NCBI RefSeq assembly: GCF_021083645.1 | Contig: NZ_JAJNRQ010000003.1 | Location: 124,001 to 188,000, forward strand | DNA from: Schaalia sp. lx-260 | GTDB taxonomy: Bacteria; Actinomycetota; Actinomycetes; Actinomycetales; Actinomycetaceae | Direction: 5' to 3' | Length of the DNA: 64,000 nucleotides | Shown: piece by piece, positions 1 to 64,000 of the stretch | Layout: each line of letters begins with the position of its first letter | Position numbering within the stretch: the first letter of the stretch is position 1 | Notes under the pieces: model-generated | Told to the model about the DNA's origin: nothing | Seen by the model: only the letters and a program-made list of their open reading frames with translations | Databases searched by the model: none | Made by a program: the position numbers and the translations under genes

Positions 1-38
1 TTAGCAGCGCTGACAAGTTTCGCATTAGGAGAACCCAT
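1..38 (-). CDS. Start of a phage major tail (tube) protein, partial
   Basis: Only the first 12 codons are in the window: an ATG at 38 opens a frame reading MGSPNAKLVSAA and running off the left edge. A GAAAGG ribosome-binding site lies about 10 nt upstream. In siphophages the gene after the tail terminator is usually the major tail protein, and this N-terminus (Met, small polar residues, Pro-Asn-Ala) resembles those proteins. The product call is inference from gene order; the frame itself is short. Confidence 0.4.
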   Translation of the reverse strand, partial: MGSPNAKLVSAA

Positions 39-78
39 TTTCTCTATGCCTTTCATTCAAAAGTGTGCAGTAATAGAT

Positions 79-105
79 CAGCTATCCGGATTTTCCGGAT
101 AGCTG
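79..105. terminator. 11-bp perfect hairpin between tail terminator and tail-tube genes
   Basis: Arms CAGCTATCCGG and CCGGATAGCTG flank a 5-nt ATTTT loop. It follows the leftward tail-terminator gene (ends 126) and precedes the next leftward start at 38. There is no clear U-tract on either side, so it may be a weak terminator, a processing site, or an mRNA stabiliser ahead of the highly expressed tail gene. Confidence 0.4.
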
Positions 106-125
106 CGGCCCCGGTCAGAATCTTC

Positions 126-479
126 TTACGCGCCGGGGAAAACACTCACAACAACCGTGAGCTGATAACGCGGGCACGCAGAAGCCGGATCAGGAAAGTT
201 GTACACGCTCTCCACACTCACCCGCCCCACTTGGGGAAGCTCCCACGCGCGCATCACAATAGAGGCCACCTCATCTGCGAGCGCTGCTGCGCTTCTTCGG
301 GTGGGTGCCCATGCTTGTATTGCTAGGGTCGCTGTGTCGTCAAGGTGTGTGCGTGCGCCGCCTGTGCGTTCTACTGTGACAAAGGTGGGTGGGCGCGTGG
401 CGGGGATTTGCGCGTAGGCTTTTACCCCTTCTGCGAGATGACGTGAGAGGTGCTGGATGATGAGTGCTTCAGTGTTCAT
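126..479 (-). CDS. Phage tail terminator-like protein
   Basis: 117 residues, all soluble. Size, position (last of four small genes between capsid and tail tube) and pattern (N-terminal helix, then beta-rich segments with GGARTHLDDTATLAIQAWA and a C-terminal YQLTVVVSVFPG strand) fit tail terminator/minor capsid proteins that cap the tail tube and join it to the head. The start overlaps the upstream stop by 4 nt (ATGA), so the genes are translationally coupled. No catalytic motif is expected. Assignment rests mostly on synteny. Confidence 0.55.
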   Translation of the reverse strand: MNTEALIIQHLSRHLAEGVKAYAQIPATRPPTFVTVERTGGARTHLDDTATLAIQAWAPTRRSAAALADEVASIVMRAWELPQVGRVSVESVYNFPDPASACPRYQLTVVVSVFPGA

Positions 480-703
480 CCGTGCACCGCTTTTAGTAGT
501 GTGTTTTCGCGTGCGTTTCGTTCACGGGCGTGCTCGGTTGCTGTGCGTACAAGGCCGTGCGGCCTATCTGTCCACACCACGTCGCCCACAAAGCCCTCGC
601 CTGCTCGTGTGGCGAGGTCGCGTGTTTTTTGTTCGATCACTGGTTCTAGTGCGCGCGCGAGCTCATCAAAGTTGATGTCGAGTTTGGTTTGTGTTCGGCC
701 CAT
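476..703 (-). CDS. HK97 gp10-like neck protein
   Basis: 75 residues. It begins with a helix containing DINFDELARALEPVIEQKTRDLATRA and ends with an Arg-rich segment (RTATEHARERNARENTLLKAV), the usual layout of short HK97-gp10-like head-tail proteins in actinobacterial siphophages, which are often longer (100-150 aa). It sits between the head-closure protein and the tail terminator, overlapping the latter by 4 nt. Role in head-tail joining is inferred from position and length. Confidence 0.5.
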   Translation of the reverse strand: MGRTQTKLDINFDELARALEPVIEQKTRDLATRAGEGFVGDVVWTDRPHGLVRTATEHARERNARENTLLKAVHG

Positions 704-715
704 GATTAGGCTCCT

Positions 716-1054
716 TTATCCTTGGACGAGTCGTGCTGTCACTTGCCGGTTCCACGGGGTAGGCGTATTTGCTATCTGGTAGGCGATCGGGTTACCGACC
801 ACGTCGTAGACCTCGCCTCGAACTCTCACGCGTTTTGCGCGCAGGCTCGCCGTATAGGTTTTCGGGAAATGAAGCTGGATTTCAAGAGCATCACCATCAG
901 GGCGGATCGAACCATCAAGGTCCCTTGTTGATGCGGGTGCGACGAGAACGTTTTCCACATCCCCCTCAATCATCCACTCAACTGTCATCTCGTTAAAATC
1001 ATCCTCACCCGCCGTGCGGCAAGCAAGGATTGTGATGGTTTCGCCGTGGATCAT
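716..1054 (-). CDS. Phage head closure (stopper) protein
   Basis: 112 residues from the ATG at 1054. That start is preferred over one five codons upstream because it forms an ATGA overlap with the upstream stop and has GGGGAG 7 nt before it. The protein is beta-rich, with the pattern ITILACRT, VLVAPAST, LEIQLHFPK and VRVRGEVYDVVGNP expected of head closure proteins (small beta-barrels plugging the connector after packaging). Third gene after the capsid gene, as in many siphophages. Confidence 0.55.
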   Translation of the reverse strand: MIHGETITILACRTAGEDDFNEMTVEWMIEGDVENVLVAPASTRDLDGSIRPDGDALEIQLHFPKTYTASLRAKRVRVRGEVYDVVGNPIAYQIANTPTPWNRQVTARLVQG

Positions 1055-1509
1055 AGGAGTACTCCCCACGGTCGCTTGATCGGCATGTTGCCGATCGGGC
1101 TTGTTTCAAATGCGCCACCGCGTGTGAGTCCCAGACGCTTCCTATGCACCCGGGTGAAACTCATTTGCCCAACGGGCATCGAGTAGGTCGTCGACTGTGA
1201 ATACGGGCCGCCACTCATCGATGCTTGCGTTGCGCCGAAGGCTGCGTAGGGGTCTGCCTGGGTGCGTGCCGCATAGTGGACCATGTCGCACACAACATCG
1301 GCAGCAGTATCGGCGCGAACTATTCCCTTGTCGATCAGCTGCTCGATGTTGTAGCCTCCGGCTGCCAGCTCATCTCGAACGATCCGTGATGCCCTCGCCA
1401 GTTGCGCGTCAAGCACATGTGCGAGGGCATCGTCTGGATCGCCATAAACGGCCCGGTAGTCGTCGGCTGAGGCGAGCGTGAAACCTGTGTCGGGTTTTTC
1501 TTCTGCCAC
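1051..1509 (-). CDS. Head-tail adaptor, Gp19/Gp15/Gp42-like
   Basis: 152 residues. The N-terminal half is helical (DDYRAVYGDPDDALAHVLDAQLARASRIVRDEL) and the C-terminal half holds the SQSTTYSMPVGQMSFT...LGLTRGGAFETSPIG region with the family-typical late 'G.A.E.SP' segment, as in Gp19/Gp15/Gp42 adaptors of actinophages. These proteins form the ring on the portal. It lies just downstream of the capsid genes and is coupled to the stopper gene by ATGA. Confidence 0.65.
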   Translation of the reverse strand: MAEEKPDTGFTLASADDYRAVYGDPDDALAHVLDAQLARASRIVRDELAAGGYNIEQLIDKGIVRADTAADVVCDMVHYAARTQADPYAAFGATQASMSGGPYSQSTTYSMPVGQMSFTRVHRKRLGLTRGGAFETSPIGNMPIKRPWGVLL

Positions 1510-1527
1510 GACTACGCCCCTCCTTGC

Positions 1528-1785
1528 CTATTCGACAGACGTGGGTTTCTTGCGTGTGATACCAAAGCTGGCGAAGCTCTTTTCGAGCTTGACTGCCACA
1601 GTCTTTGATACCAGCGCTACCCCATCGACAAACTCAACCTTCGGTGAAGTGACGAGCAGCTGAGGGAAGGCCGGTGAATACACCTCAACAAGACTAGAAG
1701 AAACAGTCTTGGTATCCTCGGCCCTCTCAGCTGCTTCAGTATTCTCAGGGGATTTATCCTGCTGATTCTTACGTGTCGTGGACAT
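1528..1785 (-). CDS. Small phage protein after capsid gene, unknown
   Basis: 85 residues from the ATG at 1785, a few bases after the capsid stop; a start ten codons upstream would overlap the capsid gene and looks less likely. The first 35 residues are charged and disordered (Lys/Glu/Asp/Thr); the rest is beta-like (LVEVYSPAFPQLLVTSPKVEFVDGVALV). Small genes at this place are common in actinophages; some encode head fibre, decoration or capsid-assembly proteins. No motif decides between these. Confidence 0.55.
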   Translation of the reverse strand: MSTTRKNQQDKSPENTEAAERAEDTKTVSSSLVEVYSPAFPQLLVTSPKVEFVDGVALVSKTVAVKLEKSFASFGITRKKPTSVE

Positions 1786-1789
1786 CAGA

Positions 1790-2755
1790 TCACTCTGCGA
1801 CTGAGAGGACACCATGAGACTTTTCGTTGCCGTAGATCAGACCGATTTCACCGTAGATCTGAATCTTATCGGACGATCCGGTCTTAGCTAGAGGCTCAGC
1901 AAAGAAATGCCCCTTGCCGGGGACTTCCAAGAACGCTGGCTTGAGCTGTTCAAGCGAGGCGACAATCAGCTTATTAACCGGGGCGTAACGGTTCAGCATG
2001 ATGTTACAGCGACCAAAATCAGTTTCGATGGTCTGAAGATTCACGCCACCAACGTCGCGCATGGCCTCCTGATAGTTCGCTTCCTTAATAAAGATACGCG
2101 ACAGAGCACGCTTCAAAGACGCATTCACAATGATCGTCCGCGTCTCAGATTCCTGGATACCGCCGTTCTGCCAGACTTTTTGCATCAGATCGAGAATGTC
2201 CTCAGCCATGAGATTTATAGCAGTGTGTTCAGTTGTCGCAACGTTCGTCTTGATTGCCTCGATCAGGCCCCGAGTCTTACGCGCCGACGTGTTGTCCGTC
2301 GGGTTAGCGAACTTACCTGTCAGGAAGGTTTTTTCAACATCACGGGCAATCTGCTTGAGTTGCTGCTCGATCTGCCACGTGACCTCGTCAGCCGGATATG
2401 TCTGGCCGCCGATCTGCACGGTTGCTGCACCATCAGTAGAAACCTGGCGAGTGGCAGACTGGCGCGTGTACGACACAGCAACAGCTTCCTGATGGATTTC
2501 CAGCACGTTCGTTTCGTTAAAACGCTTACGCTCGGAATACTCCGAGACATCCGCTCCTTCGAGACGCTGACGTGAATCTTCAGCATCACGCAGGTCATAA
2601 CCTTGCCAACCAAAAACGGTTGACCCCACAGACTCCCCGCCCGTTAATCCACCGATCGCAGACAAAAGCGGAGTGTCTTCTGGCGAGGCTGAAAACAGCT
2701 CACCAACGTAGTTGGGGAGGTTATAAGTCGTCCCCATTTCAGAAATTGTAGGCAT
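1790..2755 (-). CDS. Major capsid protein, SU10-like HK97 fold
   Basis: 321 residues. The ATG at 2755 has GGAGGG 6 nt upstream; a start five codons further up lacks this. The sequence (ISEMGTTYNLPNYVGELF, TPLLSAIGG, VFGWQGYDL, EAVAVSYTRQSATRQV, TFLTGKFAN, VNASLKRAL, GRCNIMLNRY) matches the SU10/DUF5309-type major capsid proteins of HK97 fold. It forms the icosahedral shell. It follows an acidic scaffold gene, with adaptor genes downstream: the standard head module order. Confidence 0.85.
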   Translation of the reverse strand: MPTISEMGTTYNLPNYVGELFSASPEDTPLLSAIGGLTGGESVGSTVFGWQGYDLRDAEDSRQRLEGADVSEYSERKRFNETNVLEIHQEAVAVSYTRQSATRQVSTDGAATVQIGGQTYPADEVTWQIEQQLKQIARDVEKTFLTGKFANPTDNTSARKTRGLIEAIKTNVATTEHTAINLMAEDILDLMQKVWQNGGIQESETRTIIVNASLKRALSRIFIKEANYQEAMRDVGGVNLQTIETDFGRCNIMLNRYAPVNKLIVASLEQLKPAFLEVPGKGHFFAEPLAKTGSSDKIQIYGEIGLIYGNEKSHGVLSVAE

Positions 2756-2803
2756 AGTTGCCCTCCTCATTGAATAGTGATTGATTGCTTGAATGTTGAT
2801 GTG

Positions 2804-3421
2804 TTACTGCCGGGCAGCCAGCTCGCCGATCTTCATCGTCTTCAGCTTCGCTGCCAGCTTGTGGTCACCAGACTTTTCTGCCGCGCGGATTTGCTCATCT
2901 AAACTCAAATCCGCGCGCCGAGTCGGATAATGACCAGCCCCCGAATCACCCGCCACACCACCAAAGCCCGCGAGCGCCTTTTTGAGTTCTTCGCCGTGGG
3001 CTTCGATGTCTTCGAGAGTGTCGCCGCGTAGGAGGTTTTCTGGGATGCCTTTGTCTTGAGCGACCTGGGATTTCCACCCTGCGATCTCGTCGGCGTGCTC
3101 AAACTCGATGATCTTGGCTTGAAGGTCCTCGATTGTCGTGTCCTTGTCGGCAATGAGTTCTTTGAGTTCTTCGATCTGTTTGAGGTTGGCTTTTGAGCGG
3201 TTTTCCCACTCTCGAGCGTGTTTCTTCCAATCAGTTGTCGGCTCTGTCGTGTCAGAATCGGAGTCTGGGTCATCATCAACGTCTGAGTCGGTGTCGGATG
3301 TGTCCGAATGGGTCTGGCCCTGAGGGGTTGTGGTGTTGTCGGTGGTTGAGGTTGGTTCCTTTACGGAATTCTTTACTGGAATGTCTGAGGTCTTGTCGAT
3401 GTTGACGGTTGACTGAGCCAT
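2804..3421 (-). CDS. Phage scaffolding protein
   Basis: 205 residues from ATG 3421, which has a GGAAAGG ribosome site; the frame stays open 15 codons further up without one. The first 70 residues are very acidic and low complexity (Asp/Thr/Ser runs, SDTDSDVDDDPDSDSD). A central coiled coil follows (ENRSKANLKQIEELKELIAD to EFEHADEI), then a basic C-terminus (LAAKLKTMKIGELAAR) of the kind that binds capsid protein. This architecture and the place directly before the capsid gene identify a scaffold that is lost during maturation. Confidence 0.8.
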   Translation of the reverse strand: MAQSTVNIDKTSDIPVKNSVKEPTSTTDNTTTPQGQTHSDTSDTDSDVDDDPDSDSDTTEPTTDWKKHAREWENRSKANLKQIEELKELIADKDTTIEDLQAKIIEFEHADEIAGWKSQVAQDKGIPENLLRGDTLEDIEAHGEELKKALAGFGGVAGDSGAGHYPTRRADLSLDEQIRAAEKSGDHKLAAKLKTMKIGELAARQ

Positions 3422-3454
3422 GATGAGTGTTTCCTTTCCGGAAATTGGTATGAG

Positions 3455-3481
3455 AAAACCCCGCAACCCTTCGGTGCGGGG
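3455..3481 (-). terminator. Rho-independent terminator, first of a tandem pair
   Basis: On the minus strand the stem CCCCGCA/TGCGGGG closes a 9-nt loop and is followed by TTTTC. It sits just before the scaffold gene (start 3421), inside the late operon, and nearly repeats the terminator 45 bp upstream. Confidence 0.75.
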
Positions 3482-3497
3482 ACAACTAGTGGGTATA

Positions 3498-3530
3498 AGA
3501 AAACCCCGATAGCCATTAGCTAACGGGGTT
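3498..3530 (-). terminator. Rho-independent terminator, second of a tandem pair
   Basis: Stem AACCCCG/CGGGGTT with inner TAGC/GCTA pairing, followed on the minus strand by TTTTC. It directly follows the small gene ending at 3545, so it ends the terminase-portal-MuF transcript. With the second terminator it insulates the scaffold/capsid genes, which then need either antitermination or a promoter between 3421 and 3500. Confidence 0.75.
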
Positions 3531-3544
3531 CACTCACGAATGGG

Positions 3545-3850
3545 TTAGGCGATACTGGCGGCCTTTTGACGCAGCTTCTTCTGAGCTTTTTCCAAGTCAC
3601 GAAATTCGGGAGCCCAATACGGGTCTTCTGGTATTTCAGCACGCAACCGGGCCATGAGCTCATCAGGCAGAATCACGTCACCGTTGATGAGCGGACTCAA
3701 AATGAAAATGAAAGCGGTGCCCGGATCCATCTCGTAATATTGATCCCCTATAGCAACCTGCCCGTAGGGATCACGAGTCTGAGCCGCATACACATGTAGA
3801 TCGTCATAGAGCTTGCGGACCTCCATCATTTCATCCAACACTGCGTTCAC
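3545..3850 (-). CDS. Small protein after MuF-EndoU gene, candidate immunity protein
   Basis: 101 residues, not recognised as a known family. It has a charged N-terminal helix, an aromatic and acidic middle (GDQYYEMDPGTAFIFILSPLINGD) and a Lys/Arg-rich C-terminal helix (RDLEKAQKKLRQKAA). It starts 3 nt after the EndoU-tailed head protein and is followed at once by two terminators, so it is co-transcribed with the toxin-like gene and is not part of the usual head gene set. Immunity genes of polymorphic toxins occupy exactly this position. The function is inference from context. Confidence 0.5.
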   Translation of the reverse strand: MNAVLDEMMEVRKLYDDLHVYAAQTRDPYGQVAIGDQYYEMDPGTAFIFILSPLINGDVILPDELMARLRAEIPEDPYWAPEFRDLEKAQKKLRQKAASIA

Positions 3851-3853
3851 CTC

Positions 3854-5050
3854 CTACGGCAACCCTTGATACGCGGTTTTGATCTCCAACGCACCTGCTT
3901 TATTTCGATGAATAGCCACTGTTACTACTTCGCCTCTAATAGTAGCCGATAAAGGGGCAAGCGACTCCCCGTCCCAATAATTTTCAAGGACTTCCCGTAT
4001 AGCGTTAGTGATGTCACGCTGCGTCCACGACTGCGAAAACTCGCTACGCGGCCTCATCCCCTTAACCTTCCACCCGTGACCATACATGTGTCCGCCACCG
4101 TATTTCGGATTCCCACCATAGAAGATGTGCTCAAGCGTCCTCGATGTCAACACCGGAAGCGTGTTGGGCCAATCCGAGGGAGGAAGCGGCGGGTCCACTG
4201 GCCGTACTTTGAAGTGAGGATCTGGCTTTGATGGTAATCGTAGGATTTCTTGACGTCGCCGCTTCTCATACGCCCCAAGATCAAGAGACTTGTCAGGAGT
4301 TGTACCTTTCGGTAGTTCCGGCCATTTCCCGTCTGTGTACTCCTGAGGCCGCAAAGCACGCATCTCCTTGAGAATGTCATTGATCGACGCGCCCACACCC
4401 GCTTTACCTTTTGCTTCCTCGTACAAGGCGTAATAACGATCTGGATCATAGCCTTCAAGATGGGCAGCCTTACGGTCAAAGTTGGGAACAATATCGCAAT
4501 CGCAATCATCATGTTGCTTCTGGCCACGCGCATCAGCTTGGGACTGATACACCCAGCCACGTGATGCCAGCATCGTACAAAACGCACACGTTCGAGCACC
4601 GCGCGGGACTCGCGCCCATCGAGGTTTCGCCGGATCCAAATGCACACATCTGGCAATCGTGTCCCGCTGCTCATACTTCATCCAGTTCGCTAAACTCCCC
4701 TCAAGCACCCGGCGCGTACGATCTGGATCATCACCCCACAGGTGCCCGGCAGCCCACCGAACTGTCTGCTTGATCTTCTCCTCTTCAATCCCCTGGGATG
4801 TCACCGCACGATAGACAGGCAAGCCCGCAGTTTTCGCGCGCACATCCTCATACCACTCAGCAGCCGCAGCAACAGCGAGATTCCCATACACGCGTTCAAG
4901 CGCTGGCACCAACTCCAACAAGGCATCACGCGTGGCCTCGGGGTCTGACAAGTCCATGAGGGCCCACCCACGACGCATTGCTTGGCGCACCAAACGCACA
5001 ACCGTATCCTGCGCGGCCTGTAATTTCGCCAGCTCCGCCCGAGTCGTCAA
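3854..5050 (-). CDS. Minor head protein (MuF/VG15-like) with C-terminal EndoU nuclease domain
   Basis: 398 residues. Residues 1-250 are a head morphogenesis domain carried on or injected with the portal: long helices and the family's cysteine/histidine cluster (CAFCTMLASRGWVY, HDDCDCDIVP). A Pro-rich linker (about 285-300) leads to an EndoU-like ribonuclease domain starting with LEHIFYGG, then GGGHMYGHG, SEFSQSWTQRDITNAI and GEVVTVAI. Candidate catalytic histidines are H308 and H321. Such fusions are MuF-type polymorphic toxins delivered with phage DNA or acting in the lysogen. Lies between portal and a possible immunity gene. Confidence 0.8.
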   Translation of the reverse strand: MTTRAELAKLQAAQDTVVRLVRQAMRRGWALMDLSDPEATRDALLELVPALERVYGNLAVAAAAEWYEDVRAKTAGLPVYRAVTSQGIEEEKIKQTVRWAAGHLWGDDPDRTRRVLEGSLANWMKYEQRDTIARCVHLDPAKPRWARVPRGARTCAFCTMLASRGWVYQSQADARGQKQHDDCDCDIVPNFDRKAAHLEGYDPDRYYALYEEAKGKAGVGASINDILKEMRALRPQEYTDGKWPELPKGTTPDKSLDLGAYEKRRRQEILRLPSKPDPHFKVRPVDPPLPPSDWPNTLPVLTSRTLEHIFYGGNPKYGGGHMYGHGWKVKGMRPRSEFSQSWTQRDITNAIREVLENYWDGESLAPLSATIRGEVVTVAIHRNKAGALEIKTAYQGLP

Positions 5051-5053
5051 CGC

Positions 5054-6709
5054 CTACGCCTCCTCAAGATTTTCCGCAGCCTTTTCCGGTAAACGTAGTG
5101 ACACAGGAACCGCGCCAGTAAGCTCCACACCCTCAATATTTAAGAGCTTTGCAGCTGACCGTGGTTCCACACCAGCTCTCACCGCGACACCTAACGCGTC
5201 AAAGCGGGCTTTCATGTCCGCTGAATCAACGCCCCCCCCCGCCTTGAGCGCGGTGCTTTCCTGCTGGACGGGTTGATTAGGTTGAGGCGTGGATGGTTGT
5301 TGGTCTTGTGGGTTGAGCCGGTCGAGAATCCCAACAGACTCAGCCCGGCGTTTATCCGCGAGCAAACGAGCAATCTGAGCTGAGGAATACCCTAATTCTT
5401 CAAGCACCACCGTAGACTCTGCCATCCACGGGAGAACCTGCAACTGCTTAACAATGGCATCGGACTGAGAAACAATCGACGGATGCGCCGGATCACCCCA
5501 CCGAGTCGTAATCCCCAACAGCTCCAGTGGCGCCTCAGTCAGCCCGTCTCGCAGCATCACCGCGTGCCGGTAAATCCGCTTAAGCACAATATCAGCGATA
5601 CGCTGCACATTCTTAGCTTTAATCACCAGATCCTCACGGGCCGCATACACCGACTCCGCTGACGACGGATTATCCTGAATGACACCAAGGGAGGAAACAG
5701 GAAGCGAGGTCACGCCAGCAAACTCCGTAGCCAAAGCCCGCAACTGATCCACATATGGCTGCGCGGACTGCTGAGGCAAAGTCGTAACCTCCGGAATCTC
5801 ACCTTCCTCATCACGAGTCACACCCTTAACGGAACCAAGCCGCCATTTCCACTCTTTGATCTGCTCGAACACGTCCGCATCCACACCACGCATCAAAATA
5901 CCCGGCGCAGTAAATAACTCAGCCGCCAACTCACCACGAATTACCGTGCGCATCGCCCGCTGAGTAATAGACATGACATCACGTGAAATCCGCGAGCGCC
6001 CCATTGGACGATCAAGGGAGGGCTCGAATGGGATCGCTTCGATCATGGCTTGTCCGATGCCGTGGGCATCAACCGTGACCACGTTCCATGTTTGTGTTTT
6101 GGCGAGTACGTAGGTGATGTTTGGTGTGTAAAAGCTCATTCGTGTGGGTGCGCCTGAGTCGTCTACATCATCAACTGTGAGTCCGTGGGATATGCGTCTG
6201 CGGACTCTGTCCCATAGGCCAGCTGCCCAGTCTGCTGAGTGTCCTTGGATGATGACTTCTGGTTCGCCCAGCACCGGGTTTCCTTTGCGTAGGGTGAGGA
6301 AGGCGACGCTCATTGTGAGAGAGGCTGGGATGGTTTGGGCGATTTCTTGTTCAAAGTTGTTGGCTTGGAGAAGTTCTTGGAGGCCGTGTGGGTCGTCTTG
6401 GCCGTCTTTGGATGTTGTGCCGTCCCAGTTGATTAGGTCTGATAATCCGAATACGGCTTTTCGTGGCCAGCCGATAACTACACCTAGTTGACTGGAGATG
6501 TCGTCAGGTACCGATAGGTCGAGGTTATCTGGTGTGATATGCCCATCGAGGTATGCTTGGCGGAGTGCGTTGCGAGGCTGTTTTACTCTCCATAGTTCAA
6601 CGCACAGTTCTAGCGCGTGTTGGTCGTCTGGGGTTAGTGCCTCGACTTTGGGGGCTGGGACGTTGAGGGGGTGGGCCAGAATGAATTTACGGGCTCCGAC
6701 TGTTGTCAT
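5054..6709 (-). CDS. Phage portal protein, SPP1 gp6-like
   Basis: 551 residues, normal length for the family. It follows the large terminase with an ATGA overlap and precedes the MuF gene, the usual order. Recognisable portal segments include VIGWPRKAVFGLSDLINWDG, TMSVAFLTLRKGNP, SFYTPNITYVLAKT, FEPSLDRPMGRSRISRDVMS, a stem/crown region VTSLPVSSLGVIQDNPSSAES and the helical C-terminus. It forms the dodecameric DNA channel at one capsid vertex. A run of nine G (minus strand, 5232-5240) encodes glycines near residue 490, in the dispensable tail, and may be prone to slippage. Confidence 0.85.
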   Translation of the reverse strand: MTTVGARKFILAHPLNVPAPKVEALTPDDQHALELCVELWRVKQPRNALRQAYLDGHITPDNLDLSVPDDISSQLGVVIGWPRKAVFGLSDLINWDGTTSKDGQDDPHGLQELLQANNFEQEIAQTIPASLTMSVAFLTLRKGNPVLGEPEVIIQGHSADWAAGLWDRVRRRISHGLTVDDVDDSGAPTRMSFYTPNITYVLAKTQTWNVVTVDAHGIGQAMIEAIPFEPSLDRPMGRSRISRDVMSITQRAMRTVIRGELAAELFTAPGILMRGVDADVFEQIKEWKWRLGSVKGVTRDEEGEIPEVTTLPQQSAQPYVDQLRALATEFAGVTSLPVSSLGVIQDNPSSAESVYAAREDLVIKAKNVQRIADIVLKRIYRHAVMLRDGLTEAPLELLGITTRWGDPAHPSIVSQSDAIVKQLQVLPWMAESTVVLEELGYSSAQIARLLADKRRAESVGILDRLNPQDQQPSTPQPNQPVQQESTALKAGGGVDSADMKARFDALGVAVRAGVEPRSAAKLLNIEGVELTGAVPVSLRLPEKAAENLEEA

Positions 6710-8235
6710 GTGAGTGCCTTAGCCTTTCTTCCGGGATGTCGACGTGTTTTCTTTGCCGCATACACGGCGGCGCTGACAGCTTCTAATGGGGTTTCGTCAC
6801 CATCTTTTGTTGTCGCTTTCCATCCATAGGCCCCGTCTTTTCTGCGCACTTGACGGTCACACACTGCTACAGAAGAATTCAACGCATCATCTGGGGTTCC
6901 TTGAGGGTGAGTGATTTTTCCTGCGCGCAGTGATTCAAATGTGGTTGAGCACGCCTCAAAATACTCACTCGTTGTCATGACATGCACAATCTTGCGTGGC
7001 ACGCCGCGCTCATGCAATGCTTCAGCTAAAGCAGGCCCACCAGAGCCACCCAATAAATTAATCTGCGCAGTGCGCCTCTGACGTTCAGCTAGCCAATCAG
7101 CAACTCGTTGGATGCTTTGCTCAGATGAGCCTGTGAAAGTGTCAATAATGTTGACGTGGATCCGTGCGTTTAAGCCGGACCCTTCTTTTACTGCCCCGGC
7201 GAGCGCTTGTCGTTTTCCGTCTGCACTAAATGCCACGGCAAAACTTCTGATTCCGTTGGTGGGGGCGGGGCTGGTGGTCTCGTCCCATAGTTGGGGGCTG
7301 ATTGCTCTGGTTGCTCCTGCGTGGGTTGGCCAAGCTCCGAGGCGTTCACGGGCAAAGCCTTCGGGTGATAGTGAGGTGTGTTCGCCTTCGATGAGGGTGA
7401 TTTGGAGCCGTCCTGCTTCTAGGGCGGGGTTGCATGCGGCCCATAGGGCGCGGTCGCTGGTGTCGAGTTGCTGTGTGGGGTCGGGGGACCATTCGTGCCA
7501 TGTGAGGTTGTGTGCTGGATGGTCTGCGAGCGCGGCGTTTCGGTGGCGTTCAAAAATTTCACCTGAGGCGTTGGGGCCTGGGGGTGTTCCCACGATGAAC
7601 CATTGGGAGTTGTGGAGGGGGCCTGCGCTAGTTGTGGGGGTTTGAGCTTCGAGTGCGTCCTCGGTGAGTTCTTGGGCTTCGTCGAAAACGAGTACGTCGG
7701 CTGTGAAGCCTCGTGCGGAGGATTTAGAGCGGGCTACTACTCGTAGTGCTCCACCGGGGATGCCTCGGTGTTTATCTGGTTTGAGTTTGATTTCTTCTTG
7801 CCCGTTCACGTTTCGTACATACTCAACGAGGGCGTTAAGTTCGGGGTATTTTGCGTTGGGGTCGTTTGCGCCATCTCCGAAAAAGTGCTTAAACCGTCGA
7901 AAATGTGCTTGGGCTGTTTTGACTTCATGGGCTGAGTGCAAAATATGTTCGCCTAGCCCGACCATGCCAAAAAGTTCTCGTATTTCAAGGAGCGCATTTT
8001 TGCCGTTTTGACGTGGAACCGAAAGACCGTGCTTAAGGACCTTCCAGCGATTGTGAGCATCAGCCATCATCCAGTCTGATAGCACGAGTTCTTGCCACGG
8101 GTCAGGGACAAGCCCATAGGAGGCCGCAAGCTCGCAGGCAAGATCAGCATAATTTTTAGCTGCTTTTGCGGGGGCGATTCTGATTCGCGGCTCTTGACTG
8201 TCGTTTGGCCAAGCGGTCCTTAAACGAGATGACAT
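6706..8235 (-). CDS. Terminase large subunit
   Basis: 509 residues. The ATPase domain has an atypical Walker A (GLSVPRQNGKN, residues 70-80), the adenine-binding Q motif before it (DPWQELVLSDWM) and Walker B VLVFDEAQE. The C-terminal half is the RNase H-like nuclease (FAVAFSADGKRQALAGAV with a catalytic Asp; AVCDRQVRRKDGAY). It packages DNA through the portal and cuts genome ends. It overlaps the upstream small-subunit frame by 80 nt; the start at 8235 has GGAGAA about 10 nt upstream but remains uncertain. Confidence 0.9.
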   Translation of the reverse strand: MSSRLRTAWPNDSQEPRIRIAPAKAAKNYADLACELAASYGLVPDPWQELVLSDWMMADAHNRWKVLKHGLSVPRQNGKNALLEIRELFGMVGLGEHILHSAHEVKTAQAHFRRFKHFFGDGANDPNAKYPELNALVEYVRNVNGQEEIKLKPDKHRGIPGGALRVVARSKSSARGFTADVLVFDEAQELTEDALEAQTPTTSAGPLHNSQWFIVGTPPGPNASGEIFERHRNAALADHPAHNLTWHEWSPDPTQQLDTSDRALWAACNPALEAGRLQITLIEGEHTSLSPEGFARERLGAWPTHAGATRAISPQLWDETTSPAPTNGIRSFAVAFSADGKRQALAGAVKEGSGLNARIHVNIIDTFTGSSEQSIQRVADWLAERQRRTAQINLLGGSGGPALAEALHERGVPRKIVHVMTTSEYFEACSTTFESLRAGKITHPQGTPDDALNSSVAVCDRQVRRKDGAYGWKATTKDGDETPLEAVSAAVYAAKKTRRHPGRKAKALT

Positions 8236-8419
8236 CTGGCGTATCTTCTCCTGTCACAGTATGCGCATGTGAGGGGCCTACGATCTGATCTATGAGTTCA
8301 CGAGCCTGAGCAATCAACGGTGCGCGGCGCTCAGGCTGGGCCTGTTGGATTGATTCGACGCACACATCAAACAAATTTTTGCGGTGTACAAGAGCATCAA
8401 AAACATTGTCATCACTCAC
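8156..8419 (-). CDS. Probable terminase small subunit
   Basis: 87 residues from a GTG at 8419 preceded by AGGGGC. Mostly helical, with a basic C-terminus (KDRLAKRQSRAANQNRPRKSS). Its position just upstream of, and overlapping, the large subunit, and its size and charge fit the DNA-recognising small terminase subunit of actinophages. No helix-turn-helix is obvious, so the call is mainly positional. Confidence 0.5.
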   Translation of the reverse strand: MSDDNVFDALVHRKNLFDVCVESIQQAQPERRAPLIAQARELIDQIVGPSHAHTVTGEDTPDVISFKDRLAKRQSRAANQNRPRKSS

Positions 8420-8664
8420 GAGGTGCCCCTAAAAACGTGAAAATACAAGAAAAACCCCACAGGGCGAGGAAAACCCCCTTTTTGCGGGGCCTGTAACCTG
8501 CCCGAGAAAGCACAGCAGAAAACGGAAGCCAAAATTGAGGTGAAAAACATGAAAACGGGGGGGTATCGCGCTATACCACCGCGGGGGCGAAAGCCCGTGG
8601 GGGGAGGGGATACTCCCCGTAAGAGCTGCCAAAAAGGGAACCCTGCTCTTTTAATATGCTCATA
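8420..8664. other. GC-rich noncoding gap with hairpins, possible packaging (cos) region
   Basis: No convincing gene on either strand. It contains a GAAA-tetraloop hairpin (GGGC-GAAA-GCCC, 8585-8596), a second short palindrome (GGGGA-TAC-TCCCC, 8606-8618) and, near 8455-8485, G/C-rich blocks followed by T-runs on the minus strand that may stop transcription weakly. It lies between an HNH gene and the terminase genes, where cos sites of HNH-encoding phages are commonly located. No cut site can be identified by eye. Confidence 0.35.
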
Positions 8665-8961
8665 CTACCATGCGAAATCGACATGTGAAACACGATGAGG
8701 TCGAACGCGAGGACGATCACCTGCCCCACGGGACTGGTTGCATCGTCTACACAACACTCTGCCATTGTCGAGTGTGTTCTTGCCACCCCACCTGTGCGGT
8801 AGAACATGGTCAGGCTCAGCACTATTAGGTTGCCTGCCTTGGGAGTAGTCCAGCTCTACATGACAGTGTGGGCAGTGGGTGAGCCCAGCCATACGCGCCC
8901 TATGTAGAACACGTGTTCGCCACCTCTTGTACTGCGCTGTACCTGTCCTACTGGTAGCCAA
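8665..8961 (-). CDS. HNH endonuclease next to terminase
   Basis: 98 residues from a TTG at 8961 with GAGGTG 7 nt upstream. Compact HNH nuclease: zinc knuckle CPHC (with CRRC as second pair), the catalytic EPDHVLPHRWGG with D-H motif, and N at DNGRVLC. Small HNH proteins encoded beside terminases are known packaging components that stimulate the large subunit's cutting at cos sites, which is the likely role here. Confidence 0.8.
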   Translation of the reverse strand: MATSRTGTAQYKRWRTRVLHRARMAGLTHCPHCHVELDYSQGRQPNSAEPDHVLPHRWGGKNTLDNGRVLCRRCNQSRGAGDRPRVRPHRVSHVDFAW

Positions 8962-9139
8962 TTGGATTCACCTCGCTACCGAGCCAACGCTGCTGGCCTG
9001 TAGGACACGTCCTCAAGAATCGAACCACGATGCAGGCAAGATCTGGACTAGAAGCACGAACGGTCATCCTAGGACCCATGCCCAACGATGACCACTAATA
9101 TCATAGTACACCGTTGCACCCCTACATTTCAACGAATCT

Positions 9140-9901
9140 TCACCCACTCGTATCCACTAATGCAGCAATATCACCCGGACGATACAAGCGCGGCCCTACA
9201 CCCTCCACAGCATGCAGCTTTCCCCGATGACACCACGATCTCACCGTTGCATCTGGGATCACCCGACCTGTGAGGATTTGCGCAACCTCAACCGCACGAG
9301 CCCTAGGGAACGGCCTCGTAGCGATTGCGTCCAGCATTGCCTGCCTCGATTCTTCCACGTCACTGCGGGCTCCACAGGACCTACACACTGCTGCATCCAC
9401 ATACCGCTCGACAAGCAGATCAGTGCCACACTCAGCGCATCTTCCCGCGAACACCAACGCCTGTGAACACGGCGAGGCAAGGCGCTCAAGACGATGAACC
9501 GCATACACCACCTCGTCAACAAACGCTGGTGCCTGAACCCACCGCTTCGCCACGTCCGCATACTGACGGAACGTCTCACGAACCGCACACCAGTTGCCAC
9601 GCTTAACGAAGTACTTCGGTCCCATCACCCATGACGCAAGCTCGCAGGCCCAGACATTCACAGCATCTTGCATGTCCCACACCTCAAGAGCAAGCGCAAG
9701 GTTCAACGGCTCCTTCGACGAAGCACCCCCACCACCCGGTGGGTCCCCATGAGACAAGCCAGCAAGCGCATAATCCAAATCCCCCATCAGCTGAGGAAGA
9801 TCAGAAACAACCACACGCAACCGGTTCACCGCTGATTGAGAGACAAACTCCCCAGAGCGTAAAGGCTCCCCAGTGATCGGACACATCCCATCAGCTGCCA
9901 T
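9140..9901 (-). CDS. Phage DNA-binding protein: zinc ribbon plus MerR-like helix-turn-helix
   Basis: 253 residues from ATG 9901, where the frame overlaps the end of the upstream gene by 11 nt and has GGGGGA nearby; the open frame further up overlaps that gene's coding sequence and is not used. The N-terminal half is helical, with no known motif. A zinc ribbon (CAECGTDLL...CRSCGA) precedes a C-terminal helix-turn-helix (AVEVAQILTGRVIPDATVRSWCHRGKL) of the excisionase/MerR type. Similar proteins are common in actinophage early regions; the regulatory target is unknown. Confidence 0.65.
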   Translation of the reverse strand: MAADGMCPITGEPLRSGEFVSQSAVNRLRVVVSDLPQLMGDLDYALAGLSHGDPPGGGGASSKEPLNLALALEVWDMQDAVNVWACELASWVMGPKYFVKRGNWCAVRETFRQYADVAKRWVQAPAFVDEVVYAVHRLERLASPCSQALVFAGRCAECGTDLLVERYVDAAVCRSCGARSDVEESRQAMLDAIATRPFPRARAVEVAQILTGRVIPDATVRSWCHRGKLHAVEGVGPRLYRPGDIAALVDTSG

Positions 9902-11198
9902 AATCCCCCAAGCCTTCACTGCAACAACTCCTACACGGCAAGACATTCCCATGCCAAGAACACCTCTTGCGCGGCTTTTTCTTGCGCTTCCTGTTCCGCC
10001 TAGACGCAGCTGGAAACTCAGGCCCCGCCCGACCAAAGCCCGGCCCACCCCCAGACACAGGGCTAGCCCGACCCGGATCCGGCCCAGAACCCGGCCTTTC
10101 CCTACCCGACCCGACTCGACCCTTCCCTACCCGACCCGTGTATTTCGATATCCGGAGGGCAGCACTGGGCGAGTCGGGAGCCAATCGGCCCCCAGTCGTA
10201 GGACTATGGTCCCTGCTACTACTAGGACGCACACCGCCAGGAACAACATCCGATAAAGGTTCCTGCAAGCAATGATCAGTCGCCCGCGGATCAACTTCAC
10301 CAGGAGTTCCACTCACACTGGAATCAACCCCACCAACACCCTGACTCAACTCTCCCGCGAGCACACCCACCGAGGGAGTGTCTGAGGAAGGAATCTGGAT
10401 ATTTTGTGCAGGGGACTCGCTAGGAGCAGTGGAATCAACCCCACCAACACCCTGACTCAACTCTCCCGCGAGCACACCCACCGAGGGAGTGTCTGAGGAA
10501 GGAATCTGGATATTTTGTGCAGGGGACTCGCTAGGAGCAGTGGAAGGACGCAAAAGCCCACGTTCTTCCAAGTATTTTCTAGACCATTTCCCATATCTAG
10601 GACTAGCAGGAGCAGCAAGGAGCTCATGATAAGTACCCCAAGAACCCGTAGGATCATCTTGACGCTGACTATTACAACCCATACAGGCAACAACCATAGT
10701 ATCAACACTTCCGGCGCTACCAGGCTCAAGATGGTCAAGCGTACCCTTACGATTAGAAGGCTTACCCGGCCAATACACCTCTTTGCCACACCACCTGCAA
10801 TTATCACCATCACGAAGCATAACAGGACCCCGAAGATTAGGATCCGCATTATCATTACGACGCTGACGACCCCACTCAACATCCTCCTTAGAACGAATAT
10901 TGATGTAATCCTCGTCCTGAACAATCCTAATCTTCTTCTTTTCCCCATCTCCTTCCCACTCAAACAAACCAACAGCCAAACACTGCTCAAGCAAAATCTT
11001 CGCCCGAGAACCCCCATACATGAAAATAACGCCAAGATCGACAATATAATCAGTCAGATGCTTCGCCGAATAAGCAGCACACCTACACACGAAACCATGA
11101 ATCTCATTAATCGTTCGCTCATCAAAACCCTCAACAGTCGCCAGATCCATCAAACGCGGATTCGTATCCGACTCATCACCGACCTTAAGCCAAGACAA
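9891..11198 (-). CDS. HNH endonuclease with N-terminal replication-type domain and low-complexity tail
   Basis: 435 residues from a TTG at 11198 (protein begins MSWLKVGDES), chosen because AAAGGGGGG lies 7 nt upstream. Residues 1-125 resemble the winged domain of phage replication initiators. Then comes an HNH nuclease (CRWCGKEVYW, LDHLEPGSAG, CMGCNSQRQD). The C-terminal half is a disordered region with two exact 37-residue repeats, a Pro/Gly/Arg-rich stretch and a basic RKRKKKPRKR tail ending in a Cys pair (SWHGNVLPCRSCC). Located after SSB in the middle-gene block; probably DNA replication or recombination. Confidence 0.65.
   Translation of the reverse strand: MSWLKVGDESDTNPRLMDLATVEGFDERTINEIHGFVCRCAAYSAKHLTDYIVDLGVIFMYGGSRAKILLEQCLAVGLFEWEGDGEKKKIRIVQDEDYINIRSKEDVEWGRQRRNDNADPNLRGPVMLRDGDNCRWCGKEVYWPGKPSNRKGTLDHLEPGSAGSVDTMVVACMGCNSQRQDDPTGSWGTYHELLAAPASPRYGKWSRKYLEERGLLRPSTAPSESPAQNIQIPSSDTPSVGVLAGELSQGVGGVDSTAPSESPAQNIQIPSSDTPSVGVLAGELSQGVGGVDSSVSGTPGEVDPRATDHCLQEPLSDVVPGGVRPSSSRDHSPTTGGRLAPDSPSAALRISKYTGRVGKGRVGSGRERPGSGPDPGRASPVSGGGPGFGRAGPEFPAASRRNRKRKKKPRKRCSWHGNVLPCRSCCSEGLGDYGS
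10319..10540. repeat. Tandem 111-bp exact duplication inside the HNH gene
   Basis: Two adjacent copies (10319-10429 and 10430-10540) begin TGGAATCAACCCC and are identical as far as can be read. 111 is divisible by three, so the frame is kept and 37 residues are duplicated. Recent slippage or unequal crossing-over is likely. Confidence 0.9.
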
Positions 11199-11254
11199 CA
11201 GAAAACCCCCCTTTCCTATACCTATATATGTGCATGCACGTGCGAGGGAAAGAA

Positions 11255-11365
11255 TCAATCACTACAACGACACTCACCCGTCACAGGATTAATAACCCCA
11301 CCACAAGAATCACACACACGCACCTGCACAAAAACACTATCCGCACTACTTACAATTTCTTGCAC
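11255..11365 (-). CDS. 36-residue zinc-ribbon protein
   Basis: A short frame from GTG 11365 (GTG 11374 also possible) behind a GGGGGAGGGG site. Cysteines at 18, 21, 32 and 34 form a CxxC...CxC knuckle in CDSCGGVINPVTGECRCSD, the pattern of small zinc-ribbon proteins frequent in actinophage early regions. It sits between the neighbouring zinc-ribbon gene and the HNH gene in the same operon. Function unknown. Confidence 0.6.
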   Translation of the reverse strand: MQEIVSSADSVFVQVRVCDSCGGVINPVTGECRCSD

Positions 11366-11383
11366 ACCAAACACCCCCTCCCC

Positions 11384-11602
11384 CTACTTCCCTTGCCCCT
11401 CATAATCCTCCGGATACAACCACCACGGACGAAACCCAACCCCACACACACGCCTGTAATACGCCCGCTCAGTACACATACGCCGCTCATTTTCAACCCT
11501 CCTAAAACACGGACCACAACGCGCACGACCAGCAACCAAAACCTGCCCACACTCAGGACAAAACCTCTCCACACCACGACGCAAACCCACACCCCACACC
11601 AC
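11384..11602 (-). CDS. Small zinc-ribbon phage protein
   Basis: About 72 residues. The open frame continues upstream into ssb (to 11695), but ssb ends at 11619 and AAGAGGGG lies just after it, favouring a GTG near 11602 (11611 is an alternative). It carries CPECGQVLVAGRARCGPC, a CxxC...CxxC zinc ribbon, followed by an Arg-rich helix with further Cys. Typical small nucleic-acid-binding protein of actinophages; exact role unknown. Confidence 0.5.
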   Translation of the reverse strand: MVWGVGLRRGVERFCPECGQVLVAGRARCGPCFRRVENERRMCTERAYYRRVCGVGFRPWWLYPEDYEGQGK

Positions 11603-11618
11603 AAACAACACCCCCCTC

Positions 11619-12074
11619 TTAGAAAGGCGACAAAGAAGACGCGCTCGCAGCTGGCGGCCAGACAAGCCCTTCAGAAACAGGTGTGGTAGACGCATTTTCT
11701 GAGGGCGCTTGGCCGGTGCGTTCTACTTTTGCGCGGGCCTTTCGTAAGGACGGGCCAATATCATCAACTTGCAGCTCTACTACCGTGCGTTTGTCGCCCT
11801 CACGTGTCTCGTATGAGCGTTGAGTAAGCCTGCCTGTCACAATGACACGCATACCTTTACGGAGCGTCTCTGCGACATTATCAGCTAGGTCACGCCAGCA
11901 CGTGCAGCGCATAAAAAGCGTGTTTGATTCATGCCACGTGCTCGTGTCCCTATCAAAAAGCCTCGATGAGGAAGCCACATCAAACGATGCGACAGCGACC
12001 CCTGTTTGCGTGAAACGCAGCTCAGGATCACCCGTCAAGTTTCCTTTTAGTGTTATGAGTGTTTCACCAGCCAT
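11619..12074 (-). CDS. ssb: Single-stranded DNA-binding protein
   Basis: 151 residues. Residues 1-110 are the OB fold ([86 protein letters not shown]). The tail is short and ends SSLSPF: the terminal Pro-Phe that docks partner proteins is kept, but the usual acidic DDDIPF is not. Phage SSB for replication and recombination, in the middle-gene operon with RusA. Confidence 0.9.
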
Positions 12075-12086
12075 ACGCGCACCCTC

Positions 12087-12524
12087 CTATTCGCTCTTTT
12101 TCCATCGACATTTTTTACACATGCCCCCAGCAGCTATAGCGACCGTGCCAGGCATAGCACCAGCACGCACACCCTGAGGGCGCAACAACCTCCCGCAATC
12201 CCCTTCACAGGGCCTAGCCCCAGCAGCTATCAGGTCAAAAACCTCATCAAGACTCTTACCTGACTTACACACCCACACGGCTATAGCGCGACGCTCACGA
12301 CTTCGAGTCCCCCCAAAAATTTCCTCCCACCGATCATTTACAGCCCTAGGATGCGCAACATCACGACACAGCTGCTCATAGAGGCATTCACGTATCACTG
12401 GGCAAAACTCGCATATACGCAAAGCATGAGCAGCTTCCTCAGAATCAGAACGCACAGGGAAAAAGAAATTCTTTTCCACATCATCCAAATACCGACACGA
12501 AGCCTGCGTCACCCACCCACGCAT
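12087..12524 (-). CDS. Phage WhiB-like regulator with extra C-terminal zinc ribbon
   Basis: 145 residues. Cysteines 10, 38, 41 and 47 form the WhiB iron-sulfur pattern (C-x27-C-x2-C-x5-C; RICEFCPVIREC), followed by the signature turn (EIFGGTRSRERRA). Beyond the family's normal end there is an additional Cys4 unit (CEGDC at 106-110 and CKKC at 136-139), predicted to bind zinc. WhiB proteins bind the primary sigma factor; phage versions such as that of phage TM4 repress host genes. Fourth in the leftward middle operon. Confidence 0.8.
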   Translation of the reverse strand: MRGWVTQASCRYLDDVEKNFFFPVRSDSEEAAHALRICEFCPVIRECLYEQLCRDVAHPRAVNDRWEEIFGGTRSRERRAIAVWVCKSGKSLDEVFDLIAAGARPCEGDCGRLLRPQGVRAGAMPGTVAIAAGGMCKKCRWKKSE

Positions 12525-12527
12525 ACC

Positions 12528-12995
12528 TCAACACACATCCTCAGATACGGCAGGTAAACGAAAAACACTAATACTCACACCCTCCATAGACACCCCCGCA
12601 TAATGCTTACTCCCTATCCAACGCACAATCCGCGAGTCGTCCTTAATGACATTGCCTGTGACTGTGAGAGCATCCCCAATAGCACGCATCAGCTTGTCAA
12701 GATCAGGCTTAGTCGCAGGACGATCAAAACGCGCTCGGGTGGGTCGTGGAAGATGAAAAGACACATCGATGCTGACTGGTTCATCTAGTGGTAGCTCCCA
12801 GCCTTTTGATTGAGCAGCCCGCGTCACCTCGAACGCGACTTTTGTGCGCCACGCTTTCAACTCTGCCCCCTTATGATGGACCATCACAGGGCGGGAAGAA
12901 CCCGTAAACACTTTCATTGACCCTTGAGGTACTGGCACGCCAGCAACCCACACCCGCCCTAAAGCGGTGCACATAGGTCCAAACTCTGCTGTCAT
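12528..12995 (-). CDS. RusA-like Holliday junction resolvase
   Basis: 155 residues. RusA family features: N-terminal VWVAGVPVPQGSMKVF, the DNA-binding strand IDVSFHLPRP, and the catalytic aspartates in KPDLDKLMRAIGDALT and KDDSRIVRWIGSKHYA. It cleaves four-way junctions and trims branched phage DNA before packaging. It overlaps the upstream membrane-protein gene by one base and is followed by the WhiB-like gene. Confidence 0.85.
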   Translation of the reverse strand: MTAEFGPMCTALGRVWVAGVPVPQGSMKVFTGSSRPVMVHHKGAELKAWRTKVAFEVTRAAQSKGWELPLDEPVSIDVSFHLPRPTRARFDRPATKPDLDKLMRAIGDALTVTGNVIKDDSRIVRWIGSKHYAGVSMEGVSISVFRLPAVSEDVC

Positions 12996-13186
12996 CAGCG
13001 CTCACCCCACACCAGAAAACACACCGCGAGGGCGGACAATACTTGCATGACGATAAAACCGGCTATGAGTAGCCACGAGGAAACCCATACGCCCAGCGGT
13101 ACCCCGAACGCTAAAAGCCACGTCATAACATGCGCGCAGGCCAACACCACCACAAGCGATTTTTCGTTCTCACTCACACGTATCAC
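12995..13186 (-). CDS. Small phage membrane protein
   Basis: 63 residues with two hydrophobic segments (VVVLACAHVMTWLLAFGVPLGVWV and WLLIAGFIVMQVLSALAVCFLVW) and short charged ends. Stop overlaps the rusA start. No family recognised; small two-helix membrane proteins are frequent in actinophage early regions. Confidence 0.5.
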   Translation of the reverse strand: MIRVSENEKSLVVVLACAHVMTWLLAFGVPLGVWVSSWLLIAGFIVMQVLSALAVCFLVWGER

Positions 13187-13394
13187 CCTCAGCTAGACGC
13201 GCAGCCGCATCATGAGCAGCATCCGCATATGTCAATGCCGCAAAAATCTGCAGCGCAAGTTTTTCGCACACCGGCTCCACACGACGAAACACATCATCGA
13301 GTTCATCAGCTAAAACTCCCAGATCGTCACGAACCCTCATCCACATATCAGAAGAAAAAGCGTCTTTTCCCATCAGCACAGTCCAATCACTCAC
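13170..13394 (-). CDS. Small phage protein, unknown
   Basis: 74 residues from a GTG at 13394 that overlaps the upstream stop (coupled); in-frame ATGs at 13373 and 13415 have no better ribosome site. Acidic and helical (DDLGVLADELDDVFRRVEPVCEKLALQ, YADAAHDAAARLAEGD). Co-directional with, and overlapping, its neighbours. No known motif. Confidence 0.45.
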   Translation of the reverse strand: MSDWTVLMGKDAFSSDMWMRVRDDLGVLADELDDVFRRVEPVCEKLALQIFAALTYADAAHDAAARLAEGDTCE

Positions 13395-13614
13395 AAGCCT
13401 GCGTGCAGGCCTCATTGCAGACGGGCTTAATCGTGGCCCGCTCAGGGTGAGCCACTAGCCCCACTAAAAACGGCTGCAAAGCCTCTAAAACAGCCTCCAT
13501 ATAAAGCCAGTGCGTATCCAAGCCCACAACAGGTTCAACCGCGCGCACAGCCTCAAAACACGCTTTACGTACCGACAAAGGCACCCACACAACCGACTCG
13601 CATTTTTCACACAT
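13387..13614 (-). CDS. Small Cys-containing phage protein, unknown
   Basis: 75 residues from ATG 13614 (MCEKCESVVWVPLSVRKACF); an upstream in-frame start at 13674 would overlap the preceding gene. CEKC near the start and CNEACTQAC at the end could bind one zinc ion. Part of the leftward early operon. Function unknown. Confidence 0.45.
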   Translation of the reverse strand: MCEKCESVVWVPLSVRKACFEAVRAVEPVVGLDTHWLYMEAVLEALQPFLVGLVAHPERATIKPVCNEACTQACE

Positions 13615-13625
13615 AAAATCAGCCC

Positions 13626-13802
13626 CTATCGCCGTCCAGCTACGCGGCCCGCGCGCTTGAAGATGTACCAACAAGAGGCAAAGAACAACGCAAACGAAAC
13701 AAGCGCCACCCAGCCGTTGTCATACCCGTAATTACCCCAGCCAAAGACCAAAAGACCGCTGAGACAGAAAACCGTTAACGCCACATAATCACGCTTCAAC
13801 AT
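13626..13802 (-). CDS. Small two-helix membrane protein
   Basis: 58 residues from ATG 13802, with AAAGGAGGG upstream; the open frame beyond is unsupported. Two hydrophobic segments (VALTVFCLSGLLVFGW and WVALVSFALFFASCWYIF) around an Asn/Gly/Tyr loop, with an Arg-rich C-terminus, predict an inner-membrane hairpin. No family recognised. Confidence 0.55.
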   Translation of the reverse strand: MLKRDYVALTVFCLSGLLVFGWGNYGYDNGWVALVSFALFFASCWYIFKRAGRVAGRR

Positions 13803-13919
13803 TTCTCGCGTCCCTCCTTTTCTAGTCCTTGGTGCGTTGGGTTCCTCCCCAGTAGGCTTGAATCGGAAGCACACGACAGGCTCACAGGAGAACGCCCATC
13901 ACCTACTAGGGAGGAAGAA

Positions 13920-14438
13920 TTGCACTCACTGTTTGATTGGTTTATGTCACTAGACACAGGCGTGAAAATTTCTGCACTTGCACTGCTGACTACATTCCTG
14001 TTTGGTTTTTTCAATGCAGCTCTCGCTCTTTTCAGGTACATCACCGTCGAAAGACCGATGATAAAAACCCACACGCACTCAGAAACAACGAGCAGCCATA
14101 GTCCAAGGCGTGATGACAATGCAAACACAAATGCGCCTAAGACAGATGAAGCTGAGAGCCAAGCGAGGAACCCTACGCGAGTAATTTTCATCTGGACCAA
14201 TAAAAATGCTTTCATGCTGCGAAATACTGGTAATACGAGCGTCACAATCTTTGCAGTCACAAACCGCGAGGATTTTGTTTTACTTGATCTTGAAACACCC
14301 TGCACACTCGATCCAGACCGATCAGTAAACGGAGTCGCCATCGGCGCTTTCGGGGCACCCGTGCCAGGCGAGATAGTGTTAGAAACGTCTTCAACCGAAA
14401 CACCCATCATTGTTCCGATTCCTCCTCGACCGATCTAG
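13920..14438 (+). CDS. Rightward single-pass membrane protein, possible prophage moron
   Basis: 172 residues from a TTG at 13920 with GGGAGG 7 nt upstream. It is the only rightward gene among the leftward early genes. One N-terminal membrane segment (VKISALALLTTFLFGFFNAALALFRYI), a polar linker (about 45-85) and a beta-rich domain (RVIFIWTNKNAFMLRNTG...ITIFAVTNREDFVLLDLET). Its last 32 nt overlap the convergent gene at 14407. A separately transcribed, isolated gene suggests lysogenic expression, for example superinfection exclusion; this is inference. Confidence 0.6.
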   Translation: MHSLFDWFMSLDTGVKISALALLTTFLFGFFNAALALFRYITVERPMIKTHTHSETTSSHSPRRDDNANTNAPKTDEAESQARNPTRVIFIWTNKNAFMLRNTGNTSVTIFAVTNREDFVLLDLETPCTLDPDRSVNGVAIGAFGAPVPGEIVLETSSTETPIIVPIPPRPI

Positions 14439-14775
14439 ACCTGTCGGCCATATGCTCCGCTAAAACACCACGCAAAACCTGCTTGGCCCAGCAATCGAGG
14501 CGGCCTTCACGCACCGCCTTGAGCGCGGCGACAACCTCTTTCTCGCTGATGTCGTAACGAGCAAGACGGGTCGCCACCAAACCAAGAAGCTGAGCCTCCC
14601 CACGGGAACCCGGATCGAATGGACTCACACGACCAGCCCTGACCCCATCTCCGCCGTTGCGGCGCAAGTGGAAGATCACATCCACCGCTTCGGAGGAATA
14701 ACACTTGACGCTGACGGAAACCTTGTCGAACCCCTCGAATAAGGGGGAAACCTCAGACACTTCAACCCACGGCAT
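14407..14775 (-). CDS. Phage early protein, unknown
   Basis: 122 residues from ATG 14775 with GAGGGGGG upstream (the open frame further up lies in the structured-RNA region and is rejected). N-terminal beta segments (WVEVSEVSPLFEGFDKVSVSVKCY), then helices (EAQLLGLVATRLARYDISEKEVVAALKAVREGRLDCWAKQVLRGVLAEHM). No family recognised. It is the first protein gene after the tandem structured RNAs, so it would be the first target of any attenuation. Confidence 0.55.
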   Translation of the reverse strand: MPWVEVSEVSPLFEGFDKVSVSVKCYSSEAVDVIFHLRRNGGDGVRAGRVSPFDPGSRGEAQLLGLVATRLARYDISEKEVVAALKAVREGRLDCWAKQVLRGVLAEHMADRSRSVEEESEQ

Positions 14776-14784
14776 CACGCCACC

Positions 14785-15142
14785 CCCCTCAGCAAGGACA
14801 ACGCAGACACAGCAGAAAAGGGTGTAGTCCACCCAAGGACTGAAATCATGGACCAACCGGCCTTTCTACATAAACGCTTTTCTAGAGCGGTACTGAAAAA
14901 ATAGGATTCTCGCCGCGCTTTGCAACTGCGCGGCAGGAATCGGGAGCTAGAAAAACCGTGTAGAATCGGCCAGCAGGTATTCCCCTTACGGGTCTTGTAT
15001 TCCCTGCGTACTCCCGACACTAAGGCCGTGAATATAGTAAAACCAGCTTTTGAACGGGAGCTGGATACCGTTCTACACAAGGTGTTTCTAGCACCTGCAC
15101 CAGACAGTACACGAGTCCCGCCAAACATGTCAAGCGTTTTCG
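14785..15142 (-). ncRNA. Structured RNA, copy A (about 358 nt)
   Basis: Leftward copy. Paired elements on the RNA: hairpin AGGTG-(CTAGAAA)-CACCT; hairpin CCAGCT/AGCTGG with loop CCCGTTCAAA; TCGGGAG with CTCCCGA; GCAGG/CCTGC around CCC-GTAA-GGG; GCCGCGC/GCGCGGC. The segment TTCTACAC...TTTCTAG (plus 14947-14965) can pair with upstream GTGTAGAA and the CTAGAAA loop (15071-15091), or with downstream CTAGAAA and TGTAGAA (14864-14885). Ends (80 nt and 42 nt) are nearly identical to copy B, while the interior differs by compensating changes. Precedes the gene starting at 14775; no known RNA family recognised. Confidence 0.75.
14816..14834 (-). terminator. Terminator-like hairpin at 3' end of RNA copy A
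   Basis: On the RNA, GGGTG-GACTA-CACCC is followed by TTTTC. An overlapping alternative stem (AGTCC-TTGGGT-GGACT) would prevent it, so it could serve as a switchable attenuator. The stem is only 5 bp; strength is uncertain. Confidence 0.45.
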
Positions 15143-15157
15143 CACTCATCTCTCACA

Positions 15158-15524
15158 CCCCTCAGCAAGGACAACGCAGACACGGCAGAAAAGGGTGTAG
15201 TCCACCCAAGGACTGAAATCATGGACCAACCGGCCTTCCTTTTGAAACGCTTTGTTAGAGCAGTACTAAAAAGATGAGCACATTTTTCACGCTGCATATG
15301 CATGAAAAAAGCACCGGGAGCTAACAAAACCGCAAAAGGATCGGCCATCGGGTATTCCCCCGCCTGTAGGCAGGGTCTTGTATTCCCCGATACTCCCGGC
15401 GTTAAAGCCATAGATACAAAGAATCCGACCTTTGAACGGGAGTCGGAAACCGCCCTTTTGCAGGTGTTGTTAGCACCTGCCCCAGACAGTACACGAGTCC
15501 CGCCAAACCTGTCAAGCGTTTTCG
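15158..15524 (-). ncRNA. Structured RNA, copy B (about 367 nt)
   Basis: Upstream copy of the same element. Equivalent pairs with changed bases: GCAGGTG-(CTAACAA)-CACCTGC; CCGAC/GTCGG around loop CCCGTTCAAA; CCGGGAG/CTCCCGG; ATCGGG/CCCGAT enclosing a GCC-TACA-GGC hairpin; TTTTTCA/TGAAAAA. The switch segment CCTTTTGC...TTGTTAG (plus 15321-15339) pairs either with GCAAAAGG and the CTAACAA loop upstream (15454-15473) or with CTAACAA and CAAAAGG downstream (15238-15258). Its 5' side overlaps the truncated helix-turn-helix frame starting at 15594. Confidence 0.75.
15189..15207 (-). terminator. Terminator-like hairpin at 3' end of RNA copy B
   Basis: Same GGGTG-GACTA-CACCC stem followed by TTTTC, and the same competing AGTCC/GGACT pairing, as in copy A. 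Together they would give two attenuation points in series before the early operon. Confidence 0.45.
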
Positions 15525-15594
15525 TACACACACCTAAAATCACCGCCGCTTCCTTAACCGAAACATAACGCGGCTGCACAGTTGATGTGGTCAT
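15512..15594 (-). pseudogene. Truncated helix-turn-helix gene running into structured RNA
   Basis: From ATG 15594 about 28 residues read as an excisionase/AlpA-like start (QPRYVSVKEAAVILGVCTKTLD), which normally continues RW..G. Here the frame enters RNA copy B and runs on to 15130 without protein-like sequence. The start overlaps the preceding stop as ATGA. The same QPRY leader recurs near 16080 (MQPRYV after AGGAGG) and at 17376, so gene starts have been copied around this region. Confidence 0.5.
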
Positions 15595-15767
15595 GACGCA
15601 TCACCTACACAACATGAGTAGATAGCGTGTAGTGAACGCGGCAAAGGCCGATTTACGCAGGTATGCTTATACACGTCTCCTCCAATGGGGATTAAGGCCC
15701 CGTTTTCGCGTTCTTCCGCCAAGTCGATAGCGAGAACGGGGTTTTCACTAACTGAATCTGTCAGCAC
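15591..15767 (-). CDS. Possible 58-residue protein upstream of the truncated gene
   Basis: A frame from GTG 15767 to 15591 ends ...GDAS with an ATGA overlap onto the next start, exactly as the repressor-like gene at 17373 does. It has VLAIDLAEERENGALIPIGGDVY and Cys near the end. There is no clear ribosome site. The stretch also holds an inverted repeat (CCCCGTTTTCG/CGAGAACGGGG followed by TTTT on the plus strand, about 15701-15745) that may end rightward transcription. Confidence 0.3.
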   Translation of the reverse strand: MLTDSVSENPVLAIDLAEERENGALIPIGGDVYKHTCVNRPLPRSLHAIYSCCVGDAS

Positions 15768-15820
15768 CGGGCTAACAGATAAGAATATAGCAGTGTTAGC
15801 GTCATGCTGACAATTTTTAT

Positions 15821-16039
15821 TTATTCGCCGTCTGCGGCGATTCGATAGATCATCGTCCGAGCCACGCCTGCAGAGGTTGCAATTTCCTGCCGGGGTATTC
15901 CAGCATCGAGCGCAGCTCTGACAGCAGCAGCACGTTCTGCGGCCGCGTCCAATACCTGCGCATTGAGTGCTCGTGTTTTCTCGCTGGTCCTCTTGACCTC
16001 CGCGAGTAGTCTGCGCTTCTCCTGCTCGTTCACACTCAT
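15821..16039 (-). CDS. Small helix-turn-helix protein
   Basis: 72 residues from ATG 16039 with GGGG upstream. A charged coiled-coil-like helix (NEQEKRRLLAEVKRTSEKTRALNAQVLDAAAERAAAV) leads into a resolvase-type helix-turn-helix at the end (DAGIPRQEIATSAGVARTMIYRIAAD). Probably a regulator of the early/control region. Its upstream leader contains a relic of the QPRYV gene start. Confidence 0.5.
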   Translation of the reverse strand: MSVNEQEKRRLLAEVKRTSEKTRALNAQVLDAAAERAAAVRAALDAGIPRQEIATSAGVARTMIYRIAADGE

Positions 16040-16149
16040 CACCCCAAATACTATCAATGCCACTGCAATGAACATAACGCGGCTGCATAGTTAAACCTCC
16101 TGTAGGTTTTCTGACCCCCTCCCGGATGCCCCCGGGTAGGGGTTTGGTT

Positions 16150-16377
16150 TTAACGATCCGCGAGCCTGGCTCGCCATTCAGCGGCAGCTTCAGCAGTGAT
16201 GTACACGCGTTGTTTTCCACCGCCCGTGATCTTGGCTTTCAACGGTGGATAGTTTTTCGATGTTCCGTTAATGCATTCCCACGCGGTTGTTTTCGATACA
16301 CCGTGCAGGTGGGCGAAATCGTCAACGCCCATCATCAACGGACCATGCATGACAACGACTTGCGCTTGAGTTTTCAC
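16150..16377 (-). CDS. Excisionase-like / AlpA-type DNA-binding protein
   Basis: 75 residues. Helix-turn-helix MGVDDFAHLHGVSKTTAWECING followed by a beta wing and the helix ITAEAAAEWRARLADR: the layout of MerR-like phage excisionases and AlpA regulators. It is far from the integrase (about 5.6 kb) and follows the Cro-like gene in the leftward operon. A second, broken copy lies at 17023-17145 in the 210-bp repeat. Confidence 0.6.
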   Translation of the reverse strand: MKTQAQVVVMHGPLMMGVDDFAHLHGVSKTTAWECINGTSKNYPPLKAKITGGGKQRVYITAEAAAEWRARLADR

Positions 16378-16464
16378 CGCTTATCCTCCTAACTTCTTCT
16401 ATTTACTTTCTTCTAACGCTTTTTCAATGCCCGAGCCTGCGAGCGCAGACTGGCTTTCCTCGGC
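16255..16464. repeat. 210-bp direct repeat, left copy
   Basis: Matches 17023-17232 with only two visible differences (A/C at GATACACCG and G/A at CCCGAGCC). It covers the 5' part of the excisionase-like gene and the 3' end of the Cro-like gene, so the right copy carries broken pieces of both. Confidence 0.95.
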
Positions 16465-16659
16465 TCTGCGTAGGAGTTCCCACGCGGGGATGCCTAGGAC
16501 TCTTCCAATTGAGTGCAGTTCGTTGACTGTGAGCTCTTTGTGTCCGTTCAGGCGAGCGCTGAGGTATTCGCGCTTCAGTCCGGTGAGGGAGGCGAGCTGA
16601 ATGATCTTCAAGTTTTGGCGTGCAATCTCGGCTCGCACCTCTGTTTCGGGGTATATCAT
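16399..16659 (-). CDS. XRE-type regulator (Cro-like), first gene of leftward operon
   Basis: 86 residues from ATG 16659 (GGAG 4 nt upstream); the open frame to 16755 covers the promoter and is rejected. XRE helix-turn-helix IARQNLKIIQLASLTGLKREYLSARLNGHKELTVNELHSIGRVLGIPAWELL, then a disordered Ala/Glu/Ser tail. Driven by a consensus leftward promoter containing an operator. With the divergent gene at 16767 it forms a Cro/CI-like pair. The tail lies in the 210-bp repeat. Confidence 0.7.
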   Translation of the reverse strand: MIYPETEVRAEIARQNLKIIQLASLTGLKREYLSARLNGHKELTVNELHSIGRVLGIPAWELLRRAEESQSALAGSGIEKALEESK

Positions 16660-16667
16660 TACACTCC

Positions 16668-16758
16668 GTTCGTAGTAGCGAACATCTTTATAGGTATTAT
16701 TGTTCGCTGCTACGAACATTGTCAAGCGTTTTGACCTGATTGTTCGCATATGCAAACA
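16668..16758. promoter_or_regulatory. Divergent control region with three operators
   Basis: Operators: GTTCGTAGTAGCGAAC (16668-16683), its near inverse GTTCGCTGCTACGAAC (16702-16717), and TGTTCGCATATGCAAACA (16741-16758). A leftward promoter TTGACA-N17-CAATAA (16725 down to 16697) has the second operator between its boxes, so repressor binding would block it. Rightward, TTGACC-N17-AAACAT (16731-16759) would give a leaderless transcript for the ATG at 16767. Confidence 0.75.
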
Positions 16759-16766
16759 TTTAGCGC

Positions 16767-17039
16767 ATGGGAAACCCGCTAATTACCGGTGAAATTGACC
16801 AGATACTCTCTGAGATTCTTGATGAAATCCGGGGCGATTCAGGCCTTTCGCTACGAGGACTATCGGAAGCATCCGGTATAAAGCTGACGCGACTCGGCGA
16901 CATTTTGCGTCGCGGCAGGGCTATGACAGGCAATGAGATTCACGCAATCGCGGCAGCTCTCGATAGGTCAGGCTGGCGAGTTTTTCGTGAAGCCGAGGAG
17001 CGTTTGGAAGCTGAACAATCCGTTTCGATGTTCCGTTAA
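16767..17039 (+). CDS. XRE-type repressor, C-terminus altered by repeat junction
   Basis: 90 residues. Helix-turn-helix EIRGDSGLSLRGLSEASGIKLTRLGDILRRGRAMTGNEIHAIAAALDRSGW. It reads divergently from the Cro-like gene and has no ribosome site, so it is probably leaderless. The last five residues (VSMFR) come from the 210-bp repeat that starts at 17023, so the original tail has been replaced. It may still bind DNA. Confidence 0.6.
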   Translation: MGNPLITGEIDQILSEILDEIRGDSGLSLRGLSEASGIKLTRLGDILRRGRAMTGNEIHAIAAALDRSGWRVFREAEERLEAEQSVSMFR

Positions 17040-17145
17040 TGCATTCCCACGCGGTTGTTTTCGATACCCCGTGCAGGTGGGCGAAATCGTCAACGCCCAT
17101 CATCAACGGACCATGCATGACAACGACTTGCGCTTGAGTTTTCAC
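17023..17145 (-). pseudogene. Broken copy of the excisionase-like gene
   Basis: From ATG 17145 the first 41 residues match the intact gene at 16150 (MKTQAQVVVMHGPLMM... to NGTSK); at the repeat boundary (17023) the frame runs on into the antisense of the rightward repressor gene, giving unrelated sequence to 16921. The beta wing and last helix are lost. Confidence 0.75.
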
Positions 17146-17232
17146 CGCTTATCCTCCTAACTTCTTCTATTTACTTTCTTCTAACGCTTTTTCAATGCCC
17201 GAACCTGCGAGCGCAGACTGGCTTTCCTCGGC
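17023..17232. repeat. 210-bp direct repeat, right copy
   Basis: Second copy of 16255-16464. The two copies are 768 bp apart and enclose the Cro-like gene, operators and rightward repressor; recombination between them would remove all three. Confidence 0.95.
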
Positions 17233-17376
17233 AGCTTCAGAAAAACGGGTTTCGGCCTCGTGAGTGAGCGCGCTTGCAGTTGTTCCAATCGCGTGAGCGA
17301 CGGCTATTAGCTCTCCTGTTGAGAAAGCGACTTCGCCAATCGAGGCATAACGCGGCTGCACAGTTGATGTACTCAT
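17167..17376 (-). CDS. Chimeric small regulator fragment
   Basis: 69 residues: the QPRYAS leader shared with the gene start at 15594, then half an XRE-like domain (FSTGELIAVAHAIGTTASALTHEAETRFSEA), then the same 21-residue tail as the Cro-like gene because it ends within the 210-bp repeat. It begins at an ATGA overlap with the upstream regulator. Without a complete helix-turn-helix it may be a nonfunctional fusion product. Confidence 0.45.
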   Translation of the reverse strand: MSTSTVQPRYASIGEVAFSTGELIAVAHAIGTTASALTHEAETRFSEAAEESQSALAGSGIEKALEESK

Positions 17377-17615
17377 GACGCATCACCCGCACGTGAGGGA
17401 TCAGATATCAAGCACAGTAGCTCACCGGGAGTCAGTGCAAATGCGTCACACATACGCGCGATAAATTCAGGGCTAGGCGAGCGCTCTCCGCCTCGGTAGG
17501 CTTTGTATGTGTTGAGTGCGACTCCGCCGAGTGATGCCATTGCTTGGTCGCTGTTTATGCCGGAGAACTTTTTTAGTCGGTCGAGTAGTCCGTTTTTGAT
17601 GACTAGGTTTGACAT
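17373..17615 (-). CDS. XRE-type regulator, second Cro-like gene
   Basis: 80 residues from ATG 17615 with GGGGGG 5 nt upstream; the longer open frame is promoter DNA. Helix-turn-helix LLDRLKKFSGINSDQAMASLGGVALNTYKAYRGGERSPSPEFIARMCDAFALTPGELLCLI. It is transcribed divergently from the leaderless repressor at 17751 and starts a leftward operon. It probably binds the TTTGC-N5-GCAA operators in the gap. Confidence 0.7.
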   Translation of the reverse strand: MSNLVIKNGLLDRLKKFSGINSDQAMASLGGVALNTYKAYRGGERSPSPEFIARMCDAFALTPGELLCLISDPSRAGDAS

Positions 17616-17653
17616 ATGGCCCCCCTTGCTGTGTTGTTTGATGCAATTTCTGG

Positions 17654-17744
17654 TTTGCATATAGCAATAATAGGGAGGGGCGATAATGTTTGTCAAGTCA
17701 AATGCAAATCTATTTTTGCGTTAGGCAAATGTGCGTTGTATGAT
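17654..17744. promoter_or_regulatory. Second divergent control region, leaderless repressor promoter
   Basis: Leftward promoter TTGACA-N18-TATTAT (17696 down to 17667) faces left; rightward promoter TTGCGT-N17-TATGAT (17716-17744) faces right and puts +1 at or next to the ATG at 17751. Operator-like sites TTTGC-ATATA-GCAAT (17654-17668) and TTTGC-GTTAG-GCAAA (17715-17729) overlap the -10 and -35 boxes respectively. Confidence 0.75.
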
Positions 17745-17750
17745 GCGTGT

Positions 17751-18344
17751 ATGAAAACAGCTCAATGGCTAAAGAAGGTTAGTGGTGGCACGTCTGTTAG
17801 TGCTATAGCTACTCGCGCGGGGTATCCGGCTTCGACCCTGACTCGTCAGATTAAAAGAGGACAGTTGAGTTCTGATGTTGTCATTCAGATTGCTCGTAGT
17901 TATCGGACCTCGATTTTAGAGGGGTTAATCGCGTGTGGGCATATTACTGAGGATGAAGCTGGTTTGAAGGCTCGTGCGAATATTGCTGAGGCTTTGGAGG
18001 ATGCTACGGATCGTCAGTTGATTGAGGAGCTGTTGCGGCGTGTGGTAGATGATGATGGTTTAGGGCATCCTGATTTGCGGACTGACATTGATGTTGATGA
18101 GTATATTCAACCTTTCTCTAGAGTTGCTCCGCCCGTTGCGGCAGTCTCGGAGCCACCCTCAGCTCATGATTACTCCTGCGCTAACGATTCGGAAGTTATT
18201 GTGTTGCCTAATGGTCGTCGGGTTACGCGGGCAGATATAGATAGGGCTGCGGCGCTGGATGTCGGATACGCGCCTGAAATGGAATGGGACCAACCGCCCG
18301 TGAGCGAGGAAGATTATTCGCAGGATTTCGACGACTATCTATAA
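17751..18344 (+). CDS. Immunity repressor-like protein, leaderless
   Basis: 197 residues from ATG 17751, 6 nt after a TATGAT -10 box, so the mRNA is probably leaderless as for lambda cI. N-terminal helix-turn-helix (SVSAIATRAGYPASTLTRQIKRGQLSSDVVIQIARSY), helical middle, then a long acidic region ending EEDYSQDFDDYL with an internal EVIVLPNGRRVTRADIDRAAA segment. Similar repressor-like proteins occur in actinobacterial prophages. No autoprotease site is seen, so induction may depend on the ImmA-like protease at 21147; that link is inference. Confidence 0.65.
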   Translation: MKTAQWLKKVSGGTSVSAIATRAGYPASTLTRQIKRGQLSSDVVIQIARSYRTSILEGLIACGHITEDEAGLKARANIAEALEDATDRQLIEELLRRVVDDDGLGHPDLRTDIDVDEYIQPFSRVAPPVAAVSEPPSAHDYSCANDSEVIVLPNGRRVTRADIDRAAALDVGYAPEMEWDQPPVSEEDYSQDFDDYL

Positions 18345-18481
18345 AAAGCAGCACGGTCTTACTCTTGAGCTTGTCACCTAAAGGCCCATGAGCGTTTTAT
18401 TTACCGCTCGTATAGAGATAGGGTTCTATCTTGTGACAGTGTGCTTATGTAGGAAAGACCTTAAGTAAGGCGAGGCTAAGG

Positions 18482-19015
18482 GTGAATCCACAGATACATT
18501 CTCTTACTCATAGTGGGATGAGTGTTGCGTTCTACTGGGTGAACGAACCTTCCGCTTACTGTGAAGATCATAGGAATGCTGCGCTCAAAGCCCTTCTGCA
18601 AGCTGCAGATGGCGAGGATAACCGGCTAGCTAACCCGTATCAGCGCGCTTTCGCTCGCGCCGCTTTTATGGCGAGGCTAGAAGAACTCTCACACGGACTA
18701 TTAAAACCATACGAGGAAGTGAAAGCTCTTTCGCGCCCTACTTGTCCGCTGTTTGAAGTTCGGTGGCAACATATCCGCGTCCGCGTACGAAAAGACTCAG
18801 GACAATTTACGCACGCTGAGATTCCTATTCGGATGATTTTCGCTGAACCCGTTGAACTTAGTAATGCTGCTTTGGGTTTGCACGCACACGAAAAACTGGT
18901 TTTTGAAAACGATGAAGCGCAAACAAGAAGCCGTCAAAACGCGGAGATTGACCACGCGGCAGCAATATATGAGGGCGGCAAGACTAACTGGTGGGGACTG
19001 AATCTATATCTATGA
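18482..19015 (+). CDS. HigB-like toxin of a toxin-antitoxin-chaperone module
   Basis: 177 residues from a GTG at 18482 (ATG 18518 possible). The C-terminal part has the RelE/HigB (Gp49-like) pattern: LFEVRWQHIRVRVRKD, then PIRMIFAEP, then LGLHAHEKLVFENDEAQTRSRQNAEIDHAAA, like the family's 'LLHGFxKKxxKTPxxEIxxA' end. Predicted ribosome-dependent mRNA endonuclease. It is first in an operon followed by an XRE antitoxin and a SecB-like chaperone, the order of the Mycobacterium tuberculosis Rv1955-Rv1956-Rv1957 system. Its N-terminal extension is longer than in typical HigB. Confidence 0.7.
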   Translation: MNPQIHSLTHSGMSVAFYWVNEPSAYCEDHRNAALKALLQAADGEDNRLANPYQRAFARAAFMARLEELSHGLLKPYEEVKALSRPTCPLFEVRWQHIRVRVRKDSGQFTHAEIPIRMIFAEPVELSNAALGLHAHEKLVFENDEAQTRSRQNAEIDHAAAIYEGGKTNWWGLNLYL

Positions 19016-19058
19016 GACAAATTTGTGCCCACAATATAAAAAATATAGGTTATACCCT

Positions 19059-19427
19059 ATGGAGTACACCGAAGTGGATTTTGAAGCAATTGAAGCTCTC
19101 GCACTTCAACTACACCGCGAGCGCTCAAGGTTTTTAAGAGGGTTGGTTGGTGTTCGTAAGGCTCATGGTCTTACGCAAAGTGATGTTGCTGAGCGTATGG
19201 GTGTGAGTCAGCCTACGGTGTCTGAGTTTGAGCATTATGATGCTAATCCGCGTTTGGATACGATTTTGCGGTACGCTTTGGCGGTTGATGCGAATGTGTA
19301 TTTGCGTGCTTTTGAGGCTGATTCTTTTCGTGCGGGGTGGACTCGGGTTTCTCGGTCTGGGGAGACTACTGAGTTTTCTTGCGAGTTTGAGGTGCCGCGT
19401 GTGTGGGCTGAGATGAGTGCAGCATGA
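19059..19427 (+). CDS. HigA-like XRE antitoxin with C-terminal extension
   Basis: 122 residues from ATG 19059; an upstream start at 19023 is less likely, and AT-rich TATAGGTTATACC before the ATG suggests an internal promoter with a leaderless message. Helix-turn-helix at 25-80 (RKAHGLTQSDVAERMGVSQPTVSEFEHYDANPRLDTILRYALAV). The last 35 residues (WTRVSRSGETTEFSCEFEVPRVWAEM) lie beyond the DNA-binding domain, where chaperone-addiction sequences occur in SecB-dependent antitoxins. Overlaps the chaperone gene by 4 nt. Confidence 0.75.
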   Translation: MEYTEVDFEAIEALALQLHRERSRFLRGLVGVRKAHGLTQSDVAERMGVSQPTVSEFEHYDANPRLDTILRYALAVDANVYLRAFEADSFRAGWTRVSRSGETTEFSCEFEVPRVWAEMSAA

Positions 19428-19885
19428 GTGCGGGTAGGGTTGCCGTGCAAACGGTTGAGGATTTTATGACTGTGGGTATGCCTGAGATTCGTCGTATCTA
19501 TGCCTATTGTTTGCGTGCGGCTATGTATGAAAATGGCCCTGATGAGACTATTGAGCGTGGGGCTACGAATATGACGGTTGGACTTCAGTTTAAGAGTGTT
19601 GATGATGAGAATCTTGTGCTTTTGCGGTTTAGTTTTGACTTAAAAGGGCGCTATTGGAATGGGGAAGTCGATTATGTGCTTGAGTATGAAGTCGCAGAAA
19701 AGATGGATGTGCCTAACTCGGTTATAGAGGAGTTTGCGACACGTTCGGCAGTGATGTGTGTGTATCCTTATGTGCGTTCTGCGGTTGCGGATTTGACTTC
19801 AAAGCTGCCGATTCCGACAGTGACTTTGCCATTAAAAAGGCCGGGCGAGCTTGATTTTATGCGTGAGGGAATTTTAGGAGAGTAA
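19424..19885 (+). CDS. SecB-like chaperone of the toxin-antitoxin module
   Basis: 153 residues. SecB fold pattern: strands VGLQFKSVDDENLVLLRFSFDLKGRY and VDYVLEYEV, then helix SVIEEFATRSAVMCVYPYVRSAVADLTSKL and the C-terminal IPTVTLPLKRPGELDF, which parallels SecB's 'LFPYARE...G.FP.LNL.PVNFDAL'. Solitary SecB-like genes are rare in Gram-positive bacteria except in TAC modules, where the chaperone binds and protects the antitoxin. Start overlaps the antitoxin stop (ATGA). Confidence 0.75.
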   Translation: MSAGRVAVQTVEDFMTVGMPEIRRIYAYCLRAAMYENGPDETIERGATNMTVGLQFKSVDDENLVLLRFSFDLKGRYWNGEVDYVLEYEVAEKMDVPNSVIEEFATRSAVMCVYPYVRSAVADLTSKLPIPTVTLPLKRPGELDFMREGILGE

Positions 19886-19957
19886 TACCTGAATGGCCGG
19901 CGCCCTTTGCCTTTTATGGTGTGAGTGCGGGCTGAATTAGCGTAAGGGCGTGGCCCA

Positions 19958-20067
19958 ATGACCACTCACTACTTGTCGTTGCATGGTGTGGTCACACACT
20001 TAGGCCTTGCTTATATGACACTGCGTACTATCTGAGAGACGGGCGCTTACCTGCCCCTGACAGACTT
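19958..20067 (+). pseudogene. Frameshifted copy of the AlpA-like gene at 20827
   Basis: ATG 19958 reads YLSLHGVVTHLGLAYMTLRT, close to the intact gene's YLSLHGVSQHLGLAYTTVRS. A one-base loss near 20028 then creates a stop; in the next frame YLRDGRLPAPD continues the match. The stretch 20068-20203 after it holds no gene, only a palindrome GTATAC-N6-GTATAC (20086-20103) and a segment repeated from about 19890. Confidence 0.75.
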
Positions 20068-20203
20068 TCCCTCTTGGCAGTAAGGGTATACAAATGTGTA
20101 TACTTCAGCTGTCGGAGGCCTTGGCCTGAATAGCCAGCACCCTTTGACCCGACTGCGGATGCAGTATCGGTTCGTGCGCGTATGTTTCGCACATTCATAC
20201 GTT

Positions 20204-20239
20204 GGTCTGCCACTCATTTCTTGGGTGGCAGACCTTTTA
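20204..20239 (+). terminator. Rho-independent terminator
   Basis: Stem GGTCTGCCAC/GTGGCAGACC (10 bp) followed by TTTT. It ends rightward transcription from the toxin-antitoxin-chaperone operon. The next 130 bases carry no recognisable gene, only a GTGTAGG/CCTACAC inverted repeat (20257-20291). Confidence 0.85.
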
Positions 20240-20375
20240 GTAAAAGCGGCCTATATGTGTAGGCACGTGGCTGTGGGCATGACACCTACACTTACTAACC
20301 GTCTATCTCTCTTGATTTATTTAGTTAAGGGGCATCGGACTGTTTTCATGAAGCACAGGGATTTAGAAAACGTTA

Positions 20376-20417
20376 GGTGAACGGGTTATGTTTCCCAACT
20401 CCGTTCACCTCCTTTTT
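20376..20417 (+). terminator. Terminator whose 3' arm is an anti-Shine-Dalgarno
   Basis: Stem GGTGAACGG/CCGTTCACC followed by TCCTTTTT. The stretch GTTCACCTCCTTT (20403-20415) is also perfectly complementary, over 13 nt, to the ribosome site AAAGGAGGTGAAC (20470-20482) of the small peptide gene. Read-through RNA would therefore either stop here or mask that ribosome site. Confidence 0.8.
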
Positions 20418-20430
20418 AATGCCATTCAAT

Positions 20431-20459
20431 TTGACTGCGTTTATTAAGCAGTGTATTAT
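20431..20459 (+). promoter_or_regulatory. Consensus promoter for the 34-residue peptide
   Basis: TTGACT-N17-TATTAT. Transcription would start near 20466, after the anti-Shine-Dalgarno, so this RNA escapes masking and carries only a 19-nt leader with a near-perfect ribosome site. Confidence 0.75.
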
Positions 20460-20484
20460 GAATGTGTTGAAAGGAGGTGAACAG

Positions 20485-20589
20485 ATGGACCTGGTAGGAA
20501 TAGCAGCGATCATTGCGACGCTTGCCAAACTTGTTCAAGCAATAGCTGAGCTGGTAGGCGAGATTAAAAAGCCGAAAGATCGCAAGTAA
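20485..20589 (+). CDS. 34-residue hydrophobic peptide, TisB-like toxin candidate
   Basis: Start ATG 20485 with AAAGGAGGTGAACAG before it. The peptide begins MDLVGIAAIIATLAKLVQAI and ends with a basic KKPKDRK tail: one amphipathic membrane helix with Glu/Lys on one side. The pattern M-(N/D)-L-V-x-I-A with regularly spaced Leu resembles E. coli TisB, a type I toxin that depolarises the membrane; holin-like toxins and phenol-soluble-modulin-like peptides are alternatives. The own promoter, upstream anti-Shine-Dalgarno and downstream hairpin fit a tightly controlled toxin. Confidence 0.65.
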   Translation: MDLVGIAAIIATLAKLVQAIAELVGEIKKPKDRK

Positions 20590-20596
20590 AAAGCTA

Positions 20597-20631
20597 GTGG
20601 TCCGGAGATGAACCATCCAACTCCGGGCCAC
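20597..20631. terminator. Hairpin after the peptide gene
   Basis: Stem GTGGTCCGGAG/CTCCGGGCCAC (11 bp with one T-G pair) and a 13-nt loop, 7 nt after the peptide stop. There is no U-tract, so it may stabilise the mRNA end more than terminate. Confidence 0.5.
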
Positions 20632-20659
20632 CGGCCCTACCGGTATTCCATCACACAAT

Positions 20660-20830
20660 ATGAAAAATCGCAACGAAATTAACCTGTTCGCCTATATCCT
20701 CATAGCCACTCTCGTATGGACTGGTTATAACGCGTACGCACTGGTAGCGCTTGGGATACTCGCTCTTGCTGCGCTGATTGAGCTTGTAGCGGGCTTTGTT
20801 GCCCAAAGGAGCGAAGGTGAAAAACAATGA
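20660..20830 (+). CDS. 56-residue membrane protein
   Basis: From ATG 20660: polar start (MKNRNEINLF), two hydrophobic stretches (AYILIATLVWTGYNAYALVALG and ILALAALIELVAGFVA), polar end (QRSEGEKQ). Its stop overlaps the next start as ATGA, which supports translation even though there is no clear ribosome site. Function unknown; it could be an accessory to the neighbouring regulator or the peptide. Confidence 0.55.
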   Translation: MKNRNEINLFAYILIATLVWTGYNAYALVALGILALAALIELVAGFVAQRSEGEKQ

Positions 20831-21045
20831 GCGCACGTTACCTGTCTTTGCATGGTGTATCCCAGCATTTAGGTTTGGCTTATACAACCGTCCGCTCTTA
20901 CCTGCGCGATAAGCGTTTACCAGAGCCGGATGTCATCATCGGCGAAGCACCTGCTGAAACCTTTGGCTGGTCTATCCAGACAATCGACGCATGGCAAGCC
21001 AACCGCCCCGGCAAACCCGGCAGACCATCGAAGAACAAGGAGTGA
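20827..21045 (+). CDS. AlpA/excisionase-like DNA-binding protein
   Basis: 72 residues. Helix-turn-helix YLSLHGVSQHLGLAYTTVRSYLRDKRLPEPDVIIG with a wing, then GWSIQTIDAWQANRPGKPGRPSKNK, the common layout of small phage and plasmid AlpA-type regulators or excisionases. A decayed copy lies at 19958. Followed by a strong terminator. It may be the real excisionase, as it is closer to the integrase than the gene at 16150. Confidence 0.65.
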   Translation: MSARYLSLHGVSQHLGLAYTTVRSYLRDKRLPEPDVIIGEAPAETFGWSIQTIDAWQANRPGKPGRPSKNKE

Positions 21046-21054
21046 ATACGCTAT

Positions 21055-21075
21055 GGGGTGGCGAAATGCCACCCC
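21055..21075 (+). terminator. Terminator after AlpA-like gene
   Basis: Perfect 8-bp stem GGGGTGGC/GCCACCCC with GAAAT loop, followed by TCCACCTTTT. Confidence 0.65.
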
Positions 21076-21131
21076 CTCCACCTTTTAGAATCGCGCGTGT
21101 CTCATGTGGTACGCAGATGTGGGTGCCACAG

Positions 21132-21147
21132 TAGAACATATGTTCTA
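21132..21147 (+). promoter_or_regulatory. LexA-type SOS box at the start of the ImmA-like gene
   Basis: Perfect 16-bp palindrome TAGAACATATGTTCTA, with the GAAC-N4-GTTC core of Gram-positive and actinobacterial LexA sites. Its last base is the A of the ATG at 21147, so bound LexA would block transcription initiation there. Confidence 0.75.
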
Positions 21148-21530
21148 TGAAGTTGCATGAGGTCGAGGACGCAATAGCCGCTCACGGCGTGGACATCATC
21201 GAGACAGAGTATGTTGCTGACGGGATATGGGGCTGCTACATGAAACCCATGAGACTCATACTCGTGCGCCACGGACTCACACACGCAGCACGAACCGCGA
21301 CCCTCCTGCACGAACTAGAACATGTGAAAAACGGGGACGAGGGGCATCAAAGCCCGCGCGCGGAAGCTCGAATCAACCGCCGAGTTGCGCGCACCCTGAT
21401 CGCGCCTGACGACTGGGCCGCTGCGACGCGAGCGCACATGCAACCAACTGTAGAGGGTCTTGCAGTGGAGTTGGATGTTCCTGTGTGGGTTGTGGTGGCG
21501 TATGTTGAGAGTTTGTCACTTTTTATGTGA
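21147..21530 (+). CDS. ImmA/IrrE-family metallopeptidase
   Basis: 127 residues. HELEH (H55, E56, H59) is the zinc site, followed by the downstream acidic residue in SPRAEARINRRVA, as in ImmA proteases that inactivate phage repressors. C-terminal helical domain EGLAVELDVPVWVVVAYVESL. There is no standard ribosome site, and the start lies within the LexA box, suggesting a leaderless, DNA-damage-induced transcript. Converges with and overlaps the XRE gene at 21516 by 15 nt. Confidence 0.8.
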   Translation: MKLHEVEDAIAAHGVDIIETEYVADGIWGCYMKPMRLILVRHGLTHAARTATLLHELEHVKNGDEGHQSPRAEARINRRVARTLIAPDDWAAATRAHMQPTVEGLAVELDVPVWVVVAYVESLSLFM

Positions 21531-21875
21531 GCTGTCGGATTCCCGTAGTATCGGGTTATACAGTTCGCGCGTAGAGGTTACTATTTCTGATGCGTCATTA
21601 TTGAATTGACGTACGTTATGGTGGACTATTGCTCCTATTGCTTGCGCGTATCTGCGTATTGTCGATAGGTGTATATCTGATTGTCCTGACTCGAAACGTG
21701 AAATTGAGGCTTGAGTTGTCCCCATGATTTTTGCTACCTCTTGCTGTGTGTATCCTAATGCGGTGCGCATAGCTACGAGGTCTTGTATAAGTTTTTCGTC
21801 CGCTGCGACGAGGGTGCGTGCAAAATGATTCTCCGCAGAGTTTGGGGTTTCGCCCAGCAGTTCGTAAATGTCCAT
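21516..21875 (-). CDS. XRE-type regulator (HigA-like)
   Basis: 119 residues from ATG 21875 (21890 also possible). N-terminal helix, then helix-turn-helix LVAMRTALGYTQQEVAKIMGTTQASISRFESGQSDIHLSTIRRYAQAIGAIVHHNV, typical of HigA/MqsA-like antitoxins, and a polar tail. No toxin gene adjoins it in operon; the neighbour is the convergent ImmA-like protease, often paired with an XRE repressor that it cleaves. Located between protease and integrase, so it may be a lysogenic regulator. Confidence 0.65.
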   Translation of the reverse strand: MDIYELLGETPNSAENHFARTLVAADEKLIQDLVAMRTALGYTQQEVAKIMGTTQASISRFESGQSDIHLSTIRRYAQAIGAIVHHNVRQFNNDASEIVTSTRELYNPILRESDSSHKK

Positions 21876-21961
21876 CTTCGTACAACGCATTCTCTTAAAT
21901 ATGCCTTTGGTGAGATATTACAGTGCGGGCATCAAAAAACCAAAAGATGAGCGTATTAGCA

Positions 21962-23281
21962 TTAGAGCCATTTTTGGAAACGCGTCCACGCTTCATCGAT
22001 GTGCCTGTCCTGTTGCCTTAATCCCTCCAGCGCTGCAACCTTATTGCGCGCTGGTTCTGAGCCGAGCTGAAGCGAGGTGGCCACCTTCTCCAACGCCCAC
22101 CGGGCCATCTCCTGTGACGCATGCTGATAGCCCCTTGTCGTCACAATGTCTGAGTGCCCCATGATGGTCCGAATGATCTCTGGGTCTACGCCTGCTGCTA
22201 GAAGAAGCGTCGCTGTCGTATGCCTCGCCTCATGCAGCACATAGTAGGTGTGTTCCTCCTTGTCGCCGCTTTTCCACACACCCGCACGATCTTGAAGGGC
22301 TTTCCACGCTTTACGATCCATATCTGAGGAAATCGGCATCTCGGGATTATCCTCACGGAACCACACGAGGCCATGCGGCGAGCGCGGTAGTAGTGCGAGG
22401 GCTTCGAGGGCGTTGCGCATCCATGGGACCAGTGGGATTATCCGATATCCGGCTTTTGTTTTTGGTCTGACGAGGTGGTATGAGCCGATGAGTTGGCGGC
22501 ATTCGTAGTTTCGTGGTTTGGTGAATGTTCCGCGGGTGCGGTCTTTATAGGATAGTTCTTGGAGTTGCCATGATACGTCGATGGTTCCGGCTTCTAGGTT
22601 CACGCAGTCCCATGTGAGGCCGAGGACTTCGCCTTGTCGCATGCCTTGTAGGAGGGCTGCTACCCAGCGGGCTGCGTTGGGGAGTGTATCGGCGGCTTGT
22701 AGGAGTTTTGCTGCGTCGTTTGTTGGTATCGCGGTTCGTCCGCTTGCGGATTTTCCTGGGGAAGGGACTTTGAGGACTCGGTCGGGTACGGAGTGTCCTT
22801 CTAGTTGGGCGGCTTTGAGGGCTCGGATGAAAATTCGTTGGACGCTTGTGGCGTATGTGGTTGTGAGGTTTGAGTTGATGATCGTGTCTGTGAGTTTTCG
22901 TATGTCGGCTGGTGTGAGTTCTTTGAGTTTTCGTCGTCCTAGTGTGGGGATGATCCATTGTCTGCATCCTGCTAGTTCGCCGCGATATGTTTTTGGTCGG
23001 GTGGTTTGTTCTCGGATGTGGAGATATTCCGTGATCCAAGATTCGACTGATGCGTTTGATCTTAAGCCTTCGGGGGTTATCTCTCCTGCTGCGATTTCTT
23101 TGCGTTTGGCGGTCAGTTTCTCCCATGCTCTGTCTTTGTCTTTTGATGAGACTGTGATTCGGCGGCGTTTGCCTCGTGAGTTTAGCCCGGCTTCGAGGAC
23201 CCCGATCCACATTTTGTCAGATGAGCGGAAGTAAAAGGAGCCTTCTCCGTGGGGAAGCTCGTATTTCTTTCTGCGTCCCAT
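21962..23281 (-). CDS. int: Phage tyrosine integrase
   Basis: 439 residues from ATG 23281 (GGAG 5 nt upstream). N-terminal arm-binding region with HGEGSFYFRSSDKMW and GKRRRITVSSKDK, SAM-like core domain, and catalytic domain with Arg in LQGMRQGEVLGL, Lys in PKTKAGYR, HEARH (His and Arg), MGHSD, and the nucleophile Tyr in TTRGYQHA. All catalytic residues are present. It reads towards the phage interior, with the attachment site 130 bp upstream of its start: the standard arrangement for integration into a tRNA gene. Confidence 0.95.
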   Translation of the reverse strand: MGRRKKYELPHGEGSFYFRSSDKMWIGVLEAGLNSRGKRRRITVSSKDKDRAWEKLTAKRKEIAAGEITPEGLRSNASVESWITEYLHIREQTTRPKTYRGELAGCRQWIIPTLGRRKLKELTPADIRKLTDTIINSNLTTTYATSVQRIFIRALKAAQLEGHSVPDRVLKVPSPGKSASGRTAIPTNDAAKLLQAADTLPNAARWVAALLQGMRQGEVLGLTWDCVNLEAGTIDVSWQLQELSYKDRTRGTFTKPRNYECRQLIGSYHLVRPKTKAGYRIIPLVPWMRNALEALALLPRSPHGLVWFREDNPEMPISSDMDRKAWKALQDRAGVWKSGDKEEHTYYVLHEARHTTATLLLAAGVDPEIIRTIMGHSDIVTTRGYQHASQEMARWALEKVATSLQLGSEPARNKVAALEGLRQQDRHIDEAWTRFQKWL

Positions 23282-23407
23282 AGGTGCTCCACATCTGTTG
23301 TAGCCATTGCTGTAGCCATTTATACGGTATTTTGGCGACATTGTCAAAGGTCAAAAATGGTGGAATCCTGCGGAAAATACGCACCTATCATACTTAGAGT
23401 TTTATGC

Positions 23408-23449
23408 TCCGGAGCGAAAGGCCGCAGGTTCAAATCCTGTTCGGGGCAC
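23408..23449 (+). other. Phage attachment site: 3' half of tRNA-Arg(CCG)
   Basis: From the anticodon loop (CTCCGGA, anticodon CCG) through the 3' anticodon strand, variable loop, T arm (GCAGG-TTCAAAT-CCTGT) and 3' acceptor strand TCGGGGC plus discriminator A, the sequence is a good tRNA-Arg. Bases upstream of the loop do not pair, so this is only the duplicated core; the intact tRNA should be at the other prophage end. No CCA is encoded. Confidence 0.85.
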
Positions 23450-23465
23450 TTCTTTTTTCAGTTGA

Positions 23466-23528
23466 AACGTGCCTGGCCTTAAACTCAACGTGTCTGGCCT
23501 TAAACTCAACGTGTCTGGCCGTAAACTC
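23466..23528. repeat. Three tandem 21-bp repeats next to the attachment site
   Basis: Units AACGTGyCTGGCCTTAAACT(C) at 23466, 23487 and 23508; only one or two bases differ. They lie 16 bp outside the attachment core, in host DNA. No spacer, so not CRISPR. The rest of 23450-23713 shows no gene. Confidence 0.9.
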
Positions 23529-23713
23529 ACCTAAGGGGCTAACTTGCGTTCTTACTGTGGGTCGTTTTCTTGTAGCGCTGCTTGTTCTTTGCTTTAACAC
23601 GTTCCCCGTACCGCTGATCTTCTGTGGTACCAACTCACGGACCAGTACGGGCATGGACTGCGACAACCCGTAGAGTTAATGAAGTTCATATTCGTAGACA
23701 TAAGGAAGATGAA

Positions 23714-25132
23714 GTGACGTATCAGTGGTGGGTTCTCCTCCCTTTCATTTTTATGCTGGCAAGTATTGCTTTGTTCCCTATCATTCCTGCTACTTCGCAC
23801 TGGTGGGAGCGTAATTCTAGTCAGCTGATCGTCGCGTTAACTTTAGGTGTCCCAACAACTCTCTGGATGGTTTTTCACGCAGGAGCTGAATCCTTCACCT
23901 TAACTGCAATTGACTATTTCCAGTTCATTACGCTGCTTTTTGCACTTTTTGTGGTTTCTGGCGGAATCCACTTGGCAGGTGACATTCAGGCTACACCGCG
24001 TAATAACACTATTTTCTTAGCCATTGGCGGTTTCCTTGCCAGTTTCATTGGCACAACAGGAGCCGCTATGCTCCTGATTCGTCCGCTCCTGGCAACGAAT
24101 AAAGAACGCGCATATAGGGTTCACACTGTTCTTTTCACAATTTTCATTGTCGCTAACTGCGGTGGTTTACTCACCCCACTTGGTGATCCACCTCTTTTCT
24201 TGGGTTTCCTCAAGGGCGTGCCGTTCACGTGGACATTCGATCTGTGGAAAGAATGGGCTTTTGTCCTCGCTTTGCTCTTATTCACTTATTATTCAATAGA
24301 TTCTTTGTACTACGCTGCTGAAACTAAAAAAGCCATCCAACAGGACCGTGCTGAAATCACTCCTCTACGCCTAGATGGAAAAATTAATCTCATCTTTTTT
24401 GCTCTGATTATCATTTCTGTCGCTTTTATTCCTTCTGTTGATGCACATGAGGCGGCTGCAGGTCATGTCCACGGCCTTGCCCTTATACCGTGGCGTGAAA
24501 TTGTCATGCTTGCTGCTGCCGGGGCTTCCTATGTCTTTGGTTCACGTGACATTCGTTTCCGTGATAATGGCTTTACTTGGACCCCAATAGCAGAGGTCGG
24601 CATCCTCTTTATTGGGATTTTTGCGACTATGGCACCCGCTTTGAAATTCCTCGAACAAGTCGCTCCTTCTTTACCTTTGAACCGTGTGACGTTCTTTGTA
24701 TTCGCCGGTGGTTTGTCCTCTGTTTTAGATAATGCACCTACCTACCTCACTTTCTTTGAGATGGCGAAAGTTCTTGCGACACCAGATCACCTTCTTATTG
24801 CAGGGGTTCCGCTCCTTTACCTTGTTCCTATTTCTTTGGGAGCAGTTTTCTGCGGAGCTCTCACTTATATAGGTAATGGACCTAATTTCATGGTGAAATC
24901 AGTAGCTGAAGCTGATGGTGTTCCAATGCCTACTTTTGGCCGTTACATCGTTCACGCTCTGTCTTTGCTTGCTCCAGTTCTTGTAGCTATGGCACTTGTT
25001 TTCGTTGCTGAGTCTGTGTGGGCACATATGGCAGGTTGGTGTATAGCGGCTCTCTTAGTTGCTGTAGGTGTTGCTCGCCTTATACGTGCCCGTTCGGTTT
25101 CTGTTGTTCACAATCAGGGATTGAAAGACTGA
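23714..25132 (+). CDS. NhaD-like / ion transporter superfamily sodium:proton antiporter
   Basis: 472 residues from a GTG at 23714 with AAGGA upstream; upstream in-frame codons lack support. About 12-13 membrane helices. Typical motifs of the CitMHS/ArsB-NhaD superfamily: LLIRPLLATN, then NCGGLLTPLGDPPLFLGFLKGVPF, and in the second half GGLSSVLDNAPTYLTFF and ALTYIGNGPNFMVKSVAE. The duplicated half-motifs line the transport path. Probably Na+/H+ exchange; dicarboxylate transport cannot be excluded. First host gene after the prophage. Confidence 0.8.
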   Translation: MTYQWWVLLPFIFMLASIALFPIIPATSHWWERNSSQLIVALTLGVPTTLWMVFHAGAESFTLTAIDYFQFITLLFALFVVSGGIHLAGDIQATPRNNTIFLAIGGFLASFIGTTGAAMLLIRPLLATNKERAYRVHTVLFTIFIVANCGGLLTPLGDPPLFLGFLKGVPFTWTFDLWKEWAFVLALLLFTYYSIDSLYYAAETKKAIQQDRAEITPLRLDGKINLIFFALIIISVAFIPSVDAHEAAAGHVHGLALIPWREIVMLAAAGASYVFGSRDIRFRDNGFTWTPIAEVGILFIGIFATMAPALKFLEQVAPSLPLNRVTFFVFAGGLSSVLDNAPTYLTFFEMAKVLATPDHLLIAGVPLLYLVPISLGAVFCGALTYIGNGPNFMVKSVAEADGVPMPTFGRYIVHALSLLAPVLVAMALVFVAESVWAHMAGWCIAALLVAVGVARLIRARSVSVVHNQGLKD

Positions 25133-25166
25133 TAAGCGACGGCCTCTCCAGTCGTATATATGACAC

Positions 25167-25210
25167 ATATGCCGTGGTGCCTGTACTTTTAGTGAGACAC
25201 CACGGCATAT
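25167..25210. terminator. Bidirectional terminator hairpin between convergent genes
   Basis: Perfect 13-bp arms ATATGCCGTGGTG / CACCACGGCATAT with an 18-nt loop, between the antiporter stop (25132) and the exporter stop (25240). Confidence 0.7.
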
Positions 25211-25239
25211 TGCTATAGTTAATCGAAAGGTGAGATGTC

Positions 25240-26925
<1,686 letters not shown>

Positions 26926-27552
26926 TCACTTTTTGTCGGAATTATCGGTAAGAATTGTGCGGAAAGTATCAAGTGTCATATCGAGGGCTGCGATGAGTCC
27001 CTCTGTTTCTGCTTCTGTTTCTTGTTCCATTGCACGGCACCAATACACGACTGCACATCCTTCAATTGTCTGCATGAGGTGTACAGCAGCTAGTACTGTG
27101 ATGTCTTCACTGCTTGCGTGAAAGCGTGTAGCAAAAGCCTGTCGCAGTGAGGTGACATTTGTATGGATAGCTTGGTCAAGTATGATTTTTACTTCAGGAT
27201 TTGCTTTAAGGATGTCTTTCACGTGTCGAAAGTAGGTACTTTCAAGGGCTATGCGAGAAAAGCGTAGCGCTAAGCATCGACGTATGCAGTCATATAGAGG
27301 AGTGTGCTCATCCTCAATGATCGTGATTTCTTCAGCAGAAACAGGCTGCGGTAAGAAACCTAATGTCTCTGCTTTTGAGGGAAAGTAGTTGAATACAGTG
27401 CGTCGTGATACTCCCGCTTGTTCAGCAATATCGTCCATTGTGACATGTGAATATCCTTTTTCAAGAATGAGGTCATATGCGGCGCGACGGATAATTTCTT
27501 CGCGGCGCATGCGAAGTGAAGGACGTTCACTTGTGTTTTCTTTTTGAGCCAC
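26926..27552 (-). CDS. TetR-family regulator of the exporter
   Basis: 208 residues. N-terminal helix-turn-helix MRREEIIRRAAYDLILEKGYSHVTMDDIAEQAGVSRRTVFNYFPSKAETL is a textbook TetR domain; the rest is the variable ligand-binding domain. Cotranscribed with the exporter, it probably represses both from the paired operators at 27562-27593 until an export substrate binds. Confidence 0.9.
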   Translation of the reverse strand: MAQKENTSERPSLRMRREEIIRRAAYDLILEKGYSHVTMDDIAEQAGVSRRTVFNYFPSKAETLGFLPQPVSAEEITIIEDEHTPLYDCIRRCLALRFSRIALESTYFRHVKDILKANPEVKIILDQAIHTNVTSLRQAFATRFHASSEDITVLAAVHLMQTIEGCAVVYWCRAMEQETEAETEGLIAALDMTLDTFRTILTDNSDKK

Positions 27553-27561
27553 ACAGAAATA

Positions 27562-27593
27562 TTACACTCAGTGCAAATTTACACCAAGTGCAA
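27562..27593. promoter_or_regulatory. Two TetR-type operators
   Basis: TTACACTCAGTGCAA (27562) and TTACACCAAGTGCAA (27579): two imperfect palindromes sharing the pattern TTACAC-N3-GTGCAA, 17 bp apart, immediately upstream of the tetR start. This is the arrangement of a cooperative TetR operator. Confidence 0.7.
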
Positions 27594-27613
27594 ATTATGT
27601 GAAAAAGGCACCA

Positions 27614-28435
27614 CTAATCCCGCGGACGACGAGAAGGCGCATGGACATGCCCCGGCGGAGGAAGCTCACGCCACACCTGACGTTCCATCAACACCTGACG
27701 AGCAAGAGTCGGCCGATCTGTCACAAGACCATCAACACCAATATCCAACAAATGATGCATATCAGCTTCATCATTAACAGTCCACACATGAACCGCCAAA
27801 CCAGCCCTATGCGCAGCCGCCACAAAACGACGATCCACCACACGAATAGGACCCTGATATTCAGGAAGTTGAACGGCTCGAACACCTCGTTTAGGCCCTG
27901 GAACACCCCACGCAGCAGCATCACTGTGAGTATGCGCAGCTGCAAGTAAACGCACAACCGCGGCAGTACCTAAAGATGTAGTCACCTGCGGGCACAGAGC
28001 ACGCACTTTCATCAAACGCTTCTCTGAAAAGGAAGCAATTAATACTCGATGAAAAGCACGATGAGTAGCTATCACCTCAAGGAGAGGATCAACCACAGCA
28101 TCACTTTTAGCATCAATATTGAAGTACATATCAGGGAATGCTTCAAGCGCCTCAGACAGAGCCAACATGCGCTGCCCTGAGATTCCTTCCATACGCTTCA
28201 GATCATTCCACGCATAATCATGAATCATTCCCTGTGCGTGAAATGTTCGATCAACCGAAGCATCATGGTTCACCACAACAACACCATCAGCACTCACATG
28301 AGCATCCGTCTCAATATGACGAATCCCTAAAGAACGTAAAGCCTCAAAAGCACGTTCGGAATTTTCAGGGGCTTCCCCTCCCCCACCTCTATGAGCAATG
28401 ACAAGAGGACAACGTGCAGCAGTCACTGGATACAT
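27614..28435 (-). CDS. Glycerophosphodiester phosphodiesterase
   Basis: 273 residues. GDPD barrel motifs: IAHRGGGGEAPENSERAF, HIETDAHVSADGVVVVNHDASVDRTF (catalytic His, metal Glu/Asp), YFNIDAKSD, then HVWTVNDEADMHHLLDIGVDGLVTDRP at the end. Cytoplasmic (no signal peptide); releases sn-glycerol 3-phosphate from deacylated lipids. One base separates it from the upstream M23 gene. Confidence 0.9.
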   Translation of the reverse strand: MYPVTAARCPLVIAHRGGGGEAPENSERAFEALRSLGIRHIETDAHVSADGVVVVNHDASVDRTFHAQGMIHDYAWNDLKRMEGISGQRMLALSEALEAFPDMYFNIDAKSDAVVDPLLEVIATHRAFHRVLIASFSEKRLMKVRALCPQVTTSLGTAAVVRLLAAAHTHSDAAAWGVPGPKRGVRAVQLPEYQGPIRVVDRRFVAAAHRAGLAVHVWTVNDEADMHHLLDIGVDGLVTDRPTLARQVLMERQVWRELPPPGHVHAPSRRPRD

Positions 28436-29284
28436 TTAGCACTCCTGACCAAGATGAACAGCTCGATGAGAAAGCAACCACACCATCGGATCAACGGGAG
28501 CATCTGATGAATCATGTATTTCCAAATGCAAATGCGGACCCGTTGACCAACCATTATTGCCAATCGCACCGATATGCTGTCCAGCTTTTACCTGGTCGCC
28601 TTCAGAAACAGTAATCTGATTGATATATTGATGATAGTAGACGGAATAAAAAACCGAACCATCACTATCCGTATGCCGAATTTTCAAATTTGTTCCAGCA
28701 CCCACAGCCTCCGCAGCTTTAATGACTTCACCATCAGCAACCGCATAAATCGGCGTCCCCAAAGGACCAGCAAAATCAGAGCCGCTATGAAAAGACTCCC
28801 CCCGACCTAAAGGATCAATACGTGGGCCAAAAGGCGACGTGTATTCATACGCGCCCGCAGGAACAGGGAAATAAATTTGACTACTCTGAGTCACTGTTCG
28901 CCCACCGGCCGCCGCAGTATCAGAGGGCACACACGGCGAAAGAGTTACTGGTGTGCGCACACGAGCACGCGTTGCAGCAGAAATATTTTCAGTCAAAGAG
29001 GTGTCATCTTCTAGCGGCACCAAGGTATTCGCCCAGCTTTTCCCCGCAGTATCAGTGCCCACTTCACGCACAGGCAAGGAAATAGAACGCACCGGATCTA
29101 CAAGTCCCGTCAACGGAATCACAATGGTTAAAGCCGCCAAAAGGCATAAAACCACGACACGCAATCCCCAACGTGAAGCACGCGAAGGAAACGAAGGTAA
29201 AGGAATTTCACCGGTTTCCAAATCACGCTGCATATGCCACTGACGGCGCGTGGGTAACTGGTGAGGCAATGCATCATCAGCCAT
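28436..29284 (-). CDS. M23 family cell-wall endopeptidase, membrane anchored
   Basis: 282 residues from ATG 29284 with GGAAGGG upstream. Cytoplasmic basic tail, one membrane helix (WGLRVVVLCLLAALTIVIPLTGLV), then an external domain with the LytM/M23 zinc site: HSGSDFAGPLGTPIYAV, QVKAGQHIGAIGNNGWSTGPHLHLEI (HLH). Cleaves peptide bridges of peptidoglycan or activates amidases. Cotranscribed with the glycerophosphodiesterase downstream. Confidence 0.9.
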   Translation of the reverse strand: MADDALPHQLPTRRQWHMQRDLETGEIPLPSFPSRASRWGLRVVVLCLLAALTIVIPLTGLVDPVRSISLPVREVGTDTAGKSWANTLVPLEDDTSLTENISAATRARVRTPVTLSPCVPSDTAAAGGRTVTQSSQIYFPVPAGAYEYTSPFGPRIDPLGRGESFHSGSDFAGPLGTPIYAVADGEVIKAAEAVGAGTNLKIRHTDSDGSVFYSVYYHQYINQITVSEGDQVKAGQHIGAIGNNGWSTGPHLHLEIHDSSDAPVDPMVWLLSHRAVHLGQEC

Positions 29285-29410
29285 CAGATTATCCCTTCCT
29301 TTACCCACAATCCTCTCAAGACACCTGCACCCAGACTACAACCTGCATTTCATTTGTGCGGCCTATAAAAATATTCATCCGCCCTGACAAGGCATCTTCT
29401 CTACGTGACT

Positions 29411-30457
29411 TTACCATCCACCATCACGCTGCAAAGAATCACGGACTTCACCCACCAGTTCTTCAATCACATCTTCAAGAAAGAGCACACCTACGACCCT
29501 TCCCTCCGTGTCTTGCACAGCAGCAATATGAGTTCCGGTGCGTTGCATATGACGTAAAGCATCCTCGACTTCATCATTGGCGCCAACATATTCCATACGG
29601 CGAATACGCCACGGTTCAATGGGCAGATTCCGTTCTTCTGAAGTGGCGTGAAGGATATCTTTCACATGCACGTATCCACAGATCATCTGGGCATCATCAA
29701 TAACAGGAAAACGCGAAAAACCCGTACGCGCAACCTCTTTTTCACATTGAGCAGGTGTTACATGCTCAGACACAACCACTAAATCATCGCGCGAGATCAT
29801 AATTGAGGCAACAGTTTCCGTTGAAAATTCCAGCGTCCCTGTCAAAAGCCCCAGTTCATCATCAATCATGCCTTCTTGTTGAGAAAGCTCCACAATGGAC
29901 GCGACTTCTTCTACGGTAAAAGTGGAGGCAATCTCTGACTGAGGTTCCACCCCTGCCCGACGTAAAAACCAGTTCGCTGTCCTATCCATCATTGTGATCA
30001 GCGGATGACACAGGCGACCGCACGCCACAAGAACTGGAGCTAAGATCATCAAGGTACGGTGAGGTGTTGCGATTGCAATATTTTTCGGCACCATTTCACC
30101 AAGAACCACATGAGTCAACAAAACCACACCTAAAGCTAAAGCGAAGCCGACCACATGCGCACTTGCCGCAGGAAAACCCGCAGCTATCAATGGAGCTTCC
30201 ACGAGGTATGCCAGCGCTGGTTCGGCGACAACACCTAATGAAGTCGAAGCCACAGTAATCCCTAACTGGCATATAGCCAGCATTAAAGACACATGCTCCA
30301 AAGCATATAAAGCGTGCCGCGCAGCAGGTAGACCTGATTCAGCAAGAGGTTCAATCTGACTGCGCCTCGTTGAAGTCGTCGCAAATTCACCTGCAACAAA
30401 AAAAGCGTTAATCAGCAGCAAAACACATGTAAGTCCCAATGCGAGGACAGGGTTCAT
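29411..30457 (-). CDS. CNNM/CBS-domain membrane protein (short form)
   Basis: 348 residues. N-terminal CNNM domain with four hydrophobic segments (LGLTCVLLLINAFFVAGEFATTSTRR, VPKNIAIA), then two CBS repeats (VASIMISRDDLVVVSEHVTPAQ, GYVHVKDILHA, GVLFLEDVIEELVGEVRDS). It lacks the C-terminal CorC/HlyC domain of its partner upstream. Family members are linked to magnesium efflux or cation homeostasis. Start overlaps the partner's stop by 4 nt. Confidence 0.85.
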   Translation of the reverse strand: MNPVLALGLTCVLLLINAFFVAGEFATTSTRRSQIEPLAESGLPAARHALYALEHVSLMLAICQLGITVASTSLGVVAEPALAYLVEAPLIAAGFPAASAHVVGFALALGVVLLTHVVLGEMVPKNIAIATPHRTLMILAPVLVACGRLCHPLITMMDRTANWFLRRAGVEPQSEIASTFTVEEVASIVELSQQEGMIDDELGLLTGTLEFSTETVASIMISRDDLVVVSEHVTPAQCEKEVARTGFSRFPVIDDAQMICGYVHVKDILHATSEERNLPIEPWRIRRMEYVGANDEVEDALRHMQRTGTHIAAVQDTEGRVVGVLFLEDVIEELVGEVRDSLQRDGGW

Positions 30458-31791
30458 TGCTCACCTTCTTGTTCACGTGGAGCTAAAGCAATATGCGTGA
30501 TACGACGACCTTGAATCTGAGTGACTTCTAAACGATAGTGTGACTCAACAATTTCATCGCCGACAACAGGTAGTCGCCCTAAACGAGTAATCACCAAACC
30601 GGCGATGGTATCCCAAGGACCATCTGCAGGCAAAGCCACTCCTGTACGTTCAAGAAGCTCATCTGGCCTCAGTGTCCCAGGAATCAATAAAGAACCATCA
30701 TGGCGCGTGCGTATCCCCAAACGACGTTGATCGTGTTCGTCTGAGACTTCACCGACGATTTCTTCAACAACGTCTTCCAGTGTCACTATGCCCGAAACTC
30801 CACCATATTCATCTACGACAACGGCTATCTGCAGGCCTTCATCGCGTAACTGCAACATCAAAGGACCTAACTCCAAGGTTTCAGGAACACATGGAGCTTC
30901 AGCACGTAAAGATTGTGACAGCACGGGAACCTCACCGCGTTTCTCGTAAGGAACCGCGATAGCTCGTCGTAGGGACACGAAAGCCAGGACATCATCTGAG
31001 TCTTGCCCGATAACAGGGAAACGTGAATGGCCTGTTTCACGTGCGAGAGCAATGACATCGGCAGCTGTTGAGTCCTCTGGTAAAGAATGCATGAGGCCAC
31101 GATCGGTCATGACGTCCACGGCAGTCAGCGCTGAAATACGTATGGAGTTTGTCAGTAGTGACGCCGTTGATACATCAAGAGTTCCTTCTTGCGCGCTATG
31201 GCGGACCAAAGCCGCAAGTTCTGAAGCTGAGCGAGCTGCTGAGATTTCCTCCTGAGGTTCAATCCCCATGCGGGCCAGTACCCAGTTTGCAATACCACCA
31301 AGCAAAAGAATGATTGGCCTGGTCACAGCGGTAAATGCCATGTGGAAAGGCACTACAGCGCGAGCCGTTTGTAAGGGGTGGGCTAATGCCAAGTTTTTTG
31401 GAACGAGCTCCCCAAAAAGCATGGAAAACATGTTGATAATGACGGCGGCCAGGGTCACCGCAATTGTTGCACTGAGCGTGTAGGCAATTCCTGTATATCC
31501 AAACAGGGCGGTAAGCAAGGAAGCTAAGGTTGTTTGAGTGGTGTAGCCCAAAAGAATCGTTGTGAGTGTAATACCGATTTGAGCACCGGAAAGCTGTGTC
31601 GATAGTGTACGGGTTGCTCGTAAAACTTGCGTTGCTCCCTTATCGCCTTCCGCTGCACGACGCTCGACAACAGCTTGATCTAAAGCAACCAAAGAAAACT
31701 CTGCGGAAACAAAAAGAAATGTCCCCGCTGTCAGCACAACACCAAATAAAAGCATGACGATATCGACTATCACGAGTCGGTCACCGTCCAT
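30454..31791 (-). CDS. CNNM/CBS/CorC_HlyC membrane protein (full form)
   Basis: 445 residues. CNNM membrane domain (IVMLLFGVVLTAGTFLFVSAEFSLVALD, ELVPKNLALAHP), CBS pair (VDVMTDRGLMHSLP, VAVVVDEYGGVSGIVTLEDVVEEIVGEVSDEHD) and the C-terminal CorC_HlyC domain (GSLLIPGTLRPDELLERTGVALP ... GRLPVVGDEIVESHYRLEVTQIQGRRITHIAL). First of a coupled pair; the two products probably form a hetero-oligomer in cation homeostasis. The 278-bp gap to 32070 holds the divergent promoters but no clear consensus or gene. Confidence 0.85.
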   Translation of the reverse strand: MDGDRLVIVDIVMLLFGVVLTAGTFLFVSAEFSLVALDQAVVERRAAEGDKGATQVLRATRTLSTQLSGAQIGITLTTILLGYTTQTTLASLLTALFGYTGIAYTLSATIAVTLAAVIINMFSMLFGELVPKNLALAHPLQTARAVVPFHMAFTAVTRPIILLLGGIANWVLARMGIEPQEEISAARSASELAALVRHSAQEGTLDVSTASLLTNSIRISALTAVDVMTDRGLMHSLPEDSTAADVIALARETGHSRFPVIGQDSDDVLAFVSLRRAIAVPYEKRGEVPVLSQSLRAEAPCVPETLELGPLMLQLRDEGLQIAVVVDEYGGVSGIVTLEDVVEEIVGEVSDEHDQRRLGIRTRHDGSLLIPGTLRPDELLERTGVALPADGPWDTIAGLVITRLGRLPVVGDEIVESHYRLEVTQIQGRRITHIALAPREQEGEQ

Positions 31792-32069
31792 TCAGATACC
31801 GTAAAACGGCGTGGCACACATACGCAGATATATTGTCGTCCGCTACTGTCACTGTCCATGATGCTTTTAGTCTACCGATTGGTGAATAAAGCATACGCAT
31901 GAATGCTCTTACTGTGAGCGATCTAAATAAACAATCAGTTCTACAAAACAAAAAGAGCAGCGCACATATGTCCACATTGGAAACTTTTTCTCCATTTGAT
32001 TCAGACTTAGGTCCCATTCGTCCTACACTATAAATGAAGAAAAACACACGCCCATAGGAAGCGAGGACA

Positions 32070-35000
32070 ATGGTGACTTCGAGCGGACAACAACAGGGCC
32101 CTGACCAGTGGTACATCACGCGGATGCGAATGCAATGGGAAGCAGATCCCACATCGGTTGATGCGTCATGGCAACAATATTTCACCTCTGAAGGCCGGCC
32201 TACGCAAATACGGACATCTGTACCACCAGCCCCGCCAGCACCCACACTTCATACGACCCAAGACACATTGACACCGGCCCCCACACCGCGTACACCTACT
32301 GATACCGGAAACTCACCCAGTGCTTCACTTCCACACAACCAGTCAATGCGCACATTCACATCTCCAAAAGCTATTGTCACCGCCGAAGTAATGATCGACT
32401 CTGGACAATCTGACATTGACCCGGCTGATTCGCATATCACCAATACTGATGTTGAGATTGAGACAGTCACCCGTTCAGATTTACCGCCGATGCCACGCAC
32501 TCACGTCGCAGAAGCCACTTCTCCCTATACTCGCCAAAAACACGGAAAAGCTGCATCCGCGCTTAACGCTGAAGCACTAAGCGATGACATCACGGAAACT
32601 CTGCGTGCTGTTGCACGAGCAACAGCCAAGAATATGGATGATTCACTCAGTGTTCCCACAGCTACATCGCAACGTGAGATTCCAGCGAAATTACTCATTG
32701 AGAATCGTTCTCTCATGAATACCCACTTGTCACGCACCATCGGTGGCAAGATTTCTTTCACTCACCTCATTGGGTACGCCATTGTGGAAGCCCTGTGCGA
32801 AATGCCAAAAATGAATGTGCGTTACAGCGTCGAAAATAATAAGCCTCATATGACACGCATGGCGCATGTGGGGCTTGGTCTTGCCATTGATGTTACTGAC
32901 GCTAAAGGTAACCGTTCACTTATGGTTCCTGTCATTCACAATGCTGACACCATGACTTTCATGGAATTTGTTGATGCTTACCAAGACATTGTCACTCGTG
33001 CACGTAAAGGCGAACTTGGTGCCTCTGACTTTGTTGGTACAACAGTTACCCTGACTAACCCTGGAACTTTGGGCACAACAACATCTGTTCCACGTCTCAT
33101 GAACGGACAAGGACTTATCATCGGTGTGGGTGCAACCGACTACCCTGCTGCTTATGCGGGTGTGTCACCTAAACGCTTGGCATTACTTGGTATTGGGCGC
33201 ACTATGTACATGTCCTCAACATATGACCACCGCGTTATCCAAGGTGCAGCATCCGGTGAATTCCTGCGGCTGATTTCCACAAAGCTCACGGGGAAAGACG
33301 GATTCTATGACCGCGTATTTGCTTCGCTTCATATCCCACATTCCCCTTACCTGTGGGAACCTGACCACGAATACGATGCGGAACGCGAAAAAGGAAAGCC
33401 TGCTCGCATTGCTGAACTCATTCATGCCTACCGGTCGCGCGGACATTTAGCATCCGATACTGACCCTTTGGCTTACCGTATCCGTCAGCATCCTGATCTT
33501 GCTCTTTCACGGTACGGATTATCAGTGTGGGACCTTGACCGCCCTTTCCCCACTGGTGGTTTTGGTGACAGCGATCATATGCTTCTGCGTGATATTTTGG
33601 AAAGGCTCCGCGACACTTACACGCGCACTGTCGGAATTGAATACATGCACATTCAAGATCCCGAGCAGCGCCGTTGGGTCCAACAACGCATTGAAGGCCC
33701 CTATGAGCCTCCATCTCAGAATGAACAAAGGAGTATTCTCGACACGTTGATACGTGCGGAAGCTTTTGAAGAGTTTTTACAAACCAAGTACGTCGGGCAA
33801 AAACGATTCTCGTTAGAAGGCGGAGAATCGCTCATCCCGTTACTCGATCAGGTGATGCGTTCCTGCGCGCGCGACGGTATCCATGAAGTTGCTATCGGGA
33901 TGGCACATCGTGGTCGTTTGAATGTTCTTGCAAACATTGCTGGCAAGAGTTACGCGCAGATTTTCTCAGAATTTGAAGGGAATCAGGATCCTCGGACTGT
34001 TCAAGGATCCGGCGACGTGAAATACCATCTTGGTACTGAGGGTGTTTACAGTGTTGAGGATGGCTTAGCAACGAAAGTATATTTGGCAGCTAATCCTTCG
34101 CATCTGGAAGCAGCCAATGGCGTACTTGAAGGTATTGTCCGAGCAAAACAAGATGAGCTCAACGACCCTTCTTTACCGGTTGTTCCCGTGTTGATCCACG
34201 GTGATGCCGCTTTTATTGGGCAAGGTGTTGTTCAAGAATGTTTGAATCTCAGCCAACTCAAAGGCTATCGCACCGGTGGAACTATCCACGTGATTGTTAA
34301 TAACCAGATTGGTTTCACTACCGGCCCAACTTCAGGACGTTCAACACGCTACCCCACGGACTTAGCAAAAGGCCTACAAGTCCCTATTTTGCATGTCAAT
34401 GCTGATGATCCTGAACAAGTTATTCGTGTTGCTCGTTTGGCAACTGAGTATCGCAATGAATTCCACAAGGATGTCATCATTGACTTAGTGTGTTATCGCA
34501 GGCGAGGGCACAATGAAGGCGATGATCCTTCGATGACTCAGCCAGTGATGTACAACCTCATTGGACGGATTCCTTCAACACGCGCAGTGTACGTGCGTAA
34601 CCTCATTGGACGCGGTCAGCTCACTGAAGACGAAGCTGCTGAGCTGGCGGCAGCTTATGAGAATCAGCTTGTCAATATTCTTGAAGAAACTCGTGAAAAT
34701 GGGTGGGTTCCCACGCCTTCGCATGATGATTCTGAGTGGGAAATCCCTGAATCGCAGCTTCCTGGTCAGGGCATGATGATTGGGTGGAGTTCCGCTGTAA
34801 GCAGTGACTACCTGCAACGTATCGGTGACGCTCAAACTGCTTTCCCTGAAGGTTTCACACCTCATCCGAAAATTCGTCAATTGTGTGAAAAACGAGCAAA
34901 AATGGCTTCCGGGCAGCTTCCTATTGACTGGGGGTTTGGGGAGCTTCTTGCATTAGGTACTTTGCTGATGGAGGGAACACCTGTCCGTTTTTCAGGACAA

Positions 35001-35942
35001 GATGCTCGCCGTGCGACATTCGTTCAACGCCACGCTGTTCTTCATGACAATGTGAATGGTCGAGAATTCACGCCTCTGCAATTCTTAACAGATTCTCAAG
35101 CACCTTTCGCTATCTTTGATTCGCCTTTATCTGAGTATGCGGTTATGGCTTATGAGTACGGGTATTCTGTGGAACGGCCTGATGCTCTTGTGATTTGGGA
35201 AGCGCAGTTTGGTGATTTTGCTATCGGCGCGCAAACAGTGATTGATGAGTTTGTGTGTTCTGCTGAACAAAAATGGGGTCAGCGTTCTTCTGTTGTCTTA
35301 CTGTTGCCTCATGGTTATGAAGGACAAGGACCTGATCATTCTTCCGCTCGTATCGAACGCTATCTGCAGCTGTGCGCTCAGGATAATATGTGGGTTGTTC
35401 AGCCTTCTACGCCGGCCAATCATTTCCATATGTTGCGCACACAGGCCTATCGTCGTCCCCGTAAACCATTGATTGCTTTTACTCCGAAACAGTTGTTGCG
35501 TCTATCGGCTGCTACATCATCAGTGGATGAATTTACTCAGGGCGCTTTCACACCGGTTTATGGTGAAATGGATAGCACTATCAGCACGAATGTTGATCGT
35601 GTCGTGCTATGTTCTGGGCGTTTGTACTATGACTTGGTACGCGAACGTGAAAAACGCGGTGATACTCGCACAGCTCTTATTCGTATCGAGCAGTTCTATC
35701 CGCTACCTGTCAATGAATTACGTGAGGTACTTGCTCCGTATGCGCATGCAGAGTTTGTGTGGGCACAAGATGAGCCCGCAAACCAAGGGCCTTGGCCTTT
35801 CTTGGCGTTAGAGCTTTTCCCGCAGCTTGATCGTCCTGTGCGTCGCGTATCGCGTCCTGCTTCAGCAACAACTGCTGCAGGTCGTGCTGCTTTACATCAG
35901 CAGCAATTACGTACTCTCTTGGATGAAGCATTTATGCGCTGA
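32070..35942 (+). CDS. kgd: Multifunctional 2-oxoglutarate decarboxylase/dehydrogenase (KGD)
   Basis: 1290 residues, the actinobacterial fused form. A short E1o N-terminus (PDQWYITRMRMQWEADPTSVDASWQQYF), a Pro/Thr linker, an E2-like acyltransferase domain (STYDHRVIQGAASGEFLR), then the thiamine diphosphate E1 domain (GMAHRGRLNVLANI, HGDAAFIGQGVVQE, GGTIHVIVNNQIGFTT, RRRGHNEGDDPSMTQP) and C-terminal transketolase parts (LPHGYEGQGPDHSSARIERYLQL). It joins the oxidative TCA cycle at 2-oxoglutarate. Single gene; a strong terminator follows. Confidence 0.95.
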   Translation: MVTSSGQQQGPDQWYITRMRMQWEADPTSVDASWQQYFTSEGRPTQIRTSVPPAPPAPTLHTTQDTLTPAPTPRTPTDTGNSPSASLPHNQSMRTFTSPKAIVTAEVMIDSGQSDIDPADSHITNTDVEIETVTRSDLPPMPRTHVAEATSPYTRQKHGKAASALNAEALSDDITETLRAVARATAKNMDDSLSVPTATSQREIPAKLLIENRSLMNTHLSRTIGGKISFTHLIGYAIVEALCEMPKMNVRYSVENNKPHMTRMAHVGLGLAIDVTDAKGNRSLMVPVIHNADTMTFMEFVDAYQDIVTRARKGELGASDFVGTTVTLTNPGTLGTTTSVPRLMNGQGLIIGVGATDYPAAYAGVSPKRLALLGIGRTMYMSSTYDHRVIQGAASGEFLRLISTKLTGKDGFYDRVFASLHIPHSPYLWEPDHEYDAEREKGKPARIAELIHAYRSRGHLASDTDPLAYRIRQHPDLALSRYGLSVWDLDRPFPTGGFGDSDHMLLRDILERLRDTYTRTVGIEYMHIQDPEQRRWVQQRIEGPYEPPSQNEQRSILDTLIRAEAFEEFLQTKYVGQKRFSLEGGESLIPLLDQVMRSCARDGIHEVAIGMAHRGRLNVLANIAGKSYAQIFSEFEGNQDPRTVQGSGDVKYHLGTEGVYSVEDGLATKVYLAANPSHLEAANGVLEGIVRAKQDELNDPSLPVVPVLIHGDAAFIGQGVVQECLNLSQLKGYRTGGTIHVIVNNQIGFTTGPTSGRSTRYPTDLAKGLQVPILHVNADDPEQVIRVARLATEYRNEFHKDVIIDLVCYRRRGHNEGDDPSMTQPVMYNLIGRIPSTRAVYVRNLIGRGQLTEDEAAELAAAYENQLVNILEETRENGWVPTPSHDDSEWEIPESQLPGQGMMIGWSSAVSSDYLQRIGDAQTAFPEGFTPHPKIRQLCEKRAKMASGQLPIDWGFGELLALGTLLMEGTPVRFSGQDARRATFVQRHAVLHDNVNGREFTPLQFLTDSQAPFAIFDSPLSEYAVMAYEYGYSVERPDALVIWEAQFGDFAIGAQTVIDEFVCSAEQKWGQRSSVVLLLPHGYEGQGPDHSSARIERYLQLCAQDNMWVVQPSTPANHFHMLRTQAYRRPRKPLIAFTPKQLLRLSAATSSVDEFTQGAFTPVYGEMDSTISTNVDRVVLCSGRLYYDLVREREKRGDTRTALIRIEQFYPLPVNELREVLAPYAHAEFVWAQDEPANQGPWPFLALELFPQLDRPVRRVSRPASATTAAGRAALHQQQLRTLLDEAFMR

Positions 35943-35952
35943 TCGTTCATAG

Positions 35953-36000
35953 AGTGCCTGTATTTTCCTTTTTCAGGGGGAAAGTACAGGCACTTGCTTT
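35953..36000 (+). terminator. Rho-independent terminator after kgd
   Basis: 10-bp stem AGTGCCTGTA/TACAGGCACT, extended inside by TTTTCC with GGGAAA, then TGCTTTT. Confidence 0.85.
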
Positions 36001-36174
36001 TCTGTGCTTTCATTCTTGTCCACATTAGTGAAAGAACGCGTCCCATGGGTAAGAAAAATAAGTGGCCCGCACAAGCGGTCCGCGCATGTGAACTTCGTGT
36101 CACATCATATTTGTGCTTGTCAGTCTGACTGAAAGTGAAAAAGCAACTACTCTTAGTCACAGGAAGGGGCTTTT

Positions 36175-36774
36175 ATGCGTATTTGTGTCGTCGGTGATGA
36201 ACTTGTTGCCGGTGTCGGTGATCCTCGTGGACAAGGATGGGTCGGTCGTGTGATCGCGCGCAGCGATTTTCAGGCTACGCCTACGGTGATGTCACTTGCT
36301 GTTCCAGGTGAGAATACCAGTGGCCTTGCTGCTCGTTGGGAAAATGAGGTTCTTTATCGTTTAGGCACAGAAGGCCCTCGCGCTCTTGTGATCGCTGTTG
36401 GTACCGGTGATGTGTTTTCTGGTTTATCAACTGCACGTACACGGCTTAATCTTGCAAATATGACTGACCGTGCTACAGCTTTAGGGATTCCAAGTTTCGT
36501 TATTGGCCCTCCTCCTTTAGCGGGGGTTGACCATACGCATGTAAAAAATATTGTTCATGCGTGCGCGCAAGTATGTGAACGTCGTTCATTGCCTTTCGTT
36601 GATACTTTCACACCATTGGTTGCTCATGAACAATGGTTTGAAGATATGGCAGCTTCGTGTACTCGCTCGGAAAGTGGCGTTACTTTGCCAGGTCAAGCTG
36701 GATACGCATTGATTTCTTGGTTGGTCCTGCATTGTGGCTGGTACGAGTGGATGGGCGCGCAACCTCTGCCATAA
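36175..36774 (+). CDS. SGNH/GDSL-like hydrolase
   Basis: 199 residues. Starts with VVGDELVAGVGDPRGQGWVGRV, where the GDSL serine position reads Glu (GDEL); VPGENTSG and VIAVGTGDVF follow as blocks II and III. The C-terminal D-x-x-H triad end is not clear. Because the nucleophile Ser is missing at its usual place, activity is uncertain; some family members in actinobacteria share GDEL. No signal peptide. Confidence 0.65.
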   Translation: MRICVVGDELVAGVGDPRGQGWVGRVIARSDFQATPTVMSLAVPGENTSGLAARWENEVLYRLGTEGPRALVIAVGTGDVFSGLSTARTRLNLANMTDRATALGIPSFVIGPPPLAGVDHTHVKNIVHACAQVCERRSLPFVDTFTPLVAHEQWFEDMAASCTRSESGVTLPGQAGYALISWLVLHCGWYEWMGAQPLP

Positions 36775-37006
36775 ATAAATATTCCACTTGTTACACCATA
36801 TCTTTCATATGTGGTATCCAAGTTTTTCTGCGCACACTATTGCCTTGGGTTTTAACCGAGCAGATTAGGTGAAAGATTATCAACTGTCGCTGCCCCCGTT
36901 CCTTTTAAGGGAGGCGAACTAAGGGTTTTAATGTTATAGGACGTTAAGCTTTGATTGAGGTAAAACTCCTGTAGCTTTACTGTTCCGTTGTGTGGGAGTT
37001 GCACTG

Positions 37007-37046
37007 GTGACTGGCGGCGTTCGCATATGTGAACACCACCAGCCAC
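37007..37046. terminator. 16-bp hairpin after secA
   Basis: Arms GTGACTGGCGGCGTTC and GAACACCACCAGCCAC (two to three non-Watson-Crick positions) around GCATATGT, 12 nt beyond the secA stop at 37058. No U-tract on the minus strand. The rest of 36775-37006 shows no gene. Confidence 0.55.
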
Positions 37047-37057
37047 CATGCAGTATC

Positions 37058-39886
37058 TCAGTGCTGCTTACGTGATTTCTTTGCAGCAGCGCGACGTTGC
37101 GAACGATTACCACCAGAGGAAGCAGCATTATCAGTAGCTTGTTCCCCTTCAGCTGATGAGTAGCTGAGTTTTTGTGGGCGACTTTCACGGCCCACTGTTC
37201 CCATAACAGAAGCCGCGCGTGCTGCGGCGGCACGTGCTGCCTGACTCTTTTCTGCCGAGGCTTCAGAAGCAGCAGTATCGTCTTGCGCACTTTGCTCAGA
37301 TTTTTGTGTAGCTTCCTGCTCGCGCATCTGTTCAAGAGCGCGATCAAATTGATAAGTGTAAGCAAAAACCTGTTGGACAGATTCTTCACGAATCCTTTCC
37401 ATCATGGCCGCAAACATACGCGCACCTTCGCTGCGGTATTCCACCAACGGGTCGCGTTGCCCCATCGCACGTAAACCAATACCTTCTTTCAGGTAATCCA
37501 TTTCATACAAGTGTTCACGCCATAAACGATCAACTGTGGCGATAACAACTCGTCGTTCAAGAACTCGCATCGGTTCTTCACCGAGTTGAGAAATGGCCAG
37601 CGGATTAGCAGCCAGACTCTGTTCAGCTTTCAGGTATTGAGTGCGTATATCACCAATAATTTCGCTCACAAGGTCATCACGAACAAGCGAGCCTCGCCCA
37701 CCATGAGTTTCTTCTACCTCATTCACGGTCACTGATGTCGGATAGTAGCCTCGCAGGGTTTCCCAAATAGCTTCAAGATCCCATTCTTTCGGCGTTAAAT
37801 CAGCGATTTTTTCATCAATGATTCCCGTCACCAGGCTCTCAGCAAAAGAAGCCATCTGAGGTTCGAGGTCTTCTCCTTCAAGGACGCGACGGCGTTCCTC
37901 ATACACCAGTTCACGCTGGCCAGTCATCACATCATCGTATTTGAGGACGTTCTTACGTATCTCAAAGTTTCGTGCTTCAACTTGGCGTTGAGCTGAAGCA
38001 ATGGAACGGCTGACCAGTTTATTTTCAAGTGGAAGATCTTCGGGATAAGCTCCGGAAGCCATAATTCGCTGGGCCATACCTGAGTTAAATAGACGCATAA
38101 GGTCGTCTTCCATTGACAGGTAGAAACGGGATTCACCGGGATCTCCCTGACGACCTGAACGTCCTCGCAACTGGTTATCAATTCGTCGTGATTCATGGCG
38201 TTCAGTGCCGAGTACGTATAAGCCACCCAGTTCACGTACTTCTTCACGTTCTGCTTGAACTGCGCGTTCTGCTGCTTCTAATGCTTGAGGCCATGCTGCG
38301 CGGTATTCTTCAGCATTCTCATGCGGATCCAACCCTTTATCAGCCAGATTTGCCTGAGCAATAAATTCAGAGTTTCCGCCCAGCATGATGTCTGTACCAC
38401 GACCAGCCATATTTGTTGCCACTGTGACAGCACCTTTACGACCTGCCATTGCCACAACTTGAGCTTCACGTGCGTGTTGTTTCGCGTTCAGTACTTGGTG
38501 AGGTATATGGCGGGCACGTAAAAGTTGCGAAACCAGCTCTGATTTTTCGACTGAAGCAGTACCAACCAACACAGGTTGACCAGCATCATGACGTTCCACG
38601 ATATCTTCGATAATGGCGTCGAATTTACCTTTTTCTGTGGGATATACCAGATCGGGCTGGTCAATACGGATCATTGGACGGTTAGTAGGAATCGGGATAA
38701 CACCGATCTTGTATGTCGAAGCGAATTCAGCGGCTTCAGTTTCCGCTGTACCAGTCATACCTGAGCGCGAGCCTTCCGGATATAAACGGAAGTAGTTCTG
38801 CAAGGTAATCGTTGCTAATGTTTGGTTTTCAGCTTTGATAGCGACATTTTCTTTCGCTTCGATTGCCTGATGCATACCGTCGTTGTAGCGTCGTCCCGGC
38901 AGAACACGGCCTGTGTGTTCATCAACGATGAGTACTTCCCCGTTATCAACAATGTAATCACGGTCACGATGGAAAAGTTCTTTTGCTCGAATCGCATTAT
39001 TGAGGAATCCGATAAGAGGAGTATTCGCAGCCTCGTATAAATTCTCTACACCCAGTTGGTCTTCTACTTTGTCGATTCCGTCTTCAAGGACACCGATAGT
39101 TTTCTTTTTCTCATCTACTTCATAGTCCACACCGGCTGTCAGCATACGGGCGATGCGCGCAAATTCGGTGTACCAGTGGTTTACATCACCGGAAGCTGGG
39201 CCTGAAATAATCAGAGGGGTGCGCGCCTCGTCAATCAGAATAGAGTCAACCTCATCAACAATGACGAAATTATGTCCACGCTGCACCATATCTTCGACGC
39301 GCTGCGCCATATTGTCACGAAGATAATCGAAGCCGAATTCATTATTTGTCCCGTAGGTAATATCAGCTTCATATTGTTTGCGCCGCTGAGCAGGGTCTTG
39401 TCCCACCAGAACACATCCCACACTCACACCAAGGAAGTTAAAGACGCGCGACATCAAATCAGACTGGTATTTTGCCAGGTAATCATTGACGGTGACGACG
39501 TGTACGCCTTTACCTGTCAGTGAGCGCAGGTAGGCCGGCATAGTGGCTACAAGGGTTTTTCCTTCACCTGTGCGCATTTCTGCAATATTGCCTTGGTGAA
39601 GCGCGGCCCCGCCCATTACTTGCACATGGAAAGGACGCTGACGTAAAGTACGCCACGCGGCCTCACGCACAGTAGCGAAAGCCTCTACCAATAGGTCATC
39701 GAGAGTTTCACCGTCAGCAAGACGTTGTTTGAATTCATCTGTTTTTTGACGTAGCTGCTCATCACTGAGTGCTTCAAAATCATTATGTAACTTATCAACT
39801 TGGTCGGCTATGCGGTCAAGTTTTTTCAGCATGCGGCCTTCGCCAGCACGCAGGATCTTGTCGATGATGGACACGAAGTCTCCCAA
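37058..39886 (-). CDS. secA: Preprotein translocase motor SecA
   Basis: 942 residues, full length. DEAD motor motifs: [17 protein letters not shown] (Walker A), [20 protein letters not shown] (Walker B), [14 protein letters not shown] and [17 protein letters not shown] (motif VI); preprotein cross-linking domain with [21 protein letters not shown]. The C-terminus is Ser/Ala/Arg-rich and lacks the zinc-binding Cys motif of Gram-negative SecA, which is usual in actinobacteria. Drives secretion through SecYEG. Follows hpf in the same direction. Confidence 0.97.
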
Positions 39887-40024
39887 GTTCTATAGTCAAC
39901 GCGATTATCGCAGTACATGTACCAAAAAGTACGTTCTCCTGCTTATTTTACGCAATCTCACCCCAAGGAGCGACAGGGACGCATACAAGCAGAAAATCAC
40001 ACGCCTGGCAGCACAGATACTTGC

Positions 40025-40057
40025 GAGGGAGCACTTCGTCATGTGAAGTGCTCCCTC
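40025..40057. terminator. 13-bp hairpin terminator between hpf and secA
   Basis: Perfect arms GAGGGAGCACTTC / GAAGTGCTCCCTC, 7-nt loop, 15 nt after the hpf stop on the minus strand. No clear U-tract. Confidence 0.55.
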
Positions 40058-40072
40058 AACAAAAGAAAGTGT

Positions 40073-40717
40073 TTATCGAACAGTCGCGTTCAGACGAAGA
40101 ACACCATATGTCCATCCGTGACGATGGTAGATCACGCATGGTTGTTGTGTTTCTTCATCAATGAAGAGGAAGAAAGGATGTCCCACGAGTTCCATTTGAT
40201 ACAGGGCTTCATCCAAAGACATTGCCTGTGCTTCATGGACTTTTTGACGCACAATAACCGGAGAGTCACCGAGCTGTTCCTCACGAGCTTCACCCACCTT
40301 CATATCTGCGGCACTGTGAAGTCCTGTCATTACTTCCAAAGTCTCCTCAACGGGTTGTTCAGAAACTTCTTCAGGTAAAGGCATATCCGCAGCCAGATCA
40401 GCATATCGACGACGGTGGTCTTTGGCTCGGTCACGCATACGACGTAACCTTTCAAAGAGCTTTCCTGCTGCAATATCAACCGCGGCATAACGATCAGAAG
40501 ATTTTGCTTCTGCACGAATAATTGGCCCTTTGCCAAAAACAGTGAGTTCAATACGTTCGGCTGTATCAGCTTGACGTGGATTACGTTCGTGAGTCAGTTC
40601 CACATCTACTCGTTGCGCACGCGGATAAAACTGAGTGACTTTTGCAACTTTTTCTTCAACATATGCACGAAAATTAGGGTGAATTTCTGCATTGCGAGCA
40701 ATGACGGTGACGTCCAT
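40073..40717 (-). CDS. hpf: Long ribosome hibernation promoting factor
   Basis: 214 residues from ATG 40717 with GGAGG upstream. N-terminal RaiA/YfiA domain (MDVTVIARNAEIHPNFRAYVEEKVAKVTQFYPRAQRVDVEL, VFGKGPIIRAEAKSSDRYAAVDIAAGKLFERLRRMRDRAK), linker, and C-terminal dimerisation domain (QKVHEAQAMSLDEALYQMELVGHPFFLFIDEETQQPCVIYHRHGWTYGVLRL). The long form pairs 70S ribosomes into inactive 100S dimers in stationary phase. Confidence 0.95.
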   Translation of the reverse strand: MDVTVIARNAEIHPNFRAYVEEKVAKVTQFYPRAQRVDVELTHERNPRQADTAERIELTVFGKGPIIRAEAKSSDRYAAVDIAAGKLFERLRRMRDRAKDHRRRYADLAADMPLPEEVSEQPVEETLEVMTGLHSAADMKVGEAREEQLGDSPVIVRQKVHEAQAMSLDEALYQMELVGHPFFLFIDEETQQPCVIYHRHGWTYGVLRLNATVR

Positions 40718-40886
40718 ATTGTCCTCCAAAGAATATGCGAGTTCCCTCGCCTCGATAATGCCTAAGGGCCAACCCCTTAAGACAATGCCTGTAGTTCCCA
40801 CCTCCCTGTGGTGATGAATGAGCAATTCATTTATGCCCTTTCAGTTGTGACTACCATCATACCCCATAAGGTGATTCTGCTCATAT

Positions 40887-41591
40887 TTAACGAGAAACTT
40901 TTCCTGTAGACCACGCAACACACGCCACCATAGACACAACTTTCCCCAGACAACGCAGCAATTCCTCCACTGTTGCTCCACTGGCAACAACATCATCCAC
41001 CACGATAACTTTTACCCCCTGCGGCACAGGAAAACGTAAACGCATCACACCGCGACGCCCTTGCCTGCGCCGTTGCGATGATCGTCCCGCTTGTGAAAAA
41101 GTCCCCACACGTAAACTCACAGCCTCAACCACCCTCACCGGCACAGACATATGAGAAGCACATACTCGCGCAAGACCACAAGCCACAGGAATTGTCACCG
41201 ACCGTCCCCACAAACGACGCGTCCAACTTGCAGGAGCAGGAACCACCCACAACTCACGTATTGAAGGCTCCGCAAGAAAAAGCATCATTCCTACACATAT
41301 AAGCGATTCTGCAATACTTTCACCAGCGCGCTGCAAAAGTTGCGAAAAATCAACAAAACGATGATGTTTAGCTGACAGCATCACACGCCGCCTCACACCC
41401 TCATATTCACCTAAAGCAATAAAAGGCACAGCTTCCCCACCAAGTGATACAGACAGCGCACTCCACTCACGTGTGCCACAGGTAAACTGCTGTTCACAGT
41501 CAGCACACAGCACCACATCCCACGAACCGCATCCCACACATTGTGTCGGCCATACACACGCTACAACCTCGCGCATAAAAATCGACAGCAT
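40887..41591 (-). CDS. ComF family phosphoribosyltransferase-like protein
   Basis: About 234 residues from ATG 41591 (41576 also possible; the frame extends to 41744 without a ribosome site). N-terminal Cys4 zinc finger (PTQCVGCGSWDVVLCADC), and a type I PRTase fold ending in VKVIVVDDVVASGATVEELLRCL, the phosphoribosyl pyrophosphate loop. ComF proteins act in DNA uptake in competent bacteria. In actinobacteria comF lies beside lpqB and hpf, as here. Confidence 0.85.
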   Translation of the reverse strand: MLSIFMREVVACVWPTQCVGCGSWDVVLCADCEQQFTCGTREWSALSVSLGGEAVPFIALGEYEGVRRRVMLSAKHHRFVDFSQLLQRAGESIAESLICVGMMLFLAEPSIRELWVVPAPASWTRRLWGRSVTIPVACGLARVCASHMSVPVRVVEAVSLRVGTFSQAGRSSQRRRQGRRGVMRLRFPVPQGVKVIVVDDVVASGATVEELLRCLGKVVSMVACVAWSTGKVSR

Positions 41592-41815
41592 ATGCCGCAT
41601 ACAGATGAAAAACCTACGCCACTGACCAATCACCTTTTCAGCAAAACATTTCCTTAAAACGCAGGTATGCGTATCTGAAAGAAATGTGGACGGCCTCCCA
41701 CATATCCACAAGTCCACACGAGCACAAGCAGAAAATGAAGGCAATACTCGCCTACACTGCTTCCTCGTATTTCACAAAGCAAAAATCCCCTCACATAACA
41801 CGCTATACCTCCATA

Positions 41816-43510
41816 TCAGCCGGGGTATCGCAAAAGAGAAATATCAGTAGAAAGGCTCTGCCACAATGCGCCTGAACGTAATTGATATGTCCCGTCTTTG
41901 AAAAGAACCGCCAATGCAAAAGGCGATGAACCCGCTGTTATTCCAACAGCCTCACTGGAAACAGAGCTTCTTTGAGTAAAACCTCCCACATCTACCGTGA
42001 GCAAAAAAGTTTCCTCAACGCCCGAACGCTGCATACGTTGCAGAGCCACAATCGTTTGCTCACCAGCCCATGACAGATCTTCAATCCCTGTGCGCGCCCC
42101 ATCAATCACATTCACATTTTTAATCTCACGCGGCATCCCATCACGATCACGCACAACCACACCTAGCCATGCGCCTACACTGCCCTCATATTCACGCAAC
42201 ATCACCACATAGCTTCCCTGCGCAGATACAGCAGCCATACGCACATAACCTGCATCCGCTACATCCACAGGAATATTCACATCACGATCTTGCATGTGTG
42301 AAGCCTTCAATGTTCCCGCCGAAGAACCACAGGACCACACCCATCCGAAACGATCAATTGAGATACGAGGATCCGCTGCGCAGCCCTCATCAAGCGGCAC
42401 AATACGTTCCGTTTCCCCCGTACTATCCACAATATGTAATTCACCTTCACTGACCCATGCATACGGTGAAGTAGAGGTCGAACCAACAGCAATTGCACGA
42501 GCAAGCGGATCTACGCCCCTCAGAGGAGAAGAACGGAAATCTCCCCCCACAAGACGACCAATTCCTTGGGCAGTCAAAACCAGCGGAGAATCAACTGCGC
42601 TCTCTTTATCCTCAGGCATCTCAAAATCATGAAATGTTTGACCGGACACACTAATTTTCACACTGCTGATAGTGCGTACCCCCGTCAAAGTACGAGCGAT
42701 CTGCCATTGCATAAGCTCTTGGTCATGAGCATCAGCAGGCGCAGGTCCTTCCAATTGGACTTTCGCAATTCCATCGCTCACTTCCACACTATGCGATTCA
42801 AGTCGCGTCCCCGCAGGAACAGCATTTGTCACCACAGATTCCAAATCTGCACGCGGCCCCTGCACAAGACCATCAAGTAGATACGAAGCTAAACGCCGTG
42901 TGGGATACCACCGAGGGTCTGACACCAAAATATCACCCGCATGCGCAGGAAAATACAGGGAGGCCCTGCTGTAAGAAGCCATAAAAGCAGCTTGCGACAT
43001 TAAAATCCCGTCCGGTGGAGAATCAATGCGCCACTGACCTTTTTCTTTCACCAAAGTGTAAGTATTGGATACCGATGATCCTTCAGCACGTTTCAACACG
43101 CCTGTATCGTCAAGGGAAGCAAGAGCCGCAGCCCCAACAACCACTTTCGTTTTATCCATGTTCTCTGCTTCTTTTAGCGAGACTTGAGGCGAGGAGTCCG
43201 TAGCAAAAATTTGTACGTGAGCTGTCGGATCCCATTTTTGGGCACTACCTTGCGTAAGGAATAATCGGGCAGTTGCAAAATAATCGGATGTTCCTGCTGC
43301 ACATGCTAATAAAAAATCTTGAACGAGTCGTTCCGGTGTCGTATCCTCCTGCGGGCCTCCAGCTACTAATTCAATAGGCGCATTGACAGGAGCTTTTACA
43401 TCAAAAGGTAAAGGTCTACCCGCACGCGGCAAAGAAGAACACGACGACACAACGAAGGCACATACCGTAATGCACACAACCCCCAAGTAACGAAGCGTAG
43501 ATGCCTTCAT
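41816..43510 (-). CDS. lpqB: Lipoprotein LpqB
   Basis: 564 residues from ATG 43510, which overlaps the mtrB stop (ATGA). Lipoprotein signal with lipobox VSSC (LRYLGVVCITVCAFVVSSC). A GerMN-type domain follows (VSDGIAKVQLEGPAP...QWQIARTLTGVRTISSVKISVSG), then a beta-propeller-like C-terminal half. LpqB binds the extracellular part of MtrB and modulates MtrAB signalling. Third gene of mtrA-mtrB-lpqB. Confidence 0.93.
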   Translation of the reverse strand: MKASTLRYLGVVCITVCAFVVSSCSSLPRAGRPLPFDVKAPVNAPIELVAGGPQEDTTPERLVQDFLLACAAGTSDYFATARLFLTQGSAQKWDPTAHVQIFATDSSPQVSLKEAENMDKTKVVVGAAALASLDDTGVLKRAEGSSVSNTYTLVKEKGQWRIDSPPDGILMSQAAFMASYSRASLYFPAHAGDILVSDPRWYPTRRLASYLLDGLVQGPRADLESVVTNAVPAGTRLESHSVEVSDGIAKVQLEGPAPADAHDQELMQWQIARTLTGVRTISSVKISVSGQTFHDFEMPEDKESAVDSPLVLTAQGIGRLVGGDFRSSPLRGVDPLARAIAVGSTSTSPYAWVSEGELHIVDSTGETERIVPLDEGCAADPRISIDRFGWVWSCGSSAGTLKASHMQDRDVNIPVDVADAGYVRMAAVSAQGSYVVMLREYEGSVGAWLGVVVRDRDGMPREIKNVNVIDGARTGIEDLSWAGEQTIVALQRMQRSGVEETFLLTVDVGGFTQRSSVSSEAVGITAGSSPFALAVLFKDGTYQLRSGALWQSLSTDISLLRYPG

Positions 43511-45135
43511 GATGCCTGTTCTTCTTCCCATAAAACTAAAGGATGTGTACGCACGGGTTTGCCTGCGCTTACTGGAAGCGTCATCACAAAAGAAGCACCC
43601 TGTCCTGGCTGCCCATACGCTTGAAGTATTCCTCCGTGCAGTGCCACATCTTCACGGGCAATTGACAGACCAAGGCCAGTACCTCCTGTTGTACGCGTAC
43701 GCGCCGGATCTGCACGATAGAAACGGTCAAAAACTCTCTGCGCAGTTTCAGGAGTCATCCCTATTCCATAATCACGTACACGCACGGCAACAGCCTCATT
43801 ATCACAGGCCACGTCAATCACCACATCAGTTTTTTCTGCATGTTCTAATGCATTGACCAGCAGGTTCCTGAGCACCCGTTCAATACGCCGCGCATCAGCT
43901 TCTGCAGCACACTGCTCATGAGGAAGATGCACGCGAACACGTACATCTAATTTTTGAGCTAGTTCTTCATGAGCAGCTACTACTTTTTCAACCAGCAGGC
44001 GCATATCGCATATCTCAAGATCAAGCAGAGCTGCTTGCGCATCGTAACGGGAAATTTCAAGGAGATCTGCAAGCATTGATTCAAAACGTTCCACTTGCCC
44101 GTGAAGAAGTTCGACGGAACGTTTTGCAGCAGGTCCCAAAGATTCACGATCGTCGTAAATCATTTCTTCAGCCATACGGATTGTTGTCAGAGGGGTACGT
44201 AATTCATGGGAAACATCTGATACAAAACGCTGCTGAAATTTCGATAGCATATCGTATTCGTTGATTTTTTCTTGCAGTGAAGCCGCCATGTTATTGAAAG
44301 CATGTGCCAGGTCACTCATTTCGTCGCTCCCTGATTCAGGGACACGTACAGTCAGGTTACCGCCTGCAAGTTCAGTAGCAGCTGATGCTGTGCGGCGTAC
44401 AGGTCGCATGAGGTGATGGAGCATCCAAAATGCGCCGATTGGCACGGCGATAAGCAAAGGGGTTGAAGCTAAAATGAGGACATTCATCACCGTATCAATC
44501 ATTGCTTGATCGTGACCTAATGAATACACAATATAAAGGCCATGTGTTCCCGCACGTGGCAAATTTACTGTTTTCCCCACTAAGATTGCCGGTAGTGAAT
44601 CAGACGCATTCCCTAAAGCAGGGCCAATATCTACCGACTGCCACTGAGCATGTGACGATTCAATAACTGCTGTACGAAATTCTGATGAAATCACCGGTTC
44701 CATAGCAGGATCCGCAATTTCGTTAATACGGATTCCTTGCCCATCATGCTCAGAACGCAACAAAAGCACAGAAACAGCCCCCGCACCGGCAGCAGAGGAA
44801 CGGATTGATTCAACGACCTGTCGGGCAGTTTCTTGTACTTGATCGCTATTTGAAGCAGTTGATTGGTCAAAAAAACCCTGTGCCACCGAAAAACGAACAG
44901 ATGCATCTTCAAGAACCTGAGTGCGCCTGGCTTCAAAAACATTAGTCCGCATTTGGGTTGATACAGCTGCACCAAAAAGGACGATCGCTAAAACACCTGC
45001 AACAGTTAATGTGACTGCCGCGCGCAAAGATAAAGAAGAACGAATGGCATGAAACCAACGCCACTTCACCACTGATGTCCACACTAAAAGCAGTCGATCA
45101 CATATTGCGCGGACGCTCATTCGGCTATGAAGCAT
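43507..45135 (-). CDS. mtrB: Sensor histidine kinase MtrB
   Basis: 542 residues. Two membrane helices (AAVTLTVAGVLAIVLFGAAVS and VLILASTPLLIAVPIGAFWML) enclose an extracellular sensor of about 160 residues; then HAMP, the H box (FVSDVSHELRTPLTTIRMAEEM), N box (NLLVNALEHAEKT) and G boxes (VRDYGIGMTPETAQRVFDRFYR, GGTGLGLSIAREDV). Partner of MtrA in controlling cell division and wall hydrolases. Start overlaps the mtrA end by 11 nt. Confidence 0.95.
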   Translation of the reverse strand: MLHSRMSVRAICDRLLLVWTSVVKWRWFHAIRSSLSLRAAVTLTVAGVLAIVLFGAAVSTQMRTNVFEARRTQVLEDASVRFSVAQGFFDQSTASNSDQVQETARQVVESIRSSAAGAGAVSVLLLRSEHDGQGIRINEIADPAMEPVISSEFRTAVIESSHAQWQSVDIGPALGNASDSLPAILVGKTVNLPRAGTHGLYIVYSLGHDQAMIDTVMNVLILASTPLLIAVPIGAFWMLHHLMRPVRRTASAATELAGGNLTVRVPESGSDEMSDLAHAFNNMAASLQEKINEYDMLSKFQQRFVSDVSHELRTPLTTIRMAEEMIYDDRESLGPAAKRSVELLHGQVERFESMLADLLEISRYDAQAALLDLEICDMRLLVEKVVAAHEELAQKLDVRVRVHLPHEQCAAEADARRIERVLRNLLVNALEHAEKTDVVIDVACDNEAVAVRVRDYGIGMTPETAQRVFDRFYRADPARTRTTGGTGLGLSIAREDVALHGGILQAYGQPGQGASFVMTLPVSAGKPVRTHPLVLWEEEQAS

Positions 45136-45805
45136 TTCCTGCTCGGTAACCGACGCCTCGTACCGTCACAACGAGTTCAGGTTTTTCAGGATCACGTTCA
45201 ATTTTGGAACGTAGACGTTGCACATGCACATTTACTAGGCGCGTATCGGCTGCATGACGATAACCCCAGACTTTTTCCAGAAGCTCCTCGCGGGAAAAAA
45301 CACGCCAAGGCGCACGCGTCAAAGCAACAAGTAAATCAAATTCAAGTGGCGTCAATGAAATAACTTCACCATTTCGTCGAACCGTATGCCCTTGAACATC
45401 AATAACAAGGGGACCTAAAGAGAGGTGTTCTTCACCTGAGTCTTCCCGCCCACGCAGTCGAGCCTTCACTCGCGCTACCAGTTCCTTTGGCTTGAAGGGT
45501 TTAGGAACATAGTCATCGGCTCCTGCTTCAAGTCCTGCAACAACATCTGTTGTGTCGGAACGGGCAGTGAGCATCACAATTGGCACATCGGATTCACGCC
45601 GGATTCTACGACAAATTTCAATGCCGTCCATCCCTGGGAGCATTAAATCAAGCAGAATAAGATCGGGTGCTATTTGATGAAAGTAGTCAATCGCAGCACT
45701 GCCGTCAGCACATTCAGAAACTGAAAATCCTTCAGATTCCAACACGATACCAATCATCTCTGCTAAAGCAACATCATCATCAATTACTAGGATCCGAGAT
45801 CTCAT
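45125..45805 (-). CDS. mtrA: Response regulator MtrA
   Basis: 226 residues. Receiver domain with acidic pocket DDD (9-11), phosphoacceptor D53 (LILLDLMLPG), Thr in MLTARSD and Lys in VPKPFKP; OmpR-type winged helix (SLTPLEFDLLVALTRAPWRVFSREELLEKVWGYRHAADTRLVNVHVQRLRSKIE). Master regulator of wall remodelling genes in actinobacteria. The 245-bp gap to 46051 holds divergent promoters; no clear motif or gene is seen. Confidence 0.96.
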   Translation of the reverse strand: MRSRILVIDDDVALAEMIGIVLESEGFSVSECADGSAAIDYFHQIAPDLILLDLMLPGMDGIEICRRIRRESDVPIVMLTARSDTTDVVAGLEAGADDYVPKPFKPKELVARVKARLRGREDSGEEHLSLGPLVIDVQGHTVRRNGEVISLTPLEFDLLVALTRAPWRVFSREELLEKVWGYRHAADTRLVNVHVQRLRSKIERDPEKPELVVTVRGVGYRAGNAS

Positions 45806-46050
45806 ATACAGATCGTGTCATGACTTGGGCTTTATTGCACGCAAGTTGGACAAAAAAATATGATTTTGCGTTTTCTTTACCTTTTTTCTCCATCGCCCCT
45901 CTCCTTCTTATCAGATCATCGGCGCCCTTCCCCACAGAAGTATCAATACACACCCCTGATGCTCCACACAGGCAATAAGACACAGCAAGACATGTTCACT
46001 TTTGTTGATTATTCTGTGAATAGCAACGCAAGATACTGAGGGAGATACTC

Positions 46051-47268
46051 ATGACGGACCCGAACATCCCTGAAAATCCTTGGAAAAATCCTCATTCTGT
46101 ACCTCCTGAGCCATCTATGACTTCTCCCGAATCCCCAAAGTTTCAAGGATTTACTGCTCCGGCAGCACCACAAAACTCTCCTGCTGCCGAATATGGAAGC
46201 ACAGCACAACCTCAGTGGGGCACATCAGAGCAGACTCCCCCACCACATGACCCATCCCAGTCTTTACCAGAACAGGCAGGCCCTTGGTCAACGGCCCCCC
46301 AAGATCAACAATGGGCGGGCGCTCAATCCTGGGTTCAGGCAGCACGCCCAGGAATCATACCGCTACGACCACTCAATATTGCTGAACTTTTTGAAGGAAC
46401 TTTCAGGGCAATACGATCAAATCCAGTGGTGATGTTCGGTTTCTCTGTCGCTATCATGGCGGTTCTTGCCTTCCTCAACGCATTTTTAAATTACTGGTTT
46501 TTCGGTTCTTTCCTGAACTACCTAGAAAATCCCACCGGTAGCGTTGATGACATGCTCACAGAAGTAGCAGCAGGTTTTTCGCACCTTATTGTTGGTGGGA
46601 TTGGAGTGCAATTCCTGACCTTTATTGCTACCAGTGTTCTTCAAGGCATACTGGCTATGTCTGTCAGTGAGGCTGTTCTTGGGCGTCTGATCACTTTCGG
46701 GGAAGCATGGGATCGTATGCGTCCACATGTGGTTTCAATTTTAGGTGCAACCTTTATGGTGTCCCTTATTTCAGGAATCCCTGTGGCCTTCATGGTCCTG
46801 ATCCTTGTTATATGCATTTTCATTGGACAATTTGAAATATGGATATCCGTACTCATCGGTATTATCGGGGTCATTACGCTCTTGCTGTTTATGCTTTTCT
46901 TAGCCATGCGCTTGATCTACACTCCAACGATCGTGGCTATCGAAGGACAAAAAGTTTTCCCCGCTTTGAAACGCTCATGGGAACTCACACGCGGCGCTTT
47001 TTGGGCCACACTGGGCCGCTACGTGCTTATCACTTTAGCGATCGCAGCAGCAAGTGGTGTTATTTCAACCGTTATCAGCACATTCGGCGCACTTCTGATG
47101 ATTGTGATGCCCCCAGCCATAGCGATGGTCGTCCTCAATTTCATCAGCACTTTACTTACTGCCATTGTTATTCCGCTGACAGCTGCATACATCACACTCA
47201 TGTATCTTGATCGTCGTATGCGCATTGAAGGGCTCGCCACACGACTTGCACAGGCTGCGAGTATGTAA
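46051..47268 (+). CDS. Membrane protein with glycerophosphoryl-phosphodiesterase-type membrane domain
   Basis: 405 residues. A 100-residue Pro/Gln/Ser-rich cytoplasmic tail, then PGIIPLRPLNIAELFEGTFRAIRSNPVVMFG, which opens the YciC/GDPD membrane domain, and about six membrane helices; IYTPTIVAIEGQKVFPALKRSWELTRGAFWATLGRY is the conserved amphipathic segment. No catalytic domain. First gene of an operon with DUF4129, DUF4350, MoxR and DUF58 genes, which follow with 0-3 nt gaps or overlaps. Confidence 0.8.
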   Translation: MTDPNIPENPWKNPHSVPPEPSMTSPESPKFQGFTAPAAPQNSPAAEYGSTAQPQWGTSEQTPPPHDPSQSLPEQAGPWSTAPQDQQWAGAQSWVQAARPGIIPLRPLNIAELFEGTFRAIRSNPVVMFGFSVAIMAVLAFLNAFLNYWFFGSFLNYLENPTGSVDDMLTEVAAGFSHLIVGGIGVQFLTFIATSVLQGILAMSVSEAVLGRLITFGEAWDRMRPHVVSILGATFMVSLISGIPVAFMVLILVICIFIGQFEIWISVLIGIIGVITLLLFMLFLAMRLIYTPTIVAIEGQKVFPALKRSWELTRGAFWATLGRYVLITLAIAAASGVISTVISTFGALLMIVMPPAIAMVVLNFISTLLTAIVIPLTAAYITLMYLDRRMRIEGLATRLAQAASM

Positions 47269-47270
47269 CC

Positions 47271-47912
47271 ATGTGGCTACCGTATGAGGAACCAACCCCT
47301 GACCAAGACGAAGCGCAACGCTGGGTAAGTGAAGAACTTTCCCGTCCTGAATATGGAACCGAGCTCAACCCTCTTACTCGTTTCATTCGATGGCTTCTCA
47401 AAGCCCTCAGTGACGGCTTTTTCCAAGGAACATGGCATCCACCGATTTCTCTTGTGCTTCTCTTAGTTTTCTTTGTTTTCCTCATTGTCCTCATTGTTGT
47501 CATTGTCATTAATCCAATACGTGTAAAGAAAAAGCACATATCATCCACTGTTTTTGGTGACGAAAAACTAACCATCGACGAAGCCCGTGCTCATTTGGCT
47601 GCCGCTGAAAATTCGCAAGAATGGAATGAAGCCTACATATGGGCTTTCCGGTTAATGGTTCTTACACTGGCTCAAGATCATCACATTCATGACGGTCCCG
47701 GTGTCACAGCACGTGAAGTTGCCCTCGCATTAACTACAGCTACACCTCAACACAGTGATGCTCTTAATCATGCGGCTAAGCTTTTTGACGCTGTGCGTTA
47801 CGGTGACGAAAATGCGCAAAATACTGACGTCACCCTTCTTATCCAACTCACACAAAATATTTACGCAAATATTCGCGCTTCTTATACCGCTCAAGATGGT
47901 GAACGACCATGA
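47271..47912 (+). CDS. DUF4129 domain protein
   Basis: 213 residues. EEPTPDQDEAQRWVSEELSRPEY and one membrane helix (ISLVLLLVFFVFLIVLIVVIVI), then the DUF4129 domain (SQEWNEAYIWAFRLMVLTLAQDHHIHDGPGVTAREVALAL). DUF4129 proteins accompany MoxR/DUF58 genes and often transglutaminase-like proteins; exact role unknown. Overlaps the next gene by 4 nt. Confidence 0.85.
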   Translation: MWLPYEEPTPDQDEAQRWVSEELSRPEYGTELNPLTRFIRWLLKALSDGFFQGTWHPPISLVLLLVFFVFLIVLIVVIVINPIRVKKKHISSTVFGDEKLTIDEARAHLAAAENSQEWNEAYIWAFRLMVLTLAQDHHIHDGPGVTAREVALALTTATPQHSDALNHAAKLFDAVRYGDENAQNTDVTLLIQLTQNIYANIRASYTAQDGERP

Positions 47913-49051
47913 CACGAAAAAGCGCGATACTCCTCGCACCAACACCACGAGTACTGTGGAAGAAAATCCGACAAATACTTACCGTTATCACAATTACCCT
48001 ATGCGCAGGTATCATCACATTCTTCTACACCGCAGATTCTTTTGATAAAACTCCTTTGTCCCCTGACAATCCCGGACCACAAGGAGCACGCGCCCTCGTA
48101 CAAGTCTTACGTGAACACGGTGTGAAAGTACATGTCGCATCTTCTGCCCGTGACGCTTTAGTACACGCTCAAAAAGATCACACAATCTTGGTAGTTCCCC
48201 ACCCGTGGAAAATGCCTCATGAAATTTCTGAAGCATTCGCTGAACTTCCTTCAATGACGTACATAGGTCTACAACAAATGTACGATCCTCCTTTTCCTGG
48301 TGTCACCGTATATCCAAGCCGTTCAACAGCCTCAGAATTTCACGCTTCGTGCGATCTACCTGCTGCACAACGTGCACGCACACTCTCATCCAGCACCTAT
48401 GGTGTTCAGCTGAGCGACCCAAACTGGATAGGCTGTTTCCCTTTGGAAGAAGACGTGTATACCTATGCTGAAGGCACACTTCAAGGGAAATGGCGTGCTC
48501 TTTTCAGCGATTCATCCATCGTTACCAATCAAAAGATAGCCGAACACGGAAATGCTTCCTTAGCGATCAGCACTCTTGGCCGCACCGGATCTATAGTCTG
48601 GTACACACCTTCCCCCGCAGATACTCTGGATGAGTTACCTGATTTAACCCCGCCTTTCCTTATCCCCATGCTCTTTTTACTTGGCGTAGCCCTTCTTGCC
48701 TATGGATGCGCGCGCGGACAACGATTAGGTAGGCTCGTCTGCGAAGATATTCCCACCCCGGTTCCGAGCGCCGAAACAGTTATTGGACGCGCTCGATTAC
48801 TAAAACAGTCCGGCGATTATGGCTATGCTGCTCATCTTCTCCGAGTGAAAACTGCTGAAAAACTCGCTTCTTCACTTGGCATAGCTCATTGCGCTGCTCC
48901 TGAAGAACTCCACGCAGCTCTCACTCGACAAGGTATTGATGAACACCTCACATATCACTTATTGTGGGGTAAAGCACCTGAAACTGAAAAAGAATTCCTT
49001 GCCCTTGCTCATTCTCTCAACGAATTAGAAGAAAGTATTTCTCATGACTGA
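47909..49051 (+). CDS. DUF4350 domain membrane protein
   Basis: 380 residues. N-terminal membrane helix (ITLCAGIITFFYTADSF), a DUF4350 domain (LSPDNPGPQGARALVQVLREHGVKVHVASSARDAL, TILVVPHPW), a second membrane helix (FLIPMLFLLGVALLAYGCA) and a cytoplasmic tail (YAAHLLRVKTAEKLASSLGI). In M. tuberculosis the equivalent lies in the Rv3691-Rv3693 group beside moxR-like genes. Overlaps moxR by 8 nt. Confidence 0.85.
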   Translation: MTRKSAILLAPTPRVLWKKIRQILTVITITLCAGIITFFYTADSFDKTPLSPDNPGPQGARALVQVLREHGVKVHVASSARDALVHAQKDHTILVVPHPWKMPHEISEAFAELPSMTYIGLQQMYDPPFPGVTVYPSRSTASEFHASCDLPAAQRARTLSSSTYGVQLSDPNWIGCFPLEEDVYTYAEGTLQGKWRALFSDSSIVTNQKIAEHGNASLAISTLGRTGSIVWYTPSPADTLDELPDLTPPFLIPMLFLLGVALLAYGCARGQRLGRLVCEDIPTPVPSAETVIGRARLLKQSGDYGYAAHLLRVKTAEKLASSLGIAHCAAPEELHAALTRQGIDEHLTYHLLWGKAPETEKEFLALAHSLNELEESISHD

Positions 49052-50135
49052 CCAGCCTTTTACCCCCACCCCTCAGGATAATTCCAGTGTGTTGAATACT
49101 GCTTCTTCTCTCAGCCCTGCTACTGAACCCGTGCCAACACAGGAAACACCTACCTCATCTGTTTCTCCTGTTCTTACCCCACAAGCGCGGGAAGCACGTG
49201 AAGCGTTCTTCCGTTTACGTACACAGATCGCTAAAGCCGTCGTCGGACAAGAAGGCGCTGTCACAGGTCTGGTCATTGCCCTCATTGCAGGTGGACATGC
49301 TTTGCTGGAAGGTGTTCCTGGAGTGGCGAAAACCTTGCTTGTGCGCACTATGGCAACAGCGCTCAATGTGAATATGTCTCGTGTGCAATTTACTCCTGAC
49401 CTCATGCCCGCTGATATCACTGGCTCTATGGTCTGGGATTCGGGGACTTCCTCTTTCACATTTAGGCCGGGGCCTGTATTTACCAATTTGCTTCTTGCAG
49501 ATGAAATTAACCGTACTCCTCCTAAAACTCAGTCGGCTTTGCTTGAAGCAATGGAAGAACACCAGGTATCCATTGATGGCCACACCCATCCCCTAGATTT
49601 TCCTTTCATGGTGATCGCTACACAAAATCCTGTGGAATATGAGGGCACTTATCCGTTACCTGAAGCACAACTTGATCGTTTCCTCGTCAAACTTGATTTG
49701 TCGCTACCCAGTCGTGAAGAAGAAATTCACGTACTTGCTCGCCATCAAGAAGGTTTCGACCCGCTTGAGCTAGCAAAAGCAGGTATTGAAGCTGTTGCCT
49801 CACCTGAACATATTTTTGCTGCACGTCAAGCAGCTTCACGTATTGAAGTATCGCCCGCAGTTTTGACCTATATGGTGGATCTTGTTCGCGCGACACGTAC
49901 CTCACCGTCTGTTCGCTTAGGAGTTTCACCGCGTGGAGCAACAGCTTTGCTTCGGACCAGTCGCGTCTGGGCTTTCCTTCAAGGACGTGCCTATGTTACG
50001 CCAGATGACGTAAAAGATATGGCTATCAGCACCTTAGCTCACCGCATGAGTGTACGTGCTGAAGCCGATCTTGAAGGGATCAGTGCGCGCACAGTACTTG
50101 AAGGACTACTGACAACAGTTGCGGTGCCACGCTAA
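49044..50135 (+). CDS. MoxR-type AAA ATPase
   Basis: 363 residues. A 45-residue Ser/Pro/Thr-rich start, Walker A EGVPGVAKT, Walker B LLADEINRTPPKTQSALLEAMEE, sensor 1 IATQNPVEYEGTYPLPEAQLDRF, and sensor 2/lid RLGVSPRGATALLRTSRVWAFLQGR. MoxR ATPases act as chaperones with VWA/DUF58 partners, here the next gene, which starts at the last base of this one. Confidence 0.93.
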   Translation: MTDQPFTPTPQDNSSVLNTASSLSPATEPVPTQETPTSSVSPVLTPQAREAREAFFRLRTQIAKAVVGQEGAVTGLVIALIAGGHALLEGVPGVAKTLLVRTMATALNVNMSRVQFTPDLMPADITGSMVWDSGTSSFTFRPGPVFTNLLLADEINRTPPKTQSALLEAMEEHQVSIDGHTHPLDFPFMVIATQNPVEYEGTYPLPEAQLDRFLVKLDLSLPSREEEIHVLARHQEGFDPLELAKAGIEAVASPEHIFAARQAASRIEVSPAVLTYMVDLVRATRTSPSVRLGVSPRGATALLRTSRVWAFLQGRAYVTPDDVKDMAISTLAHRMSVRAEADLEGISARTVLEGLLTTVAVPR

Positions 50136-51529
50136 TGGCTTTATCGTGGCGTACCGCAGTCCTTATAGCCTGCGGAATCTTCCTGCTCATATTTTCCCCC
50201 ACACTTTCAACAGCATGGGGGTGGATCTTCCTGTCACTTACTCTGGCGCTCATTGATGCTGTATGCGCGCTTTCTCCTCGTGAGTTTCGTATAGAACGTC
50301 ATGTCAATGACAATATACGTGCAGACCAGAGCACAACATGTGACCTGTGGATTGAGAACCCTACTCGTCGCGGCGCAACACTCACTATCCGTGATGCCTG
50401 GCCGCCTTCGATGCAGCCAACACCCTCACACCACCATATTCGTTTAGCTGCACATGATCGTGTGCGTGTCACTACTGTGCTCTCTCCCAAACAACGGGGA
50501 ACACGCCGTTGTGATCGCATCACCATTCGCGTCTGGGGGCCTTTAGGTTTAGCCGCACGCCAAGTCTCTTTATCGGCACCGGCATCTATTGCAGTTCTTC
50601 CTGAATTTCGTGCAAGAAAATTACTGCCTTCACGTCTTGCACGCTTACATGAGTTGGAAGGAAGCACAGCTGTTGTTTTACGAGGTCCTGGCACAGAATT
50701 TGATTCACTGCGCACCTATGTGCGCGGTGATGATCCGCGCGATATTGATTGGCGAGCCTCAGCTCGTTCACAGGATTTAATAGTTCGCACCTGGCGGCCA
50801 GAACGTGATCGGCATGTGGTTATTATTGTTGACTGCGGGCGTTCCGGCGCTCTGTTATTAGGCGCTCCTGAGCATTCTTCTAACGCCGATGCCCTTGATC
50901 TCGGTGTCGCACCACGTATGGATGCCAGCATTGAGGCTGCACTTCTTTTAGCGACCCTTGCCGATCGTGCAGGCGACCACGTGCATTTCTTAGCAATGGA
51001 TCGTTCTGTCCGTGCGCGGGTTGATGGGGTGCAAGGTCCAGCCTTGCTACGCCAGTGTGGCCTATCGTTAGCTGATATCAGTCCTTCGCTGCTCCCAATG
51101 GATTGGCAGCGCCTCATCACTGAAGTACGTCGTACAGTGCATCATAAATCCCTTGTGGTTTTGTGCACTGATCTGCCTCCTGCTGGTACAGACCCTCAGC
51201 TATACGAAGCTGTCGCTCTTTTAACACGTACTCACACGGTCATTGTGGCCAGCGCTCAAGATCCTACGATCCTTCGCATGGCACAATCACACGATCAGCA
51301 TAAAAAACACGCTCATACGGCCGATCATTATGAAATGAGTCCAGATACTCCCCCGCCTACCACTGACGTATATGACGTGATTGCAGCTCATGCTGCTTTA
51401 CGTGAGACACGCGCGGGTGCGCATGAGCTTCAGCGTACAGGAGCTATTGTTATCACTACGGATGCAGGTCTTTTAGCGGCTCACCTATCTGACACGTACC
51501 TTGCTTTGAAGAAATCAGGACGTTTGTGA
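50135..51529 (+). CDS. DUF58 (VWA-like) protein, MoxR partner
   Basis: 464 residues. Two N-terminal membrane helices (VLIACGIFLLIFSPTLSTAWGWIFLSLTLALIDAV), an Ig-like region, then the DUF58 motif FDSLRTYVRGDDPRDIDWRASARSQDLIVRTW and a VWA-like fold with VVIIVDCGRSGAL (MIDAS-like Asp). Works with MoxR in folding or activating envelope proteins. Last gene of the operon. Confidence 0.9.
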   Translation: MALSWRTAVLIACGIFLLIFSPTLSTAWGWIFLSLTLALIDAVCALSPREFRIERHVNDNIRADQSTTCDLWIENPTRRGATLTIRDAWPPSMQPTPSHHHIRLAAHDRVRVTTVLSPKQRGTRRCDRITIRVWGPLGLAARQVSLSAPASIAVLPEFRARKLLPSRLARLHELEGSTAVVLRGPGTEFDSLRTYVRGDDPRDIDWRASARSQDLIVRTWRPERDRHVVIIVDCGRSGALLLGAPEHSSNADALDLGVAPRMDASIEAALLLATLADRAGDHVHFLAMDRSVRARVDGVQGPALLRQCGLSLADISPSLLPMDWQRLITEVRRTVHHKSLVVLCTDLPPAGTDPQLYEAVALLTRTHTVIVASAQDPTILRMAQSHDQHKKHAHTADHYEMSPDTPPPTTDVYDVIAAHAALRETRAGAHELQRTGAIVITTDAGLLAAHLSDTYLALKKSGRL

Positions 51530-51561
51530 TGGTTTTCCAGCGCAAGTAAAACCGAAACCCA

Positions 51562-52554
51562 TTAGCCAGCCGTCACGTAATCGTAGCCCGCGTCTTTTTC
51601 AATATCCCCGCTGTAGCCCGCCATATAAGCACGTCGCCCAAGGACGCAGATATACAGAGCTAAGGCAATCACAACGAGGGAACCAGCTGTTATTTTCACA
51701 GCATCCGGTAAAGATGAGGGGGTAACAAACCCTTCAAGCATCCCTGAAATGAAGAGGAGGATCACTAAGCCTCCGGCTACCGTCACCATTGTTCGTCCAG
51801 CCTGAGCAACCGCTCGCATACGTGTAAGTGAACCTGGAACGATAAGTGCCCAAAAAACACGTAAACCGGCTGCTCCTGAAATAAAAACTGCTGTCAGTTC
51901 AGGAAGCCCATGCGGCAAAATGAAACGGAAGAAATGCCACACTCCACCAAATTGGATCACAATGGCAGCCGTTGTCCCAATAGAAGCCGCATTTGCGAAA
52001 AGAACTTGAATTGGATAGAAACCTGTGATTCCAGCACCCACGCATTGTAAAGCGATAAAAGCATTGTTAAACCACACAGAAATACCAAATTCTGCGCTTG
52101 TATCTTGGCTGTAATATTTGACGAAAGATTTTTGAGCATAGCTTTTCAGAGCTTCTTCAGACCCCAAATATGCAAAGTATGATGGATGCCACAGTATCCA
52201 GAGGGCATGTGCGGAGGAAACGAGAAGAAAAACCGTTGTCACCCCCACAATCCACCAACGAATCTGATACAAAGCAGCAGGTAAAATCACGCAAAACCAC
52301 CGTGAAATCGCTTCTATAGACCCGCCCGATGTACCTGTTAAACGCGCACGTGCTTGCGCAAGATCACGAGATAAACGACGAGTGATATCCGGGTCTGCCA
52401 TCAAAGTCTTTACTTCAGCCAAATCCGCAGTTCCCTGCTGATATAAGGCAGTCAGTTCCTCGATTTCTTTCCCATTCAAACGACGACGACGCGACAGTTC
52501 ATGTAACCGTTGCCAGTTCGTGCTGTGAGCAACTTCGAGCGCTTCTATGTTCAC
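51562..52554 (-). CDS. SpoIIM-like (stage II sporulation protein M) membrane protein
   Basis: 330 residues. Cytoplasmic N-terminus (WQRLHELSRRRRLNGKEIEELTALYQQGTADLAEVK) and six membrane helices with the SpoIIM/DUF95 features (NAFIALQCVGAGITGFYPIQVLFANAASIGT, FILPHGLPELTAVFISGAAGLRVFWALI). In non-sporulating actinobacteria this protein accompanies RDD and DUF58 genes, as here. It diverges from the RDD gene with only 18 bp between the starts. Confidence 0.88.
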   Translation of the reverse strand: MNIEALEVAHSTNWQRLHELSRRRRLNGKEIEELTALYQQGTADLAEVKTLMADPDITRRLSRDLAQARARLTGTSGGSIEAISRWFCVILPAALYQIRWWIVGVTTVFLLVSSAHALWILWHPSYFAYLGSEEALKSYAQKSFVKYYSQDTSAEFGISVWFNNAFIALQCVGAGITGFYPIQVLFANAASIGTTAAIVIQFGGVWHFFRFILPHGLPELTAVFISGAAGLRVFWALIVPGSLTRMRAVAQAGRTMVTVAGGLVILLFISGMLEGFVTPSSLPDAVKITAGSLVVIALALYICVLGRRAYMAGYSGDIEKDAGYDYVTAG

Positions 52555-52572
52555 TCCGCTAGCGTGTCATAT

Positions 52573-53421
52573 ATGATCGATTCTCGCTCAACTAACCGCA
52601 CTGTGTATCGACGAATACCTGACGAATCTATTGTGACCGGCGCGGCTGTTGAACTCGACATTCATCCGGCTTCTCCGTTAGTGCGTATTGCAGCAACTTT
52701 TACTGATATTGGTCTGGGAATACTCGCTTCGATTGTTTTTGTGCGCGTATTCTTTTTTCACCTTGATAATGCCAGTCAATCACTTACACGGACACTATTC
52801 ATTGCCCTTTTTGTCACGGTCGCCCTCATCATTCCTTTTTGTGTGGAGTTATGTACACGTGGTTCTTCTTTAGGGAAATGGGCTTTCGGTTTGCGCGTGG
52901 TACGTGATGATGGCGGCGTTATTACTGCTCGTCATGTCGCTATGCGCACTCTCGTTGGTCTGATGGATGTGTGGATTTCTTTCGGTGCTTTGGCACTCAT
53001 CAGTGCAATTGTTTCGCCGCGCGGTAAACGTTTGGGAGATTTTGCTGCGGGCACGATTGTGGTTGCTGAACCTGAGTCATATGCGTATCCACCTATTCTT
53101 ATGCCTCCGGATTTGGCACAATGGGCATCGACTGCTCAAATTCTGCCAATTTCATCTGAGCTTCACCGTGAGGTTTTAGGCTTCTTGCGCACGAATCGGA
53201 TCTTACAGCCTGCTATGCGTTCACAGGCTGCTGAATCATTGGCTCAACGTGTAAGTACCTCAGTTGCCCCGCTACCACCGCAGGGTACCCATCCTGAACG
53301 TTTTCTCGCGGCTGTTCTGGTTGTCTTACGTGATCGGGAGTGTCAGCGCCTCTGGCAGCAAGAAAAGAGTGCTCAGCAACGTCGAGCACACGCAATGCGT
53401 ACACCTTTTAACGTGTCGTAG
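52573..53421 (+). CDS. RDD family membrane protein
   Basis: 282 residues from ATG 52573; the frame also runs upstream over the divergent spoIIM start, which is unlikely to be used. RDD domain with three membrane helices (VRIAATFTDIGLGILASIVFVRVFFF, TLFIALFVTVALIIPFCVELCTRGSSLGKWAFGLRVVRDDGG, TLVGLMDVWISFGALALISAIVSPRGKRLGDFAAGTIVVAE). C-terminal cytoplasmic helical tail. Substrate unknown. Overlaps the convergent DUF3499 gene by 14 nt. Confidence 0.88.
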   Translation: MIDSRSTNRTVYRRIPDESIVTGAAVELDIHPASPLVRIAATFTDIGLGILASIVFVRVFFFHLDNASQSLTRTLFIALFVTVALIIPFCVELCTRGSSLGKWAFGLRVVRDDGGVITARHVAMRTLVGLMDVWISFGALALISAIVSPRGKRLGDFAAGTIVVAEPESYAYPPILMPPDLAQWASTAQILPISSELHREVLGFLRTNRILQPAMRSQAAESLAQRVSTSVAPLPPQGTHPERFLAAVLVVLRDRECQRLWQQEKSAQQRRAHAMRTPFNVS

Positions 53422-53938
53422 TATCGTCGTCTTTTTCTTCAGGGACTATGCGAAATTGATCGCGGCGTTTAGCCCACGGGGATTGCGGATCAAGTGGACT
53501 GCGGTGAGCATCTTCGATCTGTGCGCTTTGGTCGGTGCTGTTGCTGCGGGGCTGGGCAAAAGGACCATATTCGATTTCATGAGGCTCAGGTGGTGTTGTA
53601 CGTGAACGGTGTTCGTGGAGGGAATGTACTGTTGCATTGTTGTGATTATCTGCAGTCGTACGTGGAGATTGTGCTGCTTGGCGTACTGCATTTACAAGAG
53701 CCATGAGGTCGTCCTCTGAAGGCTCAGCTGGTTCAAAAGTTGTGTGAAGTCGAACAACTTGCCATCCACGTGGCACGGTGAGATGTTCTGCGTGAAGTTC
53801 GCAGAGATCATATGTGTGCGGTTCAGCAGCTGTTGCCAAAGGACCTAAAACCGCCGTTGATTCATGGTAATCGTATGTCAGGGTCGCTACAGACTGACGA
53901 GTACACCCTGGTTTGGAACAATGTCGAACCGAAATCAC
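53408..53938 (-). CDS. DUF3499 protein
   Basis: 176 residues. The actinobacterial DUF3499 start RHCSKPGCTRQSVATLTYDYHESTAVLGPLATAAEPHTYDLCELHAEHLTVPRGWQVVRL has four Cys and several His suited to one zinc ion. The tail is disordered and charged. Function unknown; the family lies next to the zincin-like gene on the other strand, as here. Confidence 0.9.
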   Translation of the reverse strand: MISVRHCSKPGCTRQSVATLTYDYHESTAVLGPLATAAEPHTYDLCELHAEHLTVPRGWQVVRLHTTFEPAEPSEDDLMALVNAVRQAAQSPRTTADNHNNATVHSLHEHRSRTTPPEPHEIEYGPFAQPRSNSTDQSAQIEDAHRSPLDPQSPWAKRRDQFRIVPEEKDDDTTTR

Positions 53939-53987
53939 CGAACTACTCTATGCTACTTCATAGATTTCTGAGCGATAGAGTGAGGGG

Positions 53988-54410
53988 GTGTCCGTAGCAT
54001 TGCATCGTTCTCCTTTTCGTGATCGTCATGGTCGCGGCCTTCGATATGTGCTTTTTCCTCCTTCAACTCCACGCTGGCGTACACGGCGTGAACATTTTGA
54101 TGCACTCGTTGCCAGAATCGTCGCAGAACTTACTGAGCGGTGGCCAGCGGTAGGTACCATTGAATTTGCTGTTGAGGATGTTCCTCCTTCGCTTCCTGCG
54201 TTTTGGGAGGATTCCACTGTTATTTTGGCGCGTATTTTTCCGGCGGATCGTCGCCGTGGCTTACCTGATCGGATTGTGATTCATCGTCTTCCTGTCCTTC
54301 AACGAGTTACTTCCGATCAACTCGCTGTTTTCTTGCGTCGCCTCATCATTGAGCGAATTTCACATATTTTAACTATTCCACCAGATGAGTTAGAAAAAGA
54401 ACTCTCGTAG
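53988..54410 (+). CDS. Zincin-like metallopeptidase family protein, active site lost
   Basis: 140 residues. Matches the small actinobacterial metallopeptidase family (RDRHGRGLRYVLFPPSTPRWRTRREHFDALVARIVAELTERWP, FAVEDVPPSLPAFWED, RIVIHRLPVLQRV) encoded opposite DUF3499. In the family the last helix carries HExxH (VVHEIAHHFGI type); here the aligned segment is LIIERISHILTI, so the first His and the Glu are missing. It may be inactive or have another function. Confidence 0.75.
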   Translation: MSVALHRSPFRDRHGRGLRYVLFPPSTPRWRTRREHFDALVARIVAELTERWPAVGTIEFAVEDVPPSLPAFWEDSTVILARIFPADRRRGLPDRIVIHRLPVLQRVTSDQLAVFLRRLIIERISHILTIPPDELEKELS

Positions 54411-54514
54411 GATTTTCCATTCACCGTACTATTGCGCATGCGTGCCGGCCAGCTTATGTGTGCGTTGTGTTTTATCGGCACTGGTACGAGGTTTTCCAGG
54501 TGGCTTTCCAAAGA

Positions 54515-54547
54515 AAAAGTGTGTGCTCGGACCTGCACACACTTTTT
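54515..54547. terminator. Bidirectional terminator
   Basis: Perfect 12-bp stem AAAAGTGTGTGC/GCACACACTTTT with loop TCGGACCT; T-run on the plus strand and, by symmetry, on the minus strand. It lies between the convergent metallopeptidase and whiB genes. Confidence 0.85.
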
Positions 54548-54603
54548 ATGATCGTATTTTCATGTCACGTATTCGAGCTCAGTGCTCACAGACATGTTGT
54601 CTT

Positions 54604-54900
54604 TCATACTGCTGATCGTCGTATTCGTCGTCTTTCGCGTTCTGACAGACCACCCCAGATACCAAATCGTTCGTCATTAGCGAGGGCGTATTCCAAACAC
54701 TCTGCACGGACTTCGCATGATTGGCATACTGCTTTTGCTTCGCGGGTTGAGCCACCTTTTTCCGGAAAGAATGCTTCCGGATCTGTTTGAGCGCATAACG
54801 CATGCTGCTGCCATGCCAAAGGACCATCGTCGGCTCCAGCCGTCGATGCGTCAAAGGGGTCAGACCATGTAATAGGTCCGTCTCCAAGGATATTCCACAC
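54604..54900 (-). CDS. WhiB-family transcriptional regulator
   Basis: 98 residues. Iron-sulfur cysteines 36, 59, 62 and 68 (HALCAQTDPEAFFPEKG, AVCQSCEVRAEC), the GIWGGLSERERRRIRR turn and basic C-terminus. Closest in layout to WhiB2/WhmD, which acts in septation. The 268-bp upstream gap holds no gene and no motif I can name. Confidence 0.93.
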   Translation of the reverse strand: MWNILGDGPITWSDPFDASTAGADDGPLAWQQHALCAQTDPEAFFPEKGGSTREAKAVCQSCEVRAECLEYALANDERFGIWGGLSERERRRIRRSAV

Positions 54901-55168
54901 GAGGTTCTCCTCATTGCGATAAGGCCAATATGAGAATTACACGCGTGTCATTCGTTCAAGTCAAGTGGTATGAGGTATTTGAGATATTGTCATCATTATG
55001 AGCAACATGCTGCTATAGGAATATTTTTCCTATTTTCGACAAAGTAGCTCCTTTCTTCCCTTCAGAAAAGTGCTGGAAGCCCTCTTAACAGCACAAAATC
55101 CCTATTTCATTTGATGGACTCTTATATGCAGAGTCGCTGACTTTCCTCTCGCACGCTAGGCTCTGAGC

Positions 55169-55990
55169 ATGACGTATCTATCTGATCTCACTCATTCTCT
55201 TGCGGGACGACTAGGCCCTTCCCTCACTTTCTACGGTCATGATCGCACAGAGCTGGGAGCTCCAGTAGTTGCGCGTTGGCTATCAAAAACAGCGAATGCC
55301 TTGGGGGAAGATTTTTCACCTGCACTCTACGGGGATGATCCTGCAGGGCATGTTCTTATAGATCTTGGCTGCACCTGGCAAAACATTATGTGGAGCGCAT
55401 CTGCCACGCTCTATGGCTGGTCTGTGTATTACCCTGCAACGGTTTTTCGCCCAGAAAATACGCTACGCACAGATAAAGAAGCTGTAGGTAATGTCATGTC
55501 GCACATTCCTTTTTTTGCCTCCGAGCACGTGCAACAGGGGCCGCAACAGCATGAGCACATGTACGTACCCGAAGATACGTTCCTTAATATTCGCGTACAT
55601 TCCGATGAAGAATCGGCACTCAGTTATCCGTTTTCTGGTGAATGGGTACTCCTGCAGTGCATCGATCCTCTAACCTACATGTGGCCTGGGCCGTTGCCTG
55701 AGAATTGCTCAGATGCGCTCAGTGAGCTGATGTCACATGCGGATTCTGTTGTTGTCCCGCTCCTGGATACGGCACCTCATATCGAAGATGTACTGAACGG
55801 CACTATGTCTCACATACCCTCAGATATTTCACGCGTGCTACTACTGAGCGAAGATCCTTACAATGATATGGCACGAATCGTCAATTGCTGGGCACGGGGA
55901 ATGTCCGTTGTATTCGTTGATCGCTTTGAATACACCTGCGAGGACGTACAAAGGATTGCCGAATTTGAAAGCGCAACTTTACTCTTGTGA
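55169..55990 (+). CDS. TIGR03089 family protein
   Basis: 273 residues. Resembles the N-terminal part of AMP-binding (acyl-CoA synthetase) enzymes (GPSLTFYGHDRTELGAPVVARWLSKTANALGEDF) without the ATP-binding P-loop, which defines the TIGR03089 family of actinobacteria. Usually found near glycan genes such as glf and rfb, as here. Function unknown. Confidence 0.85.
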   Translation: MTYLSDLTHSLAGRLGPSLTFYGHDRTELGAPVVARWLSKTANALGEDFSPALYGDDPAGHVLIDLGCTWQNIMWSASATLYGWSVYYPATVFRPENTLRTDKEAVGNVMSHIPFFASEHVQQGPQQHEHMYVPEDTFLNIRVHSDEESALSYPFSGEWVLLQCIDPLTYMWPGPLPENCSDALSELMSHADSVVVPLLDTAPHIEDVLNGTMSHIPSDISRVLLLSEDPYNDMARIVNCWARGMSVVFVDRFEYTCEDVQRIAEFESATLLL

Positions 55991-56042
55991 GGTCACGCCT
56001 TAAAAGGCGTGAGCCTCCCCTATTTTCAATGTCTGAGCCGTA

Positions 56043-57215
<1,173 letters not shown>

Positions 57216-57370
57216 CTATTCAGTCACTCTGTCGCAGTTTCATGTACAACCGTGTACTGCATGTCAGTTGCTCACAACCTACCATGAACTTGTCACGACG
57301 CTACGGTGACAAGCGGAGCCATACCTGAATCACTTATTGGCAAATTCGGCGATGTAATAGATGTATAGAG

Positions 57371-57434
57371 CAAGTGCAGGACTAGCTCGAAGGAGCACTG
57401 CTAGGCAATTTTCCTTCATGTAGTCCTGCACTTG
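57371..57434. terminator. 14-bp inverted repeat between rfbB and glf
   Basis: Perfect arms CAAGTGCAGGACTA / TAGTCCTGCACTTG enclose a 36-nt loop which itself has a GCTCGAAGGAGC stem. Located 18 nt after the rfbB stop; no U-tract. Confidence 0.6.
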
Positions 57435-57451
57435 AGTGAAGTTTTCAGATT

Positions 57452-58495
<1,044 letters not shown>

Positions 58496-58599
58496 TTATG
58501 CCGCTTCTGGGCAAAAAACTCCCACGTGACTTTGTGAAATGTTCATGTTATGTTGTATTCACATGTCACATTATCAACATTTGTCACAGGAGTAACATA

Positions 58600-61500
58600 A
58601 TGTCTTGGAAAAGACTACTGAGGTTTGCCACACCTACAGTCTTGGTGGCCCTCACTCTGGGCGCTTCCCTTGCATATGCTGCCGATAACGCCCTTGAGGG
58701 AAAAACTCCTGTTCGCATACTGCAACTAACCGATGAAGCAGGTAATCCCACTGCAGCAGCCACTGCAGCTTTAGAAACAGTACCCGCCGGAAATGGCGGC
58801 GCCTCCCTGCACTACTTCCAACGCGGAGCGTTATCCTCCACAGGCGAAAATGCTCTTGACGCTCCCCACGATGCCGCGATCTTGACCCAGCCACTGGAAG
58901 TCCAAGACTTCACAGTTGCGGGCCTAACATGGACTGGACGCGCAGATCTACCTGAAGGCACATCCATCTACATGCGTGTACGTGAAAATGATGACTGGTC
59001 CCCGTGGCATGAGGTCGAAGCCGAAGTTGCTTCAGGGCGTGATGACAATGTAGGACACCCCGGAACTGAACCTTTCATCACCGGCACCGCCGACGGAGTC
59101 CAAATTCGTGTGACTGGTAATCCAAATAACCTCCCCCCTGAACTTCAGCTCTCCCTCATCCCCGCACAGCCTTCTGGCACCGTCGCTTTGGAAGACCGTG
59201 ATCTGGAAACCGTTGAGGCACCTGGCACACCCCTCATCGAAGAAGACAGTGATGCAGACATAGAACTTTCCTCACCTGAGGAAGAAAATTCGCAAAACAG
59301 CGACACACCCGATCCCACTCTTTCTCACACCACAGCACTATCGGAACGACTCATTGGACGCATCGGCAGTTTAGGAACCTCGGCTGCAGTAACTTCTGCG
59401 CGTAGTATTGCCACATCAATACCTGAGTCCTTGTCCTACGGATTTTTCAGTCGCTCACAATGGCAAGCAGACGAATCAGAAATGACATGGCCACGATCTG
59501 AGGCCTACGCACCTTTCGTCGTTGTTCACCACACAGCGGGAACAAATAATTACACACGTGACCAAGCTCCCGGAATCGTTCGAGGTATCTACCATTACCA
59601 CGCGGTCACCTTAGAGTGGGGCGATATCGGTTACAACTTCCTCGTCGATAAATGGGGACGTGCTTACGAAGGACGTTCCGGATCAGCAGCTGCTCGTAAC
59701 GGCAAAATGGTTGTAGGCGGCCATTCCTATGGTTTTAACACTGGAACCATGGGGATTTCTATGCTCGGCACGTACAGCACCGTTGCTCCTTCGGAAGCAA
59801 CACTGGACACAGTTGGCAAACTTGCTGGCGCGCATCTACGAGCAGCAGGCGTAGACCCGATGTCTTCCGGTTCTTTTACAGCTCAAGGTAACAGCGGAAA
59901 ATACACAGCCGGCCAAGTCGCCTACCTCCCACGTATTTCTGGACACCGCGATAACGGAGCTACCGAATGTCCAGGAAATATGGGATATGCAAAACTCGGA
60001 GTCATCCGTTCTATTGCCACTTCAGGCTCAAATTCCTCCCCGGCTGGGCAATGGCAGCAGCTCACAAATTCTCGCGGAGGCACATCATGGTATTACGTGC
60101 TCAGCACCGGTCAAAAGCACATCGGCTGGCTGCTATCAGAGGGCACATGGTTTTACTTGGGCTCTGACGGCGCAATGGCAACCGGTTGGCAAAAAATCAA
60201 CAATAAATGGTATTACTTCAATTCCAATGGTGCGATGGCCACCGGTTGGCAAAAAATCGACAGAGTATGGTATTACCTCTCTGATGATGGCGATATGCTC
60301 ACCGGTTGGCAAAAAATCAACGGAACCTGGTACTACCTTGATTCCAATGGATCAATGGTCACCGGGAAACGTATCATTGACTCAGATCTCTACTACTTCA
60401 CCGATAGCGGAGCACTAGCCCCACAGGGGTGGCTCAAACTTCAAAACACTTGGTATTGGGTATCCTCCAATGGCGCATTAGCAACCGGTTGGCAAAAAAT
60501 CAACGGCACCTGGTACTACTTCGACTCCGATAGCACTATGGCAGTTGGAAGGCGTGTCATCAGCGGCAAGATGTACCTTTTCACTGATAGCGGCTCGCAG
60601 GCATCCAGTGGTTGGACTCAAGCCAACGGCAAGTGGTACTGGGTATCCTCCAATGGGGAGCTTGTCACCGGTTGGCAAAAAATCAACGGAACCTGGTATT
60701 TCTTTGACGTTGATGCCACCATGGTTACCGGCCCGTACATGGTCAATAAAACCACGTATCTTTTTGCCAACAGCGGTGCTCTGAGCGCAGGATGGGTAAA
60801 GTATCAAAACGCTTGGTATTTCGCTGATTCCAACGGAGTAGTGACAACCGGTTGGATCAAAGTCGCAGACTACTGGTACTACCTCGAACCTACCGGCATT
60901 ATGGCCACCGGTTGGAAATCAATAGGAGGATATTGGTTCTTCTTTGATTCCACTGGGGTAATGGCAACCGGTTGGAAGAATATCGGTGGCCTCTGGTATC
61001 ACTTTGGCTCTAACGGAGGAATGACGACAGGTTGGGCCAAACTTGGAACCTACTGGTATCACTTTGGCTCTAGCGGCGCAATGACAACCGGTTGGATTAA
61101 ACTCGGGGCCTACTGGTACTACCTTGAACCCAGTGGCGCTATGGCCACCGGCAGCCGAGTTATCAATAACACCACCTACTATTTCGACGAAAATGGGGCG
61201 CTCGTTGATTCTGGTTCTGCCGCTCCTGCCAGTGGTTTTAACCCCGCCTTTCTTATATCTGATGCCCAGATGTTTAACGCGCACACAATGTCCACTGGCG
61301 CTATCCAACAGTTCTTATCTGAGAAAGGCCGTTCATGTCGTCCAGCTTCTGATGGAACTGCCTGTTTGAAAGATTATCGAATAACGTCATCGACAATGAA
61401 GTTCCCCTACTGCGCGTCCTATCAGGGAACTCCTTCTGAAAGTAGCGCGGAAGTCATTTATAAGGCAGCGCAGGCATGTGGGATTAACCCTCAGGTACTG

Positions 61501-61917
61501 CTCACCATGCTTCAAAAAGAACAAGGCCTACTTACTGCCAGTGGTAATAGCCTAAGCCAGACTAGGTATAGCAAAGCTATGGGGTATGCGTGTCCTGATT
61601 CAGCTCCTTGTTCTTCAGCTTATGCTTCATTCCCTTTGCAGGTATATGGAGCAGCCTCACGCCTTGTGCAGTACGGCGAGGAACCTCATAAATTCAATCA
61701 TGCAGCCGGACGCACTTCATGGGTGGGATATCACCCGAATGCAAGTTGTGGCGGTTCACGGGTCACTATGGCAAATCGTGCAACTGCGGCTTTGTACAAC
61801 TACACCCCTTACCAGCCTAATGCTGCCGCATTACGTCACTTAAGCGGCACGGGAGATCAGTGTTCAACGTATGGGAATCGTAATTTCTGGCGGCTTTTCA
61901 ATGAATGGTTTAGCTAG
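58600..61917 (+). CDS. Secreted amidase with choline-binding-type repeats and C-terminal lytic-like domain
   Basis: 1105 residues from ATG 58600 (AGGAG upstream). Signal peptide (WKRLLRFATPTVLVALTLGASLAYA). Residues 280-465: PGRP-type N-acetylmuramoyl-L-alanine amidase with zinc ligands in VVVHHTAGT, HSYGFNTGTMG and SGHRDNGATECPG. Residues about 490-870: some 18 GW-rich wall-binding repeats (TGWQKINGTWYYFDSNGAMA type), known as choline-binding modules. Residues 890-1105: a domain with GINPQVLLTMLQKEQGLLTA, like glycan-strand lyases. Lies between rfbB and rfbA, near the LicC-like gene. Confidence 0.9.
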   Translation: MSWKRLLRFATPTVLVALTLGASLAYAADNALEGKTPVRILQLTDEAGNPTAAATAALETVPAGNGGASLHYFQRGALSSTGENALDAPHDAAILTQPLEVQDFTVAGLTWTGRADLPEGTSIYMRVRENDDWSPWHEVEAEVASGRDDNVGHPGTEPFITGTADGVQIRVTGNPNNLPPELQLSLIPAQPSGTVALEDRDLETVEAPGTPLIEEDSDADIELSSPEEENSQNSDTPDPTLSHTTALSERLIGRIGSLGTSAAVTSARSIATSIPESLSYGFFSRSQWQADESEMTWPRSEAYAPFVVVHHTAGTNNYTRDQAPGIVRGIYHYHAVTLEWGDIGYNFLVDKWGRAYEGRSGSAAARNGKMVVGGHSYGFNTGTMGISMLGTYSTVAPSEATLDTVGKLAGAHLRAAGVDPMSSGSFTAQGNSGKYTAGQVAYLPRISGHRDNGATECPGNMGYAKLGVIRSIATSGSNSSPAGQWQQLTNSRGGTSWYYVLSTGQKHIGWLLSEGTWFYLGSDGAMATGWQKINNKWYYFNSNGAMATGWQKIDRVWYYLSDDGDMLTGWQKINGTWYYLDSNGSMVTGKRIIDSDLYYFTDSGALAPQGWLKLQNTWYWVSSNGALATGWQKINGTWYYFDSDSTMAVGRRVISGKMYLFTDSGSQASSGWTQANGKWYWVSSNGELVTGWQKINGTWYFFDVDATMVTGPYMVNKTTYLFANSGALSAGWVKYQNAWYFADSNGVVTTGWIKVADYWYYLEPTGIMATGWKSIGGYWFFFDSTGVMATGWKNIGGLWYHFGSNGGMTTGWAKLGTYWYHFGSSGAMTTGWIKLGAYWYYLEPSGAMATGSRVINNTTYYFDENGALVDSGSAAPASGFNPAFLISDAQMFNAHTMSTGAIQQFLSEKGRSCRPASDGTACLKDYRITSSTMKFPYCASYQGTPSESSAEVIYKAAQACGINPQVLLTMLQKEQGLLTASGNSLSQTRYSKAMGYACPDSAPCSSAYASFPLQVYGAASRLVQYGEEPHKFNHAAGRTSWVGYHPNASCGGSRVTMANRATAALYNYTPYQPNAAALRHLSGTGDQCSTYGNRNFWRLFNEWFS

Positions 61918-61974
61918 AACCCGATTCAGAGGGCATAATCAAGAGGAGCAGATTTCACGCAAGCAGGAGGCACA

Positions 61975-62838
61975 ATGAAGGGCATCATTCTGGCAGGTGG
62001 CTCAGGTACTCGACTTAATCCCATTACTTTAGGAACCTCAAAGCAGCTGGTTCCTGTGTATGACAAACCCATGATTTATTACCCCCTGAGCACGCTGATG
62101 CTTGCTGGAATACAGGATGTCCTTGTCATTACAACACCTCATGATGCCCCAGCTTTCCAACGTTTACTGGGTGATGGCTCACAGCTGGGTGTTCATATTA
62201 CTTACGCTGTTCAAGCAGTTCCTAACGGTCTGGCACAAGCCTTTGTTTTAGGTGCCGATCATATTGGCTGCGAAAGTGCCGCGCTTATTCTCGGGGATAA
62301 TATTTTCTATGGGCAAGGTATGGGCACTCGCCTGCGCCGACATGTAGATCCGCATGGTGGCGCTGTTTTTGCCTACCATGTGACAAACCCGCAGGAATAC
62401 GGTGTCGTTGAATTTGACGAGAATTACACTGCGCTTTCAATTGAAGAAAAACCCACAAATCCTAAGTCAAATTACGCTGTGCCTGGTTTGTATTTCTACG
62501 ATAACGATGTTGTTGACATTGCACGGAATTTACAGCCCTCTGCGCGTGGTGAATATGAAATTACTGATATTAACAAGGCCTACTTACAAGCCGGCACGCT
62601 TGCCGTAGAGGTACTCCCCCGCGGAAGTGCGTGGCTTGATACAGGAACTTTTGATTCTTTGGCTGATGCCACTGCTTTTGTGCGCACTATTGAGGCACGT
62701 CAAGGTATGAAGATTGGCGCGCCCGAAGAAGTCGCATGGCGTATGGGCTTTATTGACGATGAGGGTTTACGTCAACGCGCCGAACCATTGGTTAAATCCG
62801 GTTATGGAGCTTACCTTTTGGGGCTGCTAGACAAATAA
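61975..62838 (+). CDS. rfbA: Glucose-1-phosphate thymidylyltransferase
   Basis: 287 residues. Nucleotidyltransferase start [54 protein letters not shown] (metal Asp), [34 protein letters not shown]. Makes dTDP-glucose for the rhamnose pathway with rfbB. Starts 57 nt after the amidase gene in the same direction. Confidence 0.96.
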
Positions 62839-63020
62839 AAGGGGAGTTTTCCTATATTTTCCTCGTCAGGAAATGATCTTTTTGAGATTTTATTAGATAA
62901 CTAGTTGATTATGTGCGCAGCAATATATTGTGTTTTATCCTCGTAATCGTTCACCCGCACCGCTTCCTGCAGTAAAATTGAACATAATTGAGCTGGCATA
63001 CACACGATTGGTTGATACAC

Positions 63021-64000
63021 ATGGATTCGCTCACCCGATCTGAATTTGAGGTTCTTTACGCACTTTCATGCGCTCATATTCCCCTCACCCAGCGGCAACT
63101 TCACGAAAAAACACAGATATCGCTGGGACGCATCAACACTGCCGTGCGCATATGCGAACAACGCGGCTACATAGCCAACAAAGTTATTACAGATGCGGGT
63201 CGCGCAGCCCTTGCTCCTTATCGTGTCAATAACGCAATTATCATGGCAGCCGGTTTATCCCAACGTTTTGCGCCAATTTCTTATGAGCGACCTAAAGGAA
63301 CTCTGCGTGTACGCGGTGAAATCCTCATTGAAAGGCAAATTCGTCAACTCATTGAGGCAGGTATCACTGACATCACTATCGTTGTTGGCTATAAAAAAGA
63401 GTATTTCTTCTACCTTGCTAAAAAATTTGGCGTGAAACTCGTTATTAATGACGAATACGCGACACGTAATAACAATGGCTCGCTGTGGCGTGTACGCGAT
63501 CAACTCGCCAACACATATATTTGTTCTTCCGATGATTATTTCACCGAAAATCCTTTTGAATCACACGTCTACCAAGCCTATTATTCAGCTCAATACATTG
63601 AGGGCCCCACACAAGAATGGTGTATAACGACAGGCCCTGGCGACAGAATCACCGGAGCAACTATCGGTGGTCACGATTCATGGACAATGCTCGGACATGT
63701 GTATTTCGACCGCGAATTCTCACGCACATTCTGTCGTATCCTCGATAAGGTCTATGACTTACCGCGTACCGTGCCACAACTGTGGGAATCCATTTATCTT
63801 GACCACATTAAAGATTTGCACATGGTGATACGTCGCTATCCCGCAGGAATGATTAATGAATTTGATTCTGTTGATGAATTACGCAATTTTGATCCGTTAT
63901 TTATGGAAAATATTGACTCTGAGGTTTTCCATAATATTTCTTCTGTCCTTCATTGCCCTATCAATGATATCCACGATATTTTCCCACTGAAACAAGGGGT
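63021..64000 (+). CDS. LicC-like nucleotidyltransferase with N-terminal winged helix, partial
   Basis: Open from ATG 63021 to the window edge: 326 codons, no stop. Residues 1-65: winged helix (SEFEVLYALSCAHIPLTQRQLHEKTQISLGRINTAVRICEQRGYI). From 72 a sugar/phosphocholine nucleotidyltransferase: AIIMAAGLSQRFAPISYERPKG, LIERQIRQLIEAGITDITIVVGYKKE, LVINDEYATRNNNGSLWRVRD, YICSSDDYF. This matches CTP:phosphocholine cytidylyltransferases of lic loci; a LicA-like choline kinase may follow in the missing part. The 182-bp gap before it shows no clear motif. Confidence 0.8.
   Translation, partial: MDSLTRSEFEVLYALSCAHIPLTQRQLHEKTQISLGRINTAVRICEQRGYIANKVITDAGRAALAPYRVNNAIIMAAGLSQRFAPISYERPKGTLRVRGEILIERQIRQLIEAGITDITIVVGYKKEYFFYLAKKFGVKLVINDEYATRNNNGSLWRVRDQLANTYICSSDDYFTENPFESHVYQAYYSAQYIEGPTQEWCITTGPGDRITGATIGGHDSWTMLGHVYFDREFSRTFCRILDKVYDLPRTVPQLWESIYLDHIKDLHMVIRRYPAGMINEFDSVDELRNFDPLFMENIDSEVFHNISSVLHCPINDIHDIFPLKQG

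Follow-up and report, generated by a model that had tools for sequence, protein, structure and literature searches.

The 64,000-nucleotide stretch of Schaalia sp. lx-260 DNA that we analysed (the window) carries two tandem elements on its minus strand, copy B (15530-15130) and copy A (15148-14775). The pair heads the leftward early operon of a prophage whose integrase lies at 23347-21962, and the copies are framed by two sets of direct repeats, one 140 nt long (spacing 382) and the other 122 nt long (spacing 373). The order of parts is the same in each: promoter-like boxes (TTGACA-18-TACTGT), a segment a1 in a GGTG/CACC loop, a segment b1, a hairpin H2 and a core of three stems (P1, P2, P3). 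The core is followed by variable sequence; next come a2, within a small hairpin, then b2, which lies at a ribosome site, and last a short leader ORF (Table 1).

Table 1. Parts of the two elements and of the operon that follows them (window positions).
Feature	Position	Strand	Evidence or remark
Copy B promoter-like boxes	15486..15515	-	TTGACA 15515-15510, 18 nt, TACTGT 15491-15486; sequence
Copy B a1 (CTAACAA)	15467..15473	-	loop of hairpin GGTG-loop-CACC 15477-15463
Copy B b1 (CAAAAGG)	15454..15460	-	pairing and whole-genome pattern search
Copy B antisense core (P1, P2, P3), putative	15304..15401	-	covariance models RF02221, R1
Copy B b' in P3 loop	15339-15333	-	core of copy B
Copy B a' in junction	15327-15321	-	core of copy B
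Copy B a2 (15258-15252) and b2 (15244-15238)	15238..15258	-	pairing, pattern search
Copy B leader ORF, 30 aa, MISVLGWTTPFSAV...	15130..15222	-	sequence, ORF list
Copy B GGGTG/CACCC hairpin and TTTT, terminator-like (unsupported)	15193..15207	-	inside leader ORF B
Copy A promoter-like boxes	15104..15133	-	TTGACA 15133-15128, 18 nt, TACTGT 15109-15104; sequence
Copy A a1 (CTAGAAA)	15085..15091	-	loop of hairpin GGTG-loop-CACC
Copy A b1 (TGTAGAA)	15071..15077	-	pairing and pattern search
Copy A antisense core, putative	14931..15018	-	covariance models RF02221, R1
Copy A b' and a'	b' 14965-14959, a' 14953-14947	-	core of copy A
Copy A a2 (14885-14879) and b2 (14870-14864)	14864..14885	-	pairing, pattern search
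Copy A leader ORF, 24 aa	14775..14849	-	stop overlaps next gene's ATG (TGATG)
Copy A GGGTG/CACCC hairpin and TTTT, terminator-like (unsupported)	14820..14834	-	inside leader ORF A
First gene of putatively controlled operon, 122 aa	14407..14775	-	no Pfam or PHROG match
Rest of early operon	11619..14410	-	unknown genes, RusA 12995-12528, WhiB 12524-12087, SSB 12074-11619

The promoter-like boxes of copy B were missed by a consensus promoter scan; by eye, a TANNNT box stands at the aligned position in 9/9 sequences of our alignment A3. The GGTG/CACC stem around a1 is likewise invariant (9/9 aligned sequences). At the 3' side, b2 overlaps the leader ribosome site AAAAGGAAGG in copy B and runs into the site AGAAAGG in copy A. 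The stop of the copy A leader ORF overlaps the start of the 122-aa gene, an arrangement that copy B lacks; copy B has no separate target gene, since its leader ORF stop overlaps the TTGACA of copy A. The GAGGGG that was originally taken for the ribosome site does precede the ATG at 14775, but the site that the switch would cover lies further upstream, at b2.

Several features upstream of the pair deserve mention. The start of the ORF that continues into copy B (15594-15510, minus strand) reads like an excisionase-type HTH (PRYVSVKEAAVILGVCTKTLDRF), has no Pfam match and contains a 22-nt piece that recurs at 16071-16092. A duplicated segment occupies 16126-16392 and 16921-17160, and its minus-strand ORFs (16377-16150 and 17145-16921) have their first ~40 residues in common. 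A hairpin at 15695-15746 carries the loop ACTTGGCGGAA, with below-cut-off matches to PK-repBA (E 0.05), PK-repZ (E 0.069) and, on the other strand, CopA (E 3.1).

The core of each copy holds two short guides, b' and a', that can pair on either side. CTAACAA and CAAAAGG occur twice in sense and once in antisense in copy B, as do CTAGAAA and TGTAGAA in copy A. Searching the 1.93-Mb genome, we found each guide pattern in exactly three places, all within its own copy, and 0 matches to reversed-pattern controls. Exact complementary runs measure 8+8 bases upstream and 8+8 downstream in copy B, and 8+8 upstream and 8+7 downstream in copy A. The original prediction held that a central segment pairs with an upstream or a downstream site, and that both partner sites changed in step with it between the copies; these exact triples, unique in the genome per copy, bear out both points.

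Relatives gave the same picture. A lenient form of the core motif occurs in at least 120 stretches of viral contigs, a stricter form in 16. We tested 125 distinct elements from 167 motif matches, having dropped 4 with short flanks and 38 repeated R segments; cores with another P2 (e.g. G134, L147, L148) fall outside the 125 because the motif was the search pattern. Counting collinear Watson-Crick runs that sum to at least 13 bases, upstream complementarity was present in 105/125 elements, against 135/1500 (9.0%) in cross-locus and 34/625 (5.4%) in shuffled controls, and downstream complementarity in 106/125, against 101/1500 (6.7%) and 33/625 (5.3%). Both sides were complementary in 91/125, these being mutually related elements rather than independent trials; the cross-locus control is conservative, since relatives are among its members too.

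The pairing is also specific to each element. Among 25 elements (21 from the window's family), guides matched their cognate sites in 24/25 cases upstream and 23/25 downstream, versus 95/600 and 58/600 for non-cognate sites; the own partner was strictly best in 18/25 and 16/25, respectively, and best or tied in 21/25 on each side. RNAduplex, which ignores the self-folding of each strand, preferred the own upstream site in 14/14 rows from six arrays and the own downstream site in 9/14, with misses in Actinobaculum massiliense, G134 (two), L088 and L054 and 4/4 for the window. The cleanest case of guide and target changing together comes from two near-identical RNA-plus-gene modules on one phage contig, L165 and L166, which have different guides: b1, b' and b2 each differ at two adjacent bases, in step, and the stretch from the -35 box to the leader ATG shows three further differences. 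Each module precedes its own paralogous ORF, which reads like a helix-turn-helix protein. Because guide and both targets change in step, L165/L166 and the window's copies A and B would make ready-made specificity tests of P1/P7-type immunity.

Covariation points the same way. RNAalifold, run on nine close relatives, chose the a1b1:a'b' pairing unprompted, with many both-side changes. The a1:a' and a':a2 helices each have 95.2% of cells paired, with covariation scores of 0.405 and 0.429 versus 0.196 and 0.218 when shuffled, and they beat all 500 shuffles on cells paired, both-side-change cells and covariation score. The number of pairs with a both-side change was not above shuffles (98/500 for a1:a' and 103/500 for a':a2 reach the count), nor was the number of pair types (296/500 and 267/500). 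Together with complementarity on both sides far above controls, the unprompted choice of RNAalifold argues for two mutually exclusive folds, as had been proposed, and the broader view of a structured minus-strand RNA, present twice where the early operon begins, is supported as well.

Compensatory changes had also been claimed for other helices, and this is borne out. In nine relatives, 13/31 pairs carry a change on both sides, compared with 4.1 ± 1.4 after shuffling and 1 to 4 after sliding. These changes fall in H2, P1, P2, P3 and the a2 hairpin, H2 being paired in only 40% of cells on the nine-relative alignment, whereas the a1 hairpin and inner P2 show zero variation. An extra switch, in which the H2-loop CTCCCG captures the 5' strand of stem P1, looked promising in the nine close relatives only and was rejected: such pairing of at least 6 bases occurs in 51/125 elements, 421/1250 cross-locus and 181/625 shuffled controls, which is not clearly above chance. 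By eye, the first leader codons repeat most of a' in 7/9 close relatives (TTCTAG, TTTTCAG, TTCTTAG and others) and vary with a2 (L136, L144, L150, L134; A3 columns 302-311). Such a leader start would offer a2 one more possible partner, and this pairing could shut off the ribosome site; window copies A and B lack the repeated sequence.

What the two folds control is a separate matter. The original prediction placed a GGGTG/CACCC hairpin with a U-run at the end of each copy and proposed a strand-exchange attenuator or antiterminator; on such a reading the two folds would decide whether this hairpin stops transcription. The hairpins, each with TTTT, are indeed present at both copies, and coupling of leader translation to termination has a precedent in P1 c4, where termination is Rho-dependent. 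However, they lie inside the leader ORFs, the stem has 5 pairs, and 14700-15900 holds 3 terminator-like sites against 1.3 ± 1.1 by shuffling. By eye, no such stem with a T-run occurs in the other 7 A3 sequences; that of A. massiliense has a similar stem without the T's. With a hairpin not clearly above chance in the region and not seen in the 7 other aligned relatives, we consider attenuation quite unlikely. An alternative fold of copy A, in which the U-run side pairs with the ribosome site, was matched by 16/200 shuffles (z -1.48), and copy B is predicted to fold differently. A T-run of at least 5 T follows a1b1 in 88/125 relatives versus 62/625 shuffled sequences; by eye, the window copies have no clear T-run there (TTTT in copy A, ATTCTTTG in copy B), and no IsrK-type terminator (hairpin plus T-run) lies between a1b1 and core in either.

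The original prediction recognised no named RNA family, which the Rfam covariance search corrects. One family reaches its gathering threshold in the 64-kb window, sRNA-Xcc1 (RF02221), at copy A (57.9 bits, cut-off 53). Copy B, at 43.2 bits (E 5.5e-6 over 1301 bases), is under this cut-off but plainly duplicates copy A; our model R1, which includes both sequences, scores them at 60.9 (B) and 68.2 bits (A). Rfam places sRNA-Xcc1 in no clan. The C4 family (RF01695), against which P1 itself scores 68.8 bits, has no match in 14600-15900 at E up to 5, and a covariance model of 47 cores fails to find P1 C4; alignment A4 comprises 45/50 selected cores and the two window cores. Since neither model matches the other's RNA, we rejected Rfam C4 membership by sequence and regard common descent with C4 as unsupported. 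The isrK family (RF01394) has no match in the window copies and gives 35.1 bits with the P1 a1b1 region, below its cut-off of 50. Against annotated phages, from which records very near the window's genome were possibly left out, neither blastn with the element nor megablast with window positions 9000-23400 found a match.

The likeness to C4 is one of architecture. The P1 record annotates the order a1, b1, c4, a2, b2, icd, ant, and the succession of promoter, a1, b1, core, a2, b2, leader ORF and gene is the same in our elements as in the C4 (RF01695) and c4-a1b1 (RF03163) RNAs of P1 and P7. Both window cores fold into P1, P2 and P3 with guides in the P3 loop and junction, again as in P1/P7 C4, and the guides are complementary to a1b1 upstream and a2b2 downstream, with b2 at the leader ribosome site. 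Phage P1 differs in that its P2 stem is a plain short hairpin, in that no sequence model matches in either direction, and in that its operon is an antirepressor operon with one copy annotated. In layout and pairing, then, the elements appear to work like C4, though by model they are not Rfam C4 members. In the CI RNA of phage P4 (seqA/seqB/seqC), too, a single antisense segment has partners on both its upstream and its downstream side; this RNA controls the replication operon and acts by premature termination, and we liken it to our elements on this general description.

C4 is described, in part in the available sources, as pairing at the ribosome site of its target and as being processed from a longer transcript (PMC5320573, PMC12197685). 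For isrK-orf45-anrP of Gifsy-1, the accessible part of one report gives experimental evidence of two alternative folds, a hidden leader ribosome site, activation in trans by the upstream segment, and an overlapping stop and start (PMC4825925). The two folds, the hidden leader site and the translational coupling to the next gene would be the same in our elements, which differ in lacking a clear T-run after a1b1 and a match to RF01394.

With sRNA-Xcc1 the elements share the core fold and the conserved P2 motif. It was described in Xanthomonas campestris as an sRNA of 88 nt (PMC2996969) and, in integron cassettes, upstream of symE (PMC12444791); what is available of these descriptions is without a1b1/a2b2 partners, unlike our elements. 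In a Xylella fastidiosa island, five copies (sXF1-5) stand in a row at a spacing of 381-386 nt; the available part of that report treats them as vesicle-carried sRNAs with possible virulence roles, leaves adjoining partners undiscussed, and lists C4 and sRNA-Xcc1 side by side as separate Rfam matches (PMC12189769). In E. coli O157:H7 EDL933, an excerpted table places sRNA-Xcc1 among ncRNAs whose ribosomal coverage is low and gives 40293 in what is presumably its RNA-read column (PMC5331693).

In the viral relatives, the genes most often found downstream encode antirepressor-type domains. For the downstream ORFs of 107 viral loci, each taken as the longest starting within ~1 kb of the core, the counts are Bro-N 20, Rha 16, P22_AR_C 14, KilA-N 13, AntA 11, ORF6N 8 and P22_AR_N 5, where one protein may count in several families. 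The 107 are those scanned of 120 proteins (one L088 repeat and 12 from loci L135 and above were omitted); three elements had no usable ORF, and the two window copies were passed over. Control ORFs 2.5 kb further on (55 of 57 proteins, two repeats omitted) yielded no such antirepressor-type family among 25/27 families listed; 53/110 elements had no usable control ORF and 15 were outside consideration. In three annotated phages the gene directly downstream is an antirepressor, ant or KilA-N. The prophage of the window departs from this pattern: no antirepressor domain occurs in the seven operon ORFs scanned with Pfam, five of which were also scanned with PHROGs.

These data bear on two further explanations. 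A riboswitch or protein-binding leader, whose core senses a ligand and shifts between a1b1 and a2b2 pairing, would fit the high conservation of the P2 motif (AATACAA-ACCC..GGGGAATA) in otherwise variable cores, given that this motif was the search pattern for most of them; yet the guides vary with pairing kept, as expected of antisense specificity, and the families that most often lie downstream in relatives belong to phage regulators rather than to a pathway, so that we hold it to be very improbable. That the segment codes for protein is scarcely credible: both copies do lie inside frames open across the element (15594-15130 and 15149-14775), but indels between 15389 and 15279 (copy B) push these frames out of register in the core, in-register differences by codon position number 14/12/20 of 88/89/89, the copy B frame has no PHROGs match and its start no Pfam match.

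We return to antisense control. The exact three-way complementarity, the covariation among relatives, the P1 c4-icd-ant layout and the association with antirepressor-type genes are observations, and we think it very probable that the elements are two antisense immunity switches of the C4 type, arranged in tandem and each with its own specificity. Each copy would be transcribed leftwards from its own promoter, and its core would fold into three stems, exposing the guide b' in the loop of P3 and the guide a' at the junction. In the off state, a'b' would sit on a2b2, covering the leader ribosome site and leaving the leader untranslated; the early operon, coupled to the leader by the overlapping stop and start, would then stay off, giving lysogeny and immunity. 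In the on state, a'b' would be held by a1b1, leaving the ribosome site of the leader accessible and the operon expressed. We infer this off/on assignment from the annotated order in P1, the pairing of C4 at its target's ribosome site and the Gifsy-1 isrK experiments. The RNAs may act in trans, and each copy would act on its own sites, since the guides of copies A and B differ.

Under a strict filter that loses weak matches, RF02221 matches 13/213 genomes of the window's family and the core model 15/213 (own genome included in both); among 396 genomes drawn evenly from the phylum the core model finds the window's own genome only, and in an order draw RF02221 finds 3/396, own included. Arrays hold 2 copies in the window, 2 in Actinobaculum massiliense, 3 in Arcanobacterium sp. 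and 2 each in L088 and L054; G134 has 3 within 1.5 kb, G270 has 4 cores, the last without a1b1 (by eye), and Xylella has 5 sRNA-Xcc1 copies in a row (PMC12189769, in its available part).

A third, solitary core lies elsewhere in the same genome (contig C5:1430-1523, minus strand; 38.7 bits with model R1; L206, L209). It carries a TTGACA box of its own and a stem with TTTTT after it, with no a1b1/a2b2 seen, and sits between degenerate repeats of a type I-E-like CRISPR array. The intact part of this array lies on C11 (C11:42759-44248), where one repeat is adjoined by a shorter version of the core's 3' half. The solitary core matches a nearby ORF over 11 nt, which we set aside as unconvincing: the pattern occurs at four genome places besides the core (that ORF included) and its reversed control at two. 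In the array trailers on C5 and C11 (L206, L222), single CRISPR-like repeats punctuate small gene cassettes. One cassette ORF (L206 797-1087, plus strand) matches EndoU weakly (22 bits, cut-off 25.3) and resembles, by eye, the C-terminus of the prophage head protein at 5050-3854 (minus strand), a MuF-like VG15 protein with a weak C-terminal EndoU nuclease match of its own (22.6 bits, cut-off 25.3).

One might speculate that array copies form an immunity bank, in which gene-less extras are kept as trans guides against the a2b2 sites of other phages. Their targets would be early or antirepressor operons of those phages, and guide pairs would be renewed by compensatory change. Candidates are copy B, some Arcanobacterium, G134 and G270 copies, and the solitary CRISPR-trailer core. 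Against this idea, array copies retain a1b1 and a2b2 sites of their own, and searches elsewhere turned up no matching target: exact matching found no trans targets in the genome beyond the elements' own sites, and two viral-contig scans for the same guide pairs gave five places, none of which are such elements by sequence or model R1. The genome's 24 CRISPR spacers had matches of only 12-13 nt to the window. We regard the bank as rather unlikely; if true, it would amount to an RNA-guided repertoire that works without protein and is built on a C4-type scaffold.

C4-type antisense immunity is already known as a kind of system. What is new in the antisense reading is, in all likelihood, that sRNA-Xcc1 would constitute a second C4-type class, with an actinobacterial branch; repeated tandem copies with differing guides, and control of a replication-type early operon, are new as well. 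In the open-licence literature, as far as its partial coverage extends, we found no published link between sRNA-Xcc1 and C4. Hitherto sRNA-Xcc1 has been regarded as an sRNA linked to virulence in plant pathogens. Our comparison would recast it as the core of a phage immunity switch whose partners adjoin it, and suggests re-reading the copies that neighbour symE in integrons as well as those of the Xylella island.
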